Below are positions 1 to 64,000 of a DNA stretch of 64,000 nt, one piece after another. Within the stretch, counting starts at the first letter, position 1; each line of letters opens with the position of its first letter. Made by a program: the position numbers and the translations under genes. The notes beneath the pieces are model-generated. The model saw only the letters and a list, made by a program, of their open reading frames with translations. It ran no database searches and was not told the DNA's origin. This stretch comes from Undaria pinnatifida (lineage: Eukaryota; Sar; Phaeophyceae; Laminariales; Alariaceae): assembly GCA_012845835.1 (NCBI GenBank), contig JABAKD010000016.1, positions 6,727,919 to 6,791,918 on the forward strand, given 5' to 3'.

Positions 1-200
1 CGTACTTGCAGGGGAGACATAAACAACAGGGTCGATCGGATACCGGTGCTTCGTAAAAGCAAGCCTTAAAATCGCATCAAGAGCTTAGGATTACAGCATT
101 GACTGTGCGAGCGCACTACTTATACTCTCGACGAACAGACGCTTACGGCAAACACCACGCCAAGAGCGGAGTCCACACAACACAACCGCCAACGCTCCTA

Positions 201-538
201 ATGAATAGACAACATAAACGTCCACTATCGTTGAAGGAGTTTGTACGGCAGGCAGAGAGCACTGACCTCGTAGGAACCGTAGTTGCACTCGTCGCAGATG
301 CGGACCAGAGTGCAGGGGCGTACGTAAGAGTCGCAGACGACACACTTCCCGTCACCTGGAGGTGTTATATAAAAAGATTACGGCAAAGGGCGCGAACGGG
401 GCGGGCACGATCAGCAGTGCTTTGCAAGAGGGATGGGTGCTCGTGTGCTCATATAGGGCTGTGACATTCGGCAATTTTGTAACACAAAAACGACGTGACG
501 GGCGCTTGCTAATACCGCAACAACACTCTACTACCATC
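201..538 (+). pseudogene. OB-fold-like (ssDNA-binding type) exon, frame-disrupted
   Basis: Seen: from the ATG at 201 a coding-like frame reads [20 protein letters not shown] and then [15 protein letters not shown] to about 360. A second frame takes over at about 362 ([15 protein letters not shown], then ALQEGWVLVCSYRAVTFG). A CAG|GT donor-like site lies at about 538 and a stop at 545-547. Known: alternating hydrophobic strands with a V-G-T-V-V first strand and a late E-G-W-V-L-V strand are typical of OB folds such as the POT1/TEBP OB1 class. Inferred: the two halves belong to one domain broken by a single frameshift near 360, because a 15-nt gap is too short to be an intron. The fold call is by eye only. 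A sequencing error or an unrelated exon pair are the alternatives. Confidence 0.35.
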
Positions 539-719
539 AGGTCTTAGTGCGAAAAATGCGTCGGCGTTACGACCGTGAACGACCTTGTAAGATCGGACTC
601 GCCATTTCTTTTTTAAATCCACCCGCGGTTGTGGTCTCGCACTGGAAGACAAGTGCGTCAGGGTCCAACTCAGGCAGACTATACTTGTATCGCGGCCCTC
701 TTTTGCAAAAGTGTTGGTA

Positions 720-890
720 ATAGTTGAGTTATTGTTTGTTGTTGTTCTCACATTGACTCGCATAATCAAGTCCGTGGTCACAGGACAGGCTCCACTCACT
801 CTAGAGCTGAGGAATACCCCAGGGAAAAACACAAACCAAAGGCGGTACACGCAGGTATCACAGCTGACGCAATTCACGCCTTCACCAGAA
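720..890 (+). repeat. Dispersed repeat R3, copy 1
   Basis: This stretch is the reverse complement of 54482-54648 and also resembles 20905-21005. Shared landmarks are a GTT/AAC trinucleotide run, GCATAATCAAGTCCGTGGTC, CACAGGACAGG and a CCCAGGG block. Copies lie in both orientations at three places, so it is an interspersed repeat. The end with the trinucleotide run could be a retroposon tail. SINE-A carries a similar CCTGTGACCACGG word. Confidence 0.6.
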
Positions 891-1065
891 ACATCTGAAA
901 TCGGGAGTCAGCCTACGATGTGCCAGGTCCGTACTGGTGCATACGTCTCACTACTCGCGCCTGGAAAAAACGATTACACCGCTTGCCACCCAAAAAAGAC
1001 TACCACGTACACACTACACGTAGTACCTACCACTACACATACGCACGACAAACGCAAGTCAATTG

Positions 1066-1192
1066 GAAAAAAAAGCGAAAAAGAAAAGAAAAGAAGATAA
1101 AGGGAAGGAAAAAAGAAAAGACAAGAAAAGAAAAGCAAGAAAATGCAAGACAAGAATGAGGAAGCAAGGAAAGGAAAAGAGAAAAAAAAAAT
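1066..1192 (+). repeat. Polypurine tract
   Basis: About 125 bases that are almost wholly A and G (runs of GAAAAG and AAGAAAAG). Similar tracts occur at 45990-46330, 56148-56200 and 58918-58950; the last is the tail of a SINE-A copy. This one may be the remnant of a retroposon tail or simply a low-complexity tract. No gene was recognised between 900 and 2000. A 113-codon frame at 1594-1935 is hydrophobic and built from CTG/TTG-rich simple sequence, so I do not call it. Confidence 0.5.
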
Positions 1193-2014
1193 GTCTTACT
1201 AGAAGACCCTAGGAACTGACTAAAGACGGCATTGGGCTCATAGAGGGCATGTAAGTACCCAACCCCCTGACCCCTGATTTGTATCTACTGCTGTAGTGCA
1301 CACAATTAAAAAGATGACTACAGCATAGCCAGCACCCGCCACATGAAGTATGCATAGCCCGTGCTGCTAAGAAGGGTAAGGGGGTGTTCCCAAGCTAGAC
1401 TGCACGTTGATCTCCGACATGTACTCAGGATGACATGAATGACGTTCTTACACGATTAAATAGCCTTCTCGAAGTGAGATCCCCTCCACCACCTGTAAAA
1501 AAAAACGCCAAAAAAAAGTAACAACCACATCGCGCGGTTTGACATTCGTATACACAAGACACAAGTACTCACATTTCTCGCACAGTCGGCCGATTGCTGG
1601 ACAGGAACCAGACGGCGGCGAAGTCAGTAGTCAGCAGCAGTTGGGGGGGGGGGATAGAAGGGCGCACAAAGGACGACGGGCGAAGAGGACATGAGTTAGA
1701 ATGTTACGGTTGTTTTGCACTACAAATAATGAGGCGCGCTAGTGCTAACTGCGAACTATTACTTCTCGGTTACGCATCATATGCTGCTGTTGTTTCGCAT
1801 GCTGGTATTGCTGCAACTCTGATCCTGCTTTCGATTTCGCTTTCTGCCGCTGCTACTCCTGTTGTTGCTTGGGGTACTCTTGATGGCGAGTACCAGACGT
1901 TGCCGGTTGTTGGCTGTATTGCGCCTTATAAATAGAAGCAGGGCAGATCATGGGTCACTACTACTTACCCACCCACCATCGAAGATGACACCGCGTTCGT
2001 GCGTCCCACCGTGG

Positions 2015-2140
2015 CAGCCAACGCCAACCCGAGGGGGGTTCGAAGTCGGGAAAATAGGAGTATCACCCCTGGTACCTCAGCCAACGCCAACCCGAGGGGG
2101 GTTCGAAGTCGGGAAAATAGGAGTATCACCCCTGGTACCT
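2015..2140 (+). repeat. 63-bp perfect tandem duplication
   Basis: Two identical 63-bp units, 2015-2077 and 2078-2140. Each holds GGGGGGTTCGAAGTC, close to a Pol III B-box, and ends with CCCTGGTACCT, a form of the over-represented TACCTGGTA-like word. The lack of differences between the units points to a recent duplication. Confidence 0.9.
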
Positions 2141-2159
2141 CACTTATAATCAAAATTAA

Positions 2160-2265
2160 ATTACACACCAGCTGTGAGATCGAATATTTTGTCGAAACTC
2201 ATCTTTGCAAGCTGTGTGTGATACTCCGATCGCGCGTATTACGGGTTGTGTGTCCTCATCGTACC
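2160..2265 (-). repeat. Rep-P copy (reverse orientation)
   Basis: This is the reverse complement of the conserved 3' part of the Rep-P family seen at 56670-56800, 61305-61430 and 61810-61945. Landmarks are the CACACAGCTTGCAAAGATGA and CGCGCGAT words. It abuts the 63-bp tandem duplication. Confidence 0.75.
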
Positions 2266-2544
2266 GTAGTTGGGGTGGCGAGGGTCGTAGGCAAGGCGCA
2301 TGTCATACCTACCTACGCGGCACGTTGTATAGCCATAGTCTATGTACCAGGCACCTGATAGCATTCAACATTGACGATAACAGCTCCGGGGAATAACTAA
2401 AATGGAACAACAACTCAGCATTGCGCAGCTGCATAAGGGAGGCGAGCGCTTGCGGTGGGAATTTCCATGACGGTGACAAGCTCAAAATACGCCAACAACG
2501 ACCGAACCGACGGGGAGCACCCCACGCCCCATGGTACCCGCAGG

Positions 2545-2990
2545 ACGAGGCAATTGCAGCAATGGCTTGCGTTTCTACCGTTGTTGATGCTGTCGTACTG
2601 AGATCAGCTGTGGAATAAACCACGAGCACTACCAAATAATCTATGCAACCAGAGAGGAGGTAAAGGCCGCGGACGTACCCATGGGGTGCGGCGCAGGTAC
2701 GAGCGGAGCGCACAATCTAAGGTACCAGCCCGTACAGGCTCCGCCTCCCATCACTTTGCGAGGCAATTGCAGCAACACTTACTGATTTGTTGGTACCATT
2801 GCTGTTGTCGTATTGAGTTTGTACGAATCAACTCACTGCTGTGGAATAAGCAACGAGCAATACCAAATAATCTAAGCAGCTCGAGAGGAACTGTGGACGG
2901 TTTAACTAACAGTTGGGCGCGGGTATCACGCGAGCGGGGCTCACAAGCTAACAGCTAAGCTGTGTACCAGCCCGCATCTAGGGTCCCACT
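2545..2990 (+). repeat. Diverged tandem duplication, about 215-bp unit
   Basis: Two diverged copies begin at GAGGCAATTGCAGCAA (about 2547 and 2760). They share CTGTGGAATAA, ACCAAATAATCTA, CGAGAGGA and ACCAGCCCG in the same order. Divergence is roughly 25 percent by eye, so this is an old duplication. No open frame is conserved between the copies. Confidence 0.7.
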
Positions 2991-3001
2991 TTCCCACTGC
3001 T

Positions 3002-3037
3002 ATTGGGCAAACTCCACGTATTGGGCAAACTCCACGT
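3002..3037 (+). repeat. 18-bp direct repeat
   Basis: The word ATTGGGCAAACTCCACGT occurs twice back to back, at 3002-3019 and 3020-3037. Confidence 0.85.
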
Positions 3038-3391
3038 GAAAAATTGTCTAGATATCGACTCACCGATGCCAGGCTGCTTGCGGCACATAACCAAATCCGG
3101 ATGATGCTTCGCCATGGGCGACGAACGGTGCTTGCAACGCACCTAGGCCCGGTAAGGGTTTATTCTCTGCCGTGAGAGAGGGCTCGATGCGAGAGCCTAA
3201 TGTCGCCTTCAGGCCCGCACGCCTCCCACGATGATAAGTTGGGTTTTGACTTAGGGGTTAGGGGTTGAGATGTTCTCAACAATCTGTGAAGGCTTTATTA
3301 CACGGGGACTCGGGTTTTAAAAAATGCGGCCCGATATATGGTCCAACAACAGCAACACCTGTAGCAAAAGCTCCAACTCGCACGCGCTACC

Positions 3392-3511
3392 ATGCCGTCG
3401 ATTCTAGCAAATGTGGTGGGCCTATTAGCCGTATACGTGGCCCTGCCGCCGCCTTGCACCGCGTTTTTCTCTGCGCCGATGCGCTCATCGGTGCTTTTGC
3501 AGTCTACGAAC
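3392..3511 (+). CDS. Candidate first exon with signal peptide and plastid-type cleavage motif
   Basis: Seen: the ATG at 3392 opens MPSILANVVGLLAVYVALPP, a short n-region with a long hydrophobic core. It continues PPCTA-FFSAPMRSS, hydroxylated and basic after the probable cleavage site. Known: in algae with red secondary plastids, proteins for the plastid carry a signal peptide cut just before a Phe (the ASA-F motif) and then a Ser/Arg-rich transit peptide. Inferred: exon 1 of a plastid-directed protein ending at AAC|GTAGTA (3511), or at 3514; both leave phase 0. The next phase-0 acceptor feeding a good exon on this strand is at 4531. The frame stays open to 3727, so a single-exon reading is possible. 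Confidence 0.4.
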
Positions 3512-4530
3512 GTAGTACGAGCTGTCCCATCTCGATTGGGAGCTGTTAGTTGCAGGCAGGACACAGGATGTGCTTGCCGAGAGGAAGCAGACTCGGCTGG
3601 GAAGCGGCCATTCCGACAAGCGAGGCTCACACTACAGGTGCGATATGGAGTGAGATGGACCGCCTGCAGTGGTCCTGTAGCTTCTCATTGCTTTTTGACC
3701 AGAGTCACATCAACAAGAGCTTTGTGATGTTGCCGACGTTTTGATGCAGACACATGTTACATTGTGACACCAAATGCACGGAGTGGCACCTACCAACGGT
3801 ACTTGTGGTGTCACCACGCGTGCGTGCTGTCACTGCTGTACACGGGCAGCAACGGGCAGTACGTACCAGGTATACACACGTGCGAAATTGTCTACCGGTA
3901 TGTAGTGGTGCCGGTGCTGAAAAACATGGCTGCACACCATGTATCTGATTGGTTGAGGCCTGCCTTTAGGCCCGCTGTTTTTTCACTTTTCTAAGACGCG
4001 TGCAGACATCGAGCAGGTGGCGTAGTTGTGCCCAAAATTTTACGTGGGATGTTTACCCCAAGCGTTTAGTTTCTCAAAAGCTACACGTAGGTCCCAATTT
4101 TGCCGAAAGGCGGTGTCTGTGGGACTTACACGCGTCTATTTGGGGTGGAACGGCAGGTACGGCCGAGGACAGACGAGACCCCTCACACTCATGGAGACAA
4201 AAGTTGTTTTGAAGGCCATAGCGAATGCCAAGAGCTGAGAGTACGGCCGATGCGAAGCTATCGTGTAGGGAATGGAGTGCGAGTTGCGTGGATGTTGGTG
4301 CGGTGAGGGTGTATAGGAGAGCGAAGGGGAAAAAAAAATCCACTAGGTTCGAAACGGAAAATAAGTGCGGAAGTTTTCTTCAACAAGGTATACTTATCAC
4401 GAAAATGTTCTAAAACAGAAAAATGGCTCGAAAAATTATACTCACGAGAAGGAGAATCAAAAAGCGAACGCCTACGTAGGAGCCTATTGTACGCACTAAA
4501 ATATGTACGGTGCGCTCCTGAAAAACACAG

Positions 4531-4926
4531 GCAGCGACGGAAGGGGACAATCAGGTCACCGACCAAGAATCACAGCAGCAGCAGCAGCAGCAGCGACATG
4601 CCGAGGCCGCCGCCCGAAGCAAACAGTTGAACATCGCGTGTAACGACGTCGTCCGCACGATTCTGGACGGCAACGTGAGCGACGAGAAGGCGAAAGCTGT
4701 AGCCTTGCGGCAGCGGTTGGAGCAGCAAAGGGACGACCTCGTGTCGCCCGACGACGAAATGTCGGCGTTGTTTTTCGAGAACCTTTTGCTCGTGTGCCAA
4801 CATGAGCTGCACCCAGACATTGGCATCCTCAAGGGAGAGTACGGAAGGGCGTGGCACACGATTCTGCACTACATCGAGGATGCGGGGTGGCAGCTCACGG
4901 ACCCTCCGTTTTCGATCTCGGGGTAG
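4531..4926 (+). CDS. Terminal exon of an unrecognised protein with a polyglutamine stretch
   Basis: Seen: an acceptor at 4529-4530 (AACACAG) opens a phase-0 frame of 131 codons ending at the TAG at 4924-4926. An in-frame stop just upstream (4519-4521) requires a splice here. The protein starts AATEGDNQVTDQES, has seven glutamines from a CAG run, and then a well-structured acidic helical region (VVRTILDGNVSDEKAKAVAL, LVSPDDEMSALFFENLLLVC, GEYGRAWHTILHYIEDAGW). I do not recognise the family. The phase matches the signal-peptide exon ending at 3511, so the two may form one gene with an approximately 1-kb intron; that link is inference. Antisense frames over the same bases are shadows. Confidence 0.6.
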   Translation, partial: AATEGDNQVTDQESQQQQQQQRHAEAAARSKQLNIACNDVVRTILDGNVSDEKAKAVALRQRLEQQRDDLVSPDDEMSALFFENLLLVCQHELHPDIGILKGEYGRAWHTILHYIEDAGWQLTDPPFSISG

Positions 4927-5084
4927 ATGGTGGCAGATCGGGTCGAAGGCATGGACGACCGTACGCATGCCTTTTTTTTTGCTTTTTGCGTCGGATTGCA
5001 GGCGTTGATGACTGCACAAGAGTCGCACTTTTCAGATGTTTAGGTTAGGTGACGGTAACCTTTAGCTCGTTTGGTAGAGTTCAT

Positions 5085-5150
5085 GTAACCCTTTTAGAAC
5101 TGCACCCGTGCTTTCGGAGACCAACTCCTTGGAATTGAGTTGGGGCGTTT
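5085..5150 (+). repeat. F2-related fragment
   Basis: The words GTAACCCTTTTAGAACTGCAC and then TTGGAATTGAGTTGG match 29448-29510 and resemble the right arm of the 222-bp F2 palindrome at 28587-28808. It directly follows a tRNA A-box-like word (TTTAGCTCGTTTGGTAGAG, 5062-5080), which may be the host sequence into which it inserted. Confidence 0.5.
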
Positions 5151-7250
5151 TTGCTGTATTACCAGGGAGGTTTCCGCCTTGTCCGTGTGTCCCCCCCCCC
5201 CTCCCGCGCCGTCATCGCCGCGTTTGTGGTTGTAAAGCTTGCGCGTTTTTGAAGCTGCTTCGTAAGAATCCTTGAAATCGCTCCGCCCAATGTCAGAAAT
5301 TTAAGTTTTACCGTTTTGCTGTTTTGTCGAAACAACCGAAAGTATTCGTGTTGTTGCGGTTGGTTGGTTGTTGGCACCGGCGAGCTGGGTACCGGTACGT
5401 AGCTTTGAAAAAGCTGTGCGAATTGAGCTGTTAGTGGGAGGGTGTCGTCCTGGGGGCGTGCGGCATAGATTGATGTCCATAGACGTTGGGCACAGCAGTA
5501 ACGACAGTTTCGGTGTATGTGCACCCCGCGTGTTGCGATGTGCCCGCTAGAACGCTAAACGATGCCGTCGTTTTCAGCGCTTTTTCTCCTGGTCCACTCA
5601 TTTCAGTACTCGTACAGTCTTTGGCTTCGTGTTTGCCTAACCGCGGTGCATCTACACACATTTCGCCGCGCAAAAATGGGGGGAAGGGCAGATGTAACAG
5701 AAGAGGCACACACATCTGGCTCGATTGACCAACCCAGAGACTACCTTATTACTGCTTACGTTCTCAGAAAGAACCCCCGGCTTGCTGACGTTCGGCGTGG
5801 GTTTTGTGACGTACACGTGACGTCTGCCGCCGAGACTGACCGACCGTCTTCGCTTTTATCCTCTCACTATGACCTACTATTGAATAGATCCCCGACACAG
5901 ACATGCCTAATTATCACTACCAATCAATCGCGTATGTTTCCGTTACTATTTTTACGGAGACCGTTACTACGTCTGTGGGCAAAGCTAACATTTTGCCGCG
6001 ATGCATCTAAGCATCTGGGGTACAGCGTGTCCTTGCTCAGGTCGCCCTTTGTTAATTATGTATTGGATGTTTGAAGTTGCACTGAATAGGCACTTTCTCA
6101 TTTGTTACTGGGGTGCTACAAGTACTGCTCTGGTACAAAGTCGAAACGTGTCCGTCCGCCTGTCAAGCCTTAAATATAACTGGAATAAACACCGCAAAAA
6201 CGCTTTCTGACTGTGGGAAAACACCCACAAAAATGTTAAAGCTGCTGTGGATCGGAATCATCCGGGTCGCCTCTGTTTTAGTAGCCGGTCTTGGCATGGG
6301 CAATTCCTTCTCCGATACCCGACCAAGCCCGTGTCTGCTCTCCGTTTGTTGGTTGGGGCCACGACGAAAAATCGGACCGGCGCAGGAGAGGAGACCGAAC
6401 GAACGAACAAACGAACCCTCTTGTCAGTGTCGTGGGCCTCAACATGTACGTTATACGTTCGGGAAGGACGAGCTCGGCGCATAAATTGCTTGTCGGCGTC
6501 CGTGCACGCACGGCGCGTGGAAAACTGGCGCCATATATTTGTTTCACCCCGTGTAGTCTAGACCAAAATATATTACGTGTCGTGGGTTGATTAGCGAGAG
6601 CAGAAGATCTGGAAATATACCGTTGGTGTAATTGGCACACGAATCGCCCAAGCTGTTTTATAGGTAGTGCGGTGGACTTTGCTCACGCAGATTACGCAGA
6701 GAGGTCTCCTTATCACGCCTGGTTAATGCTAAACGCGCAACAAATTGTGTCGTATGGCAAGTGCGACTCGCCTTTGCGCCGGATTTTGTCCAGCCCTTGG
6801 AGCTCATAAAGAGATCTGTCTTTTCGCGCGCCGGGAACATTTCCGGGCTCTTGCCCACGTATGGGCCTGAGCATGAGAGGCGGTCGGCGCAAACGATACG
6901 GCAAGCGAGTAAGTCAGCCCTTTTGGGATCCGAATAGTATGACAACCAAGAAAAGTGGCGATTGCCACCCTTCCAAGCGTCGAAAAAGGCCGCGCAGCAG
7001 TACGAGTTATCATCATTCTGCACGCGTGGCCATCACACAGTTCCCATACATTGCAGTTCGGACGCGTCCTCTACCAATGCGACCCGTCGTCAGTTGTTTT
7101 TTTGTCCTTTTTTGGCTTTTTTAGAGAGGACCCACAAAGAGTTCATGCACCACAGCAAAATATTACACGGCTCCGCTGCTCATGCGCACTGCCAACAACA
7201 AGAGTGAGATCCGCGCTCGTTTCCCGCCCGCGCGCCGGGTACGATTCACG
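5151..7250. other. Stretch without a supported gene
   Basis: Several frames of 100-170 codons exist. Examples are 5562-6074 +, with a hydrophobic start, and 6658-7023 -. None has convincing splice borders or a family match, and competing frames overlap. I see no repeat family beyond the F2 fragment at its left edge. The 170-codon frame at 5562 could be a real small membrane or secreted protein, but I put that below 0.25. Confidence 0.4.
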
Positions 7251-7254
7251 TGTG

Positions 7255-7375
7255 ATTTACCCATGGCCAGGACCATGATATGGGGGGTATGCTGTACGAT
7301 ACCTCCTTTTTTCATCGCGCGCAGCGTAGCAAACAATCCGATGGCGGCGTTTTTCGCGAAACAACAAAGCACAGA
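7255..7375 (-). repeat. Dispersed homologous block R5, copy 1
   Basis: Homologous at roughly 65 percent to 21775-21905, both on the - strand. Both keep a stretch reading NAAI-(G/D)-LF-(A/V)-T and then an R-x-x-KKG motif in the same frame, with a terminal GGGTAAATCACACGTG or GGAAATCACGTACC word. This may be an exon of a small gene family or a fragment of a mobile element. The frame is conserved, but no splice sites are clear. Confidence 0.45.
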
Positions 7376-7738
7376 AGCCTAAGACTTGAAAAACGATAGG
7401 GCAGCTCCTCGCGCTAACGGCCCCCTGAGGCGCTGTAATGAAACACTCCTGAAAGTGCCCCCCACACCAGCACCTGTAATGACCACCCACATATTGGAGA
7501 GGGGGCTCTGTTGGGAGCAGAAGCGGTGCTCCGTCTCAAAAGGGGATGTGCGGTCAGTGGTCAAAGGACTAAAGCAAGCAACAAGCGAGTACGCCCCCCC
7601 CCCGCCCCCCGCCCATACCGGTGCAATCATTTGGCCTAATTGCTACTGCGTGTCTTCTGCAGAGTCATCCCACGCTATGATAGGGGGGCAGCGGTTCTAA
7701 GATTTTTCTGAGCTCCCAACAGGAGGAGCTGAATATCT

Positions 7739-8093
7739 CACCATCACCATCACCATCACCATCCGAAGCATGACTTCGAAGGCATTCAATCGCACAACAC
7801 GACCAACACTTTTAGCTGCGGCAGTCATTCAACACCATGATATACTTGAAAAGAGTATACTCGGAAAAGTGTCAGATGAAGACCGTTAGCTACTCACTTG
7901 AGGAGCTCAACCAATATCATTATCATCACCATTATCACATTAGCACATTAGCACATTGTGATCACCATCATCACATTATCATCACCATCATCACATTATC
8001 ACATTATTACATTAGCATCACCATCATATTACATCATCACATGATCATCACCATCATCACATTATCACAGTATCAGAACGTCAGAAACATTAG
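7739..8093 (+). repeat. CAT/ATC-rich simple repeat region
   Basis: A perfect (CACCAT)n run at 7739-7762 is followed, after about 150 bp, by an imperfect ATC/ACATT-rich tract at 7910-8085. The frame at 7837-8097 is open only because of this composition. Confidence 0.8.
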
Positions 8094-8165
8094 TTGACCC
8101 AAAAACTGAAACCCATACCGTTACTACCGCACAATAGAGGGATCAATCTGCACTGTCCCGCTCAC

Positions 8166-8412
8166 CCTGAGTCCTAACCCCCCCCTTCTGCACCGTCGGC
8201 CAGGCTTCTTTTATCCCGAAAGTAGCGCAGAATGACCTCTTGCCGCCGTCGCTGCCATCGCCGTTGCCATTGCCGTTGCCGGCTCTTTTCTTCTTCTGAT
8301 GCTTTGGAACGGCGGGTGGTGGCGCCGTCGAGACATCTTTTTGGGGGTCTAAGCAGACGTCGCCGGTGTCGCACGCCACGGAAAAGAACAACCCACGGGT
8401 GCCTTCTGCCAT
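8166..8412 (-). CDS. Exon of a basic, Gly/Asn-rich protein
   Basis: Seen: on the - strand an acceptor-like CTAG directly precedes an ATG at 8412. The frame reads MAEGTRGLFFSVACDTGDVC, an Ala/Pro segment, a KHQKKKRAG basic cluster that could be a nuclear localisation signal, a GN/GD repeat and then KRSFCATFGIKEAWPTVQKG. A donor CAGG|GTGAGC at 8166 ends it in phase 1, after which the open frame runs only a little further. The upstream border is a long poly-G (poly-C on +). No family recognised. Whether the ATG is the true start or an internal methionine is open. Confidence 0.45.
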
Positions 8413-8418
8413 CTAGAT

Positions 8419-8446
8419 TGCCCCCCCCCCCCCCCCCCCCCCCCCA
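8419..8446 (+). repeat. Poly-C tract
   Basis: An almost pure run of about 27 C. It is G-rich on the - strand, just upstream of the exon at 8412. It could form G-quadruplex or i-motif structure or simply be polymerase slippage sequence. Confidence 0.9.
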
Positions 8447-8449
8447 CCG

Positions 8450-9600
8450 AAACGAACGCGTGTGCAGATAGGTCGCGGTACGAAATCGTGTGCATACCGT
8501 TAGAGCTACAGTGACCGGCTCGTACTGTTTTCTCGTCGTTGGCTGTCTAGAGTCAAGCTGTGTCGTTTTTGTAAGATGGACAATTATCTACACCACGCCG
8601 TTCAAACATAACGCTATGGCGAGAGTCTCTTTTTCTTGTACGGTGTGTGCGCATTGCGAGCGCTTTTGCTCTACGCCCAGGACACCTGAGGCAAGAAAAA
8701 TCATAATGTGTACACTAGCTTTGCTGCTCGTGGGTGGTTGGACCGAGATGCGGACACGTGCAGGACCCAAAGCGACAGGAAACCATCCAGATATTCCCTC
8801 TCTCGTGTTTCCGGCAACTAGAACGCTCCCAAAATTGCTGCCCCTATTTTATTATTCCATGCTAATGCATCCAACGGCCTAAGCCTGCTTCGAGCAAATT
8901 ATTTTTCACCGTAAACGTCGGGCGCGAAGAAGCCGATAACCTAATAATGCCAGCAGCACGCTACCCGAGAATGGAGCGGCCGAAAAAACGAACAAGCCGC
9001 CCAAACGAAAGAGCCCCGCCGGACGACCGCGCCATAACATCCAACTACGAGCTTTTTAACTGCGCGATGCATACCAAGAACATGTTAGCCTTACCTTTTC
9101 GAAGCGATGATAACTATTGTATGGCTTCTTCTGGTCGTGACCGGGGAACCGAACTACTGGGCTCTCCGTCTCTTGTCGTCGAGCGCCACCCGAGCCCACC
9201 ACAGGGCAACCTCTCCGCGCTCGCGTGTTGGGCGCTAAGTTCACATCGTGACTGGAACTCCTATTTCCCTCCAACCTGCCACCCTCAGGCTCCTCCTCGC
9301 CTCCTTCCTCGCTGTATTGCTCGGTTCTCAACGAACACAACGCTTGCTCGGTGTCCTGGCGAAATGTGCATATGTACAGCGGAATATTTGGCATGGGGGT
9401 TTGATCCGACCTACCCTAAGCTAAGGGTAGCTCGGCAGCAGTCCAGCAACTGTAGAGCTTCAAAAACGAGGCATCATGGAGTAGAACATTAAGCAGGGGT
9501 CGCTAACGCCTACCTGGTAGACGCTTGTTGATGCCAACGTTGCCAACATGGCCGTCTTTGTTGCTCTTGCTACGTCGGCAGGTAAGCGTCAGGGCTCCGT
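8450..9600. other. Stretch without a supported gene
   Basis: Long frames overlap on both strands (8947-9492 +, 181 codons; 9056-9394 -, 112 codons), but neither has motifs or splice borders that set it apart. One TACCTGGTA word lies at 9511. Confidence 0.4.
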
Positions 9601-10360
9601 ACATTTTTCACGCTCTTCCACACACACTATTCAAGCTGTCACATTTCGCACATTATGCAAGCTGCCATGCGCTAGCTGTTGTAGCTGTCCAGCTGTGTTG
9701 CTCTCCATGTATCGCGACCGACGTGAGCGACCACATTTGTCTTTTTTTCTCTGCTGCTGCCGCGACGACACGAGCTAGCTGTCGTAGCTGTCGTCAAGCT
9801 ATCTCTCTCTTCCATCTACCGCGGCCGATATCAGCGGTGAACAAGCGGCCATGCTCCACACATTCTTCAAGCTGACATGCATGCTCGTCCGCACGTTGTG
9901 CAATGTACATGAATGGGTCATCCCTCTATAGTGCGGTAGGTATTTCCCTTTCAGGAACAAAACGTTTCTGACCTTCCCTCTACAGTGCGGTAGGGTTAAG
10001 CACTCCTCAAGTGTAGAAGTATGTATAGGTCAGTACGATATTTTTTCCAGTGTACTTGTTTTGGGACTCGAAGCGCAAGTAAATGTTGGCCAGGTTACGC
10101 GAACGAATATCTTCGAAGTCATGCTTCGGGGTGAGATATAATGAGCACCTCGCGTTCGGGACTTAGAAAGTTCTTGTAGCCTGCTGCACCCCAACCGAGG
10201 TATGACGTTGGTTGATTCGCACATTATGCAAGCTGCCGTACCCCACACCTGGTGCATTGTGCTTTCCAAGTTGTCATCCTTCATGCAATGTGCAAGCTGA
10301 CATGCTCCACATATTGCGCAAGCGGTCAAGCTCCATACACTCTGCAACCTGTCATGTTGC
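9600..10360 (+). repeat. Degenerate 27-30-bp repeats
   Basis: A CACATT-TGCAAGCTG-like word recurs at about 9617, 9645, 9855, 10218, 10285, 10305 and 10330, often followed by ACATGCTCC. It is a diverged minisatellite in two clusters, 9610-9670 and 10215-10360. The Cys/His-rich translations here come from the repeat. Confidence 0.6.
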
Positions 10361-10374
10361 ACCTATGGACGTAC

Positions 10375-10497
10375 CTGGCCTTGACCGCCCCTGGTGGTGC
10401 CGAAGCTATGAACGCCGAGTTCGTACGCCGCAGGGGCCGACCTCGATGTGTTCGGCTGCTCGTCGTCTTCTCCTCCTTCATGTCGTCGCTGCGCCCG
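10375..10497 (-). CDS. Internal exon, unrecognised protein
   Basis: Seen: acceptor GTGCACAG ending at 10498, then 41 phase-0 codons (RAQRRHEGGEDDEQPN, SRSAPAAYELGVHSFGTTRG) to the strong donor GGCCAG|GTACGT at 10375. Acidic and basic clusters with a Ser/Ala linker suggest a disordered segment. Both splice sites and codon use look genuine, but I found no partner exons nearby and no family. Confidence 0.45.
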
Positions 10498-11071
10498 CTG
10501 TGCACGTTGAAACGAGAGATTTTTCACATGAAAGGATATCATACACCGGCATTTAGAGACGAAGCATACGCGATAGCATCTGAACTTTAAGAGTACGCGT
10601 GCGAAGGTACAACGGCGTTTATGAGGCAAGGAACACGTGACCGAAAACAAACACACGAAAAACAAACCCCTGACCTCTTTCTACTCTCGCCCAACCAAGC
10701 CGTGTCACCCCCCCCTCCACTTCCCCCAGCACACCCTCATGCAACTCCCCCTTGAACTTTTTTACTACGGAAATAACACACACGCATTAAATCCAAGTAA
10801 CTTGTCTGCGAAATCGTGGGCGTGCTTCTAAAGGAGTGGCGCTAGACAACCGAACTCACTCGGTTTTCTTCGTCGCAGAGGAGGGCATCAATCGCCGGGG
10901 ACAGGTTGAGTCCAACCCTTTCTCCTATCCTGGCCATCAACACACGCCGTCGTCCAGCTGGGTCTGTTGCCGTTTGTCCCTCCCGACGACCGCTGTGCTT
11001 CCCGGCGTTTTTGCACCGTTGTGTACCTCCGCCCTGCCAAGTTGAAGACCGACACAACACCGTGTAGCGCA

Positions 11072-11187
11072 CATGTCATATCATGTCATGTCATGTCATG
11101 TCATATCATGTCATGTCATGTCATGTCATATCATGTCATGTCATGTCATGTCATGTCATGTCATGTCATGTCATGTCATGTCATGTC
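11072..11187 (+). repeat. (TCATG)n pentanucleotide microsatellite
   Basis: About 23 units of TCATG, with scattered TCATA variants in the first half and a pure array in the second half. Each frame is open and reads (MSCHV)n, so the frames here are artefacts. Confidence 0.97.
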
Positions 11188-11307
11188 AACACACACCCTG
11201 GGATGAATTTTGCGAGCCTACATTTCTGTGCAAAACGAGGGGAGCACACGCAAACGAAAACGGTGCCTTTGGAAAGACATCGGCGAGGCATGTTTATACA
11301 CGTGAGC

Positions 11308-11540
11308 GCTACGATAGAGGAATTACTAGTAACATTTTCTTTTTGGGGGCAGAAACGGTTCCCGCACGACGGGGGCTCCCTAACCCCTACAACCCCTTTG
11401 TAGAGCCCCATGATGCTTCCCTTTACTAACTTCAAGTGATTTTTCCCCTCCAAAAGGGTTTCCAGTTGTATAGGGGCGTCAACCCAAAATCGTCGGGGGA
11501 AAAAAAGCATTATTTTTCCAAATATTTTTCGTTGTAAACG
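11308..11540 (+). mobile_element. F1 foldback element, truncated copy
   Basis: Starts with GCTACGATAGAGG and keeps the internal CGACGGGGGCTCC and AACCCAAAATCGTCGG words of the F1 family. The right end is missing, and it runs straight into the next F1 copy at 11547. The two therefore lie head to tail. Confidence 0.65.
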
Positions 11541-11546
11541 ACGCGC

Positions 11547-11830
11547 GCTACAATAGAGGTGCAGCACTTTTCGTGAGAAATGGGTAATGGAGTGCCCTCG
11601 GCCCTCTCTAAACGACGGGACTCCTCAACCCAAGACCGTCGTGAATAGGGACATTTTTTTTGCAATGATTATTTTCGTCGTGTACCTAGGCCCCCCATGG
11701 GATTTTTCAGCCGGTATCGTAGCAGTTTCGTTTTTTTTTTTTTCAAGACAATTTTTAGGGAGAGGTCTCAAGCTCCCAAACTGAGGAAATACCTCAGAAA
11801 AACGTGGTGTGCACGCCTCTATCGTACCCC
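11547..11830 (+). mobile_element. F1 foldback (MITE-like) element
   Basis: Left end GCTACAATAGAGGTGCAGCAC, right end GTGTGCACGCCTCTATCGTA, so the termini are imperfect inverted repeats. Internal landmarks in order: CGACGGGACTCCTCAACCC, TGTACCTAGGCC, CATGGGATTTTTCA, GGAGAGGTCTCAAGCTCC. It is non-coding, about 285 bp. Copies in both orientations across the window define the family. The transposase superfamily is unknown because no autonomous relative is seen. Confidence 0.75.
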
Positions 11831-12183
11831 GACATCATGCCCAACATCATTACCTAGGCCACGGACGATATAAATCATGCCAAGGCTAGGTTAAGGGGGG
11901 CACCAGCACCTTTTTTTAAGGGACCGGTTTCTGAACCGCTCGAAAAACTGACTTCTGTACCTCGCTGACAGAGAACGTCTGGGCGACGTGCTTGGCGTAG
12001 CGTGGCGAGGTACTGTGCTTTCCAGATTTGATATCGCAAAATTTGTACAACAAGACGAAAATCAAGACCGCAGCATGACAAGGGTGTCACTCGCGCGAGT
12101 GTCCCCGAACCCCTGCAAATTAAGGCCCGAGAAAGGTACAGAAGGCCCCAAAAGGTACAGACCCCCCCACACTTGGCCATGGT

Positions 12184-12242
12184 CTATATGTCTACATTGT
12201 ATGTCTACATTGTATGTCTACATTATGTGTCTACATTATATT
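12184..12242 (+). repeat. 13-bp tandem repeat (TGTCTACATTGTA)
   Basis: Four to five units of a TGTCTACATT-based 13-mer with small variants. Confidence 0.85.
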
Positions 12243-12254
12243 TAGCGCTTTTTT

Positions 12255-12365
12255 TGTTTTCCCCAAGTCTGTTTTTGGGTTTATAGGTGTTAGAAAGGCG
12301 TTAAGCTTCTCCAGCGAGGAGCCTCAGACGAAAAAGAGGTGTACCTCTCTGCCGTGGCATGCCTC
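12255..12365 (+). mobile_element. F1 element, right-half fragment
   Basis: Carries TTTTTGGG, AAGCTTCTCCAGCGAGGAGC, GCCTCAGACGAAAAAGAGG and ends GTACCTCTCTGCCGTGGCAT, matching the right half of F1. The left half is absent. Confidence 0.55.
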
Positions 12366-12369
12366 CATG

Positions 12370-13187
12370 CTAAACCCCATACAATAGTCATTTTGCATTT
12401 CACTCTCTCCCCGTTGCCGACGAAGAAATCACCTTAGAGAATTGTCGTAGGGGGTGTGCTATTCGGCGTGCTGTGCGTTGGAGGGGCTTCCTTCACCACC
12501 GAAGAAGTGCAGGGTGCGACGTTGCACGCTGTAAATGCGCAAGCACCCACACTCTACGATAGCTCTAGGTAATCACCCCCATGGGGCTCTTTCAACCCCG
12601 TTGTTTTTTTAGATACAAATACGTGGAAATAGTGTGCGGTTATTTGCGGTCGCCCAAACGGTTCACCACAAGCCAAGCCGGCGTATGTACGTGGAAAGCT
12701 GTTTGCAACTCTCCCTTCAGGGTATATACCGTTCGGCGGCCTAGATATGCGCGTCCTGCTTGCCGGGTATCGTCTATCTTGAACATGGAAATTCATTTGA
12801 GATGTTTTAATTTTTGAAAGGTGTGATATGCATAGACTAAATTTGGCTTAATTTTATCTATCCTCTCACGTTAATGCGGAAAGCTTAATAATCGAATAAC
12901 CCCTTCACTCCCACACGATTATTACCACCTATCTATCGGTACAGACTATATCAACACATACACGACCGGGAGTATAGACTGTATTAACCCATCTGAACAT
13001 ACACAGATGTATGGTCGAAGTATTTTGCAAAATGGTGCAGGAGGACTATGGGCTCGTACAAAATGAGTGCTTCCACAATTTCGAAAGAGCCACAACTTAC
13101 TCGTCCCGGCATCACAGCCCTGAAAACACCCTGCCGCGTTTATTAATCGACCCCAATAATATTAATTTAACAAGAATACCCGGTTCC
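12370..13187. other. Stretch without a supported gene
   Basis: Short frames on both strands at 12554-12817, and no repeat family beyond the flanking F1 fragment. The 13011-13388 frame owes its length to the 27-bp repeat inside it. Confidence 0.4.
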
Positions 13188-13295
13188 GAGCTATGCGCAT
13201 ACGGCTCATACTCCGAGTTATGCGCATACAGCTCATACTCCGAGCTATGCGCATACAGCTCATACTCCGAGCTATGCCCATACACCCCATGTTCG
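13188..13295 (+). repeat. 27-bp minisatellite, four units
   Basis: Units at 13188, 13215, 13242 and 13269. The first three are nearly identical and the fourth has diverged. Because 27 is a multiple of three, a nine-residue repeat (ELCAYSSYS-like) appears in frame. The opposite strand is open as well, so coding is not established. Confidence 0.9.
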
Positions 13296-13734
13296 CAGCT
13301 CTGGACTATACATGCTGGAACCTGTCGACCGCCCCCCACTTCAAACAGCCCCGTCTCCATCTATTTCCTGTCATTTTTTGACACGTAATACTTGAATTAT
13401 GAGGTTTTGGATATTTATCTCGGGTAGAAGAGGATGTTTTGGACATTTTAGTGGTGTAGACATTACTCTTGGCATTGCCCTCAATCTCGTACCCGCGAAA
13501 CCAGCTAACCTGCTAAACACATCCACCCTTGGTATTTTGCGACATTTTGCGACATCGCTGTCATATGCGAAGTACATCATCACCAATTAAAAAAAGGTCC
13601 ATCTCGTACTTTTCTGTTTCTGACCATAGTAGTCGCTTTCTTGTAGTCCCCAGAGCCCGCCCCCCCCCTGCCCCCCATCAATCCTTTCCATAAAAAAATG
13701 CAACAACTACAAAAATTCCGCCGGCATCACCCCC

Positions 13735-13806
13735 ACCAAGTGATGTTTCGCAGCTGCGAGCATGATGTGCGCAGGTTCGAGTCCCAGCATGATCACTTTT
13801 TTTTCT
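13735..13806 (+). repeat. tRNA-like (Pol III) sequence with B-box and T-run
   Basis: A good B-box (GGTTCGAGTCC, 13774-13784) is followed by an eight-T run at 13797-13804, a usual Pol III terminator. Outer arms GTGAT and ATCAC are complementary. The span between the arms is only about 57 nt, too short for a tRNA, and no anticodon arm can be folded. I read it as a tRNA-derived retroposon head or a decayed tRNA. Confidence 0.4.
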
Positions 13807-13894
13807 GTGTTGAAAAGGGCTTACGTGGTGTGCTGAGTGGTACTATACAACCAGCACCGAAATCATTGGTGGCCCTCACCGGTTTAATCTTCTC

Positions 13895-14020
13895 CTGCGA
13901 GGTTTCGCATATTGGGGCGGCAATCGGAACAGTTCTTGACAAATGCGGGGGAACCTTCGACGTTTCGGATATTATTGGGGCCGCAACTCGAATGGTTCTT
14001 GAGCAATGCGGCGGAGCAAA
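13895..14020 (+). repeat. About 60-bp tandem duplication, diverged
   Basis: Two copies starting at GAGGTTTCGCATATTGGGGC and at GACGTTTCGGATATTATTGG share GTTCTTGA-AATGCGG. On + it translates as two approximately 20-residue units (IGAA, VL-D/E, CGG). The - strand is open too, with two PPH-SRT-AAPI units. Coding and strand are unresolved. Confidence 0.6.
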
Positions 14021-15388
14021 CCGTGGCTTCTCAGCCGGCTCCGGGCGGCAAGGAAATGGTGCGTCCCGCGTAGAAGCGGTCTTCTTCGCGGCCGCAACAT
14101 CATCTGCGTGATGGGTAACGGGGATGGGCTGATTGTGTCGACGGGAGTAAGGGGATGGGTTGATCGTGTCCCCGGGGATACGTATGCATGTACGCCGACG
14201 GAGAGGGAAACCGCGTGTTGGGGGGGGGGGGGGGCACGGCCATGCGCGAACATGGTTGGTGCGTGTTTGTGTAGACGGTGAGAAGTGTGGTAGTGGACGG
14301 TGAGAATCAAAGCATTCATTTTAGGAAGAATCCTGCCGACGACGCCAATTTTTTTAAGCTAGTGGACTAGTTTGGTGGGCTCCCAGGTAAAAGTTTATCC
14401 GGTTAGCCACGCGAATGAAGTACTACAACATGAGCTCGAACTCGTTAACTTTAAGAGATGGATACTGAAAACACTTCGAACCGTCCTTACGCAAGGATTT
14501 TGCACGGATTAATTGTGAGTAGACCGCGGTCGGCGGGTTGATAGACCGCGCGCACTCTTTTTCCCATTTTTTGTTTTGTTGATATGGTATGGTACGAGAT
14601 AGATAGAAACGTTTTGATACACAGACAAGTTATGAATGACTTGGCTCTTCTTTTTGAACTGCGCGTCACGGCTGGGTTATCTCGCCTTCACCTCTATTGC
14701 AATGTTCTGCTTCTATTTTGCTGATATGTACTATGTAGTGTATGTCCACTCACTGTTCCGGGACCGATATCGTCTTGATGTAGCCCCCAGAGCATGTCTC
14801 GTCAACTGCAAACCGGTCGCAAAAGTGGGCGACACGCAACAACAAAGCGCGATTGAATCAGGCCGTAGGAGCGGTCACACGATCGTCGCTAAGCTTGATC
14901 TTGTGACGATTCATTCTACGAGTCGTCCTTGATGGCACCGCTTTTTGTTTTTTGCACAAATGAGACAGATAACGATCTAGATTATCTATATCTACATCTA
15001 TCCTTATGATGTGTTGTGCAGGATCTGCGTTGTACAGATCCAACCCAGGAAACGTGCGCTAGATCGTGCAGATCATCCGGCTCCCACCCGGCAACGTAAC
15101 CTATAGGCCATGCAGATCACACAAACCTGGGATCTATCTGCTCTGCAAGGTATATACTTCATATAGATCATAATTATAGAGGTTGTATCCGTACAGTTTG
15201 ACAAAGCATTGTGAACGGTGTGACAAACACGGGCTATCGTAGACTGGCCAGGTCATGCAGACGCAACCGCAACCGCACAACCGGAACAACTGCGGGGGGC
15301 AACAAAGGAGGTCCATCCAGCACATTAACCGCTGACAACTACAACTACAGCTATAACTAACTAATTCGCCTGTACGTTCGTGCGTGAA
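14021..15388. other. Stretch without a supported gene
   Basis: Holds a poly-G run at 14219-14234, a fragment at 14325-14345 sharing CCTGCCGACGACGCC with the tRNA-like sequence at 17330-17395, and short frames only. Nothing else can be supported. Confidence 0.4.
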
Positions 15389-15585
15389 GGGCAAACTTGC
15401 TCCGGCGAAAACTGGGCTGGTGCGGAAGGTCTACGTCGTCCGCAAGCGTTGTGCGAGTACGAAGTAACGACCCAAAACTGAGAGCGGATGGCACAAAAAG
15501 ACAAGCGACCGCGCTGTACGTGGTTGTAGAGAAGAATGACGATCGCGCGGGTGAACTAACCGTGGAAACAGTTGGTCACCAGTGA
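15389..15585 (+). CDS. Possible terminal exon
   Basis: After an upstream in-frame stop and an AAG acceptor-like site, the frame reads GWCGRSTSSASVVRVRSNDP, then RQATALYVVVEKNDDRAGEL, and stops at TGA 15583-15585. Composition is protein-like and the GC rises locally. The acceptor is weak and no upstream exon was found. No family recognised. Confidence 0.28.
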
Positions 15586-15785
15586 AGAAAATATTCAGAG
15601 GTCAAACCAACGTGGGTTTCGCCAAGCAATACGCTAACTAGCACTAAGGTCGCCAGACATTTCCGGCGCTAAGCACGTTATCAGGTAAGACAATGAGGGC
15701 CTCCATCGTGTAAGGCTAGCTAAACATCCGTAACAGACTCGTATTCGCTTAGAGATAACGACTTCGACCACATGTTCCAAAGGAA

Positions 15786-15950
15786 GTTGGGTTGGGTTGG
15801 GTTGATTTGGGTTGGGTTGGGTTGGGTTGGGTTGGGTTGGGTTGGGTTGGGTTGGGTTGAGTTGGGTTGGGTTGGGTTGGGTTGGGTTGGATGGGTGGGC
15901 GGGTGGGTGGGTGGATGAGTGGGTGAGCGGGTGAGCGGGTTGGGTTGAGT
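15786..15950 (+). repeat. (GGGTT)n pentanucleotide array with GGGTG tail
   Basis: About 22 units of GGGTT with a few variants at 15786-15892, then GGGTG/GGGCG variants to about 15950. It looks telomere-like, but the unit is five bases (TTGGG), unlike TTTAGGG or TTAGGG, and it is internal. Confidence 0.93.
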
Positions 15951-16460
15951 CTACCAGTAGCATGATAACATAGGGCTGTCATTGGGTTGGATTCAAGTTA
16001 GCGGTCTAACGAAGCAGAAACATACGTGATCCTGGCCGTACGAAGACGACGCGGCTCTTCCCCGCGAGCCGCGTTGGTCGCACGTCCCAAATGCCGTGTC
16101 GCCGACGTCATCGCCCAGGCTCCCGCTAATCACAAATTCGCTTCCTCGATCTAAACGACTTTTGGAGGCGAGGCAGGCAGCATGACCGGACGAGAGAGAA
16201 AGAAAGGCAGCCCACCCGCGCGTTAAAAACGCGGCAGGACTGAGTTTTTCCAGTTGGGGTAGCATGGGGGGCATTGGAAACACGCCAGGGCTGAGCTTTG
16301 TCGATCGAGGTAGCATCAATCGCTATGCTTATTTCATGTTTTTGTGTTCACTTTTGCTTCCCAGCTCAGCACGTATGCAGGAGATTTTACCCTTGGCGAC
16401 CTTTTTGGGTAAGGCGTGGTCACAATTGTCGTCCCTCCTCCACTCCGGTGCGTGCTCTTG

Positions 16461-16574
16461 TTTTTATCGCACAAAGGGTTCGGCATTCCTGCCAATCGTT
16501 TTTATGACACCAAGGGTTCAGCATTCCTACCTCTCGTTTTTATCGCAACAAGGGTGCAGCATTTCTACCTCTCG
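16461..16574 (+). repeat. 38-bp tandem repeat, three units
   Basis: Units at 16461, 16499 and 16537, each opening TTTTTAT and holding AAGGGT-CAGCATT and CTCTCG. Copies 2 and 3 are closer to each other than to copy 1. Confidence 0.9.
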
Positions 16575-16737
16575 CGTCGATTATGATATATGTGCAGTGT
16601 GAATTGGATTCCGACACATCTGACGAGGAGAAAAAAAATCTTCTTGGGCGGCGTGCCCCTAGGTCTGCGACTTCGGCGCTATCAGGCGGTCCCAAATTAA
16701 CGAAAGCCCCACCCAAATGCGGAAACGCGAGACTCAC

Positions 16738-16824
16738 TTTTTCTCCCTGGTGAGGGTGTGCTTGTTGTCTATGAAGGCCTGCAGTATTCTGACGGAGTGC
16801 TTGTACTCCCGCCGAATGTTAAAC
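16738..16824 (-). CDS. Internal exon, unrecognised helical protein
   Basis: On the - strand the acceptor TTCCTTCCTTAG (ending 16825) has a good pyrimidine tract. The exon reads FNIRREYKHSVRILQAF and IDNKHTLTREK and ends at the donor AAAAA|GTGAGT (16738) in phase 2. A candidate next exon begins after CTCCTCGTCAG at about 16626 and ends at GAGAG|GTAGAA. Strong charge periodicity suggests a helix. No family recognised, and the partner exons are uncertain. Confidence 0.45.
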
Positions 16825-17327
16825 CTAAGGAAGGAACATGCAGTGCATACACTCGTTGTTGGTTGGTCACACGCCGCGACATATCGCAGCAGATTGCCAC
16901 TAGCACCGTGGCAGCGAGAACGATCCAACGCGCTGTCTGGGGTTGGCAAGGCTCGCCATCGTTTCCATCTCCTTCTACGCACTAACCTCGAGACGACACT
17001 CCCTCGCAGTAACACCAGCAAATGTACGGTATACCGTACCCTATCGTACCAAAACGTGACCCGGGCATCTATCTTTTCTCCACGCCGTAAGGTTAAGGAA
17101 TTGGAGGGTATTTGTCCGATTGACCACTGGCAAAAAGTTAATCAAGATTGCCTACCGAAACTACTAGTGAGCCTTATAACACTCTCCTCCCCTAAAGCGG
17201 CGGGATGGCAGGCCGGCCGGATATACCGGCGAGCGTATCATTATTCACGCGGCTCCATTTTCTCGGGCTACCGGGTGGAGACATCCTTTTCGAGTTTGAC
17301 ATGAGGAAAATCGCCAAATTTTATTTT

Positions 17328-17394
17328 TTGGTGGATGGTGAGATTTGAACCCCCGACCCAAAAAACCCACATGGTCCTGCCGACGACGCCACCT
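17328..17394 (-). repeat. tRNA-derived SINE head or pseudo-tRNA
   Basis: Read on -, GGTGGCG at the 5' end and CCATCCACC at the 3' end form five outer pairs. GGGGGTTCAAATCTC is a near-consensus B-box and TGGCGTCGTCGGCAGG an A-box-like block. At 64 nt it is too short and has no proper anticodon arm. Its 5' part recurs at 14325-14345. It directly abuts F1 copy 17395-17722. Confidence 0.45.
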
Positions 17395-17722
17395 GCTACG
17401 ATAGAGGCACACCACTTTTTTTTTTTTTTTCCGGGTTTCCTCACTTTAGGAGATTAAGACATCTCCTCGCTTTAGGAGGTTAAGACACGTCTTATTATTA
17501 TACACTTGAGACATGCCCTTGTTAACCCAAAAAACTGATTGATTTTGGAAAAAAAAACATACATCTTCTACCGGATGAAAAAAATCCCACGGCCTAGGTA
17601 TACACGACGAGAATTATGAAAAAAAAATATGCCAGTTTCCGACGATTTTGTGTTAAGGAGCCCCGTCATTCGGAAACAATTTTCGCCAAAAAGCGTTATA
17701 CCTTATTGCCTCTATCATAGCA
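17395..17722 (-). mobile_element. F1 foldback element (reverse orientation)
   Basis: Ends GCTACGATAGAGGCACACC and CTCTATCATAGCAC. The interior is the reverse complement of the F1 core (ATCCCACGGCCTAGGTATAC, CCGACGATTTTGTGTTAAGG). It contains two copies of an ACTTTAGGAG-TTAAGACA sub-repeat near 17445-17490 that other copies lack. Confidence 0.75.
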
Positions 17723-18064
17723 CGCGTCGGGTGTTATTTAATAGTCCGCTTGACCACTGGTTAAAAGGTCAACCTTTTGCACACCCTAGCTAAGCCTGAC
17801 AACAGCAACATGCCTTGGCCCTCCTTCAATGCAGGTGTCGCGTTTCCCCCGACACGTGCTACGTTGGGGGCAGCAATTTTTAGCCAAAGAAATGCTCTGC
17901 CAGACGGGGCTCCTGAAATATGCTAATCACACTATAGAACTACCCCATAGCGATGGAATTAGCAAATACCATTTGTGGTTTTCGATAGTGACATGCGTAT
18001 CTCTGTTGAAGTTTGTGACCACCAGAGATATCTCGTCTCTCTATTAATAGGAGGAGGCATCGGC

Positions 18065-18250
18065 ACGGACACTGCTTTCGGTTGGGCCGCGTGTATACTA
18101 AATGGATGGAAAGATCAGTTTACAGTAGTGCGAAGAAACACAAACACACTTAGTCCAGCACGGGCACTGCTGTCGGTTGTGCTTCATGCATACCTAAATG
18201 GGTGGAAATATCAGTTTGCAGTAGTGCGAAGAAAACACAAGCGCACCTAG
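18065..18250 (+). repeat. About 90-bp tandem duplication
   Basis: Two copies share GCACTGCTGTCGGTTG-like, TAAATGG-TGGAAA-ATCAGTTT and CAGTAGTGCGAAGAAA. The frame opening at 18202 starts inside the second copy; I do not call it. Confidence 0.85.
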
Positions 18251-18254
18251 TCCA

Positions 18255-20185
18255 TGGGGAATTGTTCATTGGGGCGTACTTTCACATTTTTGCTGAAGAC
18301 AGTTCGTGGAGGGGTGAGGTATATAGCTGTTCAAGCCACCACACTCAGAAGGCAAAAAAGGAGCCAGCGCGCCGCTTCCGTAGCGTGGTGTGCCCCTACT
18401 TTGATCAGGCTATACAGGTAATACCTGGTGGTCAAGCAGTTGCCAATTTCCGCGGCTCGTCTCTCAATGCATGTGTCGTACCCCGCCCCCGCCCCCCACC
18501 TACTCACTTTTTTCTTGTCCTCCGGCAGATCTTTATATCTTCCAACAGAAGGGGGAAAATTGAGCTTAAACTCGCCACACTTCCACGTTTTATCATACTA
18601 ACCATGCACGTCGTGCGTCGATTTAGCTCACTTGCATTCACAATGCCAGCGCTAGTTGGCGTAGCCATGCTGGCATTGTTGGGATGCGAGGGTCCATGGT
18701 CCTACGAGTGTAGCCGTGCACCCTTGCCCTTGGTAGGCTCTACAAGTAGCGCCTGGTTGTCATACAGCTGCCAACCTCAAAGCATACACCGTAAGCTCAA
18801 CGCATGTCGTACCTGGTTGCCAAACAGTTGCCCACTTCGATTATCTCCGGCCCCGCTCTTTGCGACGACGCCAAAACCGCAAAACTCCGTCTACAAAACG
18901 CGGCGGTCGCCTCCCCAACGCCCCACCTCCCCGGGCTCCAGGCCAGAAACTCGCCGCAATGAACAGCGCGCCTCAATAATGTGTGCGTCCTGCTGTTAGG
19001 GCGTATTCGCACTAAAACCTCGCTCTGAAACCTGTTCGCACAGGTAAAAACGACGGTCGGAAGCTTCGTTCGTTCGCCTCCGGAAAAATGAAAAGGGCTT
19101 GGAATTCCCGAAGGATATGCGCACATAAAATTCTGAAAAATAGTTATTGTTTATTTCCTCCGATACCATAAGAGCGTAGATTATAGATGCCTTTCCGATA
19201 CAAGCCGAACATCCTTCCGCGAAGCAGTAGTGTATCTCTTGTACATGGCCCTCTGCCAGCCATTTCCCGGTGTCCCTTCCCCACATCTTTTAATTTTAGC
19301 TAGTACCCGGAAAGGGGGGTATGCAGTTTCCAGGCAGATAACCAACCTCACACCTAATAAGAGAGGAGAGGAGAGGAGAGGAGAGGTCTAGGTACTTACA
19401 CTAGTCGGACAATTGATAACAGTGGTTTGCAGCCCCGAGACGAACGCAACAATACTGCACGACCCCTGGTGGTCATTTTCCATGCTACATCCGGAATATA
19501 TATTATATATATATATGCTCGCATTCGTCACAGGACGACCGCGACGGTGCTGCGCTGCCCCCCGCGTGGTCATTCTTAAGATAATAATATCCCGAAAAAG
19601 TTGTACAGCTATTAATAGCATCTTCCCTGGTGCTTTCCTCCATTTAAAGCTCACGTGCACAAACACGTGATTTGCGCTGCGGGAAACTTTGGGTGCATTT
19701 TGTATTCAGAAGTGTCGACTGCGGTAACTGGACACTGTGGTCTCGGCAACAAAGGTGAACCAAAACACGTCAGCGTCAAATCCGTGCCCTCGATCGCGAG
19801 ACCGAGTATTTGCCATTTTCCTGCCCGAGAGCTTTTCTGTCCCAATGCCCACTATTATTGAGAGCTGCGCCGCGCAAGCATGTGTTGGGCAACCTTGCTC
19901 CCCATTTTGTTTTGGCCGAGCGTCATTTTCTTCCACCGTGCGACACTCCCCGCCAAGACAGCCTCGCCTCGGCTCCGCGACAAAAAAACTAGTTGCACTA
20001 GCGTGACACATTTGCCGGGGCCAGGAGTCAACTCCACTAGCACGCGGGAAAACGACACGAGGTAATCACACAAGACGTGCACCTACACTTCTCGCGGCCT
20101 GTGCTGCAAGATATCTATTTGATATACCATTCGATATGCGAAGCAACGTGTCCGTCTTGAACAGCAGCACACCAGGTAGTGGAAA
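18255..20185. other. Stretch without a supported gene
   Basis: Open frames at 18202-18999 + (265 codons) and 18797-19126 - compete, and neither shows splice borders or a motif I trust. A (GGAGA)n run lies at 19360-19386 and an (AT)n run at 19497-19516. Confidence 0.4.
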
Positions 20186-20536
20186 ATGAACTGCGATATG
20201 CCTGACTCTGTATATTTTGCGGACGAAAAGGTTCGACATCTTCAAGAGGCATTCGGGTGTGCTAGGTCAATCACCGAGTGGACTGGGAAAAAATGCAGCA
20301 TAAATATGTATGCTCAGGAACCGCAGATATGTGGCCAAAGCTGCGGTCGTGAGGACGGGGGGGTACCCCTACCCCACATCTTCCCTGTGGAGTGTCCCTG
20401 TACCTTACTCAAGAGAACGCCTTCGAAAAAATTGGCGGCGCGGCGTGGCAGCGAACATCGCGACTGCACAAAGCACAGTTTTGTTTTTATGAAGACGGCA
20501 AAGAAAAGGGGTAGCCACTTGCCCGACTGGCTCTAA
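20186..20536 (+). CDS. Possible small Cys-rich protein
   Basis: An ATG-started frame of 116 codons ending TAA. It is Cys-rich in the middle (PQICGQSCGRED, PVECPC) with a basic C-terminus (MKTAKKRGSHLPDWL). No signal peptide, motif or family. The opposite strand lacks a comparable frame, which favours it slightly, but it may be chance. Confidence 0.25.
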   Translation: MNCDMPDSVYFADEKVRHLQEAFGCARSITEWTGKKCSINMYAQEPQICGQSCGREDGGVPLPHIFPVECPCTLLKRTPSKKLAARRGSEHRDCTKHSFVFMKTAKKRGSHLPDWL

Positions 20537-20601
20537 GTCGCCAACAAAATAGGACCTGAGAGGACTTAAGAATGGCTTCGCTACCGTACGGCACTGTATG
20601 A

Positions 20602-20646
20602 ATAGCCTGAGTAGCCTGAATAGCCTGAATGGCCTGAATAGTCCGA
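20602..20646 (+). repeat. 9-bp tandem repeat (TAGCCTGAA)
   Basis: Five units of TAGCCTGA(A/G), the last two with one or two changes. Confidence 0.85.
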
Positions 20647-20904
20647 GTACGCGTCCGTCAAAGATACTCGCGGGGTCTAATCGAGACCCATGTGTTATGG
20701 TGCGACGACCTCCTCTTCTACACGCTTTACGTTTGGGTAGCCGGTGATATGACGTTGCTCGCTCGCCTGGGTGCGTTGGTTCGGTCCAAAGCCTTGGTGT
20801 TGATCTCCGCCGCGACCTGCCCGTTGCATCTCATTCCGCGTGCGTCATGCGCAGGAATCTTGCGAAAAGAGACGGAGAAGCTTCGCTGTTAGAAAACGGT
20901 TAAT

Positions 20905-21005
20905 TGTGCTGTTGTTGTTATTGTTGTTGTTCCGATATCATTAACTCATGGCTACAGTCCAGTCGGTGGTCACAGGACAGGCCGCATCCAGTCACGTTGG
21001 AGTTA
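20905..21005 (+). repeat. Dispersed repeat R3, copy 2
   Basis: A GTT trinucleotide run, then CAGTCGGTGGTCACAGGACAGG, in the order seen at 720-890 and, inverted, at 54482-54648. It is the most diverged of the three. Confidence 0.5.
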
Positions 21006-21060
21006 AAAAAATGCCTCGCGACAAAAAAAACGGGGCGTGTTGGCATGATAGGTATTAGAC

Positions 21061-21151
21061 ATTACTCAATCTCATTACTCAATCGCATTACTCAATCTCA
21101 TTACTCAATCTCAGTACTCAATCTCATTACTCAATCTCATTACTCAATCTC
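21061..21151 (+). repeat. 13-bp tandem repeat (ATTACTCAATCTC), seven units
   Basis: Seven contiguous 13-mers. One unit has CGC for CTC and one begins AG; the rest are identical. Confidence 0.95.
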
Positions 21152-21477
21152 ACCGGAAGGCACAGGCGTGTTTTTTATTTTCGCGTGGAACATTGTGCTT
21201 AACCGCACCAGAGACAAACACATCCTAACACCTCTCAGAGGAATTTCAGAGCAGATTTTTTCGACAACCGAGAGAATGCAAACGACCAGCGATGGCCCAA
21301 TGGAAACGTCTCGACGAGACTATCTTCCCAGCTAACAACCGGCATTTTCGTTGTTTGTGCCCCCCTGATGTTCGAGAAAATTGACTCGAAACTTCATCCC
21401 TTGGGGTGTAGGGCGTGATTTCTTGCGTGCTATGCGGTGTGTCATGGACGGAGCGTTCAGCGTTCGACAAGAACTAG

Positions 21478-21632
21478 TCAAAAGTGAGCTAAGGACCCTT
21501 CCTGTGGTCACTCGCCACTCGAGGGCGCGGTTGTGTCATTTCGTTACACAGCTGAAGTGCTCGAAGTGAGCGAAGGACCCTCCCTGTGGTCACCACCCTT
21601 CGGCACGGTTGTGTCATTTCGTTACATACAAT
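21478..21632 (+). repeat. Tandem duplication, about 85-bp unit
   Basis: Two copies run from AGTGAGC-AAGGACCCT-CCTGTGGTCAC to GGTTGTGTCATTTCGTTACA, with a small deletion in the second. Confidence 0.85.
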
Positions 21633-21774
21633 AAGATCATTCTTCGGACACGAAGGCGTAGAAGCGCGCGACCTCAGACGGCTGTCTGTGCAAACCTAGT
21701 TCGTGGCAGAACGCAACCATGCTTTAACCGGACCGCTCTACCCACGGCTGCGGTTGGGGAGGTACGTGATTTCC

Positions 21775-21905
21775 TATTCCCGGGCATGGTGTACTGTATC
21801 CCTTTCTTGATCCCGCGTCCCGTAACAAACAGGTCGATAGCGGCATTTTTGCGAAACAACAGAGCGCACAAGCTAAGCAATTGCAAAGCAAGACCGTACG
21901 CAGCA
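21775..21905 (-). repeat. Dispersed homologous block R5, copy 2
   Basis: Partner of 7255-7375. On - it reads FRKNAAIDLFVTGRGIKKG. The paired conservation of this frame, against scattered change elsewhere, is the reason to think an exon family is possible. Confidence 0.45.
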
Positions 21906-22009
21906 AGCCACTCGCGCAAGTGGCCCAGAGTCACACCGAAGTAATGAACCCTAAAAGCCACTGCAACTGCACAGTGCCGCCCATACCCCACAGCCTTGAG
22001 TTTCTTCGC

Positions 22010-22185
22010 CACCTACGGGTTTTGCCGCAAACGTTATTAACGCTACAACTAGCGCAGCGTAGACAGCCAGGACCACGTACGCGCTACGCGCACGCACCTT
22101 CTTTCTTAGCATCGCCCGTAGTCATTCAAAGCACCCAGTGGCATCAGCCAATACGCAGAAGCCCTAATCCTGGTGAAAGCAACAA
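22010..22185 (-). pseudogene. Decayed tandem copy of exon 4 of the amidotransferase-like gene
   Basis: About 22010-22160 repeats 22205-22340 with a period near 188 bp. It covers the 3' end of exon 4, its donor (AAGAAGG-TGCGTG against AAGAAGG-TATGTG) and the start of the intron. The coding part has lost the frame (GCTGATGCCACTGGGTGC against GCTGATTCTGCTGGCGTC, plus extra bases before the donor), so it no longer encodes the exon. Confidence 0.6.
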
Positions 22186-22286
22186 TGATACTTTCATCCG
22201 ACTGTTCTAACCAAGGCTACGGAAACTGCCGCCTACACCGCTACAAGTAGCGCGATGTAGACGGTCCGCGCCGTCCGCGCACATAC

Positions 22287-25223
22287 CTTCTTAGCACCGC
22301 CGTAGCCATTCGAGACGCCAGCAGAATCAGCAAAGACGGCGGCAGCCACTCCGCCGCCCTCCGCTCTGGAATTGTGTATCCCCACGTTCCCTTCTGCCAC
22401 CCACTGGTCCGTTTCCGGGTCGAAAGCGTAAAAGTCTCCCGTCGCGGCGTCAAGAGCTACCTCCTGGGCCTTTTTAGTGAAGTGTTTTTTTTGTTTTAAT
22501 ATTTTGATGTAATATTGAAGAAAAAAAAAAGAGCGCGTGGAAAAGGATGAGATAAGTAGTTTACCTGGTGCTCATTCCTGGTACTTGTTGTTCTAACCAT
22601 CCGACGATGTGCGCAGCGTGAGTTTCAACCTCCATCACTCAAAACCGTTCCCATAATGGACAGTCAAAAACCCAAGGGCAGCCCAGAAGGGAAACCTACA
22701 TATTATGTGATGCACAAACTGTTGGTTGGTTTGAAGATTTTTGGCCTTGAGAAGAACAGTCAGAGGGGTAATGCGAATTATCCCATGAGGGCCTTTTCGC
22801 CTTGCAACTGGTCTTTTGCACGGAGCACGCCAAACGGAGCAATTGCTGCGCGCACTACGACGCATTCACTGCTGACGCCAGTGAATGCAGCCCTTCTTGT
22901 CCAACCAAGCACTTGGTATCCAGCTCTCTCTCCACGCTCACACCTCTATTCACTTCACGTAATCGAGGGTATCGAGGTGTTTTGTGTTAGATTGAAACAT
23001 GCTAAACTTGAAAAACTTGTCGATAGGTTTGCTAGTGAAGGGTGTCAAGGGTGTCAAACGCGTCGAAGGACGGCGGCCAGGCCGTGCACCCAAAAAAACA
23101 CGCATGTATGGTACGCTCTTCGCGGCCAGTAGTCGCGGTGTGCGAGTACCATCATAGTGTCTCACCTCCCCAGCGCATCTCGGTTTGCCGCTGCCCCCAA
23201 AAGATTCCGGGCGTCGGGAGGAGAGTTCGAGCAGGCGACCTCCGTTCTCGCCTCCGTTGAGAACTCTCAGCATTTTGCCCCCGGTGGCACACACGTAGGC
23301 TACAATGTGCGCGCCCGGGCCGGCGGCAAAGAGACATTTCTTAGCACCAAGAACAGTTCGGATGAACACCACCAGCTGCGATTGTTTCCCGTATGCGGGC
23401 GGGGATCATGCGGGGGAACGAGAGAGATGAAGGCAGGGTTATGACCGAGCGCCCGCTTAGAGATATTTATGCGCAAAAGTAACTCTAGTATTTACTTCGT
23501 ATTGTTTTTCAGCATAACACCTGCCGCAAATGTACATGGTGTCTCTAGTCTTTTATCGTAGCACTTGCCGCAATTAGAAATGCTTTCGAGTCTTTCGGCA
23601 TACCACGTGGTGCATGAATAGAAAACCCTCAGTGTTTTGCTCCAGTACCACAAGCGTAGGCTACAACCAATGTGCGCCCCCGGGTCGGCGGCAAAGAGGC
23701 GTTTCTTGGCGGCAAAGATGGTTCAGATGAAACTAACCAAAGCTAAGACCTTGTTTTCCGTGACACGGGATCATGCGGGAAGGAGACAGAAGGGGGGGGG
23801 GTTATGGTCGACCGGTTTAGCCTTTTAAATGTGCGACTTGTTGTCGCTGGGGCATGGCTAGTATTTATTTAGCATACTGTAGCAGTTGCTGCAGAATTGC
23901 AACAATGGTGGCGCAAGATAAATATGTTTGCGCTATGTACGATTCGTGACCGGTTGAATCGAGGGTCTCAGCTTGTTTCACTCAAAAATGGACGTGGCTG
24001 TTGATGCACAGTACTGTGTAGTGCTGTGACAAGCAAGAAACAACGCAGCAATAAACTGACGATCTCTTTTGTCGGGACGCTAAGCAGGCGAGTCAGGGAA
24101 GGGTCGTTATCGAATCCCAAAGGATAGTCTATGCCTGGTATGCTGTTGTTGGTGATAGAGGGCGTTCTCCTCACTGACCTCCATACTCTGTACGATGTAG
24201 TGACGTGACTATAGACTAGACTATAGACTAGACCAGCGCGTGATAAACAACGTAGGTCTATAGACTATCGTAGTGGGTAGCAAACTAGACTATAATATAA
24301 TCAACATGTTCGTTGAAAATAATGTGCAAATAAAGGCACACACCAATGGTTACTCGTGTAAGACGCACCCTTGGGTCCAGAGTAAAACAACCAACATGCT
24401 CGCTGAAAAAAATGAAGAAAATACTCGTATTGGTGTACCAATCATGGTTTCCTATGCTTTGGATATAGTCTAGACTACGTTGACATCGCTCACGCTACAC
24501 TTGTAAAATGCGTACACGTGCCGCGTTGGTCAACGAGTATCCCAAGCCCTCTTACCTTGCGCGTTCGGGCGTGCCACGGCAACAGACGACTGTCACCATC
24601 AACAAAGACGAAGTCCAGCTTGTCTACGGCCGCAACGGCACTCTTTGACGTCAGTTCAACCGATTCCTTGTCGTAGCAAAGCTCCTGTCGGGGACAGCAG
24701 CAGTATTATTAATAGGGACAACGGTAACCACTAAATTCAATTGTTACGCAAGAAGCAAAGGTATGAAGCTCTAAACATGAGCCACGAACGCAAAGCCAGC
24801 TAACTGGCGGTCTAGACAATTGTCCTACGGTCAGAACAGGCGAATATGACGTTCCTATACACGAGGAACCTACCTGGCAAGTACACGGCTCGCCTCTGCT
24901 GTACGTGCATACCTGGCACACACTACCAGGTACATGCGTACAGCAGTACGTGCATACAACACAACGTGCGCACGGCATGTGCATACAGTGCAGTACGTGC
25001 ATGAGATACGTTTGGCATACATGCGAGGCTCCCTTATGGAGACACAGACAGCACAAACACACACCTCGAGCCCTTTCGTGAAGTGGCGCACCAAAAACTC
25101 CGTACGGCCGTGCTCCTGCCTCTCCACGAGCCGGAATGCGGAGCGAACAAGCTCGTCGAATTTCCGGAAAGCCGCCCTCCCTGCTTGCGAGCCCGAAAAC
25201 GCATCGACAATCAGCACTCTCAT
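22287..25223 (-). CDS. Class I glutamine-amidotransferase-like protein (four exons, 227 codons visible)
   Basis: Exons on -: 25223-25065, 24684-24556, 23375-23166 and 22469-22287, all phase 0, lengths 159, 129, 210 and 183. Donors are GAG|GTGTGT, AAG|GTAAGA, GAG|GTGAGA and AAG|GTATGT. An in-frame TGA directly before the ATG at 25223 supports this start. Domains: strand MRVLIVDAF (1-9), strand LDFVFVDGD (about 72-80), then FIRTVLGAKKCLFAAGPGAH (about 100-119), which lines up with the strand and nucleophile elbow of class I amidotransferases. There the usual Cys would be the Gly of AAGPG, so it may be catalytically inactive (inference). The last exon reads ATGDFYAFDPETDQWV and GNVGIHNSR. The 3' end of the gene is not resolved. 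The first acceptor of the last exon is weak; 22463 is an alternative. The family name is tentative, the exon structure is strong. Confidence 0.7.
23618..23815 (-). pseudogene. Decayed tandem copy of exon 3 inside an intron of the same gene
   Basis: 23618-23812 repeats 23255-23455 with a period near 362 bp and extends into the upstream intron. On - it keeps AAKKRLFAADPGAHI, but the Cys of the intact exon is Arg, the elbow Gly is Asp, and a four-base insertion shifts the frame after the His-Ile. It lies in the intron between exons 2 and 3, so it cannot be spliced in without breaking the protein. Confidence 0.7.
24205..24300 (+). repeat. TATAGACTAGAC repeat cluster
   Basis: Repeated TATAGACTA/TAGTCTATA words, here at 24209-24235, 24256 and 24283, again at 24466 and densely at 54345-54420. 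The word is self-complementary around CTAG. Confidence 0.6.
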
Positions 25224-25814
25224 TCACCCACCGACACCCTACGAGGATCCTGCGACGGCCCTCGAGCGACGACGGCCTCGAGAAGCCGCCCCACGCTGTA
25301 CCGAGCAGGCTTTGACGGACGCGTGCATGTGCATGTGTTATACCTGGTATGTGCTTTGTGTGCTGTGTGTACCACACTACACTACACTCCACTCCAAAAG
25401 TTACCGTACGCTCAAAAACGCGGAGGAACAAGTTGCGTTTGGTGGATCCGATCCTACCGCCTGGGTTGAGCTTGAGCTTTGAATGCCTACGGCACCTACG
25501 AAGCTAGTGACAATCTGGATAGCAACCGGTGGGTTGCGTGCATGGTGACGACGCCGTGTTGCCGTGCTACTTGGCATGGGAACGATGGCAGACAGGGCCA
25601 ACAGCCGTCGCCCAGCGACTAGGCCGCCGCGGACAAAAACTCAATGGTTGTTCAGGCCATACTGGAGGCGCGTCCGGTAAGTCTATCGTACGATATCGCA
25701 CCGTATAGTCAATGTCTTGTCTTCAAAATACGAAAATCAATCACGCCCGGATTGATTATGGGCTGACAGTCTTCGTGAAATCGTCCTGTAGACGCTCGTG
25801 CTATTGATAGCACC

Positions 25815-26430
25815 CAGGGTAGTCACCGACCAGTATCCCTCCTGAGGACAATACACCCCTTAGCACGTGCGATCATGGCGTATCACACGAAACTTGCTAG
25901 ACTAAATGATTGAGTTTTCGACGAAATCCTCAAAGAACATACCAGGTGGTACCAGGTACCTCACAGCTCTGATTATGAGGAAAGGTGTCTTTTCGTTTTT
26001 CGTTTTATCAAAATGACGCCGTGTGCCGTGCGCTTGGGTGGTGGGCCTAATAATGAGAATCAGCGACCTGTATCCCTCCTGAGGATAATACACCCCCCGT
26101 ATAGCACGTGCGATCAACGTATCACACGCAGCTTGCTAAATGAGTTTTCGACGAAATCCTCTGGTTAGTCTACATATATATCTCACAGCTAGTGATGAGA
26201 AGGGGTGTCTTTAAAAATTGCTCTTCGTTTTTTTGAAAATGACGCAACGTGCCTTGCGTTTGAGTGTCGGGCCTCAGGAGAGTCACCGACCTGTGTCCTT
26301 CTTGGGGCCATATAGTCTACACCACGCAGCACGTGCCATCGAGGTATCGAGATAGTTCATCTGCGAGCTGCTTATTATATGGGCGTCTCTTTGCATTCTT
26401 TACGGGACATCACGCCATATAGAGTCTATG
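25815..26430 (+). repeat. Rep-P tandem array, three diverged units of about 230 bp
   Basis: Units begin near 25820, 26057 and 26282 with TCACCGACC-GTATCC-CCTGAGG-like words. They hold TAGCACGTGCGATC, TATCACACG-AGCTTGCTA and TTTTCGACGAAATCCTC. Each is followed by an AAAATGACGC-GTGCC-TGCG block absent from the 56-62 kb copies. A (C)ACCAGGTA-rich insertion sits in unit 1 (25948-25966). Confidence 0.8.
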
Positions 26431-26855
26431 GGCCATGCATCAATTTCGAGTATTTTTACCTTTGGCCTGCACTACTTGTTGTCTCGTTACACTCGTAGCC
26501 CTGGTACGTACGTAGAACGTACCCCAGAAGTATCATCAATTGGTTGTCGCTACTGCTGCTGTAGGTGTCATGCCTGACCTCCACAACACGCCGTGCCACC
26601 TCCGCTGGAGGTTGGGTTCTAGATACTAGGTAGTATAAGGGCTTATTTGATACAGGGACTCGCGTCTTCGCTGCTCGATATGGCAGCAGCAGCAGAAGTG
26701 CCACTGCCACTGCCAGTTGATGGTGTAGCAGAGCGCAGCCTTATCTTCTTCCGTATTAGACTACAGCAGTAATATGAAAAACATATAACATCAGCCGCCG
26801 CCGACCCGCGCGTGTGTCCGTGCTTGCGTGCGTGCGTGCGTGTGTGTACTGAGCA

Positions 26856-26940
26856 GGTTGTGGGTTGGAGATCGCGTGAGCGTGGCCAGCTCGCCTTATG
26901 CATCAAGATACGAGAGCGGCTCGTTGCGCTATTGGGGAAA
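26856..26940 (+). CDS. Possible internal exon
   Basis: After the acceptor TGAGCAG (26855) the frame reads VVGWRSRERGQLALCIKIRE and RLVALLGK up to the donor GGAAAG|GTAAAA (26940). Charged, helical and free of stops, but short; a polypyrimidine tract is replaced by a GT-rich run. On the other strand 26643-26760 could be a Ser/Ala-rich terminal exon. Both are weak. Confidence 0.3.
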
Positions 26941-27052
26941 GGTAAAATCAGCGTACAGCGAAGCGGCGGCGCGAACTCTTCAAGCAGTCAGCTAAAGTAC
27001 CAATGATGTACTAGAGTAGTTACTAGAATAGTCACCAGAATGGTACATGCAT

Positions 27053-27316
27053 GCTACGGTAGAGGTAGCACTTTCGTCTGAAATGGTTTCCGGACGACGG
27101 GGCTCGCCTTAACCCAAAATCGCCGGAAAAAAACACGACATTTTTTTTTTCATCAATTTATTTTCGCTGTGTACCTCTAGGCCATGGGATTTTTCATCCG
27201 GTGTAGCAGTTCTATTCAAATTTCTCTCTGAATCAGTTTTTGGGAGAGGTCTCAAGCTCCTAAATCGAGGAATCTCAGAAAAAACAAAGGTTGGAGTGCA
27301 CCTCTCTCGTGGCACG
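27053..27316 (+). mobile_element. F1 foldback element
   Basis: One of the cleanest copies: left end GCTACGGTAGAGGTAGCAC, right end GAGTGCACCTCTCTCGTGGC. Inner words are CGACGGGGCTCGCC, AACCCAAAATCGCCGG, CTAGGCCATGGGATTTTTCA and GGAGAGGTCTCAAGCTCC. About 264 bp, non-coding. Confidence 0.8.
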
Positions 27317-27574
27317 CGTGAGTAACAAAGGGGACAACAACACCTACACGCGCGCTACGGTCGGTCGGGGTGTGCACCGATTTTTGTTTCTGAGACTTAC
27401 TCGCTTGAGGAAAGTTCTCTCTAACCCACTCAAAGCCTGATCTTGCTAACCCACTCAAAGCCTGATATTGAGTGCTCCGTATGAAGAGTGCGACCCGATA
27501 TGAACCGTTCCATGGCCTTCCATGGCCTACAAGAATGTATGTACAAAAAAACAAAATGGCATGGCGAACAAGAA

Positions 27575-27662
27575 TCCCATTCCGACGATAATTCGAGTTT
27601 AAGGAGCACCGCCCTTCATAAACATTTTAGCCAAAAAGTGCTAACTCCTGTCGCAGCACTCG
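27575..27662 (-). mobile_element. F1 element fragment (reverse)
   Basis: CCGACGATAATTCGAGTTTAAGGAGC and AGCCAAAAAGTGCTAACTCC match the right part of the reversed copy at 17395-17722. The other half is missing. Confidence 0.5.
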
Positions 27663-27964
27663 TCAAGGTTGGGTTCACTACTGTACCAACCGTTTTGGGA
27701 GATTGTAGAGCGACTTGTCCACAACAAAAAAAATGTGGTATTACCGTGTATAATAACTCGCAGAGTGCGAGCTTGCAACATACGACGACAGCCGTCCACG
27801 CTACGTACGCGCGTGTCGCAAACTTTCTTACTTTTGTAGCCCGCCGTTCAAGGCACACCCTGTCACTAACCTACAGTAGCGCCGTCCGCGTTGTTCGGTG
27901 TGGGCGATGCTTTGTAGCCGTCAGTTTTTGAAGTCGTCGCCTTTTCTCTATGATATACTCAGGT

Positions 27965-28376
27965 CTACCAGACTGCTAGGTTACCAGACTGCTGTACGCA
28001 ATAGCATCTATTTAATAGCATCTGCCGTATCTGCTTCGAAGTGTACCGCTGTGTGCTCATATCGTGGGACCTCCACGAACTGCACGCCCAAAAATGCCCA
28101 TATACCTGGGCAGCAAACGTGGTGTATGACATCGTGTTCATCACTGCCTGCCTTACGAGTACAAAGCGCACACGTGCTGACGTGCTGACAGCGACCACTT
28201 TGCCGCTCGTCAACCAACATCCAGATCCATTGCGCTGCTGGATACTGGGCTGGAATCGAGCTCGACCTTCCCCACGGCCAGGTAAGGTCTGCCATGATCT
28301 CAAGTATATTTACACGCCAGCAGTGTAAACTCTCAGCAAACAACACCAAACACAGTTCCGTAGTAGGAGCATACAT
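27965..28376 (-). CDS. Uncertain open frames, one possibly coding
   Basis: Two overlapping - frames of 112 and 122 codons both look protein-like. One holds MADLTWPWGRSSSIPAQYPA and HHVCCPGIWAFLGVQFVEVP, the other KVVAVSTSARVRFVLVRQAV. No ATG context, splice border or family settles between them, so at most one is real. Confidence 0.25.
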
Positions 28377-28586
28377 TGAGTACCAGGTGTTCGATTAAAC
28401 AAATCGTGTTTTTGTAACGTATCTGGAACAGGAAGCGTTACCTGGTAGCTGTGATGAAATCGAGAGCGTCATCGAAACTCATCTTTACATACTGCGTGTG
28501 ATGATGTAGGCTGTTTCACAGCAGGAGCATGGTCAGGCGTAATGCACGGCCCCCCTTCGGGGGGGTGGTCATCCTTAACGTGCGCA

Positions 28587-28808
28587 GTTAACCCATTTCC
28601 AACTCCCAGAATTGTCCTGGTCTAACTCAAAGTGTTTTGTCCCGATGTCGGGAGTGCGGTGCTATACGGATTAACGAGCACTTTGGGGCAAAAAATATAC
28701 TCTGATCGACCGGGCTCCTTAACCCTTTTAGCACCGCAGTCCCGACATTGGGACAAAACACTTGGATTATACAGTGGATTTTTTTTTACGAGTTGGAAAT
28801 GGGTTAAC
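28587..28808. mobile_element. F2: 222-bp near-palindromic foldback element
   Basis: Left arm GTTAACCCATTTCCAACTC...AAGTGTTTTGTCCCGA-GTCGGGA-TGCGGTGCTA; the right arm is its reverse complement and ends GAGTTGGAAATGGGTTAAC. Arms span about 85-95 bp around a loop of about 40 bp. It sits within F1 sequence: the loop and right flank carry F1 words (GGGCTCCTTAACCC; then CTAGGCCATGGGATGG at 28890). A GC hairpin (CCCCCCTTCGGGGGGG) lies just left, at 28549-28565. Fragments of the right arm recur at 5085-5150 and 29448-29510. Confidence 0.75.
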
Positions 28809-29232
28809 CTGTTACTAAAATAGTCGGAATGTCATTTTCGTTTTCGCAATATGTATATAATGTACATACTGAAGTATAGACTAGTTTGTGTACCTAGGCC
28901 ATGGGATGGTTTGTTCGTCCGGTTGTACTTTCATTTGTTCTCAAAAATTATTTTTGCCGTGGAGGGGTATCTATCATTAACTCAATATTATTCAATCTAT
29001 CCCTAAATCCATGATTAAATCTGTTATTAAACCCATTATTAAATATATTATCAAGTCTATTATTAAATATATTGTTAAATACGAAGTATATTATTAAATC
29101 TATTAATTAAATCTATGATCAAATCTATTACTAAATCTATTATTAAATCTCTTATAAAAGAACACAACTCCTCAAGCTCGAAGAGAAGTATTAGAAAAAA
29201 AAGATGGCGCGCCTACCGTGCTGTTAGTACTA
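28670..29232 (+). mobile_element. F1 element, interrupted copy
   Basis: F1 words occur in order at 28670-28725, 28865-28970 and 29160-29232 (GTGTACCTAGGCC; CTCCTCAAGCTCGAAG; GCGCGCCTACCGTGCTG). They are separated by the F2 right arm and an AT-rich repeat. The right border extends into GTTAGTACTATTAGTGG, which recurs after the F1 copy at 37451-37705. Confidence 0.55.
28978..29160 (+). repeat. AT-rich tandem repeat (TCTATTATTAAA-like, about 13 bp)
   Basis: More than ten diverged units of an ATTAAATCTATT 12-14-mer, lying inside the interrupted F1 copy. Confidence 0.85.
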
Positions 29233-29954
29233 TTAGTGGAATGTGACTCCCTTCCACGTGGAGACCGTCCAATCATCTAAATTTGGAGTCGTCGGGTTAT
29301 ATATACTGTAGTTCTGATAAATACGACAGCTTCTGAGGTCACCCGATTTTTTATTTACCGCAGAGTTTGTGCTCAGCTTTGCAAGCTGTGCGGTACGTCT
29401 GTGGAGGAGTTTCGAAACGTAACATGGACTGCAGCTGCAGGGTTAACCCTTTTAGAACTGCACTCCCATGTTTTTTTGGGAAGAACGACTTGGAATTAGA
29501 CTAACACTGTTTTGTAGTAGCAGTAGCAGAGGGTTGAGGCGCTGCTATGGGGCATGCGCTACCACCGAGCGCAGCTTGGCGTTCCTCGCCGGGACAACTA
29601 ACACCCAATCGCCAGGGCTGTGAGCTGCCTGGAGTTATTAATTAATTCACGGGCAACTAGTTGGGTGGCGAACTACTGTAAGCCAACCAACTGACTTACA
29701 GTAGTGTAGTAGTGGTTGTCGAGTAAAAAAACACACGTTGAGCCAAAAACACGCTACAGTAGTAAGATACAAACACAGGCGCAAAACTCCGCATCAAAAT
29801 TACCGTACTCAACTACCTGTAATGTACTGTAGTGCCTAGCCAACTAATAGCTACACAGTAATCTAGTCGTTGACTTACTATTTAATATTAGCATACTATT
29901 GGCATAGTCAGCCAACTCACAGTCCCACTAATTGCCCTGAACAAATGCTAACAG
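29233..29954. other. Upstream region or intron of the CAP-Gly gene
   Basis: No exon for the N-terminal half of the CAP-Gly domain can be seen here. The stretch holds an F2-like fragment at 29448-29510 and a set of CTACAGTA/TACTGTAG words at 29680-29850. The missing upstream exon may be shorter than I can recognise or lie further left. Confidence 0.45.
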
Positions 29955-30770
29955 AACAACGGCAGCTTGGACGGGCGCCGGTATTTTGTGTGCGGCTCCG
30001 ACCGTGGCCTTTTCGTGCGCGTGGGGCGGTGCCGGACCCACGACGGCTACGGCCTAACCAACGGACGTCGAACGCCATCCTTGCCTCGAACCATGCTCAC
30101 TGGTGTAAGCAGTGGGCGTCGTAGACCATTCCCGGCGCAAACCATGCGAAAGGGAGTAGACGATGAAGACAACAACAGCAGCGTGGAGTCCCTCGTGCGA
30201 AGGAGGGTAGGCGAGGAAGACGACAGCAGCAGTGCCGAGCCTCCCCCGAAGAAAATGCTGGACACTGCCAATGCCGATGCTGACGAAAAGGTGGGTGACA
30301 GCAATATCGAGAGCCCCAAGCAGAAAACGGTGCACGCTGCCGATGATGCTCACGGCAAGGTTTCGTTCAACCTTTCGTCCAAAGGTCACCTTTCGGCGAA
30401 AGCTGGCGACAAGGTTGCGCTGAAACTTTCGACGAAAGACCTTCTGTCGACAAATGACGACCGTTCGTCGAAACTTGCCGATGAGGTTTCGATGAACCTT
30501 TTGTCAGCAGCTGACCTGTCTTCGACAGTTGTGTTGAACCTCTCGTTGAAAGACGACCCTCCGTCGAAAGCTGACGGCTTGTCGATAGGTGGAGCCCCCC
30601 CCCCTGCCGTTTTTAGTCCTGATAGCTCCCTCCCCGGCCAACCCGTGGCTGCTACGACCACTCCCGTGATGTCAACGCCGACCGGTTCGTCTTCTGATAT
30701 TGCGGGGTCGAAACCGGATATTTCTGGACATGCTCCGGGGAGCGGCCTGGTTCCCAATATCATCAAGAAG
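29955..30770 (+). CDS. CAP-Gly gene, visible exon 1
   Basis: The acceptor CTAACAG ends at 29954, just after an in-frame TAA. Residues 1-25 are the CAP-Gly C-half. Residues about 60-110 are acidic (DDEDNNSS, EEDDSSSAEPPPKKM). From about 135 comes a row of imperfect repeats of the kind LSSKGHLSAKAGDKVALKLS, in which short FNL/LKL strands alternate with SSK-D loops. Donor AAGAAG|GTACGG, phase 0. Confidence 0.85.
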
Positions 30771-33700
30771 GTACGGCCGGGTTTTCCCGTGTGTGGAGGC
30801 TTGCCACGGTAGGGGCTTGCTACGGTAGGAGTTGCACTTTTAAGATGAAACCTTTCTCACTAACGGAGCTCCTCAACTCTGTTGTTGTTGTTGTTATTAC
30901 TAATTCCAAGTAGTCTGTTTCCAAAATCGTGCGTGCAAGCAAATGTAACGAGGTCCATTAACGCCTGCCGTGTCACTTTTTTGTCTTGCAGACTAAGCCA
31001 GAAGAAGTGCAGGGCTACGAGTACGCCCTCGCTCAGGTACCCTTTAATGGAGAAGGGGGGCAAAGTTGGAGCACAGCTGAAGACAATACCAACACCTCTG
31101 TGGTTTCACCAGGTTCAGGAATAACGAGGGACCGCAACAACGATTGCTTTACGGGAAACGGCAGAAAACATGATCACCATAGCAATTGCGCTACGGTGGA
31201 AGAACATTCACACACGCGATGCCAAACTTCGATCGTCAAACGCAACTGTTTATCTAGAAGCTGCGACGAACAGGGTGAGGCGTATGTCCCCGGTGACGCA
31301 TCCATATATGTCTCCGATGGCACATCAATTTATGTCCCCGGTGGCGTATCAATGCCCGGCACTGTCTATAGCCCGGCGCTGCACACGCAAGCGACAGCCC
31401 ACGAAAATGCGGAAATAAGTCGTTCGGTAGTTGGAACGCCTCTCTTTGGATGGACAGCCGACAAAGAGACGAACAAAAATCCTTCGGCGGTTGGAATGCC
31501 CTCCCTTGGAGAGAACCTTGTCGGACGAGCTCTTGAGGGAGGTGGAGAGATAGCGAACGTCAACCTTTCAGAGAGTGATCATCGCAGCGACCACACCTCG
31601 GCGTCCTCACAACTGGTTCGAACTGCGCAAGCACCTCCTTTCCAAGGTCCTGCTCTTGCCAATCTCGAGATCGGTGGAAACACGCAGGTACTGTTGCGTG
31701 ACAACCTCAGGACCGATGGAACCATGCAGGGGCTGCTGTCGCATGACGCATTTGCTGCCGGAAGCTTGCCTGAATCGTTGTTGCCGAGCGAGAATAAACT
31801 GTGCCCGATACCGGCGCCTCCTGTCAAGGGTAGTAGCGCGTGGACGGTAGTTGTTGCGGCCAGACCGATTTCTGCCCCAGGCGAAGCGTCGCCAGAAAAC
31901 CGCAATGGAAGAGATCAAACCTGCCGTCGGGAGGAACCGTTTCGCCGAACGAGCTGTGATGATCGGCACGTACTAGTAGTCGGTACGCACCGGCCCTCAT
32001 GTTTGGCAGATGCAGCCGATTCTTATGCTCCGGAGGAAACAGTTGGGGACGTTCCTCGTCTTCCTGCTGGCGGAGAGGACGGCGAAACAGCTAAAGTCGA
32101 GACAAAAGAGTGGCAACATCATCATGCCATGGAGGGCAGCGCCATGCCAAATAAGCCGTCTAACGCGATGGTAGACAGTGCGCTCTCTTTGCCAAGTATG
32201 TCGTTGAATGAGGTGGAGGACAGCGCACCCTCCATGCCCAGCATATCGAACAAGAGCAGAAGCGACGCCAGCACAAGCGCAGGGCGTTGCCGAGCAATTG
32301 TTCCCTGGGCACCACCCTTCGCTGCTGAAGACAGCGGTAGCTTGGACACAGCGATGTACGGCGTGTTGCCGAGGCCTTTGAGAAACAGCGAGGGTAAGTG
32401 CCAACCGATGGTGAGATCTTCGGTTAGTCGCTCAGCGCTGACGCCTACCCAAAACAGAAGAAGTCGCGGTGAGTTTGAAACAAACAACTTGCAGGTGGCG
32501 GTACGTACCCCGCAAGGGTGCAAAAACTCGCGAAATATCTCCGTTGCAGGTAGAACCTTCCCTGGGGCGATTTATCCTACTGAGGATGCGACGCTTCTGC
32601 CCTCCACTCAACCTCGAAATAACCAAAACGTTGTCTATCAACGGGGGGGGGAATGGATGTCGATAGGGGAAGCGGATACGAACATTTTGGACGGAGTTTT
32701 ATCTACAACACCTCTGGTTGCGATGCGGCCGGAGATGACTCGACCGCTGCAAACGATCGCTCGTCAATGCGACGATGGCTCGTTGGTCCGCGCGCCGGTA
32801 CTTCGATGCGGCGCTGAGCCATCATGTGAACCCGCGGCGCCCTGTATTGTGGGAACTACCGACCGACCTACCCCAACTCACGGGTTTCCGGCATGCCCAC
32901 TTGCTTTGACCACAGGGGGTACGGTTTACCCCGGTCGGGCGAGGGACAAGCCGTTGACAGCTGGTGTTTCGGGGGGAAGCACGTTGTCCCCTGACCGAAC
33001 GTTGGCAGTTGTTTCAAGGGAGGGTACCCAAGGGAACGCGGAAGGAGAGGGGTTTGTGCACCCACCAAAACCTTGGCGCGACGATGGCGGAAGGGATCAT
33101 GCGCTGGCGAGCGAAATTGCCGCCGCGTCGGTGAAGTATTACTATGAAACGGGGGCTGTTGAACCACCGAATCAGACGAGGCAGCTTGAACCGAGTCGGC
33201 ACGCCAGCGAAAAAGCCTTGGGTCAGACTAGGCGCCAAGAAAGCAAAGAGTTGGCGGACTCTGAAAACGTTGTGAAACAGGTAAAAGAGCACAGAAGGGG
33301 AGGAGCTGCCACAGCGTCCACGCTGAAGAGCGAGCCTCTGCCGCAAAACTTGACTAGCTCTGGTGCGGATGACGACGATGTACATAGATCTCGAAGCGAA
33401 ACGTCCTCCGACGTGTTGAGTGTGTCCTTTGACGAGAAATTCGCTGAGACTCGCCGACAGAAAAGCGGCGATGAAACGCTCTCAACGGAAGATCACGGGC
33501 AACACGAAAGCGAGACGGTGGTGTTCTTCGCAGGGGGAGGGGGGGGGGAGTATTCCTTGCAAACGACGCCGAGAGCCAGCGGCAAGGGGGTGCATGTTTC
33601 AGTTTCTCAAGGTGAAACACGGTGTTCGAGCCCGTCCTCGACAGCGAAACCCTCGGCAACCACGGATAAAAAAGATCGTGGTTTTTCAGCTACGGATATG

Positions 33701-36700
33701 GAACGTGGTATATCAACTACGGATAATGGACGTGATACATCAATTACGGATAGCGAATGTGGTACCGGTATATCAACTACGAGTAAAGAATGTGGCATTT
33801 CAACGTCGCGACTGATCTGTGTGTCACCGCCCACTCTGCTTGGATCACTACAGCTCGTCGGCGGGGATGAGCCAGTGGTAATAGACATGGAGGACAGCAT
33901 AGATCTAGCGCAGGTGACGCCTGCGACGGTATCAGTCAAATGCACCCCGACGCTCTCAGTGATGGGAGAGCGGGCTGACCCACCAGCACCGCCAACCCAA
34001 TATTTATTCTCTCCCGCTCTGCGACCACCGCGGCCATCGTCGCCAACACAATCGGCACTCTTCCACCCTCTACCACCACCGCCCCCGCCACCGCCAGGGC
34101 TTGGGCAGCTCGAGAAAGACGCTGCACCCACCGCCGGTCCTCACGCTAGCGTCGGGTCAAGAACAAGCTCGTCTGGGAGCATGTCAAACTCATGTGGCAA
34201 CGTTTACTCCGGCACCGACTTCGATGAAGACGATGACCATGTTCGCCCACCTCGGTCGCTAAGCTATCGGCGACGGCGGCCACGGTTGGAGATATTGCGG
34301 CAATTGCCTACTGGTGAGGATGGGCAAAGGGGTGTTGGGCTTGAAGGCGTCGGGGAGCAATCGTTTACTGGTGCGCAGAGATATAATGAAAGTGAAAACA
34401 TCGGGCAACAGTTGCCTGCCGGTGGGCCGAGAGACATTGGACGTGAACACAGCGGGCAGGAATGTGCAGAGCAGTCAAATCGAAGGTGAGTTCTTTCGGA
34501 AGCTTTTCGTTGAAGGTCGAACTAGCTCCTGTGTGTCGTATCAAAGACGTCCTGTGGCGCTCCAAGATTGGTCATTATCATATCGAACGAATCCTCGTGT
34601 CGTTTCTCAGTGGTACGTAGCGCGATCGCTGACAGTAAAATGCATTGAAGGCCACCACTCCCGGCCAACCCCTTCGACCCCGCCAAAACGAAGTTGAGTA
34701 CTAGGCATTGAGTGCGATTCTCAATGTATCGCTACATACAGTCGTAATTGATATGCCCGATAATTGTGTTGAGAAGGGCAACATTTTTTTTTGTACGAGA
34801 TGGTTAGAGACAAAACACTTCTGAGCCATGTCCGCGAGTACTGTAGCTTCGTTCGTTTTGCTTCATTTCTGTCCATCCCATCGTTTTTTTTCAAGCTCTT
34901 TACGCCAGCCCCATCTCGTTTAGCCACTTAGATACGGGGTTGCATACTTAGATCCGGGGTTTACATACCAGGCACTCGCTATAAAATACTCCGAGGAGCG
35001 CATGTCAGCCCTGACACTTCCTAACATTTGCCAGCTCTCGCTATGCGATCCCGTGTGTGTACAGGGCATCCAGCTCCATCACTTCTCCCCCACTGCCAGC
35101 TCAAAGTGTACATACAGCATCGGTGGGATTGGTGCCGGCTGCGTCGCCCGGGAGAATGGCGAACGTCCCGAGCAAAAATCGTCCTGTATCCCAAGCCGGT
35201 TGCCAGCAGCAGCAGGAGGCAGACCCACCGATGAACTGCGCTCTTGAAAGTGTAAATCGTTTTGAAACAAGGGGTTTCCCCGAGAAGAAAAAATGCACCG
35301 AGAAAAAAAAACGGAGGTTTTGCCGCAAACGATACCCTCCGCCGCCCGGCCCGCCGCCGTCGCCGTCGCCGGATTCTCCGCGTGTGTCTCCTCCGCGGGT
35401 ACGGTGGGAGCTACCTGTGGGAAAACGGGCGGTAGCGACGAGGGACGGCGGCGGCAGCTGCAATGCTTCCCGAGAGCATGTCGTAAATCTGGTGGGTGAT
35501 TTTTTGGTGGAGGGCTTTGCTTTGAGGGATTCGTTGAAAATGTTCTCATAGGGTTAGGGTCAGTTTGGTGGGTCTAGCTTTGAGGAATTCGTTCAAAATT
35601 CCTTTATCAGCACAGTGGTCGTTTATGTTATTTTCAAGAGCTACAAAGAAAGAGAAAATAATGGCATAGAAGGGTCCTTACGTACTGTAGTTTATTATGT
35701 AGACGTTAAAGTAGTTCATGCGTGCGATACTCGCTCAGTGCATTGACGCAATTATCCTGCCCATGTACTCCAAATGGTACTGCACTTGCCGGCTCTTACC
35801 TGGTAGATCCAACCAACTTCCTTTGTATTGCCGCAATAAAGACTCAAAGATAACTCGTTCCCTTCATACCATCCTCCCCTACACATATCATTGCACCCCC
35901 CCCCCCCCCGGCATTTTCTCCTCCTGTACATGGCAACCCCCCCCCCCTCTCGTGCCCTTCTCCTGCACATGCAACTCCCACACCTAGAACCTTCCCCCTT
36001 AACGTCGTAAACTCGCATTCTTACGCTGTTTGTTACTTGGATTGTTCTCTCGTCAGGGTTCCCACGACCTTGTGGACGAAAAACCCGTCGACGGTGACGG
36101 CTGCAGCCAAGAAAGTGGACAACTTCGTCCAACGACAGGAGCACACCAAACAGACCCAGCGGCGGTGTCCGAAGCCGAACAAGTCGAAGTAGTATTTTTA
36201 CCCCCGTCCACCCCCCCGCCTCCACACGCACGGCGGCGGGCGAAACGCTCACCGCTACCGACTCCACCCAGCCCCGCCCACGTCATCACCGAAATACAAC
36301 CTGATACGCCAACATCAACAACACGCGGCGCGGGCAGTAGCACCAGAGAAACATCGACACCCGGCGAGGGAGAACTACTGGCTGCGCGCGCGCCGTCGAG
36401 TCAACGATCAACCCACCGGACTTGCAGTAGCATGGACGGCGTTGATGATTCTGGGTCGGCAAGCGAGCGCCTTGCTCCACGGAAAAACACCGCCGCGGGT
36501 GTACACACACGCGAAGCTGGTAGCCACTTACACGAGGGCAGAGAGCTTGTGCCAAGTCTGAGTCGAACCTGCGCCGTCGCGGCACCAAGCGCGCGCGAAG
36601 ATAGCAGCTACACAACACGCGAAAACAACGGGGATTTATTAGGTCTGGGGTATGGTGATAGCCAACAGGGGTCGGAAATTAAACCGGCTGCGGGAGGAGG

Positions 36701-38588
36701 TGGTTGGAGCAGCAGCTATGACGGATCCGCGGCCAAACGACGTGCACATGGTATTTGTGTCAGGGTTGCGGCCCTGGAGGATTTGTTGGACCGGGTCGAA
36801 AAGGAGGCCCTTGCAGGAACGCTTGGAATGGGCACTACATCGAGCGGTGTCGACGGTGTGGGTGATGGGGCCGAGCACGGTTCGGCTGGGGTTGATATCG
36901 ATTTGAAGAGCGCTCGAGAGGGCGAAGAGGGCATACGTGACGTCACGACTGCTGCTGCGAATTCAGTGGGTGCAGTGAGCATACGTGGCGTCACGGACAC
37001 TGCTCCAAGACCAAAACCAGGTGCGCAAGAGCGAGGTGGGGTCTCAGGCATAGCTATGTATATGTTCGGACGTGTTTCGGGATGATCATGGCTTCGGGTC
37101 TGGAATGCCGCTGAGTACGCAAACCTGCGTCTGTAGAACTTCGCACAGTCTCCGTACCCCCTACGGACGAAGGCTACGGTTTTCGGTTGAGAGAGCACTT
37201 TCCGTGCCTTTTTTTTTTCAGCGGCTTTAATGGGTCACTCGCTCGAGTGGCTACCCTATGTCACTGAGAGTTCAAAACGTTTGTGCTTTTGAGTATTTTC
37301 GAGAAATACGCTTGCAACCATGCATTTTTTTTTTTAATATTATAAATGCAACGTCAGCTGCGATTTTGACAAACTTACAGTAGGGTCGATTTTTTTGTAC
37401 GCTGCTCGGAATGATTATGGGGTATACAAGTATGTATGGTAGAATGACGCGTGCTAGGATAGAGGCAGCGTTTTTATTTTTTTTTCTGAGTGACGGAGGT
37501 GTTTATCTGACCCATCATCGCCCGACTTCATATTTTTCTAGTTCTTTTAACTTTGCTGTAATATCTAGGCCATGGGATTGTTGATCGAGGATATGATAAA
37601 TAGCACTCACAGTTTTCTCCACACATCGGTTGATGGGAGAGGAAAAGACATCCTCAAGCGAGGTTATGAGCCTCAGAAAGAAAATGGTGTACCTCTACGG
37701 TACTGTTAGTGCTATTAGTACCATGGCCTTGATATCGATATGCCTAAACCAGCGAAGTCCCCCTGTAACCATCTCGTACAGCCCAAAGCACCCGTTCGAT
37801 ACACGTCTGTCTTTTCCCCATCACCCACCACCTACTCAAACGATGCAGGAGGAGGAGGGACCATCCAAGCGAATAACCCATGCACCGAGGTCGCGGCGGT
37901 AGGTGGTAGCGACTCTACTGACGATACTTTTCGAGCTGTATCCGCTATACGCGATGAGCTATCGTCCCACCGCCTTTTGTCGGAAGGCACCACTCGAGGT
38001 CACCAGAAAACGCCAGATGCAGCTAGGAAACCCAGTACAGCCACCGAGACTGAGATGGAATCACGAAGCGAACAGCAGATAGAGTTCCACGGCGACACAG
38101 CAATTTTGCCCATGGCATTGGCTGTGGCCAGTCAGCTGGCCGCGCCAGGGCGACGAGCGCTTCAAGGGGTAACCTTAGTTCCTAGCAACAGTGAATATGC
38201 TGTGAATAAAAGCTTAGTGCAGGGGGAGACTGAAAACGCTGCGGATTTACCCTTAGTTCGCGATGGCAATGAAAACGCTGTGGACAGAAATTTAGGTCGT
38301 GGTGACAGTGCAACTGCTGTGGATAGAATATTGCGTCGTGATGACAGTGAACGTGCCGTGGATATAATCTTACGTCGTGGTGACAGTGAACGTGCTGTGG
38401 GTAGAGCCTTAGATAGTGATGGGAACAACAGTGAAAATGTGGCTGACAGTTTCTACTTCAACCTTGGGAGGAGTATGGTACAGGACAGCTTCGGGTCTGA
38501 GCGGACCGTGGACACTGCGAGTACCGCAAATCGTAGCTCGTTCGGTTGGGATGCTGGCGGGTTGTTAGGAAGTATCACCGGTCTATGA
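29955..38588 (+). CDS. CAP-Gly domain protein with very long low-complexity tail (five visible exons)
   Basis: Exons 29955-30770, 30992-34485, 35065-35491, 36057-37020 and 37753-38588. Phases 0, 2, 0, 1 chain without a stop, giving 2178 residues plus TGA. Known: CAP-Gly domains bind the C-terminal EEY/F tails of alpha-tubulin and of EB and CLIP proteins. Seen: the first visible exon opens NNGSLDGRRYF and continues GLFVR, the second half of the CAP-Gly consensus, cut exactly at the GKNDG motif, with N for D. The other roughly 2140 residues are Ser/Thr/Gly/Glu-rich, with internal repeats, a poly-Pro run and a basic cluster. They hold no second recognisable domain. Inferred role: a microtubule plus-end or cortical scaffold. 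The N-terminal exon(s) are not found. The exon 3 link rests on phase agreement and composition. Confidence 0.85.
30819..30882 (+). mobile_element. F1 left-end fragment in an intron of the CAP-Gly gene
   Basis: GCTACGGTAGGAGTTGCAC, then CTAACGGAGCTCCTCAAC, as in the F1 left half. It is confined to the 220-bp intron 30771-30991. Confidence 0.5.
30992..34485 (+). CDS. CAP-Gly gene, exon 2 (giant exon, 1164 codons)
   Basis: The acceptor TTTTTGTCTTGCAG has a good pyrimidine tract and the donor is CGAAG|GTGAGT. Internal repeats are seen near 31285-31350 (IYVSDGTSIYVPGGVS), 32140-32240 (SLPSMSLNEVEDSAPSMPS) and 33680-33800 (GISTTD-like units of about 11 residues, four to five times). A PPPPPPPPG stretch lies near 34075-34100, followed by a Ser-rich then Arg-rich segment. 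An exon of 3.5 kb is unusual beside the 0.1-1-kb exons elsewhere here. Antisense frames are shadows. Confidence 0.85.
35065..35491 (+). CDS. CAP-Gly gene, exon 3
   Basis: The acceptor GTGTGTGTACAG (ending 35064) takes the one base needed to complete the split codon, and the donor AATCTG|GTGGGT (35491) leaves phase 0, matching exon 4. It encodes QQQQEADPPM, a basic block (EKKKCTEKKKRRFCRKR) that could be a nuclear or microtubule-contact segment, and a Pro-rich stretch (PPPPGPPPSPSPDSP). The frame continues past the donor to 35551, so an alternative end exists. Confidence 0.65.
36057..37020 (+). CDS. CAP-Gly gene, exon 4
   Basis: Acceptor TTCTCTCGTCAG. Pro-rich start (LPPSTPPPPHARRRAKRSPL), a Ser/Thr-rich middle, and one well-formed amphipathic helix (VAALEDLLDRVEKEALAGTL, near 36760-36820) that is the only clearly ordered piece of the tail. 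Donor CCAG|GTGCGC, phase 1. If unspliced the frame stops at 37083-37085, giving a shorter isoform. Confidence 0.75.
37451..37705 (+). mobile_element. F1 element inside the last intron of the CAP-Gly gene
   Basis: Left end GTGCTAGGATAGAGGCAGCG, right end GTGTACCTCTACGGTACTG, core CTAGGCCATGGGATTG. It lies wholly between the donor at 37021 and the acceptor at 37752, about 45 bp upstream of that acceptor. Confidence 0.7.
37753..38588 (+). CDS. CAP-Gly gene, terminal exon 5
   Basis: The acceptor CCTAAACCAG (ending 37752) supplies the two bases needed after the phase-1 donor; the acceptor at 37781 would not fit. About 278 codons to TGA. Residues encoded at 38180-38440 form five to six diverged 15-17-residue repeats of the type GDSERAVDIILRR, alternating acidic and basic. 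A TGTAA word, a polyadenylation signal in some algae, lies at about 38608. Confidence 0.8.
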
Positions 38589-38636
38589 ATGTTGTATTGC
38601 TATTCTATTGTAAAGCCGAGCTCGAGAGAGAAGAAG

Positions 38637-38733
38637 GAATTGGGTAACCATACCCCCTTATTTTTTTTGTGAGTTGGATAGCCATACCCCCTTAGTTTTT
38701 GTAATTGGGTAACCATACCCCCTCCATTTTTTT
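38637..38733 (+). repeat. About 32-bp tandem repeat, three units
   Basis: AATTGGGTAACCATACCCCC recurs with variants at 38637, 38672 and 38701, each followed by TTA and a T-run. Confidence 0.85.
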
Positions 38734-38739
38734 AGAAGA

Positions 38740-40190
38740 ATAAAGCCAGAAGCATTTGCGAGCAGTTCGTGCACGAATCCATGAAGCCTTTTCCAGGGGC
38801 ATGCCGTCTCAGCGGGGCTGTGCGCTCCCCGGTGGAGCATGTGCTTACTTCGTGACATTTTGCCTGTTTTGACGCCTCTGCATCCTCTCACCAGATTTTG
38901 ACACTGCCAAGATCGAATAAAAACCTCGTTCACCATGGCTCAGAAACGTGGTTTATCGAGGCAAGTGTGTCAATAATCCGATGTCTTGTCGTTCACCTCG
39001 ATTATTTGGCGTGCGCACCAGTAACCTCTGCCGAGGATGCACACTCAAACATTCCACTCCTACGCCAACGGTACAGTTTCCTGCGCCCAAGACGTAAATC
39101 ACGGAGCAACCTCTTCCGCCCTCTCCGTACTTCCAGTGTAACGCCCCACCCGCCCCGCAGAGCACAGGCTCTTAGCCCTGGACACTGCAGCATTGCCCCC
39201 ATTCGATTATTTTTTTGTTCTGCATCCCAGTGGTCAGAGCGAGTGATAATTGCGTCGAACGTTAAGTGTTGTCAATGGTATCCCCGCCGAGATCCCCGCA
39301 AACGCTTACAACATAATATACTACCTGCGTACTGCTGAAGCTGCGTGCTACAAGTATGTTGCAAGGCGGCGCCTTTCCCGGTTGACTTACTTCGACACCT
39401 AATGCCCATGGGTACTAAAAAACGCCTATGGATTATGCGGCAACCATCTTCTGCTATACCCACCATATCGTTTAGAGCTTCATAATTTGTTTCAACCTGA
39501 TTCAAATGATCTTGTTTAAAAGCTGGCGATACTTCAAAACCAGAACACCCGTATAATCAGTGGTATCATATTGGTGACCGCCAACTTTTATGGTTAGACT
39601 GGCCTGCTTATCATGTGACTAAGTGGGTTAGTGGGTTAGTGGGTACTACTATAGAACCAACAATACGTTTTGATTCTTCTTTCCAGAAATGAATGTTGAT
39701 GAACGACCGACGTTGAAGGTCATGCCGCACCTTGCCGGATGGAAAAAAAACAATAATATAGTACCAGGTATTTATGTGTTACCCCTTTGTGACTCCGTTA
39801 ACCCCCCCAACTCGACCGCAAAGCACAGCCCTTTTTTACCCTTTTTTACCAATTCGCATAGCTCCCTGTTTGGCTGAAAAGGCCGGAGGTATATACTCCC
39901 TTTTGACCATTATATCCAACTTATTATTCGTGAACAACAACGAATTTGGCAGTAGAGCTTTTGACTTGGCCCATCTTCGTTGTTAGCCTCCTGTGAAAAA
40001 GTCGTGGTGCCAGGCAGGTGTGAGAGAAGGGACGCAGGGGTATCAGCTTCGCTTGGAGACAGCACCGGTTCTTCTTTGTAGATGTCTTATTATTGGCGTT
40101 GAGCTATGAGAAACTCGAGGAGACAGGAAAGGAGGAGTGATACCATGAGGGTGGGGTGAGGCTCAAAGAGTTCGCTTCCCCCCAGCATTG
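38740..40190. other. Stretch with only weak coding signals
   Basis: Competing frames cover 38660-39340 on both strands; one - frame reads HRGAHSPAETACPWKRLHGF. An AT-richer block at 39380-39600 has coding-like - strand text (NQVETNYEALNDMVGIAEDG) unlike the neighbouring codon use, possibly an inserted fragment. A mini-exon-like stretch follows TTCTTTCCAG at 39686 and ends TTGAAG|GTCATG. None can be assigned. Confidence 0.3.
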
Positions 40191-40199
40191 CAGCTGTGC

Positions 40200-42640
40200 T
40201 CTCGTCTGGACTTTAATCTATGGAACGTACACGGAACGTTCTCCTAGATGTTCTACATTCCTATGAGCGCTTGATGCGCTTACATCTATCTATCTTGTCC
40301 AAAGGAGGAACGTTCCATTACCGAGAACGCTCTTGTGGCATAAGCTAGCTAGATTCTACGGGTTATCTTCTCCACTAAGAATATTCCGTTTAAGAGAATA
40401 TTCTCGTGGCCAATAGACCATGACTCTGCGGGCTGTCTTACCGCATCTATTGCCAGCTATACTGACACTCTGCTACATTAGCCCACCCTGAAAACAGTCG
40501 TATATGCAGACCTCAAGACGGTCGAAGGGTGACGACAAAGTTCATCCTAAAAGACCGGGAAAGGGGGTCGAAGATGCGGCTATTCGAAACAAAGACATGA
40601 GGCTATAGATTCCCCCACACCTCGTAATGAGGCCCAAACGCTAAGGATAGGACCATTCACTAACAAAGCAGATCACTGAAAGAAATACCATAACAATATA
40701 GAGGAAGACAGAAAACCCAGAATGGGGCAACCGAAGTAGAGCGACCGAAGCTGGAAACGAAAAAGGAAACATGAAGACGAAGCAAAGGTAGCAAAGAAAT
40801 GCAGAAAGCAAAACGAAGACAGAAGACAAAGACAGCAACATATTACCGAAGCGATCTATGTGGGACCCAGGGAAGGGCGAACGGGGAGTCGCTCGCCGTA
40901 TAGGGTCGGTTACTCGAAAGCTCGCAAAGGGAACGTCACCCAAATTCGAAAGTTTGTATGACCGGGAGGCATTATGCGTAGCCGTGTGGCCGATGCCCGA
41001 AGAAAATGGAAAATAGCACGTAACAAAAGAACGCGGCTAAGTTGCCGTAAGGCTCGCTAAAACTAACGGACTGTTAGGACCACTTGGTCGAGCGAACAAC
41101 GTGGCGCCTTGGGAGGCCTGTTTGCGCTGGGAACAACACCGGCAAACGTAGCAAGGTAACTCAACCAACACGAACAGAAAATCAGGGTAGCCAAAGAGGT
41201 ACGCGAGTGGATCGACCTAATTCGTCCAACACAGAAAAAATGTCAGCGGCGCTGAGCGACGGAGTTAGCATGCCAAAAACGTCTACAGGGACCCGACTGA
41301 CGCGTCATAAAGCGTAGAATGGCAACGCAAGTTGTACACAAAGAAAAAACGGAAACGAAAACACACATAAAAGGGGAGAGCATAATTACCTCCGTGATTG
41401 GGAAGTTCACGGGAACCTGAGCACAATTCCAAGGGATCAACCGTGGCAGGAATATGATGACCGAGGATCCGGCGGCCTTGCGGGGCGGCAAAGGCTACCG
41501 GGACCCAAACACGAAAAAAACACGAAAAAAAAGAAAGAAAAAAAGGACGGCCGGTATTTCGGTGGTCTTGCGAGTCTGCAAGGCAACCGGGACCCTACTT
41601 GACAAAGTACGGAGAAAAACCGATCAAGCCTAGAGCTCGGCGATGCCGTCAGGGCAAGGCGGCACCGGCGGTGGTCGGGATACAACACAAAGGTCGAACG
41701 CCTAGGCGCAAAATCACCGAGTATCGGCGGAGGCATCGTGAAGTACAAACACAAATTAAAAGAAACAAGTCACCACGGTTCGGACGCCTGAACGAAACGA
41801 GACTAGTGGAGGCCGAGGTGGTAGAGAGAAAACAAAGAATAACATAACAACAAGAGGGGGAGGAATACCCACACACATCCTAGGTACGAGACGGTCCTGG
41901 ATAGGCATCACAGAGTGGGGCAAAGGAAGACCGAGTCGTCAGACGGGCGTACCCAAAATACTGCATAATGCTGACAATTATAAATACCGCTCCTATCACC
42001 ACGAGTTGTCAGCCGTCACGGTGTGGGGCAGGCGGAATCGATGGTGGTGAGAAAAAGAGACAAACGCTGGCATGAAAAACAAGCCAAAGCGGAGGCATTA
42101 CGAGGGACACCACTATGTTAAAACCAAATCCAGAACCTGATGACGGTTGGAAGGTAACCATGAGAAGACATTACGAAAAAACACTCGAGGTCGGAAGGAT
42201 GACCGCGATAAAATATCACTAAAGTTACTGCGGGTTGAAGGGCTGACTATGAAGAATCATTCCCGAAGCTACTGTAGGTTAAAGGACTAACCATGAGGTA
42301 GAACTCTCAAAACTGTTGTAGATTCAAGGCTGACCGTGAAAAACTAATGCCAAAACTGCTGTAAAATCACCAAAAACAAATTAACACCGCAAACTAACCT
42401 AGGGGGGGAATGGGAACAGTAGGGGCATCGCGGGAAGCATCAGAGTTCCGTAGCACCCCACGTGATAGGCTCCCATGCCCATGGCGTTGAAGGCACCATG
42501 ATCCGGAGACGGCGTTCTGGGCGGTAGGGTAGCGAGCTTGCTGGAGGTCGATCTTGATCGGACCGGGGTCGTCCAGGAACCTGATGATGTAGGAGCTACC
42601 CGGGAAAGGGCTCGGGGGGTTCCCTCCACCATTAATAACT
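40200..42640 (-). mobile_element. Possible LTR-retroelement relic, old and broken
   Basis: The block is purine-rich on + and gene-poor. At 42415-42630 the - strand keeps a compact coding-like segment (SSYIIRFLDDPGPIKIDL, then GSWCLQRH) of the style seen in retroelement polyproteins. The rest looks like decayed internal and leader sequence, with the repeated words GAACGTTC and GAATATTC near 40230-40410. No terminal repeats could be paired. It is not intact, the family is not settled, and the age appears old. The assignment is tentative. Confidence 0.28.
42120..42368 (+). repeat. Degenerate 55-60-bp tandem repeat, four to five units
   Basis: Units share AA-CTACTGTAGGTT-AAGG-CTGACCATGA with about 20 percent change between neighbours. 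They lie inside the purine-rich block. Confidence 0.7.
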
Positions 42641-42644
42641 CTTC

Positions 42645-43494
42645 CTTACATTTTCATTCCGAGAATTCCCAGTCGGTCGGGATTACACGGTGGTTAGTAT
42701 TTAACCCCTTCTGTGACTCCAAGGGGTTCTTTGTGATCATAAAAAATTATCAGTTCTCGTATTTTTCACTGGACAGACCATCCTGTTAAGCGCGGGAATG
42801 AAAAAAGGGCGTTGTATAGCACAGCCACGCACGAACACAAACACACTTGGCAACACCCCTGGACTTGGCCTACAGGGGTACGCCGGTAGGCGCATGAAGC
42901 CTGCACGCCGCCTGGAGTCCTTAGCTGTGAGATGTTCAACTTCCCAAGCCCGCGGCTGTCTGGGGCGTTTTCAGAGAAGTACAGAAGTACGCTATTCCCG
43001 CAGGGCACTTCGACGCTGATTTAGTGATCATTTTTACATACTGAATTATGACTGTTCTCAGGGCGTGGGACCACCCGACGAGGATGAAAATTGCATCGAG
43101 CGAACAATATCGGTCATGTTCTGAGGGCCGAGGGACCTTTCAAGTGTAAGGGCAGACGTCCCCAGCGTGTTGCCGGGAGGCGACACGGCCGCGGTACGAG
43201 TTTAGCTGAGGGCTGCACTTCTACTCCAGAAGTTTCTTTTTGGGCGAAGAAACCCGCAGCGTCTGCTGTGCGGACCCAACTTTTTTGTGACAGTCTCGGC
43301 ACGCGCCCGGGCTGCTCGACTAGCGGACTGCGAAGAGTCTAGTCCCAGACGATTCAGCCATTTTGTCGAAGCTAGGCCAGGTCGTGTACAGCAGTCCTCG
43401 CATTTGACACCAAGGAGTTGCACGGAGAGAAGTTTGTGCTTTAGTTTTAACCACCCGAGCCACTTACGTGCCCCATAGACCATTGCTTGTATCA
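42645..43494. other. Stretch without a supported gene
   Basis: Short frames on both strands. A - frame at 43202-43522 is basic and stop-free but has no borders or motif. No repeat family recognised. Confidence 0.4.
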
Positions 43495-43680
43495 ACAAAA
43501 CTACTTGCGTACAGTATCGCAAAATCGGACACTTTTGGAGTTTTTGTTATTAGTCTAGACTAGATACCCCAGGTTGAAACGTAGGGAACTACACAACGAC
43601 ATGTCCGGTACAATAATGTCCGGTACTACGTACCAGGAACGAAGCACATACAGCACCGACTGACGACACGTATATACGCA

Positions 43681-43800
43681 CGACGTACTTGGTACTTTGT
43701 CTCGCTATCTGTCACCACAGAGCTTGTCTCTCTCTAGGACACGTTAACTTGGTACTTTGTCTCGCTATCTGTCACCACAGAGCTTGTCTCTCTCTAGGAC
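43681..43800 (+). repeat. 60-bp tandem duplication
   Basis: Two 60-bp units differing only in the first few bases (GACGTACTTGG against ACGTTAACTTGG). The homologous place in copy 2 (62040-62105) has a single unit, so this arose after the segmental duplication or was lost there. Confidence 0.95.
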
Positions 43801-44887
43801 GAAGAGTTAGCACTACACTGTATAAGATGTGAAGGATGTCGACGGGTAGAAAGAAGGGCTTAATGTGATTACCACGCGCATAGGGGTATGAAGCAAAACA
43901 GAATAGTTGACTGCCAACGTTAGCTGATCGCGGCCATATTGTTGGCGTTGGCGTCGTACGCGGTGGTGTGGAGGTTAAGGTGGTTGTATTTCTTGTTGCG
44001 CGATCGGTGTTAAACCGTCACTTGTCCAGGAGAGCGGTAAATGAATGAAGCAAGAATGCCTTGTACTTGCAGCAGGCCGTGCGCGACGTAAAATAAAAGA
44101 AAAAAAAAACGTCGATTTCAACACACACAGCTGCAACACCGAGTAGTCAATCGCGCGAACAAGCTTACCTTACGTACAAACGACCGACGTACGTGCCAAG
44201 TATGTCACAACCTTCCCGCATGACCTGCTTCTTGTAAGAATACCTTATTTTGAAATCGTACCATATCTAACAATTTTGTCGCTTGGACGATACCAACATG
44301 ATACATGCACACCATTAACCAGTTAACTAATCAGCGGCGACTGTTAGCTCTGCGGCTATAGTGAGCATGTATCAAAATCATAAACTGGGGTCCGTCTGGC
44401 TATTACGCCTAAACCTCAGATTAACATCAGGGCTACAGTCTGTTCCGTCAGCACTGCTAACCTCCCGGGACATCGCGCTCTTAAAAAAATAAATATGTAC
44501 ACAAGATTACACAACTCAGGAGACTGACTGCACCCTACAATACTGTGCAGTGCAAAGGATGAAACGACTGAGGAACTAACAGCACCCTATAACATCCTGC
44601 AACCTACTAAATAGGCTGCTGGAAGGAACACGCCGTCGTACGTACACGTACCGACGGTTTGATCCTTGTTTTTGTTACTCCTCTCCCGTCCCTCGGCTCC
44701 ACCCCTACTTGGGCTGACACCACCGTGTTCAACCCCCCCTTCTAATCAGGAGAACCCTCAACCCCCCCCCCCCCCTCCCTCCCCCCCCCCCGCCCCTGCT
44801 CCTAACCATCAAAAGTCTCCTCCCCGCACCCCCATCTGTCCACACCCCACCACTCCCCCCCCTCCTCCCGAACAGCAGACCCCTCAC

Positions 44888-45354
44888 CCGCCGCCGTCCA
44901 CCGCGACGTCCCCAGCGGCGTCGCTCGAGGCCGAGCCGGGGCCCTTGTCCTCCCCGTCAGTGGCGGCGCCCTCGCTCGACGCCTTGTCGGCCACCGCCGA
45001 CATCGTCGCGGCCGCCATCCTCCACCGGACCAGGCGAACCGCCACCGCCCTCTTCTCCCTGACCGAGAAGAACCGCCCCAGCCGCTTGCAGCTTGCGTTC
45101 TTACGCTGGGCGTTTGCTTCCTCCACCGACGCGCGATAGATTGCCCAGGCGCTGAAGTTGTGAAGGGCGTAGAACCCCTCGTGCTTCAGAAGCCTACCCC
45201 GGATCTTGAACAGCCGGTTGAGCTTGATCCTCCGCACCTCGTTCCGGGCCTTTTTGAGGTGTTTCTTCGTCTGTCGCGCGTCCGTGACCATAGCTCTGCA
45301 TGCGGCCTTCGTGCGCATCGCGTACAGGAATGACGCGAGAAGCAGCAACACAAC
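44888..45354 (-). CDS. Exon of a basic, Trp/Arg-rich helical protein, copy 1
   Basis: Seen on -: acceptor CACTAG (ending 45355), 155 codons in phase 0, donor GGCGG|GTGAGG at 44888 leaving phase 2. It reads VVLLLLASFLYAMRTK, a charged helical segment (RQTKKHLKKARNEVRRIKLN), FSAWAIYRASVEEANAQRK, RAVAVRLVRWRMAAA, then an acidic Ala/Gly end. Spaced Trp/Arg helices recall Sfi1- or IQ-type arrays (known to bind centrin or calmodulin), but I see no true IQ motif. Flanking exons are not found. The + strand frame over the same bases is a shadow. The downstream intron is G-rich (poly-C on +). Confidence 0.6.
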
Positions 45355-45659
45355 CTAGTGGCGCAACACAAAGACCGAAAAAAAAGAAAAAGCAGGACAG
45401 AAAATTGGGTAAGTTATATAAGAGTAGGGTACGGGGGTGAACGAGCAACACGCGACACGGAAAGATAGGCAAGCTAAGAGCAAAAGGTGTGGGCGAGCGA
45501 GCACACGGAAGTCAAGTCTTGGCATAATACAAAATAATGCGTTATTAGATAGTAGTGTGGGGTGACAACTATTTAATTCATACCATTAATAAAGTGAAGG
45601 GGTGAAACTTTGTTGATTCATACAACTAACAGCGTAATAATTCACAATGGTTGACTTCT

Positions 45660-45745
45660 ACCTTCTAGAACACCCCCTCCCCACTACGGTATAATAACGC
45701 CTTCATTTTTATCGCGAGAATAATTCAGCATTTTCTTCCCTCGTC
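45660..45745 (-). mobile_element. SINE-A 3' body fragment
   Basis: The reverse complement of the SINE-A core: CGACGAG, AATGCTGAATTATTCTCGCG, GATAAAAATGAAGGC. Closest to the copy at 51404-51665. It is part of the segmental duplication (partner at 63945-64000). Confidence 0.6.
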
Positions 45746-45747
45746 GA

Positions 45748-45985
45748 CTCGCGTCGAATTGTATGTGTGTCGCCTTACATTAAACCGTTCTTTCTGTATA
45801 CCCAACGACATCAGTACACCCAGAGCCCGTGCTGATGCCTCATCCTAGAGAGATAGACCATAACATTATGTGGTCACAGACTGTGAAACAGATTAAACAA
45901 AACAGTCGCAATTCATCAAGGTAAAGCAAGTGAAATGCTAGCGTACTGCGTACGAGAACACAACAAAACCAGCCATTCCATACAA
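45748..45985 (+). repeat. Dispersed repeat R4, copy 1
   Basis: Matches 54098-54343 throughout: CCAACGACATCAGTACACCC, GAG-CCGTGCTGAT, CATCCTAGAGAGATA, ATGTGGTCAC, GTGAAA-AATGCTAGCGTA, GTACGAGAACA-AACAAAAC. About 85-90 percent by eye, same orientation. Confidence 0.85.
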
Positions 45986-45989
45986 AAAA

Positions 45990-46330
45990 AGAGAGAAAAA
46001 GGAGAAAAGAAAAGAAAAAAAGAAAACAAAGCAAAACAAAGGACAGGTGTTCTGAAGAATCTGACGAAAGAAAATCGGAAAGGAAAGGAGCTACAAGAAC
46101 AACCTGCGTGCTGAAGAGGAGCAGACACCTGTTGTTGCACGGACAAAACAACACAAAGGAGATAATTAATTGCCGTTGCACGGACAAAGCAACACTAAAG
46201 GAGATAACTGCTGTTTCAGGGACAAAAACAACACGAAGAAGAGGAAGAAGATATCGGCATAAGGCCGGTGGGGAGGGAAAGAAGGGAGCAAACAAAAAGA
46301 TACAAAAAAAAAGAAAGGACGACGACAGCA
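45990..46330 (+). repeat. Purine-rich region with AACAACAC-AAGGAGATAA repeats
   Basis: A long GA/AAG-rich tract. Inside it GCACGGACAAA-CAACAC-AAGGAGATAA occurs three times, near 46137, 46177 and 46216. No gene; the opposite-strand frames are Phe/Leu-rich artefacts. Confidence 0.7.
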
Positions 46331-46469
46331 AGTCATTACTGTCGCTTTCGCGCTACCCCCATTGACCTCAACGAAAACAAAACAAAGCAGAAACTACCAC
46401 TATTTGTATGAATTAATATGTAGGGGGTGGTGAACTGAATTAAGTCGTACTGTTTCAGGACATTACTCA

Positions 46470-46778
46470 TTGTTCATGGTGGAGGGAGACTTTAGCTCAA
46501 CAGTGCGTGGACGTGTGAGAAGCTTCTGGCGTGAATTGTTTTCGGAAATACGACGGTGCAAGATCGAGCTCTTCGCAGGATACAAGTGTCCGGCGCATGC
46601 TTGCCGGAGGAACGGCCTATCGCATTTTAGACGACCATTGGTAGAAATCGAAGGGTCCGTCTTACTATTATACCCGTGCAGCCAACGTGACACAAAACAA
46701 GATTCAGAAAATAGCTCACGGCTGGTTCAGATGATGGCCAGCAGGGTCGCGCGGTGCACCCAGAATCAACGCCACTAA
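46470..46778 (+). CDS. Possible short protein-coding frame
   Basis: 102 codons from the ATG at 46470 to TAA. The first part (GDFSSTVRGRVRSFWRELFS, EIRRCKIELFAGYK) looks helical and protein-like, the end less so. No borders, motif or family; chance is possible. Confidence 0.25.
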   Translation: MFMVEGDFSSTVRGRVRSFWRELFSEIRRCKIELFAGYKCPAHACRRNGLSHFRRPLVEIEGSVLLLYPCSQRDTKQDSENSSRLVQMMASRVARCTQNQRH

Positions 46779-46922
46779 TATTCGCTGCCTCCTGCGTGTA
46801 CCCGTTTTATTGCTGGAACAACTACCACACCAATTCCAAGTAGTTTACCCCCAAACACGAGGGTGTACTTCTAAACGGATGGAGATCTCCGCGCCGTCCG
46901 GACAGCCGAGACACCTCGGACA

Positions 46923-47180
46923 CGGTACCATAGGGGTAGCACTTCTCGGCTAAGCGTCTTCTGACAGACGGAGCTCTAAACTACCCCCATAATAATGTTC
47001 CAATCTTCGAATGTCGGAATGTTCGAATACCATTTGTACCTTCCTATAAGTCTCGTTATATGGACTGTTCTCGGGTTGTTCTTTTGCTTGTCTTCACACC
47101 AGTCTTTGAGCGGGGTATAGAGCATAGAGGTCTTCAATATGGAAGCCTCTGAAAAATAGGGTGCACCCCTATCATAGCAC
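46923..47180 (+). mobile_element. F1 foldback element, diverged
   Basis: Left end CGGTACCATAGGGGTAGCAC, right end GGTGCACCCCTATCATAGCAC, inner GACGGAGCTCTAAACTACCC. The interior is less conserved than in other copies. A second left-end-like word lies at 46858-46880. Confidence 0.65.
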
Positions 47181-47314
47181 GTTTCCTCGGCGGTGGCTGA
47201 CCTGTTCCTTCGGGTCTTTGCAGCAATGGATAGCTTCAGGTGCGCTTCAGGTGAGGCTACCAACGAGAGGTTAGACGATAACCCTTTCATTGATGGCTTT
47301 GCCTGGAGCGCACC

Positions 47315-49234
47315 TCAAGCCTGCAAGTAAGTCAGTGTTGCAAAGGCCCCGAGAAAAAGGTCAGCCGCCGCCGACGACGCTGCCACGACTCACGCTGTCC
47401 CCATCCCTCTCTATTAGAGGTACGCCGTGACCGCCGAGCTATGCAGGTGGAGCTGACTGCATCTAGCTCAGTGGTTTTGTGTATCTCTCATAAAGGCGCA
47501 ATGCCGGGTCCGTTTGGTGGTTGAGTCTGGACCTCGGATTTGCTCAAGGGTTCAAATCCCCGTAGTCAACACTGCCCCAAACAGGCGGGATTATGAAGCT
47601 TCTTTTTCCGTGGACGTGTGTACCATGGCTCTCGGATACTTTTAGTACTTCAGCAAGTTACATCAAACAAGAAAAACGTAAAGAACGACGTCGAGGGGAT
47701 TGTGCTTCTTTTAGAGATATATCATAACCGCATGAACTTACCAGGTAACAGGTAGTGATTATGGTGGCTGACTGCATATCTCAGTGCTTACGGTGTATAG
47801 ATATCTGTAATGCTTCACCTGGAGCGTATCAGACGCCGACAAATAATCCAGTGCTGCACACGCCATACTCTTCATCTCCACCGCCACCCAGCCGTACTCC
47901 ATCATGATCGTCTCCACCTTCCCCACTGTCCAGTGGTACCCCGACGTTGAGGACGCGGCCACGTACCGCGCCATCGCCATCCCCTTCGCGCGAGAGAAGC
48001 TTGCCACGGTTCCGACGTTGTTCGCCATCCAGTTGTACCCCGGTGTCATCGTTTCCACCGTACCCGCCACCCATTTCTCCACCGACATCATGTGGCTGTT
48101 ACATGCACGCCACAACGACACCAGCGGGGGGGGGGGGGAGTGTGGCAGCGCGGCCGGGACAAGAATAGGGGGTCAGCAGGTAGATTAGATCGACGCTAAA
48201 CCGGAAGTAGATACAGACGCGTGCTTACGATAGGGCTAGCGCTTTGACACCTTCTGGTCAAACCGTTTCTTGCTGGTTGTATGGTACCAATGCACTAAAA
48301 CAAAAAATGACTACACTACCCAATATCGTTGCACTAGCGCGGTTTACTCACCCGTTAGCGCACGGCGCAACGGCCAGCGAGCAGAGCATGTAGCAGGCCC
48401 CCTTTCGCGGGCTCTTGAAGCGTGTGGCCTCGCACCGCGTCACACAAAGGTCAAGACCGTCAGCCCCAGCGGTGCCCTCGGCCCCGCAGGTGGCTGCGGC
48501 GTTATCGGTCCTGGCATAGGCGTCGACCGGGTCCTTCTTCCTGGAGCCCTTGCCGTTGTCAGCCCCAGCGGTGCCCTCGGCCCCGCAGGTGGCCGCGGCA
48601 TTATCGGTCCTGGCATAGGCGTCGAACAGGTCCTTCTTCCTGCAGCCCTTGCCGTTGGCCACCATGAGAAGAGCAGCCCGGATGTCCTTGTCGGATGCAG
48701 TGTCGATGACATCTTGGAGCCTGTGTGGTGAGTGTTGCGGCAGACCAACGGCGGGACGCGTGCTGTATGAAACTACAGCAGAACAGTAGTGCAGGGCATC
48801 CAACAAGAAACACAAGTACTGGTCCAGGCTGGGTTTGTTATCTGGGGGGGGGGTTGTTTTATTCTAGACGAACTGCAGCATAACGGCTCCAGGAGACGAG
48901 CTCTGCACATGACCGAGACACTTACTCTGAGAAATATGAAAGTGCAACCCGACGAAAAAAGAGAAACTTCAATACGTAAACCAATCACTCACTCTTCGAT
49001 TTCCAGGTTGGGCATTCCAGGCCCATATGCGGCGAACGTCAGCTGGCATACAGCGGCCTCCAGCTTTTTGCTCTTGGCCAACCTCGACAAGTCCTGCACC
49101 GTCCAAATGTCCTCGACGGCGTCAGGTTTGCCAACGATGAGCTGCCTCACGCCCGACACCAGGAGCCCGGAAGTGGCCGCGAAGACTCCGATCGAAAAGG
49201 CGACCGCTTTGTAGATGACCAGGTGGAGGATCAT
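47315..49234 (-). CDS. Unrecognised four-exon protein, 297 codons, with in-frame 99-bp duplication
   Basis: Exons on -: 49234-48993, 48720-48352, 48095-47819 and 47320-47315. Donors GAAGA|GTGAGT, AACGG|GTGAGT and CTCCAG|GTGAAG; acceptors CACCACACAG, CATGTAACAG and TTACTTGCAG. Phases 2, 2, 0 chain, and the last exon adds Ala and TGA. The N-terminus MILHLVIYKAVAFSIGVFAA is a signal anchor or signal peptide, followed by KPDAVEDIWTVQDLSRLAKS. Exon 2 holds two 33-residue units (KGCRKKDLFDAYARTDNAAA). Exon 3 has repeated W-V-x-G/x-T-V-E-T/x-M motifs (VEKWVAGTVETMTPGYNW; GYHWTVGKVETIM). I do not recognise the family. Likely membrane or secretory. The one-codon last exon is the weakest part; exon 2 could instead end at the TGA at 48348-48350. 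Confidence 0.7.
47500..47580 (+). repeat. tRNA-like sequence within an intron
   Basis: A consensus B-box (GGGTTCAAATCCC, 47548-47560) preceded by an A-box-like TTTGGTGGTTGAGTCTGG. No anticodon arm or full acceptor stem can be folded, so it is a SINE head or pseudo-tRNA. It lies inside the last intron of the - gene. Confidence 0.45.
48459..48656 (-). repeat. 99-bp in-frame tandem duplication in exon 2
   Basis: Units 48459-48557 and 48558-48656, about 95 percent identical. 99 is a multiple of three, so a 33-residue unit is duplicated without frame change. Several differences change residues (for example FD against VD and C against S). Confidence 0.95.
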
Positions 49235-49239
49235 TGTAA

Positions 49240-51400
49240 AAGTTCGATAGAAGGTAAACAGCTGTGTAGTGAGAAGTAGTGCGCGTCAAGGGAGTACACG
49301 CAGGGAAGGAGAATAGATTGGGTGAGACTGGCAGTAATTGGAGTTTTGTTCGTGTCAGTTTTTACGTTCAGAATGAATTGTGCACTGCACGTTATCGAAA
49401 CGTGAAAAGGACAATATTATTAAAGGTCGACGGTGGACTGTGCGTGGTGTGGCGGTAGCAGGTAGTGTTATTTTGTTTTATCTCCATTTTCTTCCCTGAC
49501 TGTTCGATCGGCGAGAGAACGTTAAGCAGCAAGATATTATTGACAGCAGTGATGCGTCGACAGGAAGGGCAGGGAGGAAGGGAGGGCACGGAGAGAAAAA
49601 AGTAGTTGCTTGTCAGCGAGAGCAGCGATACCTTGTGTTTAGTGTCGACAATAGTACCTATTCGTAGAAAGTGTTCAAAGGGCGGGGGACGGGGGGAGCT
49701 CGGGCGTCTGACTCGATTCTAATTCTGAAGAAGAATCGATCGTGAATTTTGGGAGTGGATCCTTCCCCATTTTTTTCAGAATCGGAGAGTCGGGAAGGGT
49801 CTTGAATATGATATTTTGAGGTAACTTTGTTCGACCTGTTACGTGAAGCGTTGGGTTGGCACGGTGAAGCGCCCACAACAGTGGTGCCGGCAATATTAGC
49901 CCAACAGCACGGTCCGACAATACTCTGTAGCACCTTAACCATGCCTAACACGCATTATACAAATTAAAAAAGTATAACTGCCGGCCGGTACAGAGTGTCT
50001 TATCGGTTTTACTCAGGCAGGGAAACAAATATCGAAGTTCGCGGTCTCGATCCTCGATCTTCGATCTCGATTAAAAATAGGAAAGAGTACTGTGATCGGA
50101 GAAATACTTATCAATCTCGATTCCGGGAAAATCGAGAAAATCACGATTATGACTGGGCAACTCGTTCTCGATCTCCAACGCTGTCGTTTTGGATTATACC
50201 ATAATACCATGCCGGTACCACATGTGTGGTGGTTATTTCTCTAGTGAAATGTCTGCGGCGTGTGTTACGATTTAGATGCAGCCACCGATAGGCTTTGCCA
50301 TCTTGTCGTTCTTTACGAAAAACACTTGGCCTTATATAACTTCTCGTCAACAAACGCGCAGGACGGGCGGCGGGGAGGCGGGGGCAGTGAAATAGGTATT
50401 GCAATGTTGCAGGAACAGGTTACTCGAAATGGGTACAGTACAGGAAACTCAATAAGAAATAGGAATGTTGGCTTATTAAACTGAGTTTCCTGGCTGAGAA
50501 AGGGTGCGCTCCACACTAACTACCTGTACCTTCAGCACAACGGGTTCAGAAATTTTTATTTTCCAGTAAATTTCAGCCTGGCTTTCTTATTGCCTTGTTT
50601 CTTCTTATTAATAGTAGGTGTCCTGTCCTTTACTGATTGTAACGAGGGAGGGAGGGAGGGAGGGAGGGAGGGAGGGAGGGGAGGGACCATGGTTTGGGCT
50701 ATATATGCCGGTGAGAAAAAGGGCCTTACCGTAGTATCCCATACTGACCGGATGTCTTTGCGAAATCAAGGCCGTCAGCGGCCAATAATTATCCTTTTGT
50801 GTGAAAAACAAATGTCTGATGATTGACGCTGGCCTGTTGATGTTTTTGGCAGCGAATGAACAAGGTGCCACCAGTCTCGACACCCAACACAGCGGGCGCC
50901 TGACTTAATAGAAAAAACACGCTATGAAAGATGGGCCCAAACTCTCGGAAAAAATAAGAAATCGGGCGTGTAAGAAAGACAACTCAAACTAGCCACCAAG
51001 ATACCTGGTAAAAGAATTAGTCTTACAAGAAACAGCTGCGACCGACGCGCACACCATATATAGGAAACGAGGTCGTTCCGGAGGGTGGTACATACTAAGA
51101 AACGTTATTGAGTCCCAACCTTTGGGCGGTGTTACGTCTCAGAGAAGATGTGCTACGATTTTAACGAATTTGCGGCTGACAGCTGACAGCTCACTGCAGT
51201 TATTCCCCCCCGTTTTCCAGTCTTCCATTGATCCAAAATTCCCCAATTTACCGGTGCAGGCTCACGGTAAAAAAAAAGTTTTTGGGGCTGACCTGCACAA
51301 CGCCAACGTGAGATGTGGAACCGCGTACGTCAAAAATAAGAAGCAAAGAAACTCTGAAAACTGTTGAGTTTGAGCCGAGAAAATCAGGAACAACCATATA
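49240..51400. other. Stretch without a supported gene
   Basis: The left end is presumably the promoter of the - gene starting at 49234. It holds a CGATCTCGAT-rich run at 50043-50075 that makes the SR-rich frame at 49995-50204, and a (GGGA)n array. Other frames are short and overlapping. Confidence 0.4.
50645..50688 (+). repeat. (GGGA)n microsatellite
   Basis: About ten units of GGGA, ending in GGGGAGGGA. Confidence 0.95.
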
Positions 51401-51403
51401 ACC

Positions 51404-51665
51404 AGTCGCCTCGGCGGTTTAGTGGTTACCCTCAAATACTGTACTGCTATTATTACTAACGATGGTCCTTGAGTCCAATTCCCACCGTGGTGAGATTTTG
51501 AATTTATTTGCAAACATTCGAAAAATGATCAGCTATTGAGAGCGCGTAGCAGCGTGGGTAGGTACAACTCGACACGAGTCGACGAGAGGGAAAAAAATGC
51601 TGGATTCTTCGCGATGAAAATGAAGGCTCGTACCGTAGTGGGGAGGGGGGGGGGAGGGCCCGCAA
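51404..51665 (+). mobile_element. SINE-A copy, older
   Basis: The head GTCGCCTCGGCGGTTTAGTGG has a good A-box and GAGTCCAATTCCCACC a B-box; the body has GTCGACGAGAGGG, ATGCTGGATTCTTCGCGATG and AAAATGAAGGC. Diverged by perhaps 25 percent from the pair at 56824 and 58634. Confidence 0.6.
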
Positions 51666-52139
51666 TGTGGCCCCGGATCTGATTTACTACTGGGAGGGAG
51701 CGCGAGAGCAGCGCGAGGACATTAAATGCCTATAAATGGGATGAAGAAACAAAAAACAAATTGAAATATCATCTGAAGAAACTATGTATGGTGATGATGC
51801 CGGTGAGAGCACACAACACGTAAGACTTCAAACCTGGGCGCCAACGTACGTATCGTAACACCGGGCGCCCAGTGCACTGCTGTACCCGTATCGTACCATG
51901 GCGCAGACAGACGGTGCGTTTTGCGCTTGGTATATGGTATCCATCCCCATAGTACCTATACCATATACACTACGACTCGTACCGCTCACTACTACTGTGC
52001 TGTTGGCGGCGTGCGCCCAGCCTCCAGTCACACTTAGCAATACAGTTAGTACAAACGATTACTCCAGCACCCTCACGCGGATGTAGCTGTCACCCTTATA
52101 AAATGTGTTCCTTTCTCAACCTGACGAGCTCACCAATGA

Positions 52140-52195
52140 CGAGTCACGGGGAGCGTAAAGCAGCAGCAGCTAAGCAGCAGCAGCAGCGTGAAACA
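52140..52195 (+). repeat. AGC-rich trinucleotide run
   Basis: Two clusters of GCA/AGC triplets at 52159-52188. It accounts for the Cys/Leu/Ala-rich - frame here. Confidence 0.7.
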
Positions 52196-52696
52196 CGCAA
52201 GATAAGACGCACACCCTCGGAGGATTTTCGAAGCTGATTTCGTCTCACAACTGACAACGAAGAGAGTGCAAACGCGGGGTGATGCATGCGTCTGCTCGAC
52301 GAGATATTTCCAATTCCATTCGTTATCGCGTGTGCCCATTGTTCGGAAAAAAAGTTTCTGAAATTCGTCCAAGGGGGTGTGATACCTTGCTCGTTATCAC
52401 AGGTGCAAGTACAGACTACACTACACACAGCAGCAGTCTATGTCACACGGTGACACAACATTTGGCTTCATTTTCAGGTTGCATCGCAAGATATGATACC
52501 AGGTGCGGCAGTAATCAACAATCAGTCAAAGATACACTTTGCACCCTGAGGGCGGTATATAACCTCCACCATAGGATATTATACCAGGTACCTGGTTCGT
52601 ACTTTTTCGACGAGCATAATCGTCTACCAGGTCTTGACCAGGGAGGTTTTTCTGCGCTGATGCCGGCAAAAAAATGGGTCAAATGCCGTGTTCTAC

Positions 52697-52879
52697 CTCG
52701 ACTATGTCCGCGTCGAGGGCACACAGACTGCAAGGCCTTCCCCAGCGACGCCTTGTAGCCGGGTTGCCATGTGTTTTTGTGTTTTTCTGCACATTCGTGC
52801 TGGTGTCGTCTCCGCCAAGCGCCACGTTGCGAAGAGCAAGGAGGGCAGAAAAAGCAAGCCGTAATAAAAAATTGACCAT
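52697..52879 (-). CDS. Candidate first exon with N-terminal signal peptide
   Basis: The ATG at 52879 opens MVNFLLRLAFSALLALRNVA, a classic signal peptide with a probable cut after NVALG. It is followed by DDTSTNVQKNTKTHGNPATR and a basic Cys-containing stretch. Donor GTCGAG|GTAGAA at 52697 leaves phase 0 after 61 codons. No later exon can be tied to it. A secreted or membrane protein is inferred. Confidence 0.35.
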
Positions 52880-53751
52880 AACACGTTCTCCGGGATCTTG
52901 AATACGATGGATTTTTACCTCAAGGAGAGGAAGGCGGGTGTGCGGGTGTCATCGGCCAAGGACCAAATCTGATGAAGAGCTGCACGGTCTGGGGGCTGCA
53001 AGTACAACATGTGAGGATCTAGGTCCCTATCTATGGTCTAGTGGCTTCAGGCTCACGAGCGAAGAGTTTTTTCGTTTGCCGCCGTCACGGGTCTGTTCTA
53101 GATAGTAAATGGATAGACGAATCAAGTTCGTACAAGTGATTGACTACTCGACGAGATCTCGTGTTCATGCCCATGCCCAACGCCTAGAATTAAAACGCGT
53201 TTTGGGTTTGTTACGACACCCGGTTTAGCACGAGACGATGTTGCCTACAACAGCGGGATACATGCGGCAGCTCTCCGTGGATCGAACATGGGCACAGTCT
53301 CTTGCAAACTTTTTGGAAGAGCCCGGGGCCCGGGCCCGACGGCACAAGAGGCCTTGTGGGTGAGCCAAGAGCCAAGGGCTGTACTGCTGGTGCTGTAAAA
53401 GATGCAAGATCCACGCAAAAATAGGCGGCACTCGGAAAGAGACAACCCACCGACCGAAGACGGCAACAATCAAGAGGAAGAAAGTATTTCGTTGGCACGG
53501 GTGGCTCCGCCCACTCAAACGCAGGGATTTCCACACTCTATCTGCCTGACAGAGCATCATTACAGTTTTCTTGCCCGCAGATTGCGGGCTCGCCGCTGTG
53601 TGTGCCTCTCTCTGGCGGGCGCGGCTGTATAGGGCACACGTTTTTTTACGAATATACCTGGTACCTGGCAGGAAGTCATTTTCTGCGTGTACGAGGGAGT
53701 ACGCCCGCAGAGGGGCTGGAGAAAAATCAGACCCGAGGCGGATAGACGCAC

Positions 53752-53849
53752 CTCCTATGATGGTCTTCTCGACGGCTTCTCGCTTCTCGGATCCGCACAA
53801 CTCGAGCAGCAAGCGCAGGAGCAGCAAAAGGTCGGCGGGTGCGCAGTTG
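53752..53849 (-). CDS. Possible internal exon, Leu-rich helix
   Basis: Acceptor CACCCCATAG, then NCAPADLLLLLRLLLELCGS and EKREAVEKTIIG to the donor GGAG|GTGCGT at 53752 (phase 1). An alternative donor CTGCCAG|GTACCA at 53679 would lengthen it. Helical and Leu-rich, no family. Downstream - frames at 53225-53534 may hold a terminal exon but cannot be fixed. Confidence 0.4.
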
Positions 53850-53899
53850 CTATGGGGTGGTGGAGGCCGATCCGGATCCAGAACTTAGCTTGGGCACCG

Positions 53900-54100
53900 A
53901 AAGCGACACGGGACACGGATGACGATGCGTGATGCGTCCCCGATCTTCGTGACTTCCGTTAGACGTTTACGAGTAGCACAATCAAGGTTTTGCGTCCCCG
54001 ACCCCCGACTGACTTACCGCCGCACATATTGTTGTGAACTCCTTTGGTCAACTTCGTGTTTTCTGTTTTGTGTTGTCTTTGCGTTTCGAGCAGCCAACAT
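53900..54100. other. Short region with no recognised feature
   Basis: Nothing supported; it separates the possible - exons from the R4 repeat. Confidence 0.3.
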
Positions 54101-54343
54101 TGTGTGTGTCGTCTTAACATTACACCGGTCTTTCTACCCAACGACATCAGTACACCCAGAGTCCGTGCTGATTCTTCATCCTAGAGAGATACAACTTATG
54201 TGGTCACCAGACTCACTCTGTAAAATAGAGTAAACCAAACCGTCGCAAAATTAATTTCATCAAGAAGAGGTAGATAGAGCAAAAAAAGTGAAACAATGCT
54301 AGCGTATCGGGTACGAGAACATAACAAAACAAGCCAAACAAAA
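54098..54343 (+). repeat. Dispersed repeat R4, copy 2
   Basis: Partner of 45748-45985. It is followed at once by the TATAGTCTAGAC cluster, while copy 1 is followed by a purine tract, so the shared sequence ends near 54343. Confidence 0.85.
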
Positions 54344-54344
54344 T

Positions 54345-54420
54345 ATAGTCTAGACTAGACTATACTGCTGTATAGTCTAGAGCAGTATATAGACCTCTAG
54401 ACTATAGACTAGACTTTATA
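54345..54420 (+). repeat. TATAGTCTAGACTATA palindromic cluster
   Basis: Four or more overlapping copies of TATAGTCTA and TAGACTATA form nested inverted repeats. The same word occurs at 24209-24300, 24466, 43550, 57143 and 57963. Confidence 0.7.
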
Positions 54421-54481
54421 TATGTTTTTAAACAAAAAAACAGGACCCCTCCCATTATTTTTTTTTCATGTTTCTGGTGGA

Positions 54482-54648
54482 GGCATGAATTGCGTCAGTT
54501 GTGATATATGCGTGTACCACCTTGGGTTGTTTGTGTTTTTCCCTAGGGTATTCCCCAGGTCAAAGTCCCCAGCTCCAGAGCGACTGGAGCCTTTCCTGTG
54601 ACCACGGACTTGATAATGCGAGTTAATGTGAGAACAACAACAACAACA
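54482..54648 (-). repeat. Dispersed repeat R3, copy 3
   Basis: Reverse complement of 720-890: ATTGCGTCAGTTGTGATA, CCTAGGGTATTCCCCAGG, CCTGTGACCACGGACTTGAT and an (AAC)n run. The pair allows rough dating; identity is about 80 percent by eye. Confidence 0.6.
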
Positions 54649-54657
54649 ACCAAAAAC

Positions 54658-54722
54658 TCACCTCATAGTGTAATGGAGTGCCCTCCGTAGAAAGATAGGT
54701 TACAGATTCGACGTGAAACCAT
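54658..54722 (+). repeat. tRNA-like sequence
   Basis: An A-box-like CATAGTGTAATGGAGTG and a B-box-like CAGATTCGACGTG lie about 35 bp apart, just after the (AAC)n run of R3. A weak SINE-head candidate. Confidence 0.3.
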
Positions 54723-54999
54723 GTCTCGGATGTGATGAAACCGCGTGACATTAGATAGATGTTACGTTCACGTCAAGGCCATCATAGCGGGCGATAATGT
54801 AGGTGACGATGATGGACAAGCAGGACGCCCCTCATCTCATCTCACTACCTGCTCTACCCTGCGTTTCCCTGCGTTACCCCGCACTACCGTGCCTGGCCCT
54901 GTTATATGTCTGTCTTTTGGTATCCTCTGTGGGGAAATAATGCATGTAAGCTTTTCTTGAGTCTGTCCAGCGAGCCATGAGGAGAGATCAATAAAGACA

Positions 55000-56040
55000 C
55001 TGGAACCAATGAGCACGCTTCCCAACACCGACCAACCGCGCATCCCCCACTCGGAGTGCCACTACAATTGGCGTCGTCGGAGCAGTGAACGTGTCGACCT
55101 TGGGCTTGCGCAACCTCCTCCCCGGTGCTCTTCTCTCCCCAAGGCAAGCTCCCGACGTATAGTACCTAGCTGCGGCTTTATTCATATTGTCTTCTGTTCC
55201 CTGCATTCTTTCTGGAGCTAGACACTCCCAGCGCTGCTTCGAGCTGAACGATTATCTTCTTGTTGACCCCATTTTTGGCTTGCTTTGTTATGGTTGAATA
55301 GCCTCGCTACGTTTGCTGACATTGTTTCCGTTGTTATTAGTTAGCCTCTCAAGGTGTCATATGTTGACTCTCTTTCCGGCTTCCGATAGTACCTTCCGTC
55401 TTTCTGTGTCTACGTTTCAGTTTTGTCCGTGTTTGCGTGTTGCTTTGGCTAGGTGACCTCACCACTTACCTCTTCGGCAACTCACGGTTGCGAACCATAC
55501 CAAAATCCGTCGACCCCTTCTCCGCTCCCTCTCCTCTCCGACCCACCTCTACCATTCCACCGCCCCCCTTTTTCCGAGTTTTTTTTTTTTTTTCTCGGGC
55601 TCTTTAACCTCCCGAGCCTGGTGCGTATGGGACCTTTTGACCAGATATCGGGCCCTTCTACGGCCTCTTCGCTGTCCACGTCGAACGATGCGAGCATTCC
55701 ATCCCGGGTATCGTTTTGGGTGGGCTAGTTCCCCCTCCCTTTCGGCCCACCATCACCATCCGCCCCCATCCACCGGCGGCGCACAAACCATGCACCTCTC
55801 CTGTTAGACCTTGACTTGTCCAAGAGGGTGGGCTCAAACCCCCTCCCTCCTGCCCCATGCACCACCACGTTTCACTGGAAATACTTTCGGCAAATGAACC
55901 GACCGCCCGCCCCTTCGGCACGACGATTCAGGCCGTAAATTTGTCTGGCCTTCACAGCGTGACACGTGTTCCCTTCTTCTCTTCTGACATTGTTTCCGCG
56001 TCTATACCTTCCTATTTGGCTGCACTCCATTACACATAGT
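55000..56040. other. Pyrimidine-rich stretch with unassigned frames
   Basis: A T/C-rich leader-like tract (55210-55450) precedes a Pro/Ser-rich + frame (55453-55728) containing a 15-T run. The - strand at 55482-55697 reads MLASFDVDSEEAVEGPDIWS then a basic tail. Neither has splice borders. It could be an exon or a mobile-element remnant. Confidence 0.3.
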
Positions 56041-56229
56041 ATATTACAAGTACCAACAATGCAGCTTGTAAAAATGACTATTGACCTGAAATTCGTCCAA
56101 CTCACGGCTGACGTCCTTAAAATAGTTTTATAAAGCAAGCCAGACCGTAAAAAAAGAAGAGAAAAAGAAAAAGAAGAAGAAAAAAGAAAAAAACAAAGAG
56201 CAAAACAAACGACATTTACACGATCTACT

Positions 56230-56800
56230 ATAGACTACATGAAACCCTTTCGCCCCCCCACCCCCCCCCACCCCCCCCCTCCACCTCCTCGAACACTCCG
56301 CCCTCTCCTCACTGGTTGTACGACTTACAGGATATACATGTCATGATAAACTGGTGCACATCCCTTCCAAAACCGCCAGATTTATCGCCTTGAAGGATTT
56401 ATAGTTTCCACGCACAGATTGAGTTGCCCCGCCCGTACCCCCCCTCCCCGCTCCCTCTTGTTCAAACCCAGGCCCCCACGCCCTTATAAACCCCGCCCTT
56501 CCCTCACCGGTTATACCACTTACAGGATACCCTTCCTCGATAAGCTGATGCATTTCCTTCCACAGCTGTCAGATTTTGTCCCCCTCAAAAACGTTTTTTT
56601 TTATAGTTTTCCGCGCACAGACTGACTAACATCACCCTGTTGACCCTGATAGCTACACTGTAGTTTCAAGGGGAGTCGCCGACCTATATCCTTAATGAGG
56701 ACACACAACCCGTAATACGCGCGATGGGAGTATCACACACAGCTTGCAAAGATGAGCTCGACAAAACCTTCGATCTCACAGCTGGAGTGCAATATATTTT
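56230..56800 (+). repeat. Rep-P copies with C-tracts
   Basis: A partial unit (56230-56440) and a fuller one (56440-56800). The order is a C-tract, CTCACCGGTTATAC-ACTTACAGGAT, GATAA-CTGATGCA, CAGATTTTGTCCCCCTC, ATAGTTT-CCGCGCACAGA, CATCACCCTGTTGACCCTG, GGGGAGTCGCCGACCTATAT and TTCGATCTCACAGCTGGAGTG. Nearly identical to 61090-61430. Confidence 0.8.
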
Positions 56801-56823
56801 TATAATACAGCAAAAGAGTGCTC

Positions 56824-57142
56824 AACCGGTCGCCCCGGTGGCGTATCAGGTTATCCTCGAGCCTGGTACGAATATAGAAGTCACTTTCGTGAATCCGAAT
56901 CCCCCCCGAGTGCATAGTCTACTCATATAAATTCGCGTGGGGACTTTTCCTTGCGCACAAATTTACTCGAGGAAAACGCGAGAGCGCGAGCTAGATACAC
57001 TCGATGAAAAATCGACGAGCAGTGGGATTGCTGAACCCTATGCGCGATATAAAATGAAGGCGAGAACCGGGGGGGAGAAGGGACGACACCTGTGACCACG
57101 GCTTGTCCAGAAGCTGGAAGGTAAAAGTGTGCGAAAAAATAT
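56824..57142 (+). mobile_element. SINE-A, near full length
   Basis: Head GGTCGCCCCGGTGGCGTATC, B-box region GTGAATCCGAATCC, body GTGGGATTGCTGAACCC, TATGCGCGATA, AATGAAGGCGAGAACC, CACCTGTGACCACGG and CTGGAAGGTAAAAGTGTG. It is inserted right after a Rep-P unit. About 93 percent identical to 58634-58950 by eye. Confidence 0.75.
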
Positions 57143-57169
57143 ATAGTCTATATAAAGAGCAACTTTTCT

Positions 57170-57375
57170 GCTATTATTACTACCACTACTGCTGCTACTG
57201 CTACTGCTACTGCTACTGCTACTGCTATTGCTACTGCTACGGCTATTGCTACTGCTACAGTAACTGCTACTGCTATTGCTAACAGCTACTGCTATACTAA
57301 TATACTGCTACTGCTATAGACTACTCTGCTACTGCTATAGACTACTGCTATACTGCTACACTGCTACTGCTACTG

Positions 57376-57411
<36 letters not shown>

Positions 57412-57435
57412 ACTACTACTACTACTACTACTACT
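57170..57435 (+). repeat. Compound (CTG/CTA)n trinucleotide repeat
   Basis: TACTGC units (57180-57380) pass into pure ACT units (57380-57435), interrupted by TATAGACTAC words. Confidence 0.95.
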
Positions 57436-57969
57436 AGGACTGTATGCAGTGCTGCTGCTACGCGGATCTGGGCGGGACCTCCCGTTTCGTCCGACCTAGT
57501 AGGAGGTGGGCAAAAACAGACCTCCTTCTAAACACCCTTTAGAAAAAAGTCAAATTTAGTAATGGTCCTTCTATACTGCTGGTTGAGTAGCGCTGGTTGC
57601 CCGCTAAAGTGCCTGTCAAATCGTGTGGCACAAATGGGAAAAAAAGCTGCCACAGGTACATTAATAGTGGCAGTATGCGGAGTGGTACCGGTTGCCGCTA
57701 TAGGGCCGTCATGGCTGGCTGGCATACACCGGCCCTGTCATATAAATTTCTTTGTCGTTTTTCAAGCAAGCGGTTGCGTTGGCATATACTACCTGGCTTG
57801 ATGTAAAGGAAAGGAACACCACTCAGCGATCATCTACTACATGTTAGGGCATGTTTTCATGAACACCACTAACAAGAGCACCAGACATGGACGCGACATC
57901 TACAGGACTACAACATCTTCGACGACAGTGGGGAGAAAACAGGACGTATAAGCGTACACTATATATAGT

Positions 57970-59460
57970 CTATAATAATGTGAAAAGTAAGTACAGACAG
58001 GGATGTTAACACTGCGGTAAACCACACGACCAACCTATTACGCAGGGTATTTCGTGCCTCCATCCGCTGACATGATTGCCTGACAACCTCTACCATTCCA
58101 AACGCAGTGGAATGTGCCTAACGAAGTAAAGTCACCCTCGCGTTCAATAGTGGTGACATCGCATGTCCACGTGAGACAACCTTTACGAAACGCAGTAGCA
58201 TATGCCTGACGAAGTAAAGTCACCCTCGCGTTCAATAGTAGTGAAATCGCATATATATGACGTTGCATGCCCCCATCAACTGCTGTATTTGTAAGATGTA
58301 TCTCTGTCTTAGAATTGGCGACCTCAGAACCCCACAGCGGCACGGTAAAAATCATGGACGTGAAATCGTACATTTGAGACAATAATAAGTTGAAAAGGAA
58401 GCACAGGCAGACCTGATAAAATTGCGATAAACCACACTGCCGACCCATCGCATACCCTCCTGAGACGACCTCTACGAAACACAGTACCATTTACCTCACG
58501 AAGTAAAATCACCCTCGCGATCAATAGTGATGACATCGCATATATATGACATCACATACCCACCTCGCCTGATGTATTTGTAGGACGTATCTCTAACTTA
58601 AAATTGACGACCGCAGAGCCCCACATCGACAAGGTCGCCCCGGTGGCGTATCAGGTTATCCTCGAGCCTGGTATAGGTCAGTTTCGTGAGTTCGAGCCCC
58701 GCCGAGTGCATATTCGTATAAATTCGTTGGGACTTTTTCTTGTGCACAAATTGACTTGCGGAAAGCGCAAGAGCGTGAGTTAGCAACACTCGATGAAAAA
58801 TCGACGAGCAGTGGGATTGCTGAACCCTATGCGCGATAAAAATTGAAGGCAAGAACCGGGGGGGAGAAGGGACGACACCTGTGACCACGGCTTGTCCAGA
58901 AGCTGGAAAGTAAAAGTGTGAGAAAGAAAAAAGAAGAAAAAAGAAAAAGGTAAAATCATAGGCGTGAAATCGTACATTTATTTGAGACAAAAATAATTTG
59001 GAAAAGGAAGCACAGGCAGATGTGTTAAAATTGCGGGAAACAACCTTACTAACCCATTACGTAGGGTATTCCGTACATACCGTCTGCATGATCGCCTCCC
59101 AACCTATGCCAAGCGAAGTATTACTAACGAGGTAACGTAATTGAACGCGTGTATACCAAGTATGACTAACGAGGTAACGTAATTGAGCACATGTATACCA
59201 AGCGTTCCTTTAAAACTGACGATTCGCATCCCTCCCTCTAATGCTCAATGGCGGAGACAGTACATGGCCACATACATCACCTCGCATGCTGTATTTGGCA
59301 ATACGTATCTCTTTCGTATAATTAGCGATGTCAGAAAATAATGGTAACTGTATGATGACGGTGACAAACAGTGCATGACCACATCACCTCGCCTGTTGTA
59401 TTTGACAATACGTATCTCTTTCTTAAAATTAGCGATGTCAGAAAATAATGGTACCTACAA
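57970..59460 (+). repeat. Tandem array of about 0.4-kb units, with SINE-A inserted in unit 2
   Basis: Three diverged units begin near 57975, 58385 and 58970 (AAGTA-GCACAGGCAGA, TGCGGTAAACCACA-like). Inside units 1 and 2 a CTACGAAAC-CAGTA-CAT, GACGAAGTAAAGTCACCCTCG and AATAGTGGTGACATCGCATA block is itself duplicated. Unit 3 has two further small duplications, 59113-59202 (ACGAGGTAACGTAATTGA) and 59270-59457 (CAATACGTATCTCTTTC). No gene. Confidence 0.8.
58634..58950 (+). mobile_element. SINE-A, full-length insertion with empty-site neighbour
   Basis: Starts GGTCGCCCCGGTGGCGTATC, with A-box, B-box (GAGTTCGAGCCCC) and a GAAA-rich tail (58918-58945). Unit 1 of the host array reads CCCCACAGCGGCACGGTAAAAATC without the element (about 58330-58350). 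Unit 2 is split at the same point and AAGGT occurs on both sides, a probable 5-bp or slightly longer target duplication. Length about 317 bp. No coding capacity; it would need a LINE in trans. Confidence 0.8.
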
Positions 59461-59619
59461 ATATTCTATAAAATATTCTAGCTTTCGATCGATGTATCAT
59501 ACAACAACAAATTATGAAGATTTAACACGTTATTTACTACACTTAAACACTGGGTTGCATGCTGCATCTAACATCAAACCTTCTAGAATAGTAAACATTA
59601 CAAGCCAGATGATATAAAG

Positions 59620-59830
59620 GGATGTCTTATTGCTTCAATCGTCAGATTTGTCCCCTTTGAGGATTTATAGTTTCCGCGCACATATTGAAATGTCCCGCCC
59701 CCCGCCCCCCCCCCTCCCCTCCCCCTCCACTGACCCCTCTTGTTCATGAAAAAAACCCAACCCTCCCCCCCCGCCCCTCCGTCCCCCGATTCCCCCCCCC
59801 TTCCGCCTAGTTTGTCCAAACGCCCCACTC
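59620..59830 (+). repeat. Rep-P partial copy with C-tracts
   Basis: GTCAGATTTGTCCCCTTTGA, ATTTATAGTTTCCGCGCACA and then long C-rich runs. No 3' Rep-P half follows. Confidence 0.65.
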
Positions 59831-59939
59831 ACAATCAAAATCGGCCTGACTGAGTAATAAACACCTATACGCAGTTGATATCACGTCATTATTTTTCTGA
59901 CCATCCATGACGTAGTTTTCAATTATTTTCCCCCCAAAC

Positions 59940-60750
59940 CCCCCCCCCCCCCCGCCCCTCCAACGCCCCCTCTTTTCCGACCACCTGCACGATCGCCTAG
60001 ACCTAGCACCACGCGTATAACAAGCTGCTACATATCTTTGATCTCACAGCCGAAGTGTATTTGAATATTATTTGTGACCTAAACCTCCTAAAAAATCCCC
60101 CCCCCCCCCCTTTTGCTCTCCCTTACTCAAACGCCCCACCAAATATCGAAATCCGCCACATTAATAAACACTTCACGCACAGGATATCACCTCATTATCT
60201 TTCGAGAGCCATCCATGCCGCTGTGTCCCCCCCCCCCCCCCCGCCTCGAACGCTCCCTTCTTCCCCATCACCCGCACCATCGCCTAGACCTAGCACCACA
60301 CGTATAACAAACCCCTCAACTAAAGCCCTTCCTCCCCCCGCCCCCCCTCCAACGCCCCCTCTTTTCCGACCACCTGCACGATCGCCTAGACCTAGCACCA
60401 CGCGTATAACAAGCTGCTACATATCTTTGATCTCACAGCCGAAGTGTATTTGAATATTATTTGTGACCTAAACCTCCTAAAAAATCTCCCCCCCCCCCCC
60501 CCCCCCCCCCCTCTTGCTCTCCCTTACTCAAACGCCTCACCAAATATCGAAATCCGCCACATTAATAAACACTTCACGCACAGGATATCACCTCATTATC
60601 TTTCGAGAGCCATCCATGCCGCTGTGTCCCCCCCCCCCCCCCCCGCCTCGAACGCCCCCTCTTCCCCATCACCCGCACCATCGCCTAGACCTAGCACCAC
60701 ACGTATAACAAACCCCTCACCTAAAGCCCTTCCTCCCCCCCCCCCACCCC
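59940..60750 (+). repeat. Two tandem units of about 400 bp with poly-C tracts
   Basis: 59960-60350 repeats at 60352-60750. The CGATCGCCTAGACCTAGCAC word occurs four times (59991, 60282, 60382, 60683), so each unit is itself internally duplicated. TATTTGAATATTATTTGTGA and AATATCGAAATCCGCCACAT occur once per unit. Poly-C runs of 10-30 bases punctuate both units. Pro-rich frames here are artefacts. Confidence 0.85.
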
Positions 60751-60754
60751 CCCC

Positions 60755-61065
60755 GCCCCCCCCCCGCCCCCACATCCCCCACCTCCCCCCCAACCCATCC
60801 CAACCCCACCCCCTCGAACACTCCACCCTCTTCTTACTCACTGATTGTACGACTTACCCCAGGATATACATGATAAACTGATGTATTATTTCCAAAACCG
60901 TCACATTTATCCCCTCAAAATAATGTATAGTTTCCAGGCACATATTGAGCTGCCCCCCCCGCCCCGCCCCCCCCCCCGCCCCCAATAATATACTGGTGCC
61001 AAAACCGTCAGATTTATCCCCTCGAAAGGATTTATAGCTTACATGCACAAATTGCCCCCTTTCCC
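60755..61065 (+). repeat. Rep-P partial copies with C-tracts
   Basis: Two truncated 5' halves (60755-60960 and 60960-61065), each with TTTATCCCCTC, AATGTATAGTTT or GGATTTATAGCTT, and C-rich runs. Confidence 0.65.
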
Positions 61066-61074
61066 TCCCCCCCC

Positions 61075-61430
61075 CCCCCCCTCCAAACCCGCTCGCTTTT
61101 GATCAAAACCAGGCCCCCACGTCCTTCAAAACTCCGCCCCACCCCCCTCACCGGTTATTCGACTTACAAGATTCACTTGATAAAAGGATACATTTCCCTT
61201 CACAGCTGTCAGATTTTGTCCCCCTCAGAAACGGGTTTTATAGTTTCCGCGCACAGACTGACTAAAATCATCCTGTTGACCCTGGTAGCTACACTGTAGT
61301 TGTAAGGGGAGTCGCCGACCTATATCCTTAATGAGGACACACAACTCGTAACACGCGCGATCGGAGTATCACACACAGCTTGCAAAGATGAGTTTCGACG
61401 AAATCTTCGATCTCACAGCTGGAGTGTACT
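61075..61430 (+). repeat. Rep-P, fuller copy
   Basis: Same order of landmarks as 56440-56800 and roughly 93 percent identical. It ends TCGATCTCACAGCTGGAGTGT at 61430 and is followed by the start of segmental duplication copy 2. Confidence 0.8.
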
Positions 61431-61591
61431 TTCATTTTTTATAATAAATAGAGAAACTACTACCGGTACTGTTGCTGTACCAGGGGAAACATAAAAACAG
61501 TTGCGTACAGTATATCTCATAATGGGACAATTTTGGAGTTTCTGTTGTAGATTTACCCTAACTAGGTTGAAACCTTGGGAACTACATTAAT

Positions 61592-61965
61592 TCCCCCCTC
61601 CCCCCCCCCCCTCGTTTCAACCCCCCCCCGTAAAAACTCCGCCCTCCCCTCACCGGTTATTATATGACTTTAAGTACAGAATATCCTTGAAAAACTGATG
61701 CACTCCTTCCACAGACCTCAGATTTTGCCCCCCTAATAAACGGGTTTTTGGTTTCCGCGAACATTGTGGATAACATCACCCTGTTGACCCTGGTACAAGC
61801 TACATTGTAGTTTCAAGGCGAGTCGCCGAACTATACCCTTAAAGAGGACACACACCCAGTAACACGCGTGTTCGGAGCATCATACACAGCTTGTAAAATA
61901 TGAGTTTCGGCGAAATCTTCGATCTCAGCAGCTGGAGTGTATGTTTATTTTTAATATAAACAATA
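61592..61965 (+). repeat. Rep-P inserted in segmental duplication copy 2
   Basis: Begins with a C-tract, then CTCACCGGTTATTATATGAC, CAGATTTTGCCCCCCTAA, CACCCTGTTGACCCTGG and GCGAGTCGCCGAACTATA, and ends TCGATCTCAGCAGCTGGAGT. Copy 1 reads straight through at this point (about 43595-43620), giving the insertion limits. Confidence 0.75.
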
Positions 61966-63184
61966 TATCCGGTATGCTATGCCTTGGTACCACGTACTAG
62001 GGACGAGGAAAATAAAACATTGGCTGACGACACGTATATACGCACGACGTACCTGGTACTCTGTCTCGCCATCTGTCACCACAGAGCTTGTATCCCAATA
62101 ATAGGACGAAGAATCAGCACGGACGCTGTATGTAGATGTAGAGGATGTCGACGGATAGAAATAGGGGTTTAATGTCAGTAACACGGGTATCAACCGAAAC
62201 AAAATCACTGACTGCCGACGTTAGCTGATCGCGGCCATATGGATGGCGTTGGGGTCGTGCGCAGTGGTGTGGACAATCTTGTTGTGCGATCGGTCATGTT
62301 GTTCACGTCCATGGGACTAACAGTAGAGAGTGGTAAATGAAGCAAGAATGCCTCGTACTTGCAGCAGGCCATGCGCGACGTAAAATAAAAGAAGAAAGAA
62401 AACCGTCGAAGATTTCGACACATACAGCAGCAACACTGAGTAGTCAATCGCACGAACAGGCTTACCTTACGTACAAACGACCGACGTACGTGCTAAGTAT
62501 GTCACAACCTTCCCGCATGACCTGTCTCTTGTAAGAATACCTTATTTCGAAATCGTACCATCTCTAAGAATTTTGTCGCTTGGACGATACCTTGATGATA
62601 CACGCACACCATTAACCAGTTAACTAATCAGCGGCGACTGTTAGCTCTGCGGCTATAGTGAGCATGTAACAAGATCAAAAACTGGGGTCCGTCTGGCTGT
62701 TACGCCTAACCCTCAGATTAACATAAGGGTTACAGTCTGTTCCTTCAGCAATGCTAACCTCCCGGGACATCGCGCTCTTAAAAAAATAAATATGTACACA
62801 AGATTACACAACTCAGGAGACTGACTGCATCCTACAATACTGTGCAGTGCAAAGGATGAAGCGACTGAGGAACTAACAGCACCCTATAACATCCTGCAAC
62901 CTACTAAATAGGCTGCTGGAAGGAACACGCCGTCGTACGTACACGTACCGACGGTTTGATCCTTGTTTTTGTTACTCCTCTCCCGTCCCTCGGCTCCACC
63001 CCTACTTGGGCTGACACCACCGTGTTCAACCCCCCCTTCTAATCAGGAGAACCCTCAACCCCCCCCCCCCCCTCCCTCCCCCCCCCCCGCCCCTGCTCCT
63101 AACCATCAAAAGTCTCCTCCCCGCACCCCCATCTGTCCACACCCCACCACTCCCCCCCCTCCTCCCGAACAGCAGACCCCTCAC

Positions 63185-63651
63185 CCGCCGCCGTCCACCG
63201 CGACGTCCCCAGCGGCGTCGCTCGAGGCCGAGCCGGGGCCCTTGTCCTCCCCGTCAGTGGCGGCGCCCTCGCTCGACGCCTTGTCGGCCACCGCCGACAT
63301 CGTCGCGGCCGCCATCCTCCACCGGACCAGGCGAACCGCCACCGCCCTCTTCTCCCTGACCGAGAAGAACCGCCCCAGCCGCTTGCAGCTTGCGTTCTTA
63401 CGCTGGGCGTTTGCTTCCTCCACCGACGCGCGATAGATTGCCCAGGCGCTGAAGTTGTGGAGGGCGTAGAACCCCTCGTGCTTCAGAAGCCTACCCCGGA
63501 TCTTGAACAGCCGGTTGAGCTTGATCCTCCGCACCTCGTTCCGGGCCTTTTTGAGGTGTTTCTTCGTCTGTCGCGCGTCCGTGACCATAGCTCTGCATGC
63601 GGCCTTCGTGCGCATCGCGTATACGAACGACCAGAGAAGCAGCAACACAAC
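63185..63651 (-). CDS. Exon of a basic, Trp/Arg-rich helical protein, copy 2
   Basis: Same exon as 44888-45354: acceptor CCCCATCAG (ending 63652) with a better pyrimidine tract, 467 bases, the same phase-2 donor GGCGG|GTGAGG. The protein differs only near the start (LLWSFVYAMRTK against LLASFLYAMRTK). The frame is also open upstream on -, so an unspliced N-terminal extension is possible here but not in copy 1. Keeping acceptor, donor and frame in both copies argues that this is a real exon. Confidence 0.6.
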
Positions 63652-63944
63652 CTGATGGGGAGACACAAGACCATAAAAAAAAAACACGGAAACTTCGGTA
63701 AGGTAGGGGGGGGTGCACGAGCAACACGCGACACGGAAAATTGGGCAAGCTAAGGGCAAAAGGTGTGGGCGAGCGAGCACACAGAATTCAAGTCTTGGCA
63801 CAATACAAAATAATGCAGTATCAGGTGGTAGAAGGGGTGAGATTTAATGTACTTATAATATAAGTAAATTAAGGGGGTGGAACTTTGGTGGCTCATGCAA
63901 CTAACAGCGTAATAATTCACAATGCTTGACTTCCACCTCTAGGA

Positions 63945-64000
63945 AGGCGATAAATACTATACAACGCCCTGAACAGAATGGAGTCATACTAATTCAGCAC
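63945..64000 (-). mobile_element. SINE-A fragment at window end
   Basis: The counterpart of 45660-45745: GTGCTGAATTAG at the window end and CCTAGAGGTGG at the left, read on -. Diverged and truncated by the window. Confidence 0.35.

What the first reader, a model, noticed from the sequence alone, without database searches (positions are those of the whole stretch)
29955..38588. CAP-Gly protein with a giant repeat-rich disordered tail
Five exons chain in phase to 2178 codons, yet only the first 25 visible residues belong to a known domain (the CAP-Gly C-half). The tail has four distinct families of short internal repeats, a poly-Pro run and a basic cluster. Known CAP-Gly proteins usually add coiled coils or dynactin-type partners; this layout is unusual and may be a lineage-specific microtubule scaffold.
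Basis: partly seen in the sequence, partly recalled or inferred. Interest (0 to 1): 0.7.

Follow-up and report, generated by a model that had tools for sequence, protein, structure and literature searches.

The report
CAP-Gly protein with giant disordered tail

Summary
The CAP-Gly half at 29955 is real, though alone it is sub-threshold (23.2 bits, cut-off 26.5). Two further exons lie upstream, at 26857-26941 and 28225-28281; with them all 65 Pfam positions match at 71.4 bits, E 5.9e-20. With a plausible first exon (25576-25676), eight exons with GT-AG introns read in phase to 2,196 residues. The CAP-Gly domain is therefore whole and N-terminal. It sits between two basic stretches (+9 and +8) and is followed by 2,089 residues rich in Ser, Thr, Pro and Gly, with no second above-threshold Pfam domain in the exons scanned and one short predicted amphipathic helix. 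Exon 5 (1,164 codons) is open far beyond chance; exons 6 and 8 rest on weak evidence. Two of five recognised EEY/F-contact residues are changed (F to C, K to Q), although alpha-tubulin here ends in EEY (3 of 3 genes followed). Best reading: a CAP-Gly microtubule binder, probably weak or modified, used as a flexible tether or scaffold. It resembles +TIPs and p150Glued in layout, but membership in neither is shown. No eukaryotic relatives could be searched, so 'lineage-specific' stays untested.

The parts
25576..25676 (+). probable exon 1: ATG start, Arg-rich N-terminal extension (33 codons and 2 bases), donor CCG|gtaagt
   Evidence: phase fits exon 2 exactly; phase and donor evidence only, no homology; net charge of residues 1-36 is +9
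26857..26941 (+). exon 2: first third of CAP-Gly (LWVGDRVSVASSPYASRYESGSLRYWGK), donor AAG|gtaaaa
28225..28281 (+). exon 3: middle of CAP-Gly (IHCAAGYWAGIELDLPHGQ), acceptor catccag|ATC, donor CAG|gtaagg
29955..30770 (+). exon 4: end of CAP-Gly (NNGSLDGRRYFVCGSDRGLFVRVGRC), basic linker, acidic/Ser stretch, irregular Leu/Ser/Lys repeats
   Evidence: PF01302 positions 40-65; domain 1-65/65 when joined
30992..34485 (+). exon 5: 1,164-codon tail with 24- and 27-nt in-frame repeats, poly-Pro run and RRRRPR cluster
   Evidence: open frame far beyond chance; acceptor ttttttgtcttgcag|ACT, donor AAG|gtgagt
35065..35398 (+). exon 6 (insecure; other acceptors such as 35035, other donor at 35492): Lys/Arg cluster followed by Pro-rich stretch
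   Evidence: phase and splice candidates only; length not above chance
36057..37020 (+). exon 7: tail with short amphipathic helix GICVRVAALEDLLDRVEKEAL; donor 37021 or 37036
   Evidence: 360-codon frame; acceptor ttgttctctcgtcag|GGT; helix
37849..38588 (+). exon 8 (moderately insecure): 13-residue repeats (39 nt) and stop codon
   Evidence: 289-codon frame, in-frame 39-nt repeat

Best explanation
A single eukaryotic gene of about 13 kb (eight exons, 25576-38588) encodes a 2,196-residue protein. A complete N-terminal CAP-Gly domain, flanked by two Arg-rich stretches, is followed by a long, mostly disordered tail. Most likely mechanism (inferred): the CAP-Gly groove engages the EEY end of alpha-tubulin or a similar acidic-aromatic tail, helped by the basic flanks on the acidic microtubule surface. 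The tail, with its repeats, Pro-rich runs and basic clusters, acts as a flexible multivalent tether that recruits other factors. Because the groove lysine and a phenylalanine are replaced (Q, C), the docking is probably weaker or of altered specificity. Shown: domain completeness, in-phase splice sites, no second copy found for exons 4, 7 and 8. Inferred: microtubule binding, disorder, tether role.
For: Full PF01302 match, 71.4 bits, 1-65/65, 68.1 bits in the longer context. The joined domain matches 36 distinct PDB sequences at E up to 0.001, led by CLIPR-59, KIF13B, CLIP4 and CEP350, with CLIP-170 and dynactin-1 following. In-phase chain with GT-AG introns, start and stop. Basic flanks +9 and +8. 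Alpha-tubulin ends EEY in 3 of 3 genes followed to their last exon, and one EB1 C-terminal match exists. Equivalents of W57, N69 and R90 (dynactin-1 numbering from PMC3583065, passages; placing them on this protein is my own reading of the motif) are kept. Tail make-up: 59% disorder-promoting and 24% order-promoting residues against 46-57% and 26-36% in 8 conserved kinesin/TCP-1 segments.
Against: F52 and K68 equivalents are C and Q; CLIP-170 mutants of the matching lysine (K98E, K252A) bind microtubules less (PMC9062740, passages). The tail has no codon bias: exons 5, 7 and 8 score -0.21, -0.24 and -0.30 bits per codon, the lowest or next to lowest of their six frames, although some tails continuing real kinesin exons score -0.14 to -0.22 (L046, L047, L053). 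A charge-hydropathy test puts the whole tail just on the folded side of its boundary, as it does 7 of 11 segments. SxIP-like motifs are near chance, 4 against 3.0. No transcript data.
Confidence: 0.6

Rival explanations
1. Two genes: a CAP-Gly protein ending at or soon after exon 5, with exons 6-8 belonging to a second downstream gene or to nothing.
For: Exons 6 and 8 are not beyond chance by length; exon 6 has many alternative boundaries; codon usage in exons 7 and 8 does not favour coding.
Against: The four longest frames of the window (1175, 360, 289, 286) lie in order on one strand within 9 kb and can be chained in phase; exon 7 starts with a good acceptor.
Confidence: 0.25
2. It is the genome's dynactin p150Glued (DCTN1): N-terminal CAP-Gly with basic linker, the rest diverged.
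For: N-terminal CAP-Gly plus basic flanks as in p150; dynactin-1 CAP-Gly domains are among the PDB hits.
Against: No long coiled coil by a simple heptad count; no PF12455 in the exons scanned. PF12455 gave no match in the whole genome, but its control also rang nowhere, so absence is not shown.
Confidence: 0.07
3. A CAP-Gly domain that has lost EEY binding and serves another ligand, or is drifting in a relaxed, fast-evolving gene.
For: K68 to Q and F52 to C; repeat copies differ more at non-synonymous than synonymous codons (13 against 7, 11 against 3, 5 against 0; not corrected for numbers of sites); no codon bias in the tail.
Against: The frame stays open over 1,164 codons and the domain still aligns to all 65 profile positions.
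Confidence: 0.2

Closest known systems
CLIP-170 / CLIP family (+TIPs; CLIPR-59, CLIP4, Bik1)
   Same: CAP-Gly domain with Ser/basic-rich surroundings; best PDB matches include CLIP-type domains
   Different: one CAP-Gly; no long coiled coil by heptad count; no zinc knuckle among the Pfam hits of the exons scanned; K of GKNDG replaced by Q; tail of about 2,090 residues
Dynactin-1 p150Glued
   Same: single N-terminal CAP-Gly with basic residues on both sides
   Different: no long coiled coils, no PF12455 match in the exons scanned
CEP350 and KIF13B (large proteins carrying one CAP-Gly)
   Same: one CAP-Gly in a large protein; both among the best PDB hits
   Different: no kinesin motor among the Pfam hits here; CAP-Gly is N-terminal here, C-terminal in both others (recalled)

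Membership tests
CAP-Gly domain (PF01302) | full-length match above curated cut-off | tested here: met
   71.4 bits against 26.5, positions 1-65/65
CAP-Gly domain with canonical EEY/F groove | groove residues F, W, K, N, R (dynactin-1 F52, W57, K68, N69, R90) | tested here: not met
   3 of 5 kept (W, N, R); F to C and K to Q, placed by motif spacing and the alignments; residue list. Membership in PF01302 is unaffected; canonical binding is in doubt
CLIP-170 family | tandem CAP-Gly, coiled coil, zinc knuckles (recalled) | tested here: not met
   one CAP-Gly and no other above-threshold Pfam domain in the exons scanned one by one; heptad windows at one place only
Dynactin p150Glued | two long coiled coils after an N-terminal CAP-Gly | tested here: not met
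   simple heptad count: 3 overlapping windows at one place
Dynactin p150Glued | PF12455 dynactin domain | tested here: inconclusive
   not in the exons scanned; genome-wide search negative, control silent
+TIP by EB1 binding | SxIP motifs in excess of chance | tested here: not met
   pattern [ST].[IL]P: 4 observed, 3.0 expected in shuffles; all four have L in place of I
microtubule-associated protein | binds microtubules | not testable with these tools
   needs protein

The most novel reading that the evidence does not exclude
A lineage-specific microtubule-end scaffold in which one CAP-Gly domain with a rewired groove (GQNNG, Cys for Phe) is coupled to a 2,000-residue low-complexity tail that forms multivalent or condensate-like assemblies without any long dimerising coiled coil.
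Probability: 0.15. Interest if true: 0.5.

Novelty: new variant of a known kind. Interest (0 to 1): 0.3.

Why it matters
If confirmed, it adds an architecture (N-terminal CAP-Gly plus giant tail, no long coiled coil, altered groove) to a protein class known mainly from animals and fungi (recalled). It also gives a concrete test of how far CAP-Gly domains depend on the conserved lysine. In the library held, 0 papers hold both 'CAP-Gly' and 'brown alga', 1 holds 'CAP-Gly', 'stramenopile' and 'microtubule' (the dynactin paper), and 1 holds 'CAP-Gly' and 'Ectocarpus' (on Vps9 proteins). As a gene it is otherwise ordinary.

Tried and rejected
A strict motif search for the missing CAP-Gly half found nothing; loosening it found both exons. 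A genome search with the exon 5 protein was sent four times and never answered, so a paralogue of exon 5 is not excluded; exons 4, 7 and 8 give only themselves or hits at E above 0.3. Codon bias trained on 50 conserved exons (3,995 codons) does not support the tail as coding. Frame continuations beyond conserved segments, used as controls, vary widely; of eight with more than 100 codons, two (L058, L029) look like intron read-through by composition and should not count. The other six run from +0.33 to -0.22. Purifying selection on the repeats was looked for and not seen. Sub-threshold family hits set aside as chance: DUF4719 on the exon 8 frame (12.9 bits, cut-off 27; E 0.094; not seen with the shorter exon) and TIGR00562 on exon 4 (11.5 bits, cut-off 97.85). 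No Rfam family in the window. Structure prediction was not used, as the spliced protein is not contiguous in the window. The phase-separation reading rests on analogy to Bik1 and CLIP-170 papers seen only as a listing with the start of the abstract (PMC11782662, PMC8664194). A broader literature listing (10 of 2,026 papers with at least 2 of 5 terms) showed none with 'CAP-Gly'.

Full report
What was checked. The window is G000:C22:6727919-6791918 of a 511-Mb eukaryotic genome in 68 contigs. The five frames reported are present. The first gives a CAP_GLY match of 23.2 bits, below the cut-off of 26.5, over profile positions 40-65.

The missing half. A loosened motif scan of the upstream plus-strand frames found two short stretches with the remaining parts of the domain. 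The sequence shows splice sites at both: gagcag|GTTG...GGAAAG|gtaaaa (26857-26941) and catccag|ATC...GGCCAG|gtaagg (28225-28281). Joined to 29955 onwards they give PF01302 1-65/65 at 71.4 bits, E 5.9e-20. In the PDB the joined domain finds 36 distinct sequences at E up to 0.001, led by CLIPR-59 (54.1 bits), KIF13B, CLIP4 and CEP350, with CLIP-170 and dynactin-1 following. So the domain is complete and the gene starts upstream of the reported coordinates. A candidate first exon (25576-25676, ATG...GTCCG|gtaagt) fits the phase exactly; it lies head to head with a minus-strand frame that begins at 25223. No homology supports exon 1.

The whole chain. Eight exons, with seven GT-AG introns, read from ATG to stop as 2,196 residues. 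Evidence is uneven. In Markov simulations of 64-kb windows (40 per setting, four settings) no frame reached 1,164 codons; 360-codon frames appear 0-0.05 times per window; 286-289-codon frames 0.08-1.0 times; 178-codon frames 5-20 times. So exon 5 is certain, exon 4 is anchored by the domain, exon 7 is likely, exon 8 is plausible and exon 6 is weak, with several alternative boundaries. The four longest frames of the window are those of exons 5, 7, 8 and 4, on one strand in one 9-kb stretch.

Codon usage. Fifty conserved TCP-1 and kinesin exons (3,995 codons) show strong bias to C/G-ending codons. Exons 1-3 are near neutral (-0.07 to +0.10 bits per codon) and exon 4 is +0.01. Exons 5, 7 and 8 are -0.21, -0.24 and -0.30 (the last two scored over 36060-37082 and 37852-38585), the lowest or next to lowest of their six frames; the frame holding exon 6 is -0.12. 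This is evidence against coding, or at least a sign of fast evolution. Six control tails in the same genome that look genuine by composition range from +0.33 (L041) to -0.22 (L047), so the value is low but not unique.

The tail. Residues 108-2196 are 37% Ser/Thr/Pro/Gly, with 59% disorder-promoting and 24% order-promoting residues. The out-of-frame translations of exon 5 have 25-29% Ser/Thr/Pro/Gly. The charge-hydropathy test lies at the boundary, just on the folded side for the tail as a whole, so 'disordered' rests on composition and on the lack of any above-threshold domain when the exons were scanned one by one. Repeats of 24, 27 and 39 nt are in frame, but the copies differ mostly by amino-acid changes. 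One place in exon 7 has a 28-residue window with all eight heptad core positions hydrophobic; 1 of 100 shuffled tails does the same.

Mechanism. Alpha-tubulin in this genome ends in GEEY (3 of 3 genes whose last exon I followed) and one EB1 C-terminal match exists (its last residues were not found), so the usual CAP-Gly ligand is available. Of the five key residues named for dynactin-1 (F52, W57, K68, N69, R90; PMC3583065, passages read) the window protein keeps W, N and R and has C and Q for F and K; the placing is mine, by motif spacing. CLIP-170 mutants K98E and K252A bind microtubules less (PMC9062740, passages read). Six other CAP-Gly fragments are known from the genome. At the lysine position two have K (L002, L006) and four do not: N in L001, T in L004, R in L005 and R in L003 (left out of the alignment). 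So loss of this lysine is common here. The phenylalanine, in contrast, is kept in 5 of the 5 fragments that cover it (L001, L002, L003, L004, L006), so the cysteine is the odder change. Basic stretches before (+9 in 36 residues) and after (+8 in 41) the domain could make up for a weaker groove. I therefore favour a microtubule-associated tether with weak or altered EEY binding.

What is not known. No eukaryotic collection could be searched. One scan each of viral and prokaryotic contigs with the joined domain confirmed no relative, as expected. Whether the layout is lineage-specific is open. A separate dynactin-1 was not found by PF12455, but that search had no positive control. The exon 5 protein could not be searched in its own genome.

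Noticed in passing
43747-45668 and 62051-63942: Direct duplication of about 1.9 kb, 90.1% identical, 18 kb apart, with shared frames on both strands.
   Followed up: partly
27179, 28896, 37567: Three introns of this gene share the word AGGCCATGGGA, and the copies at 28896 and 37567 share further patchy similarity downstream, perhaps a dispersed element; the copy at 28896 carries an AT-rich tandem stretch at 28969-29159.
   Followed up: partly
24870-25223 (minus strand): Head-to-head frame starting MRVLIVDAFSGSQAGRAAF, no Pfam match at E up to 0.01.
   Followed up: partly
59945-60760: Tandem repeat with a 401-base unit, about two copies, with C-rich runs.
   Followed up: no
L073, L074, L075: Three alpha-tubulin genes ending in identical EEEDFGEEY tails.
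   Followed up: yes
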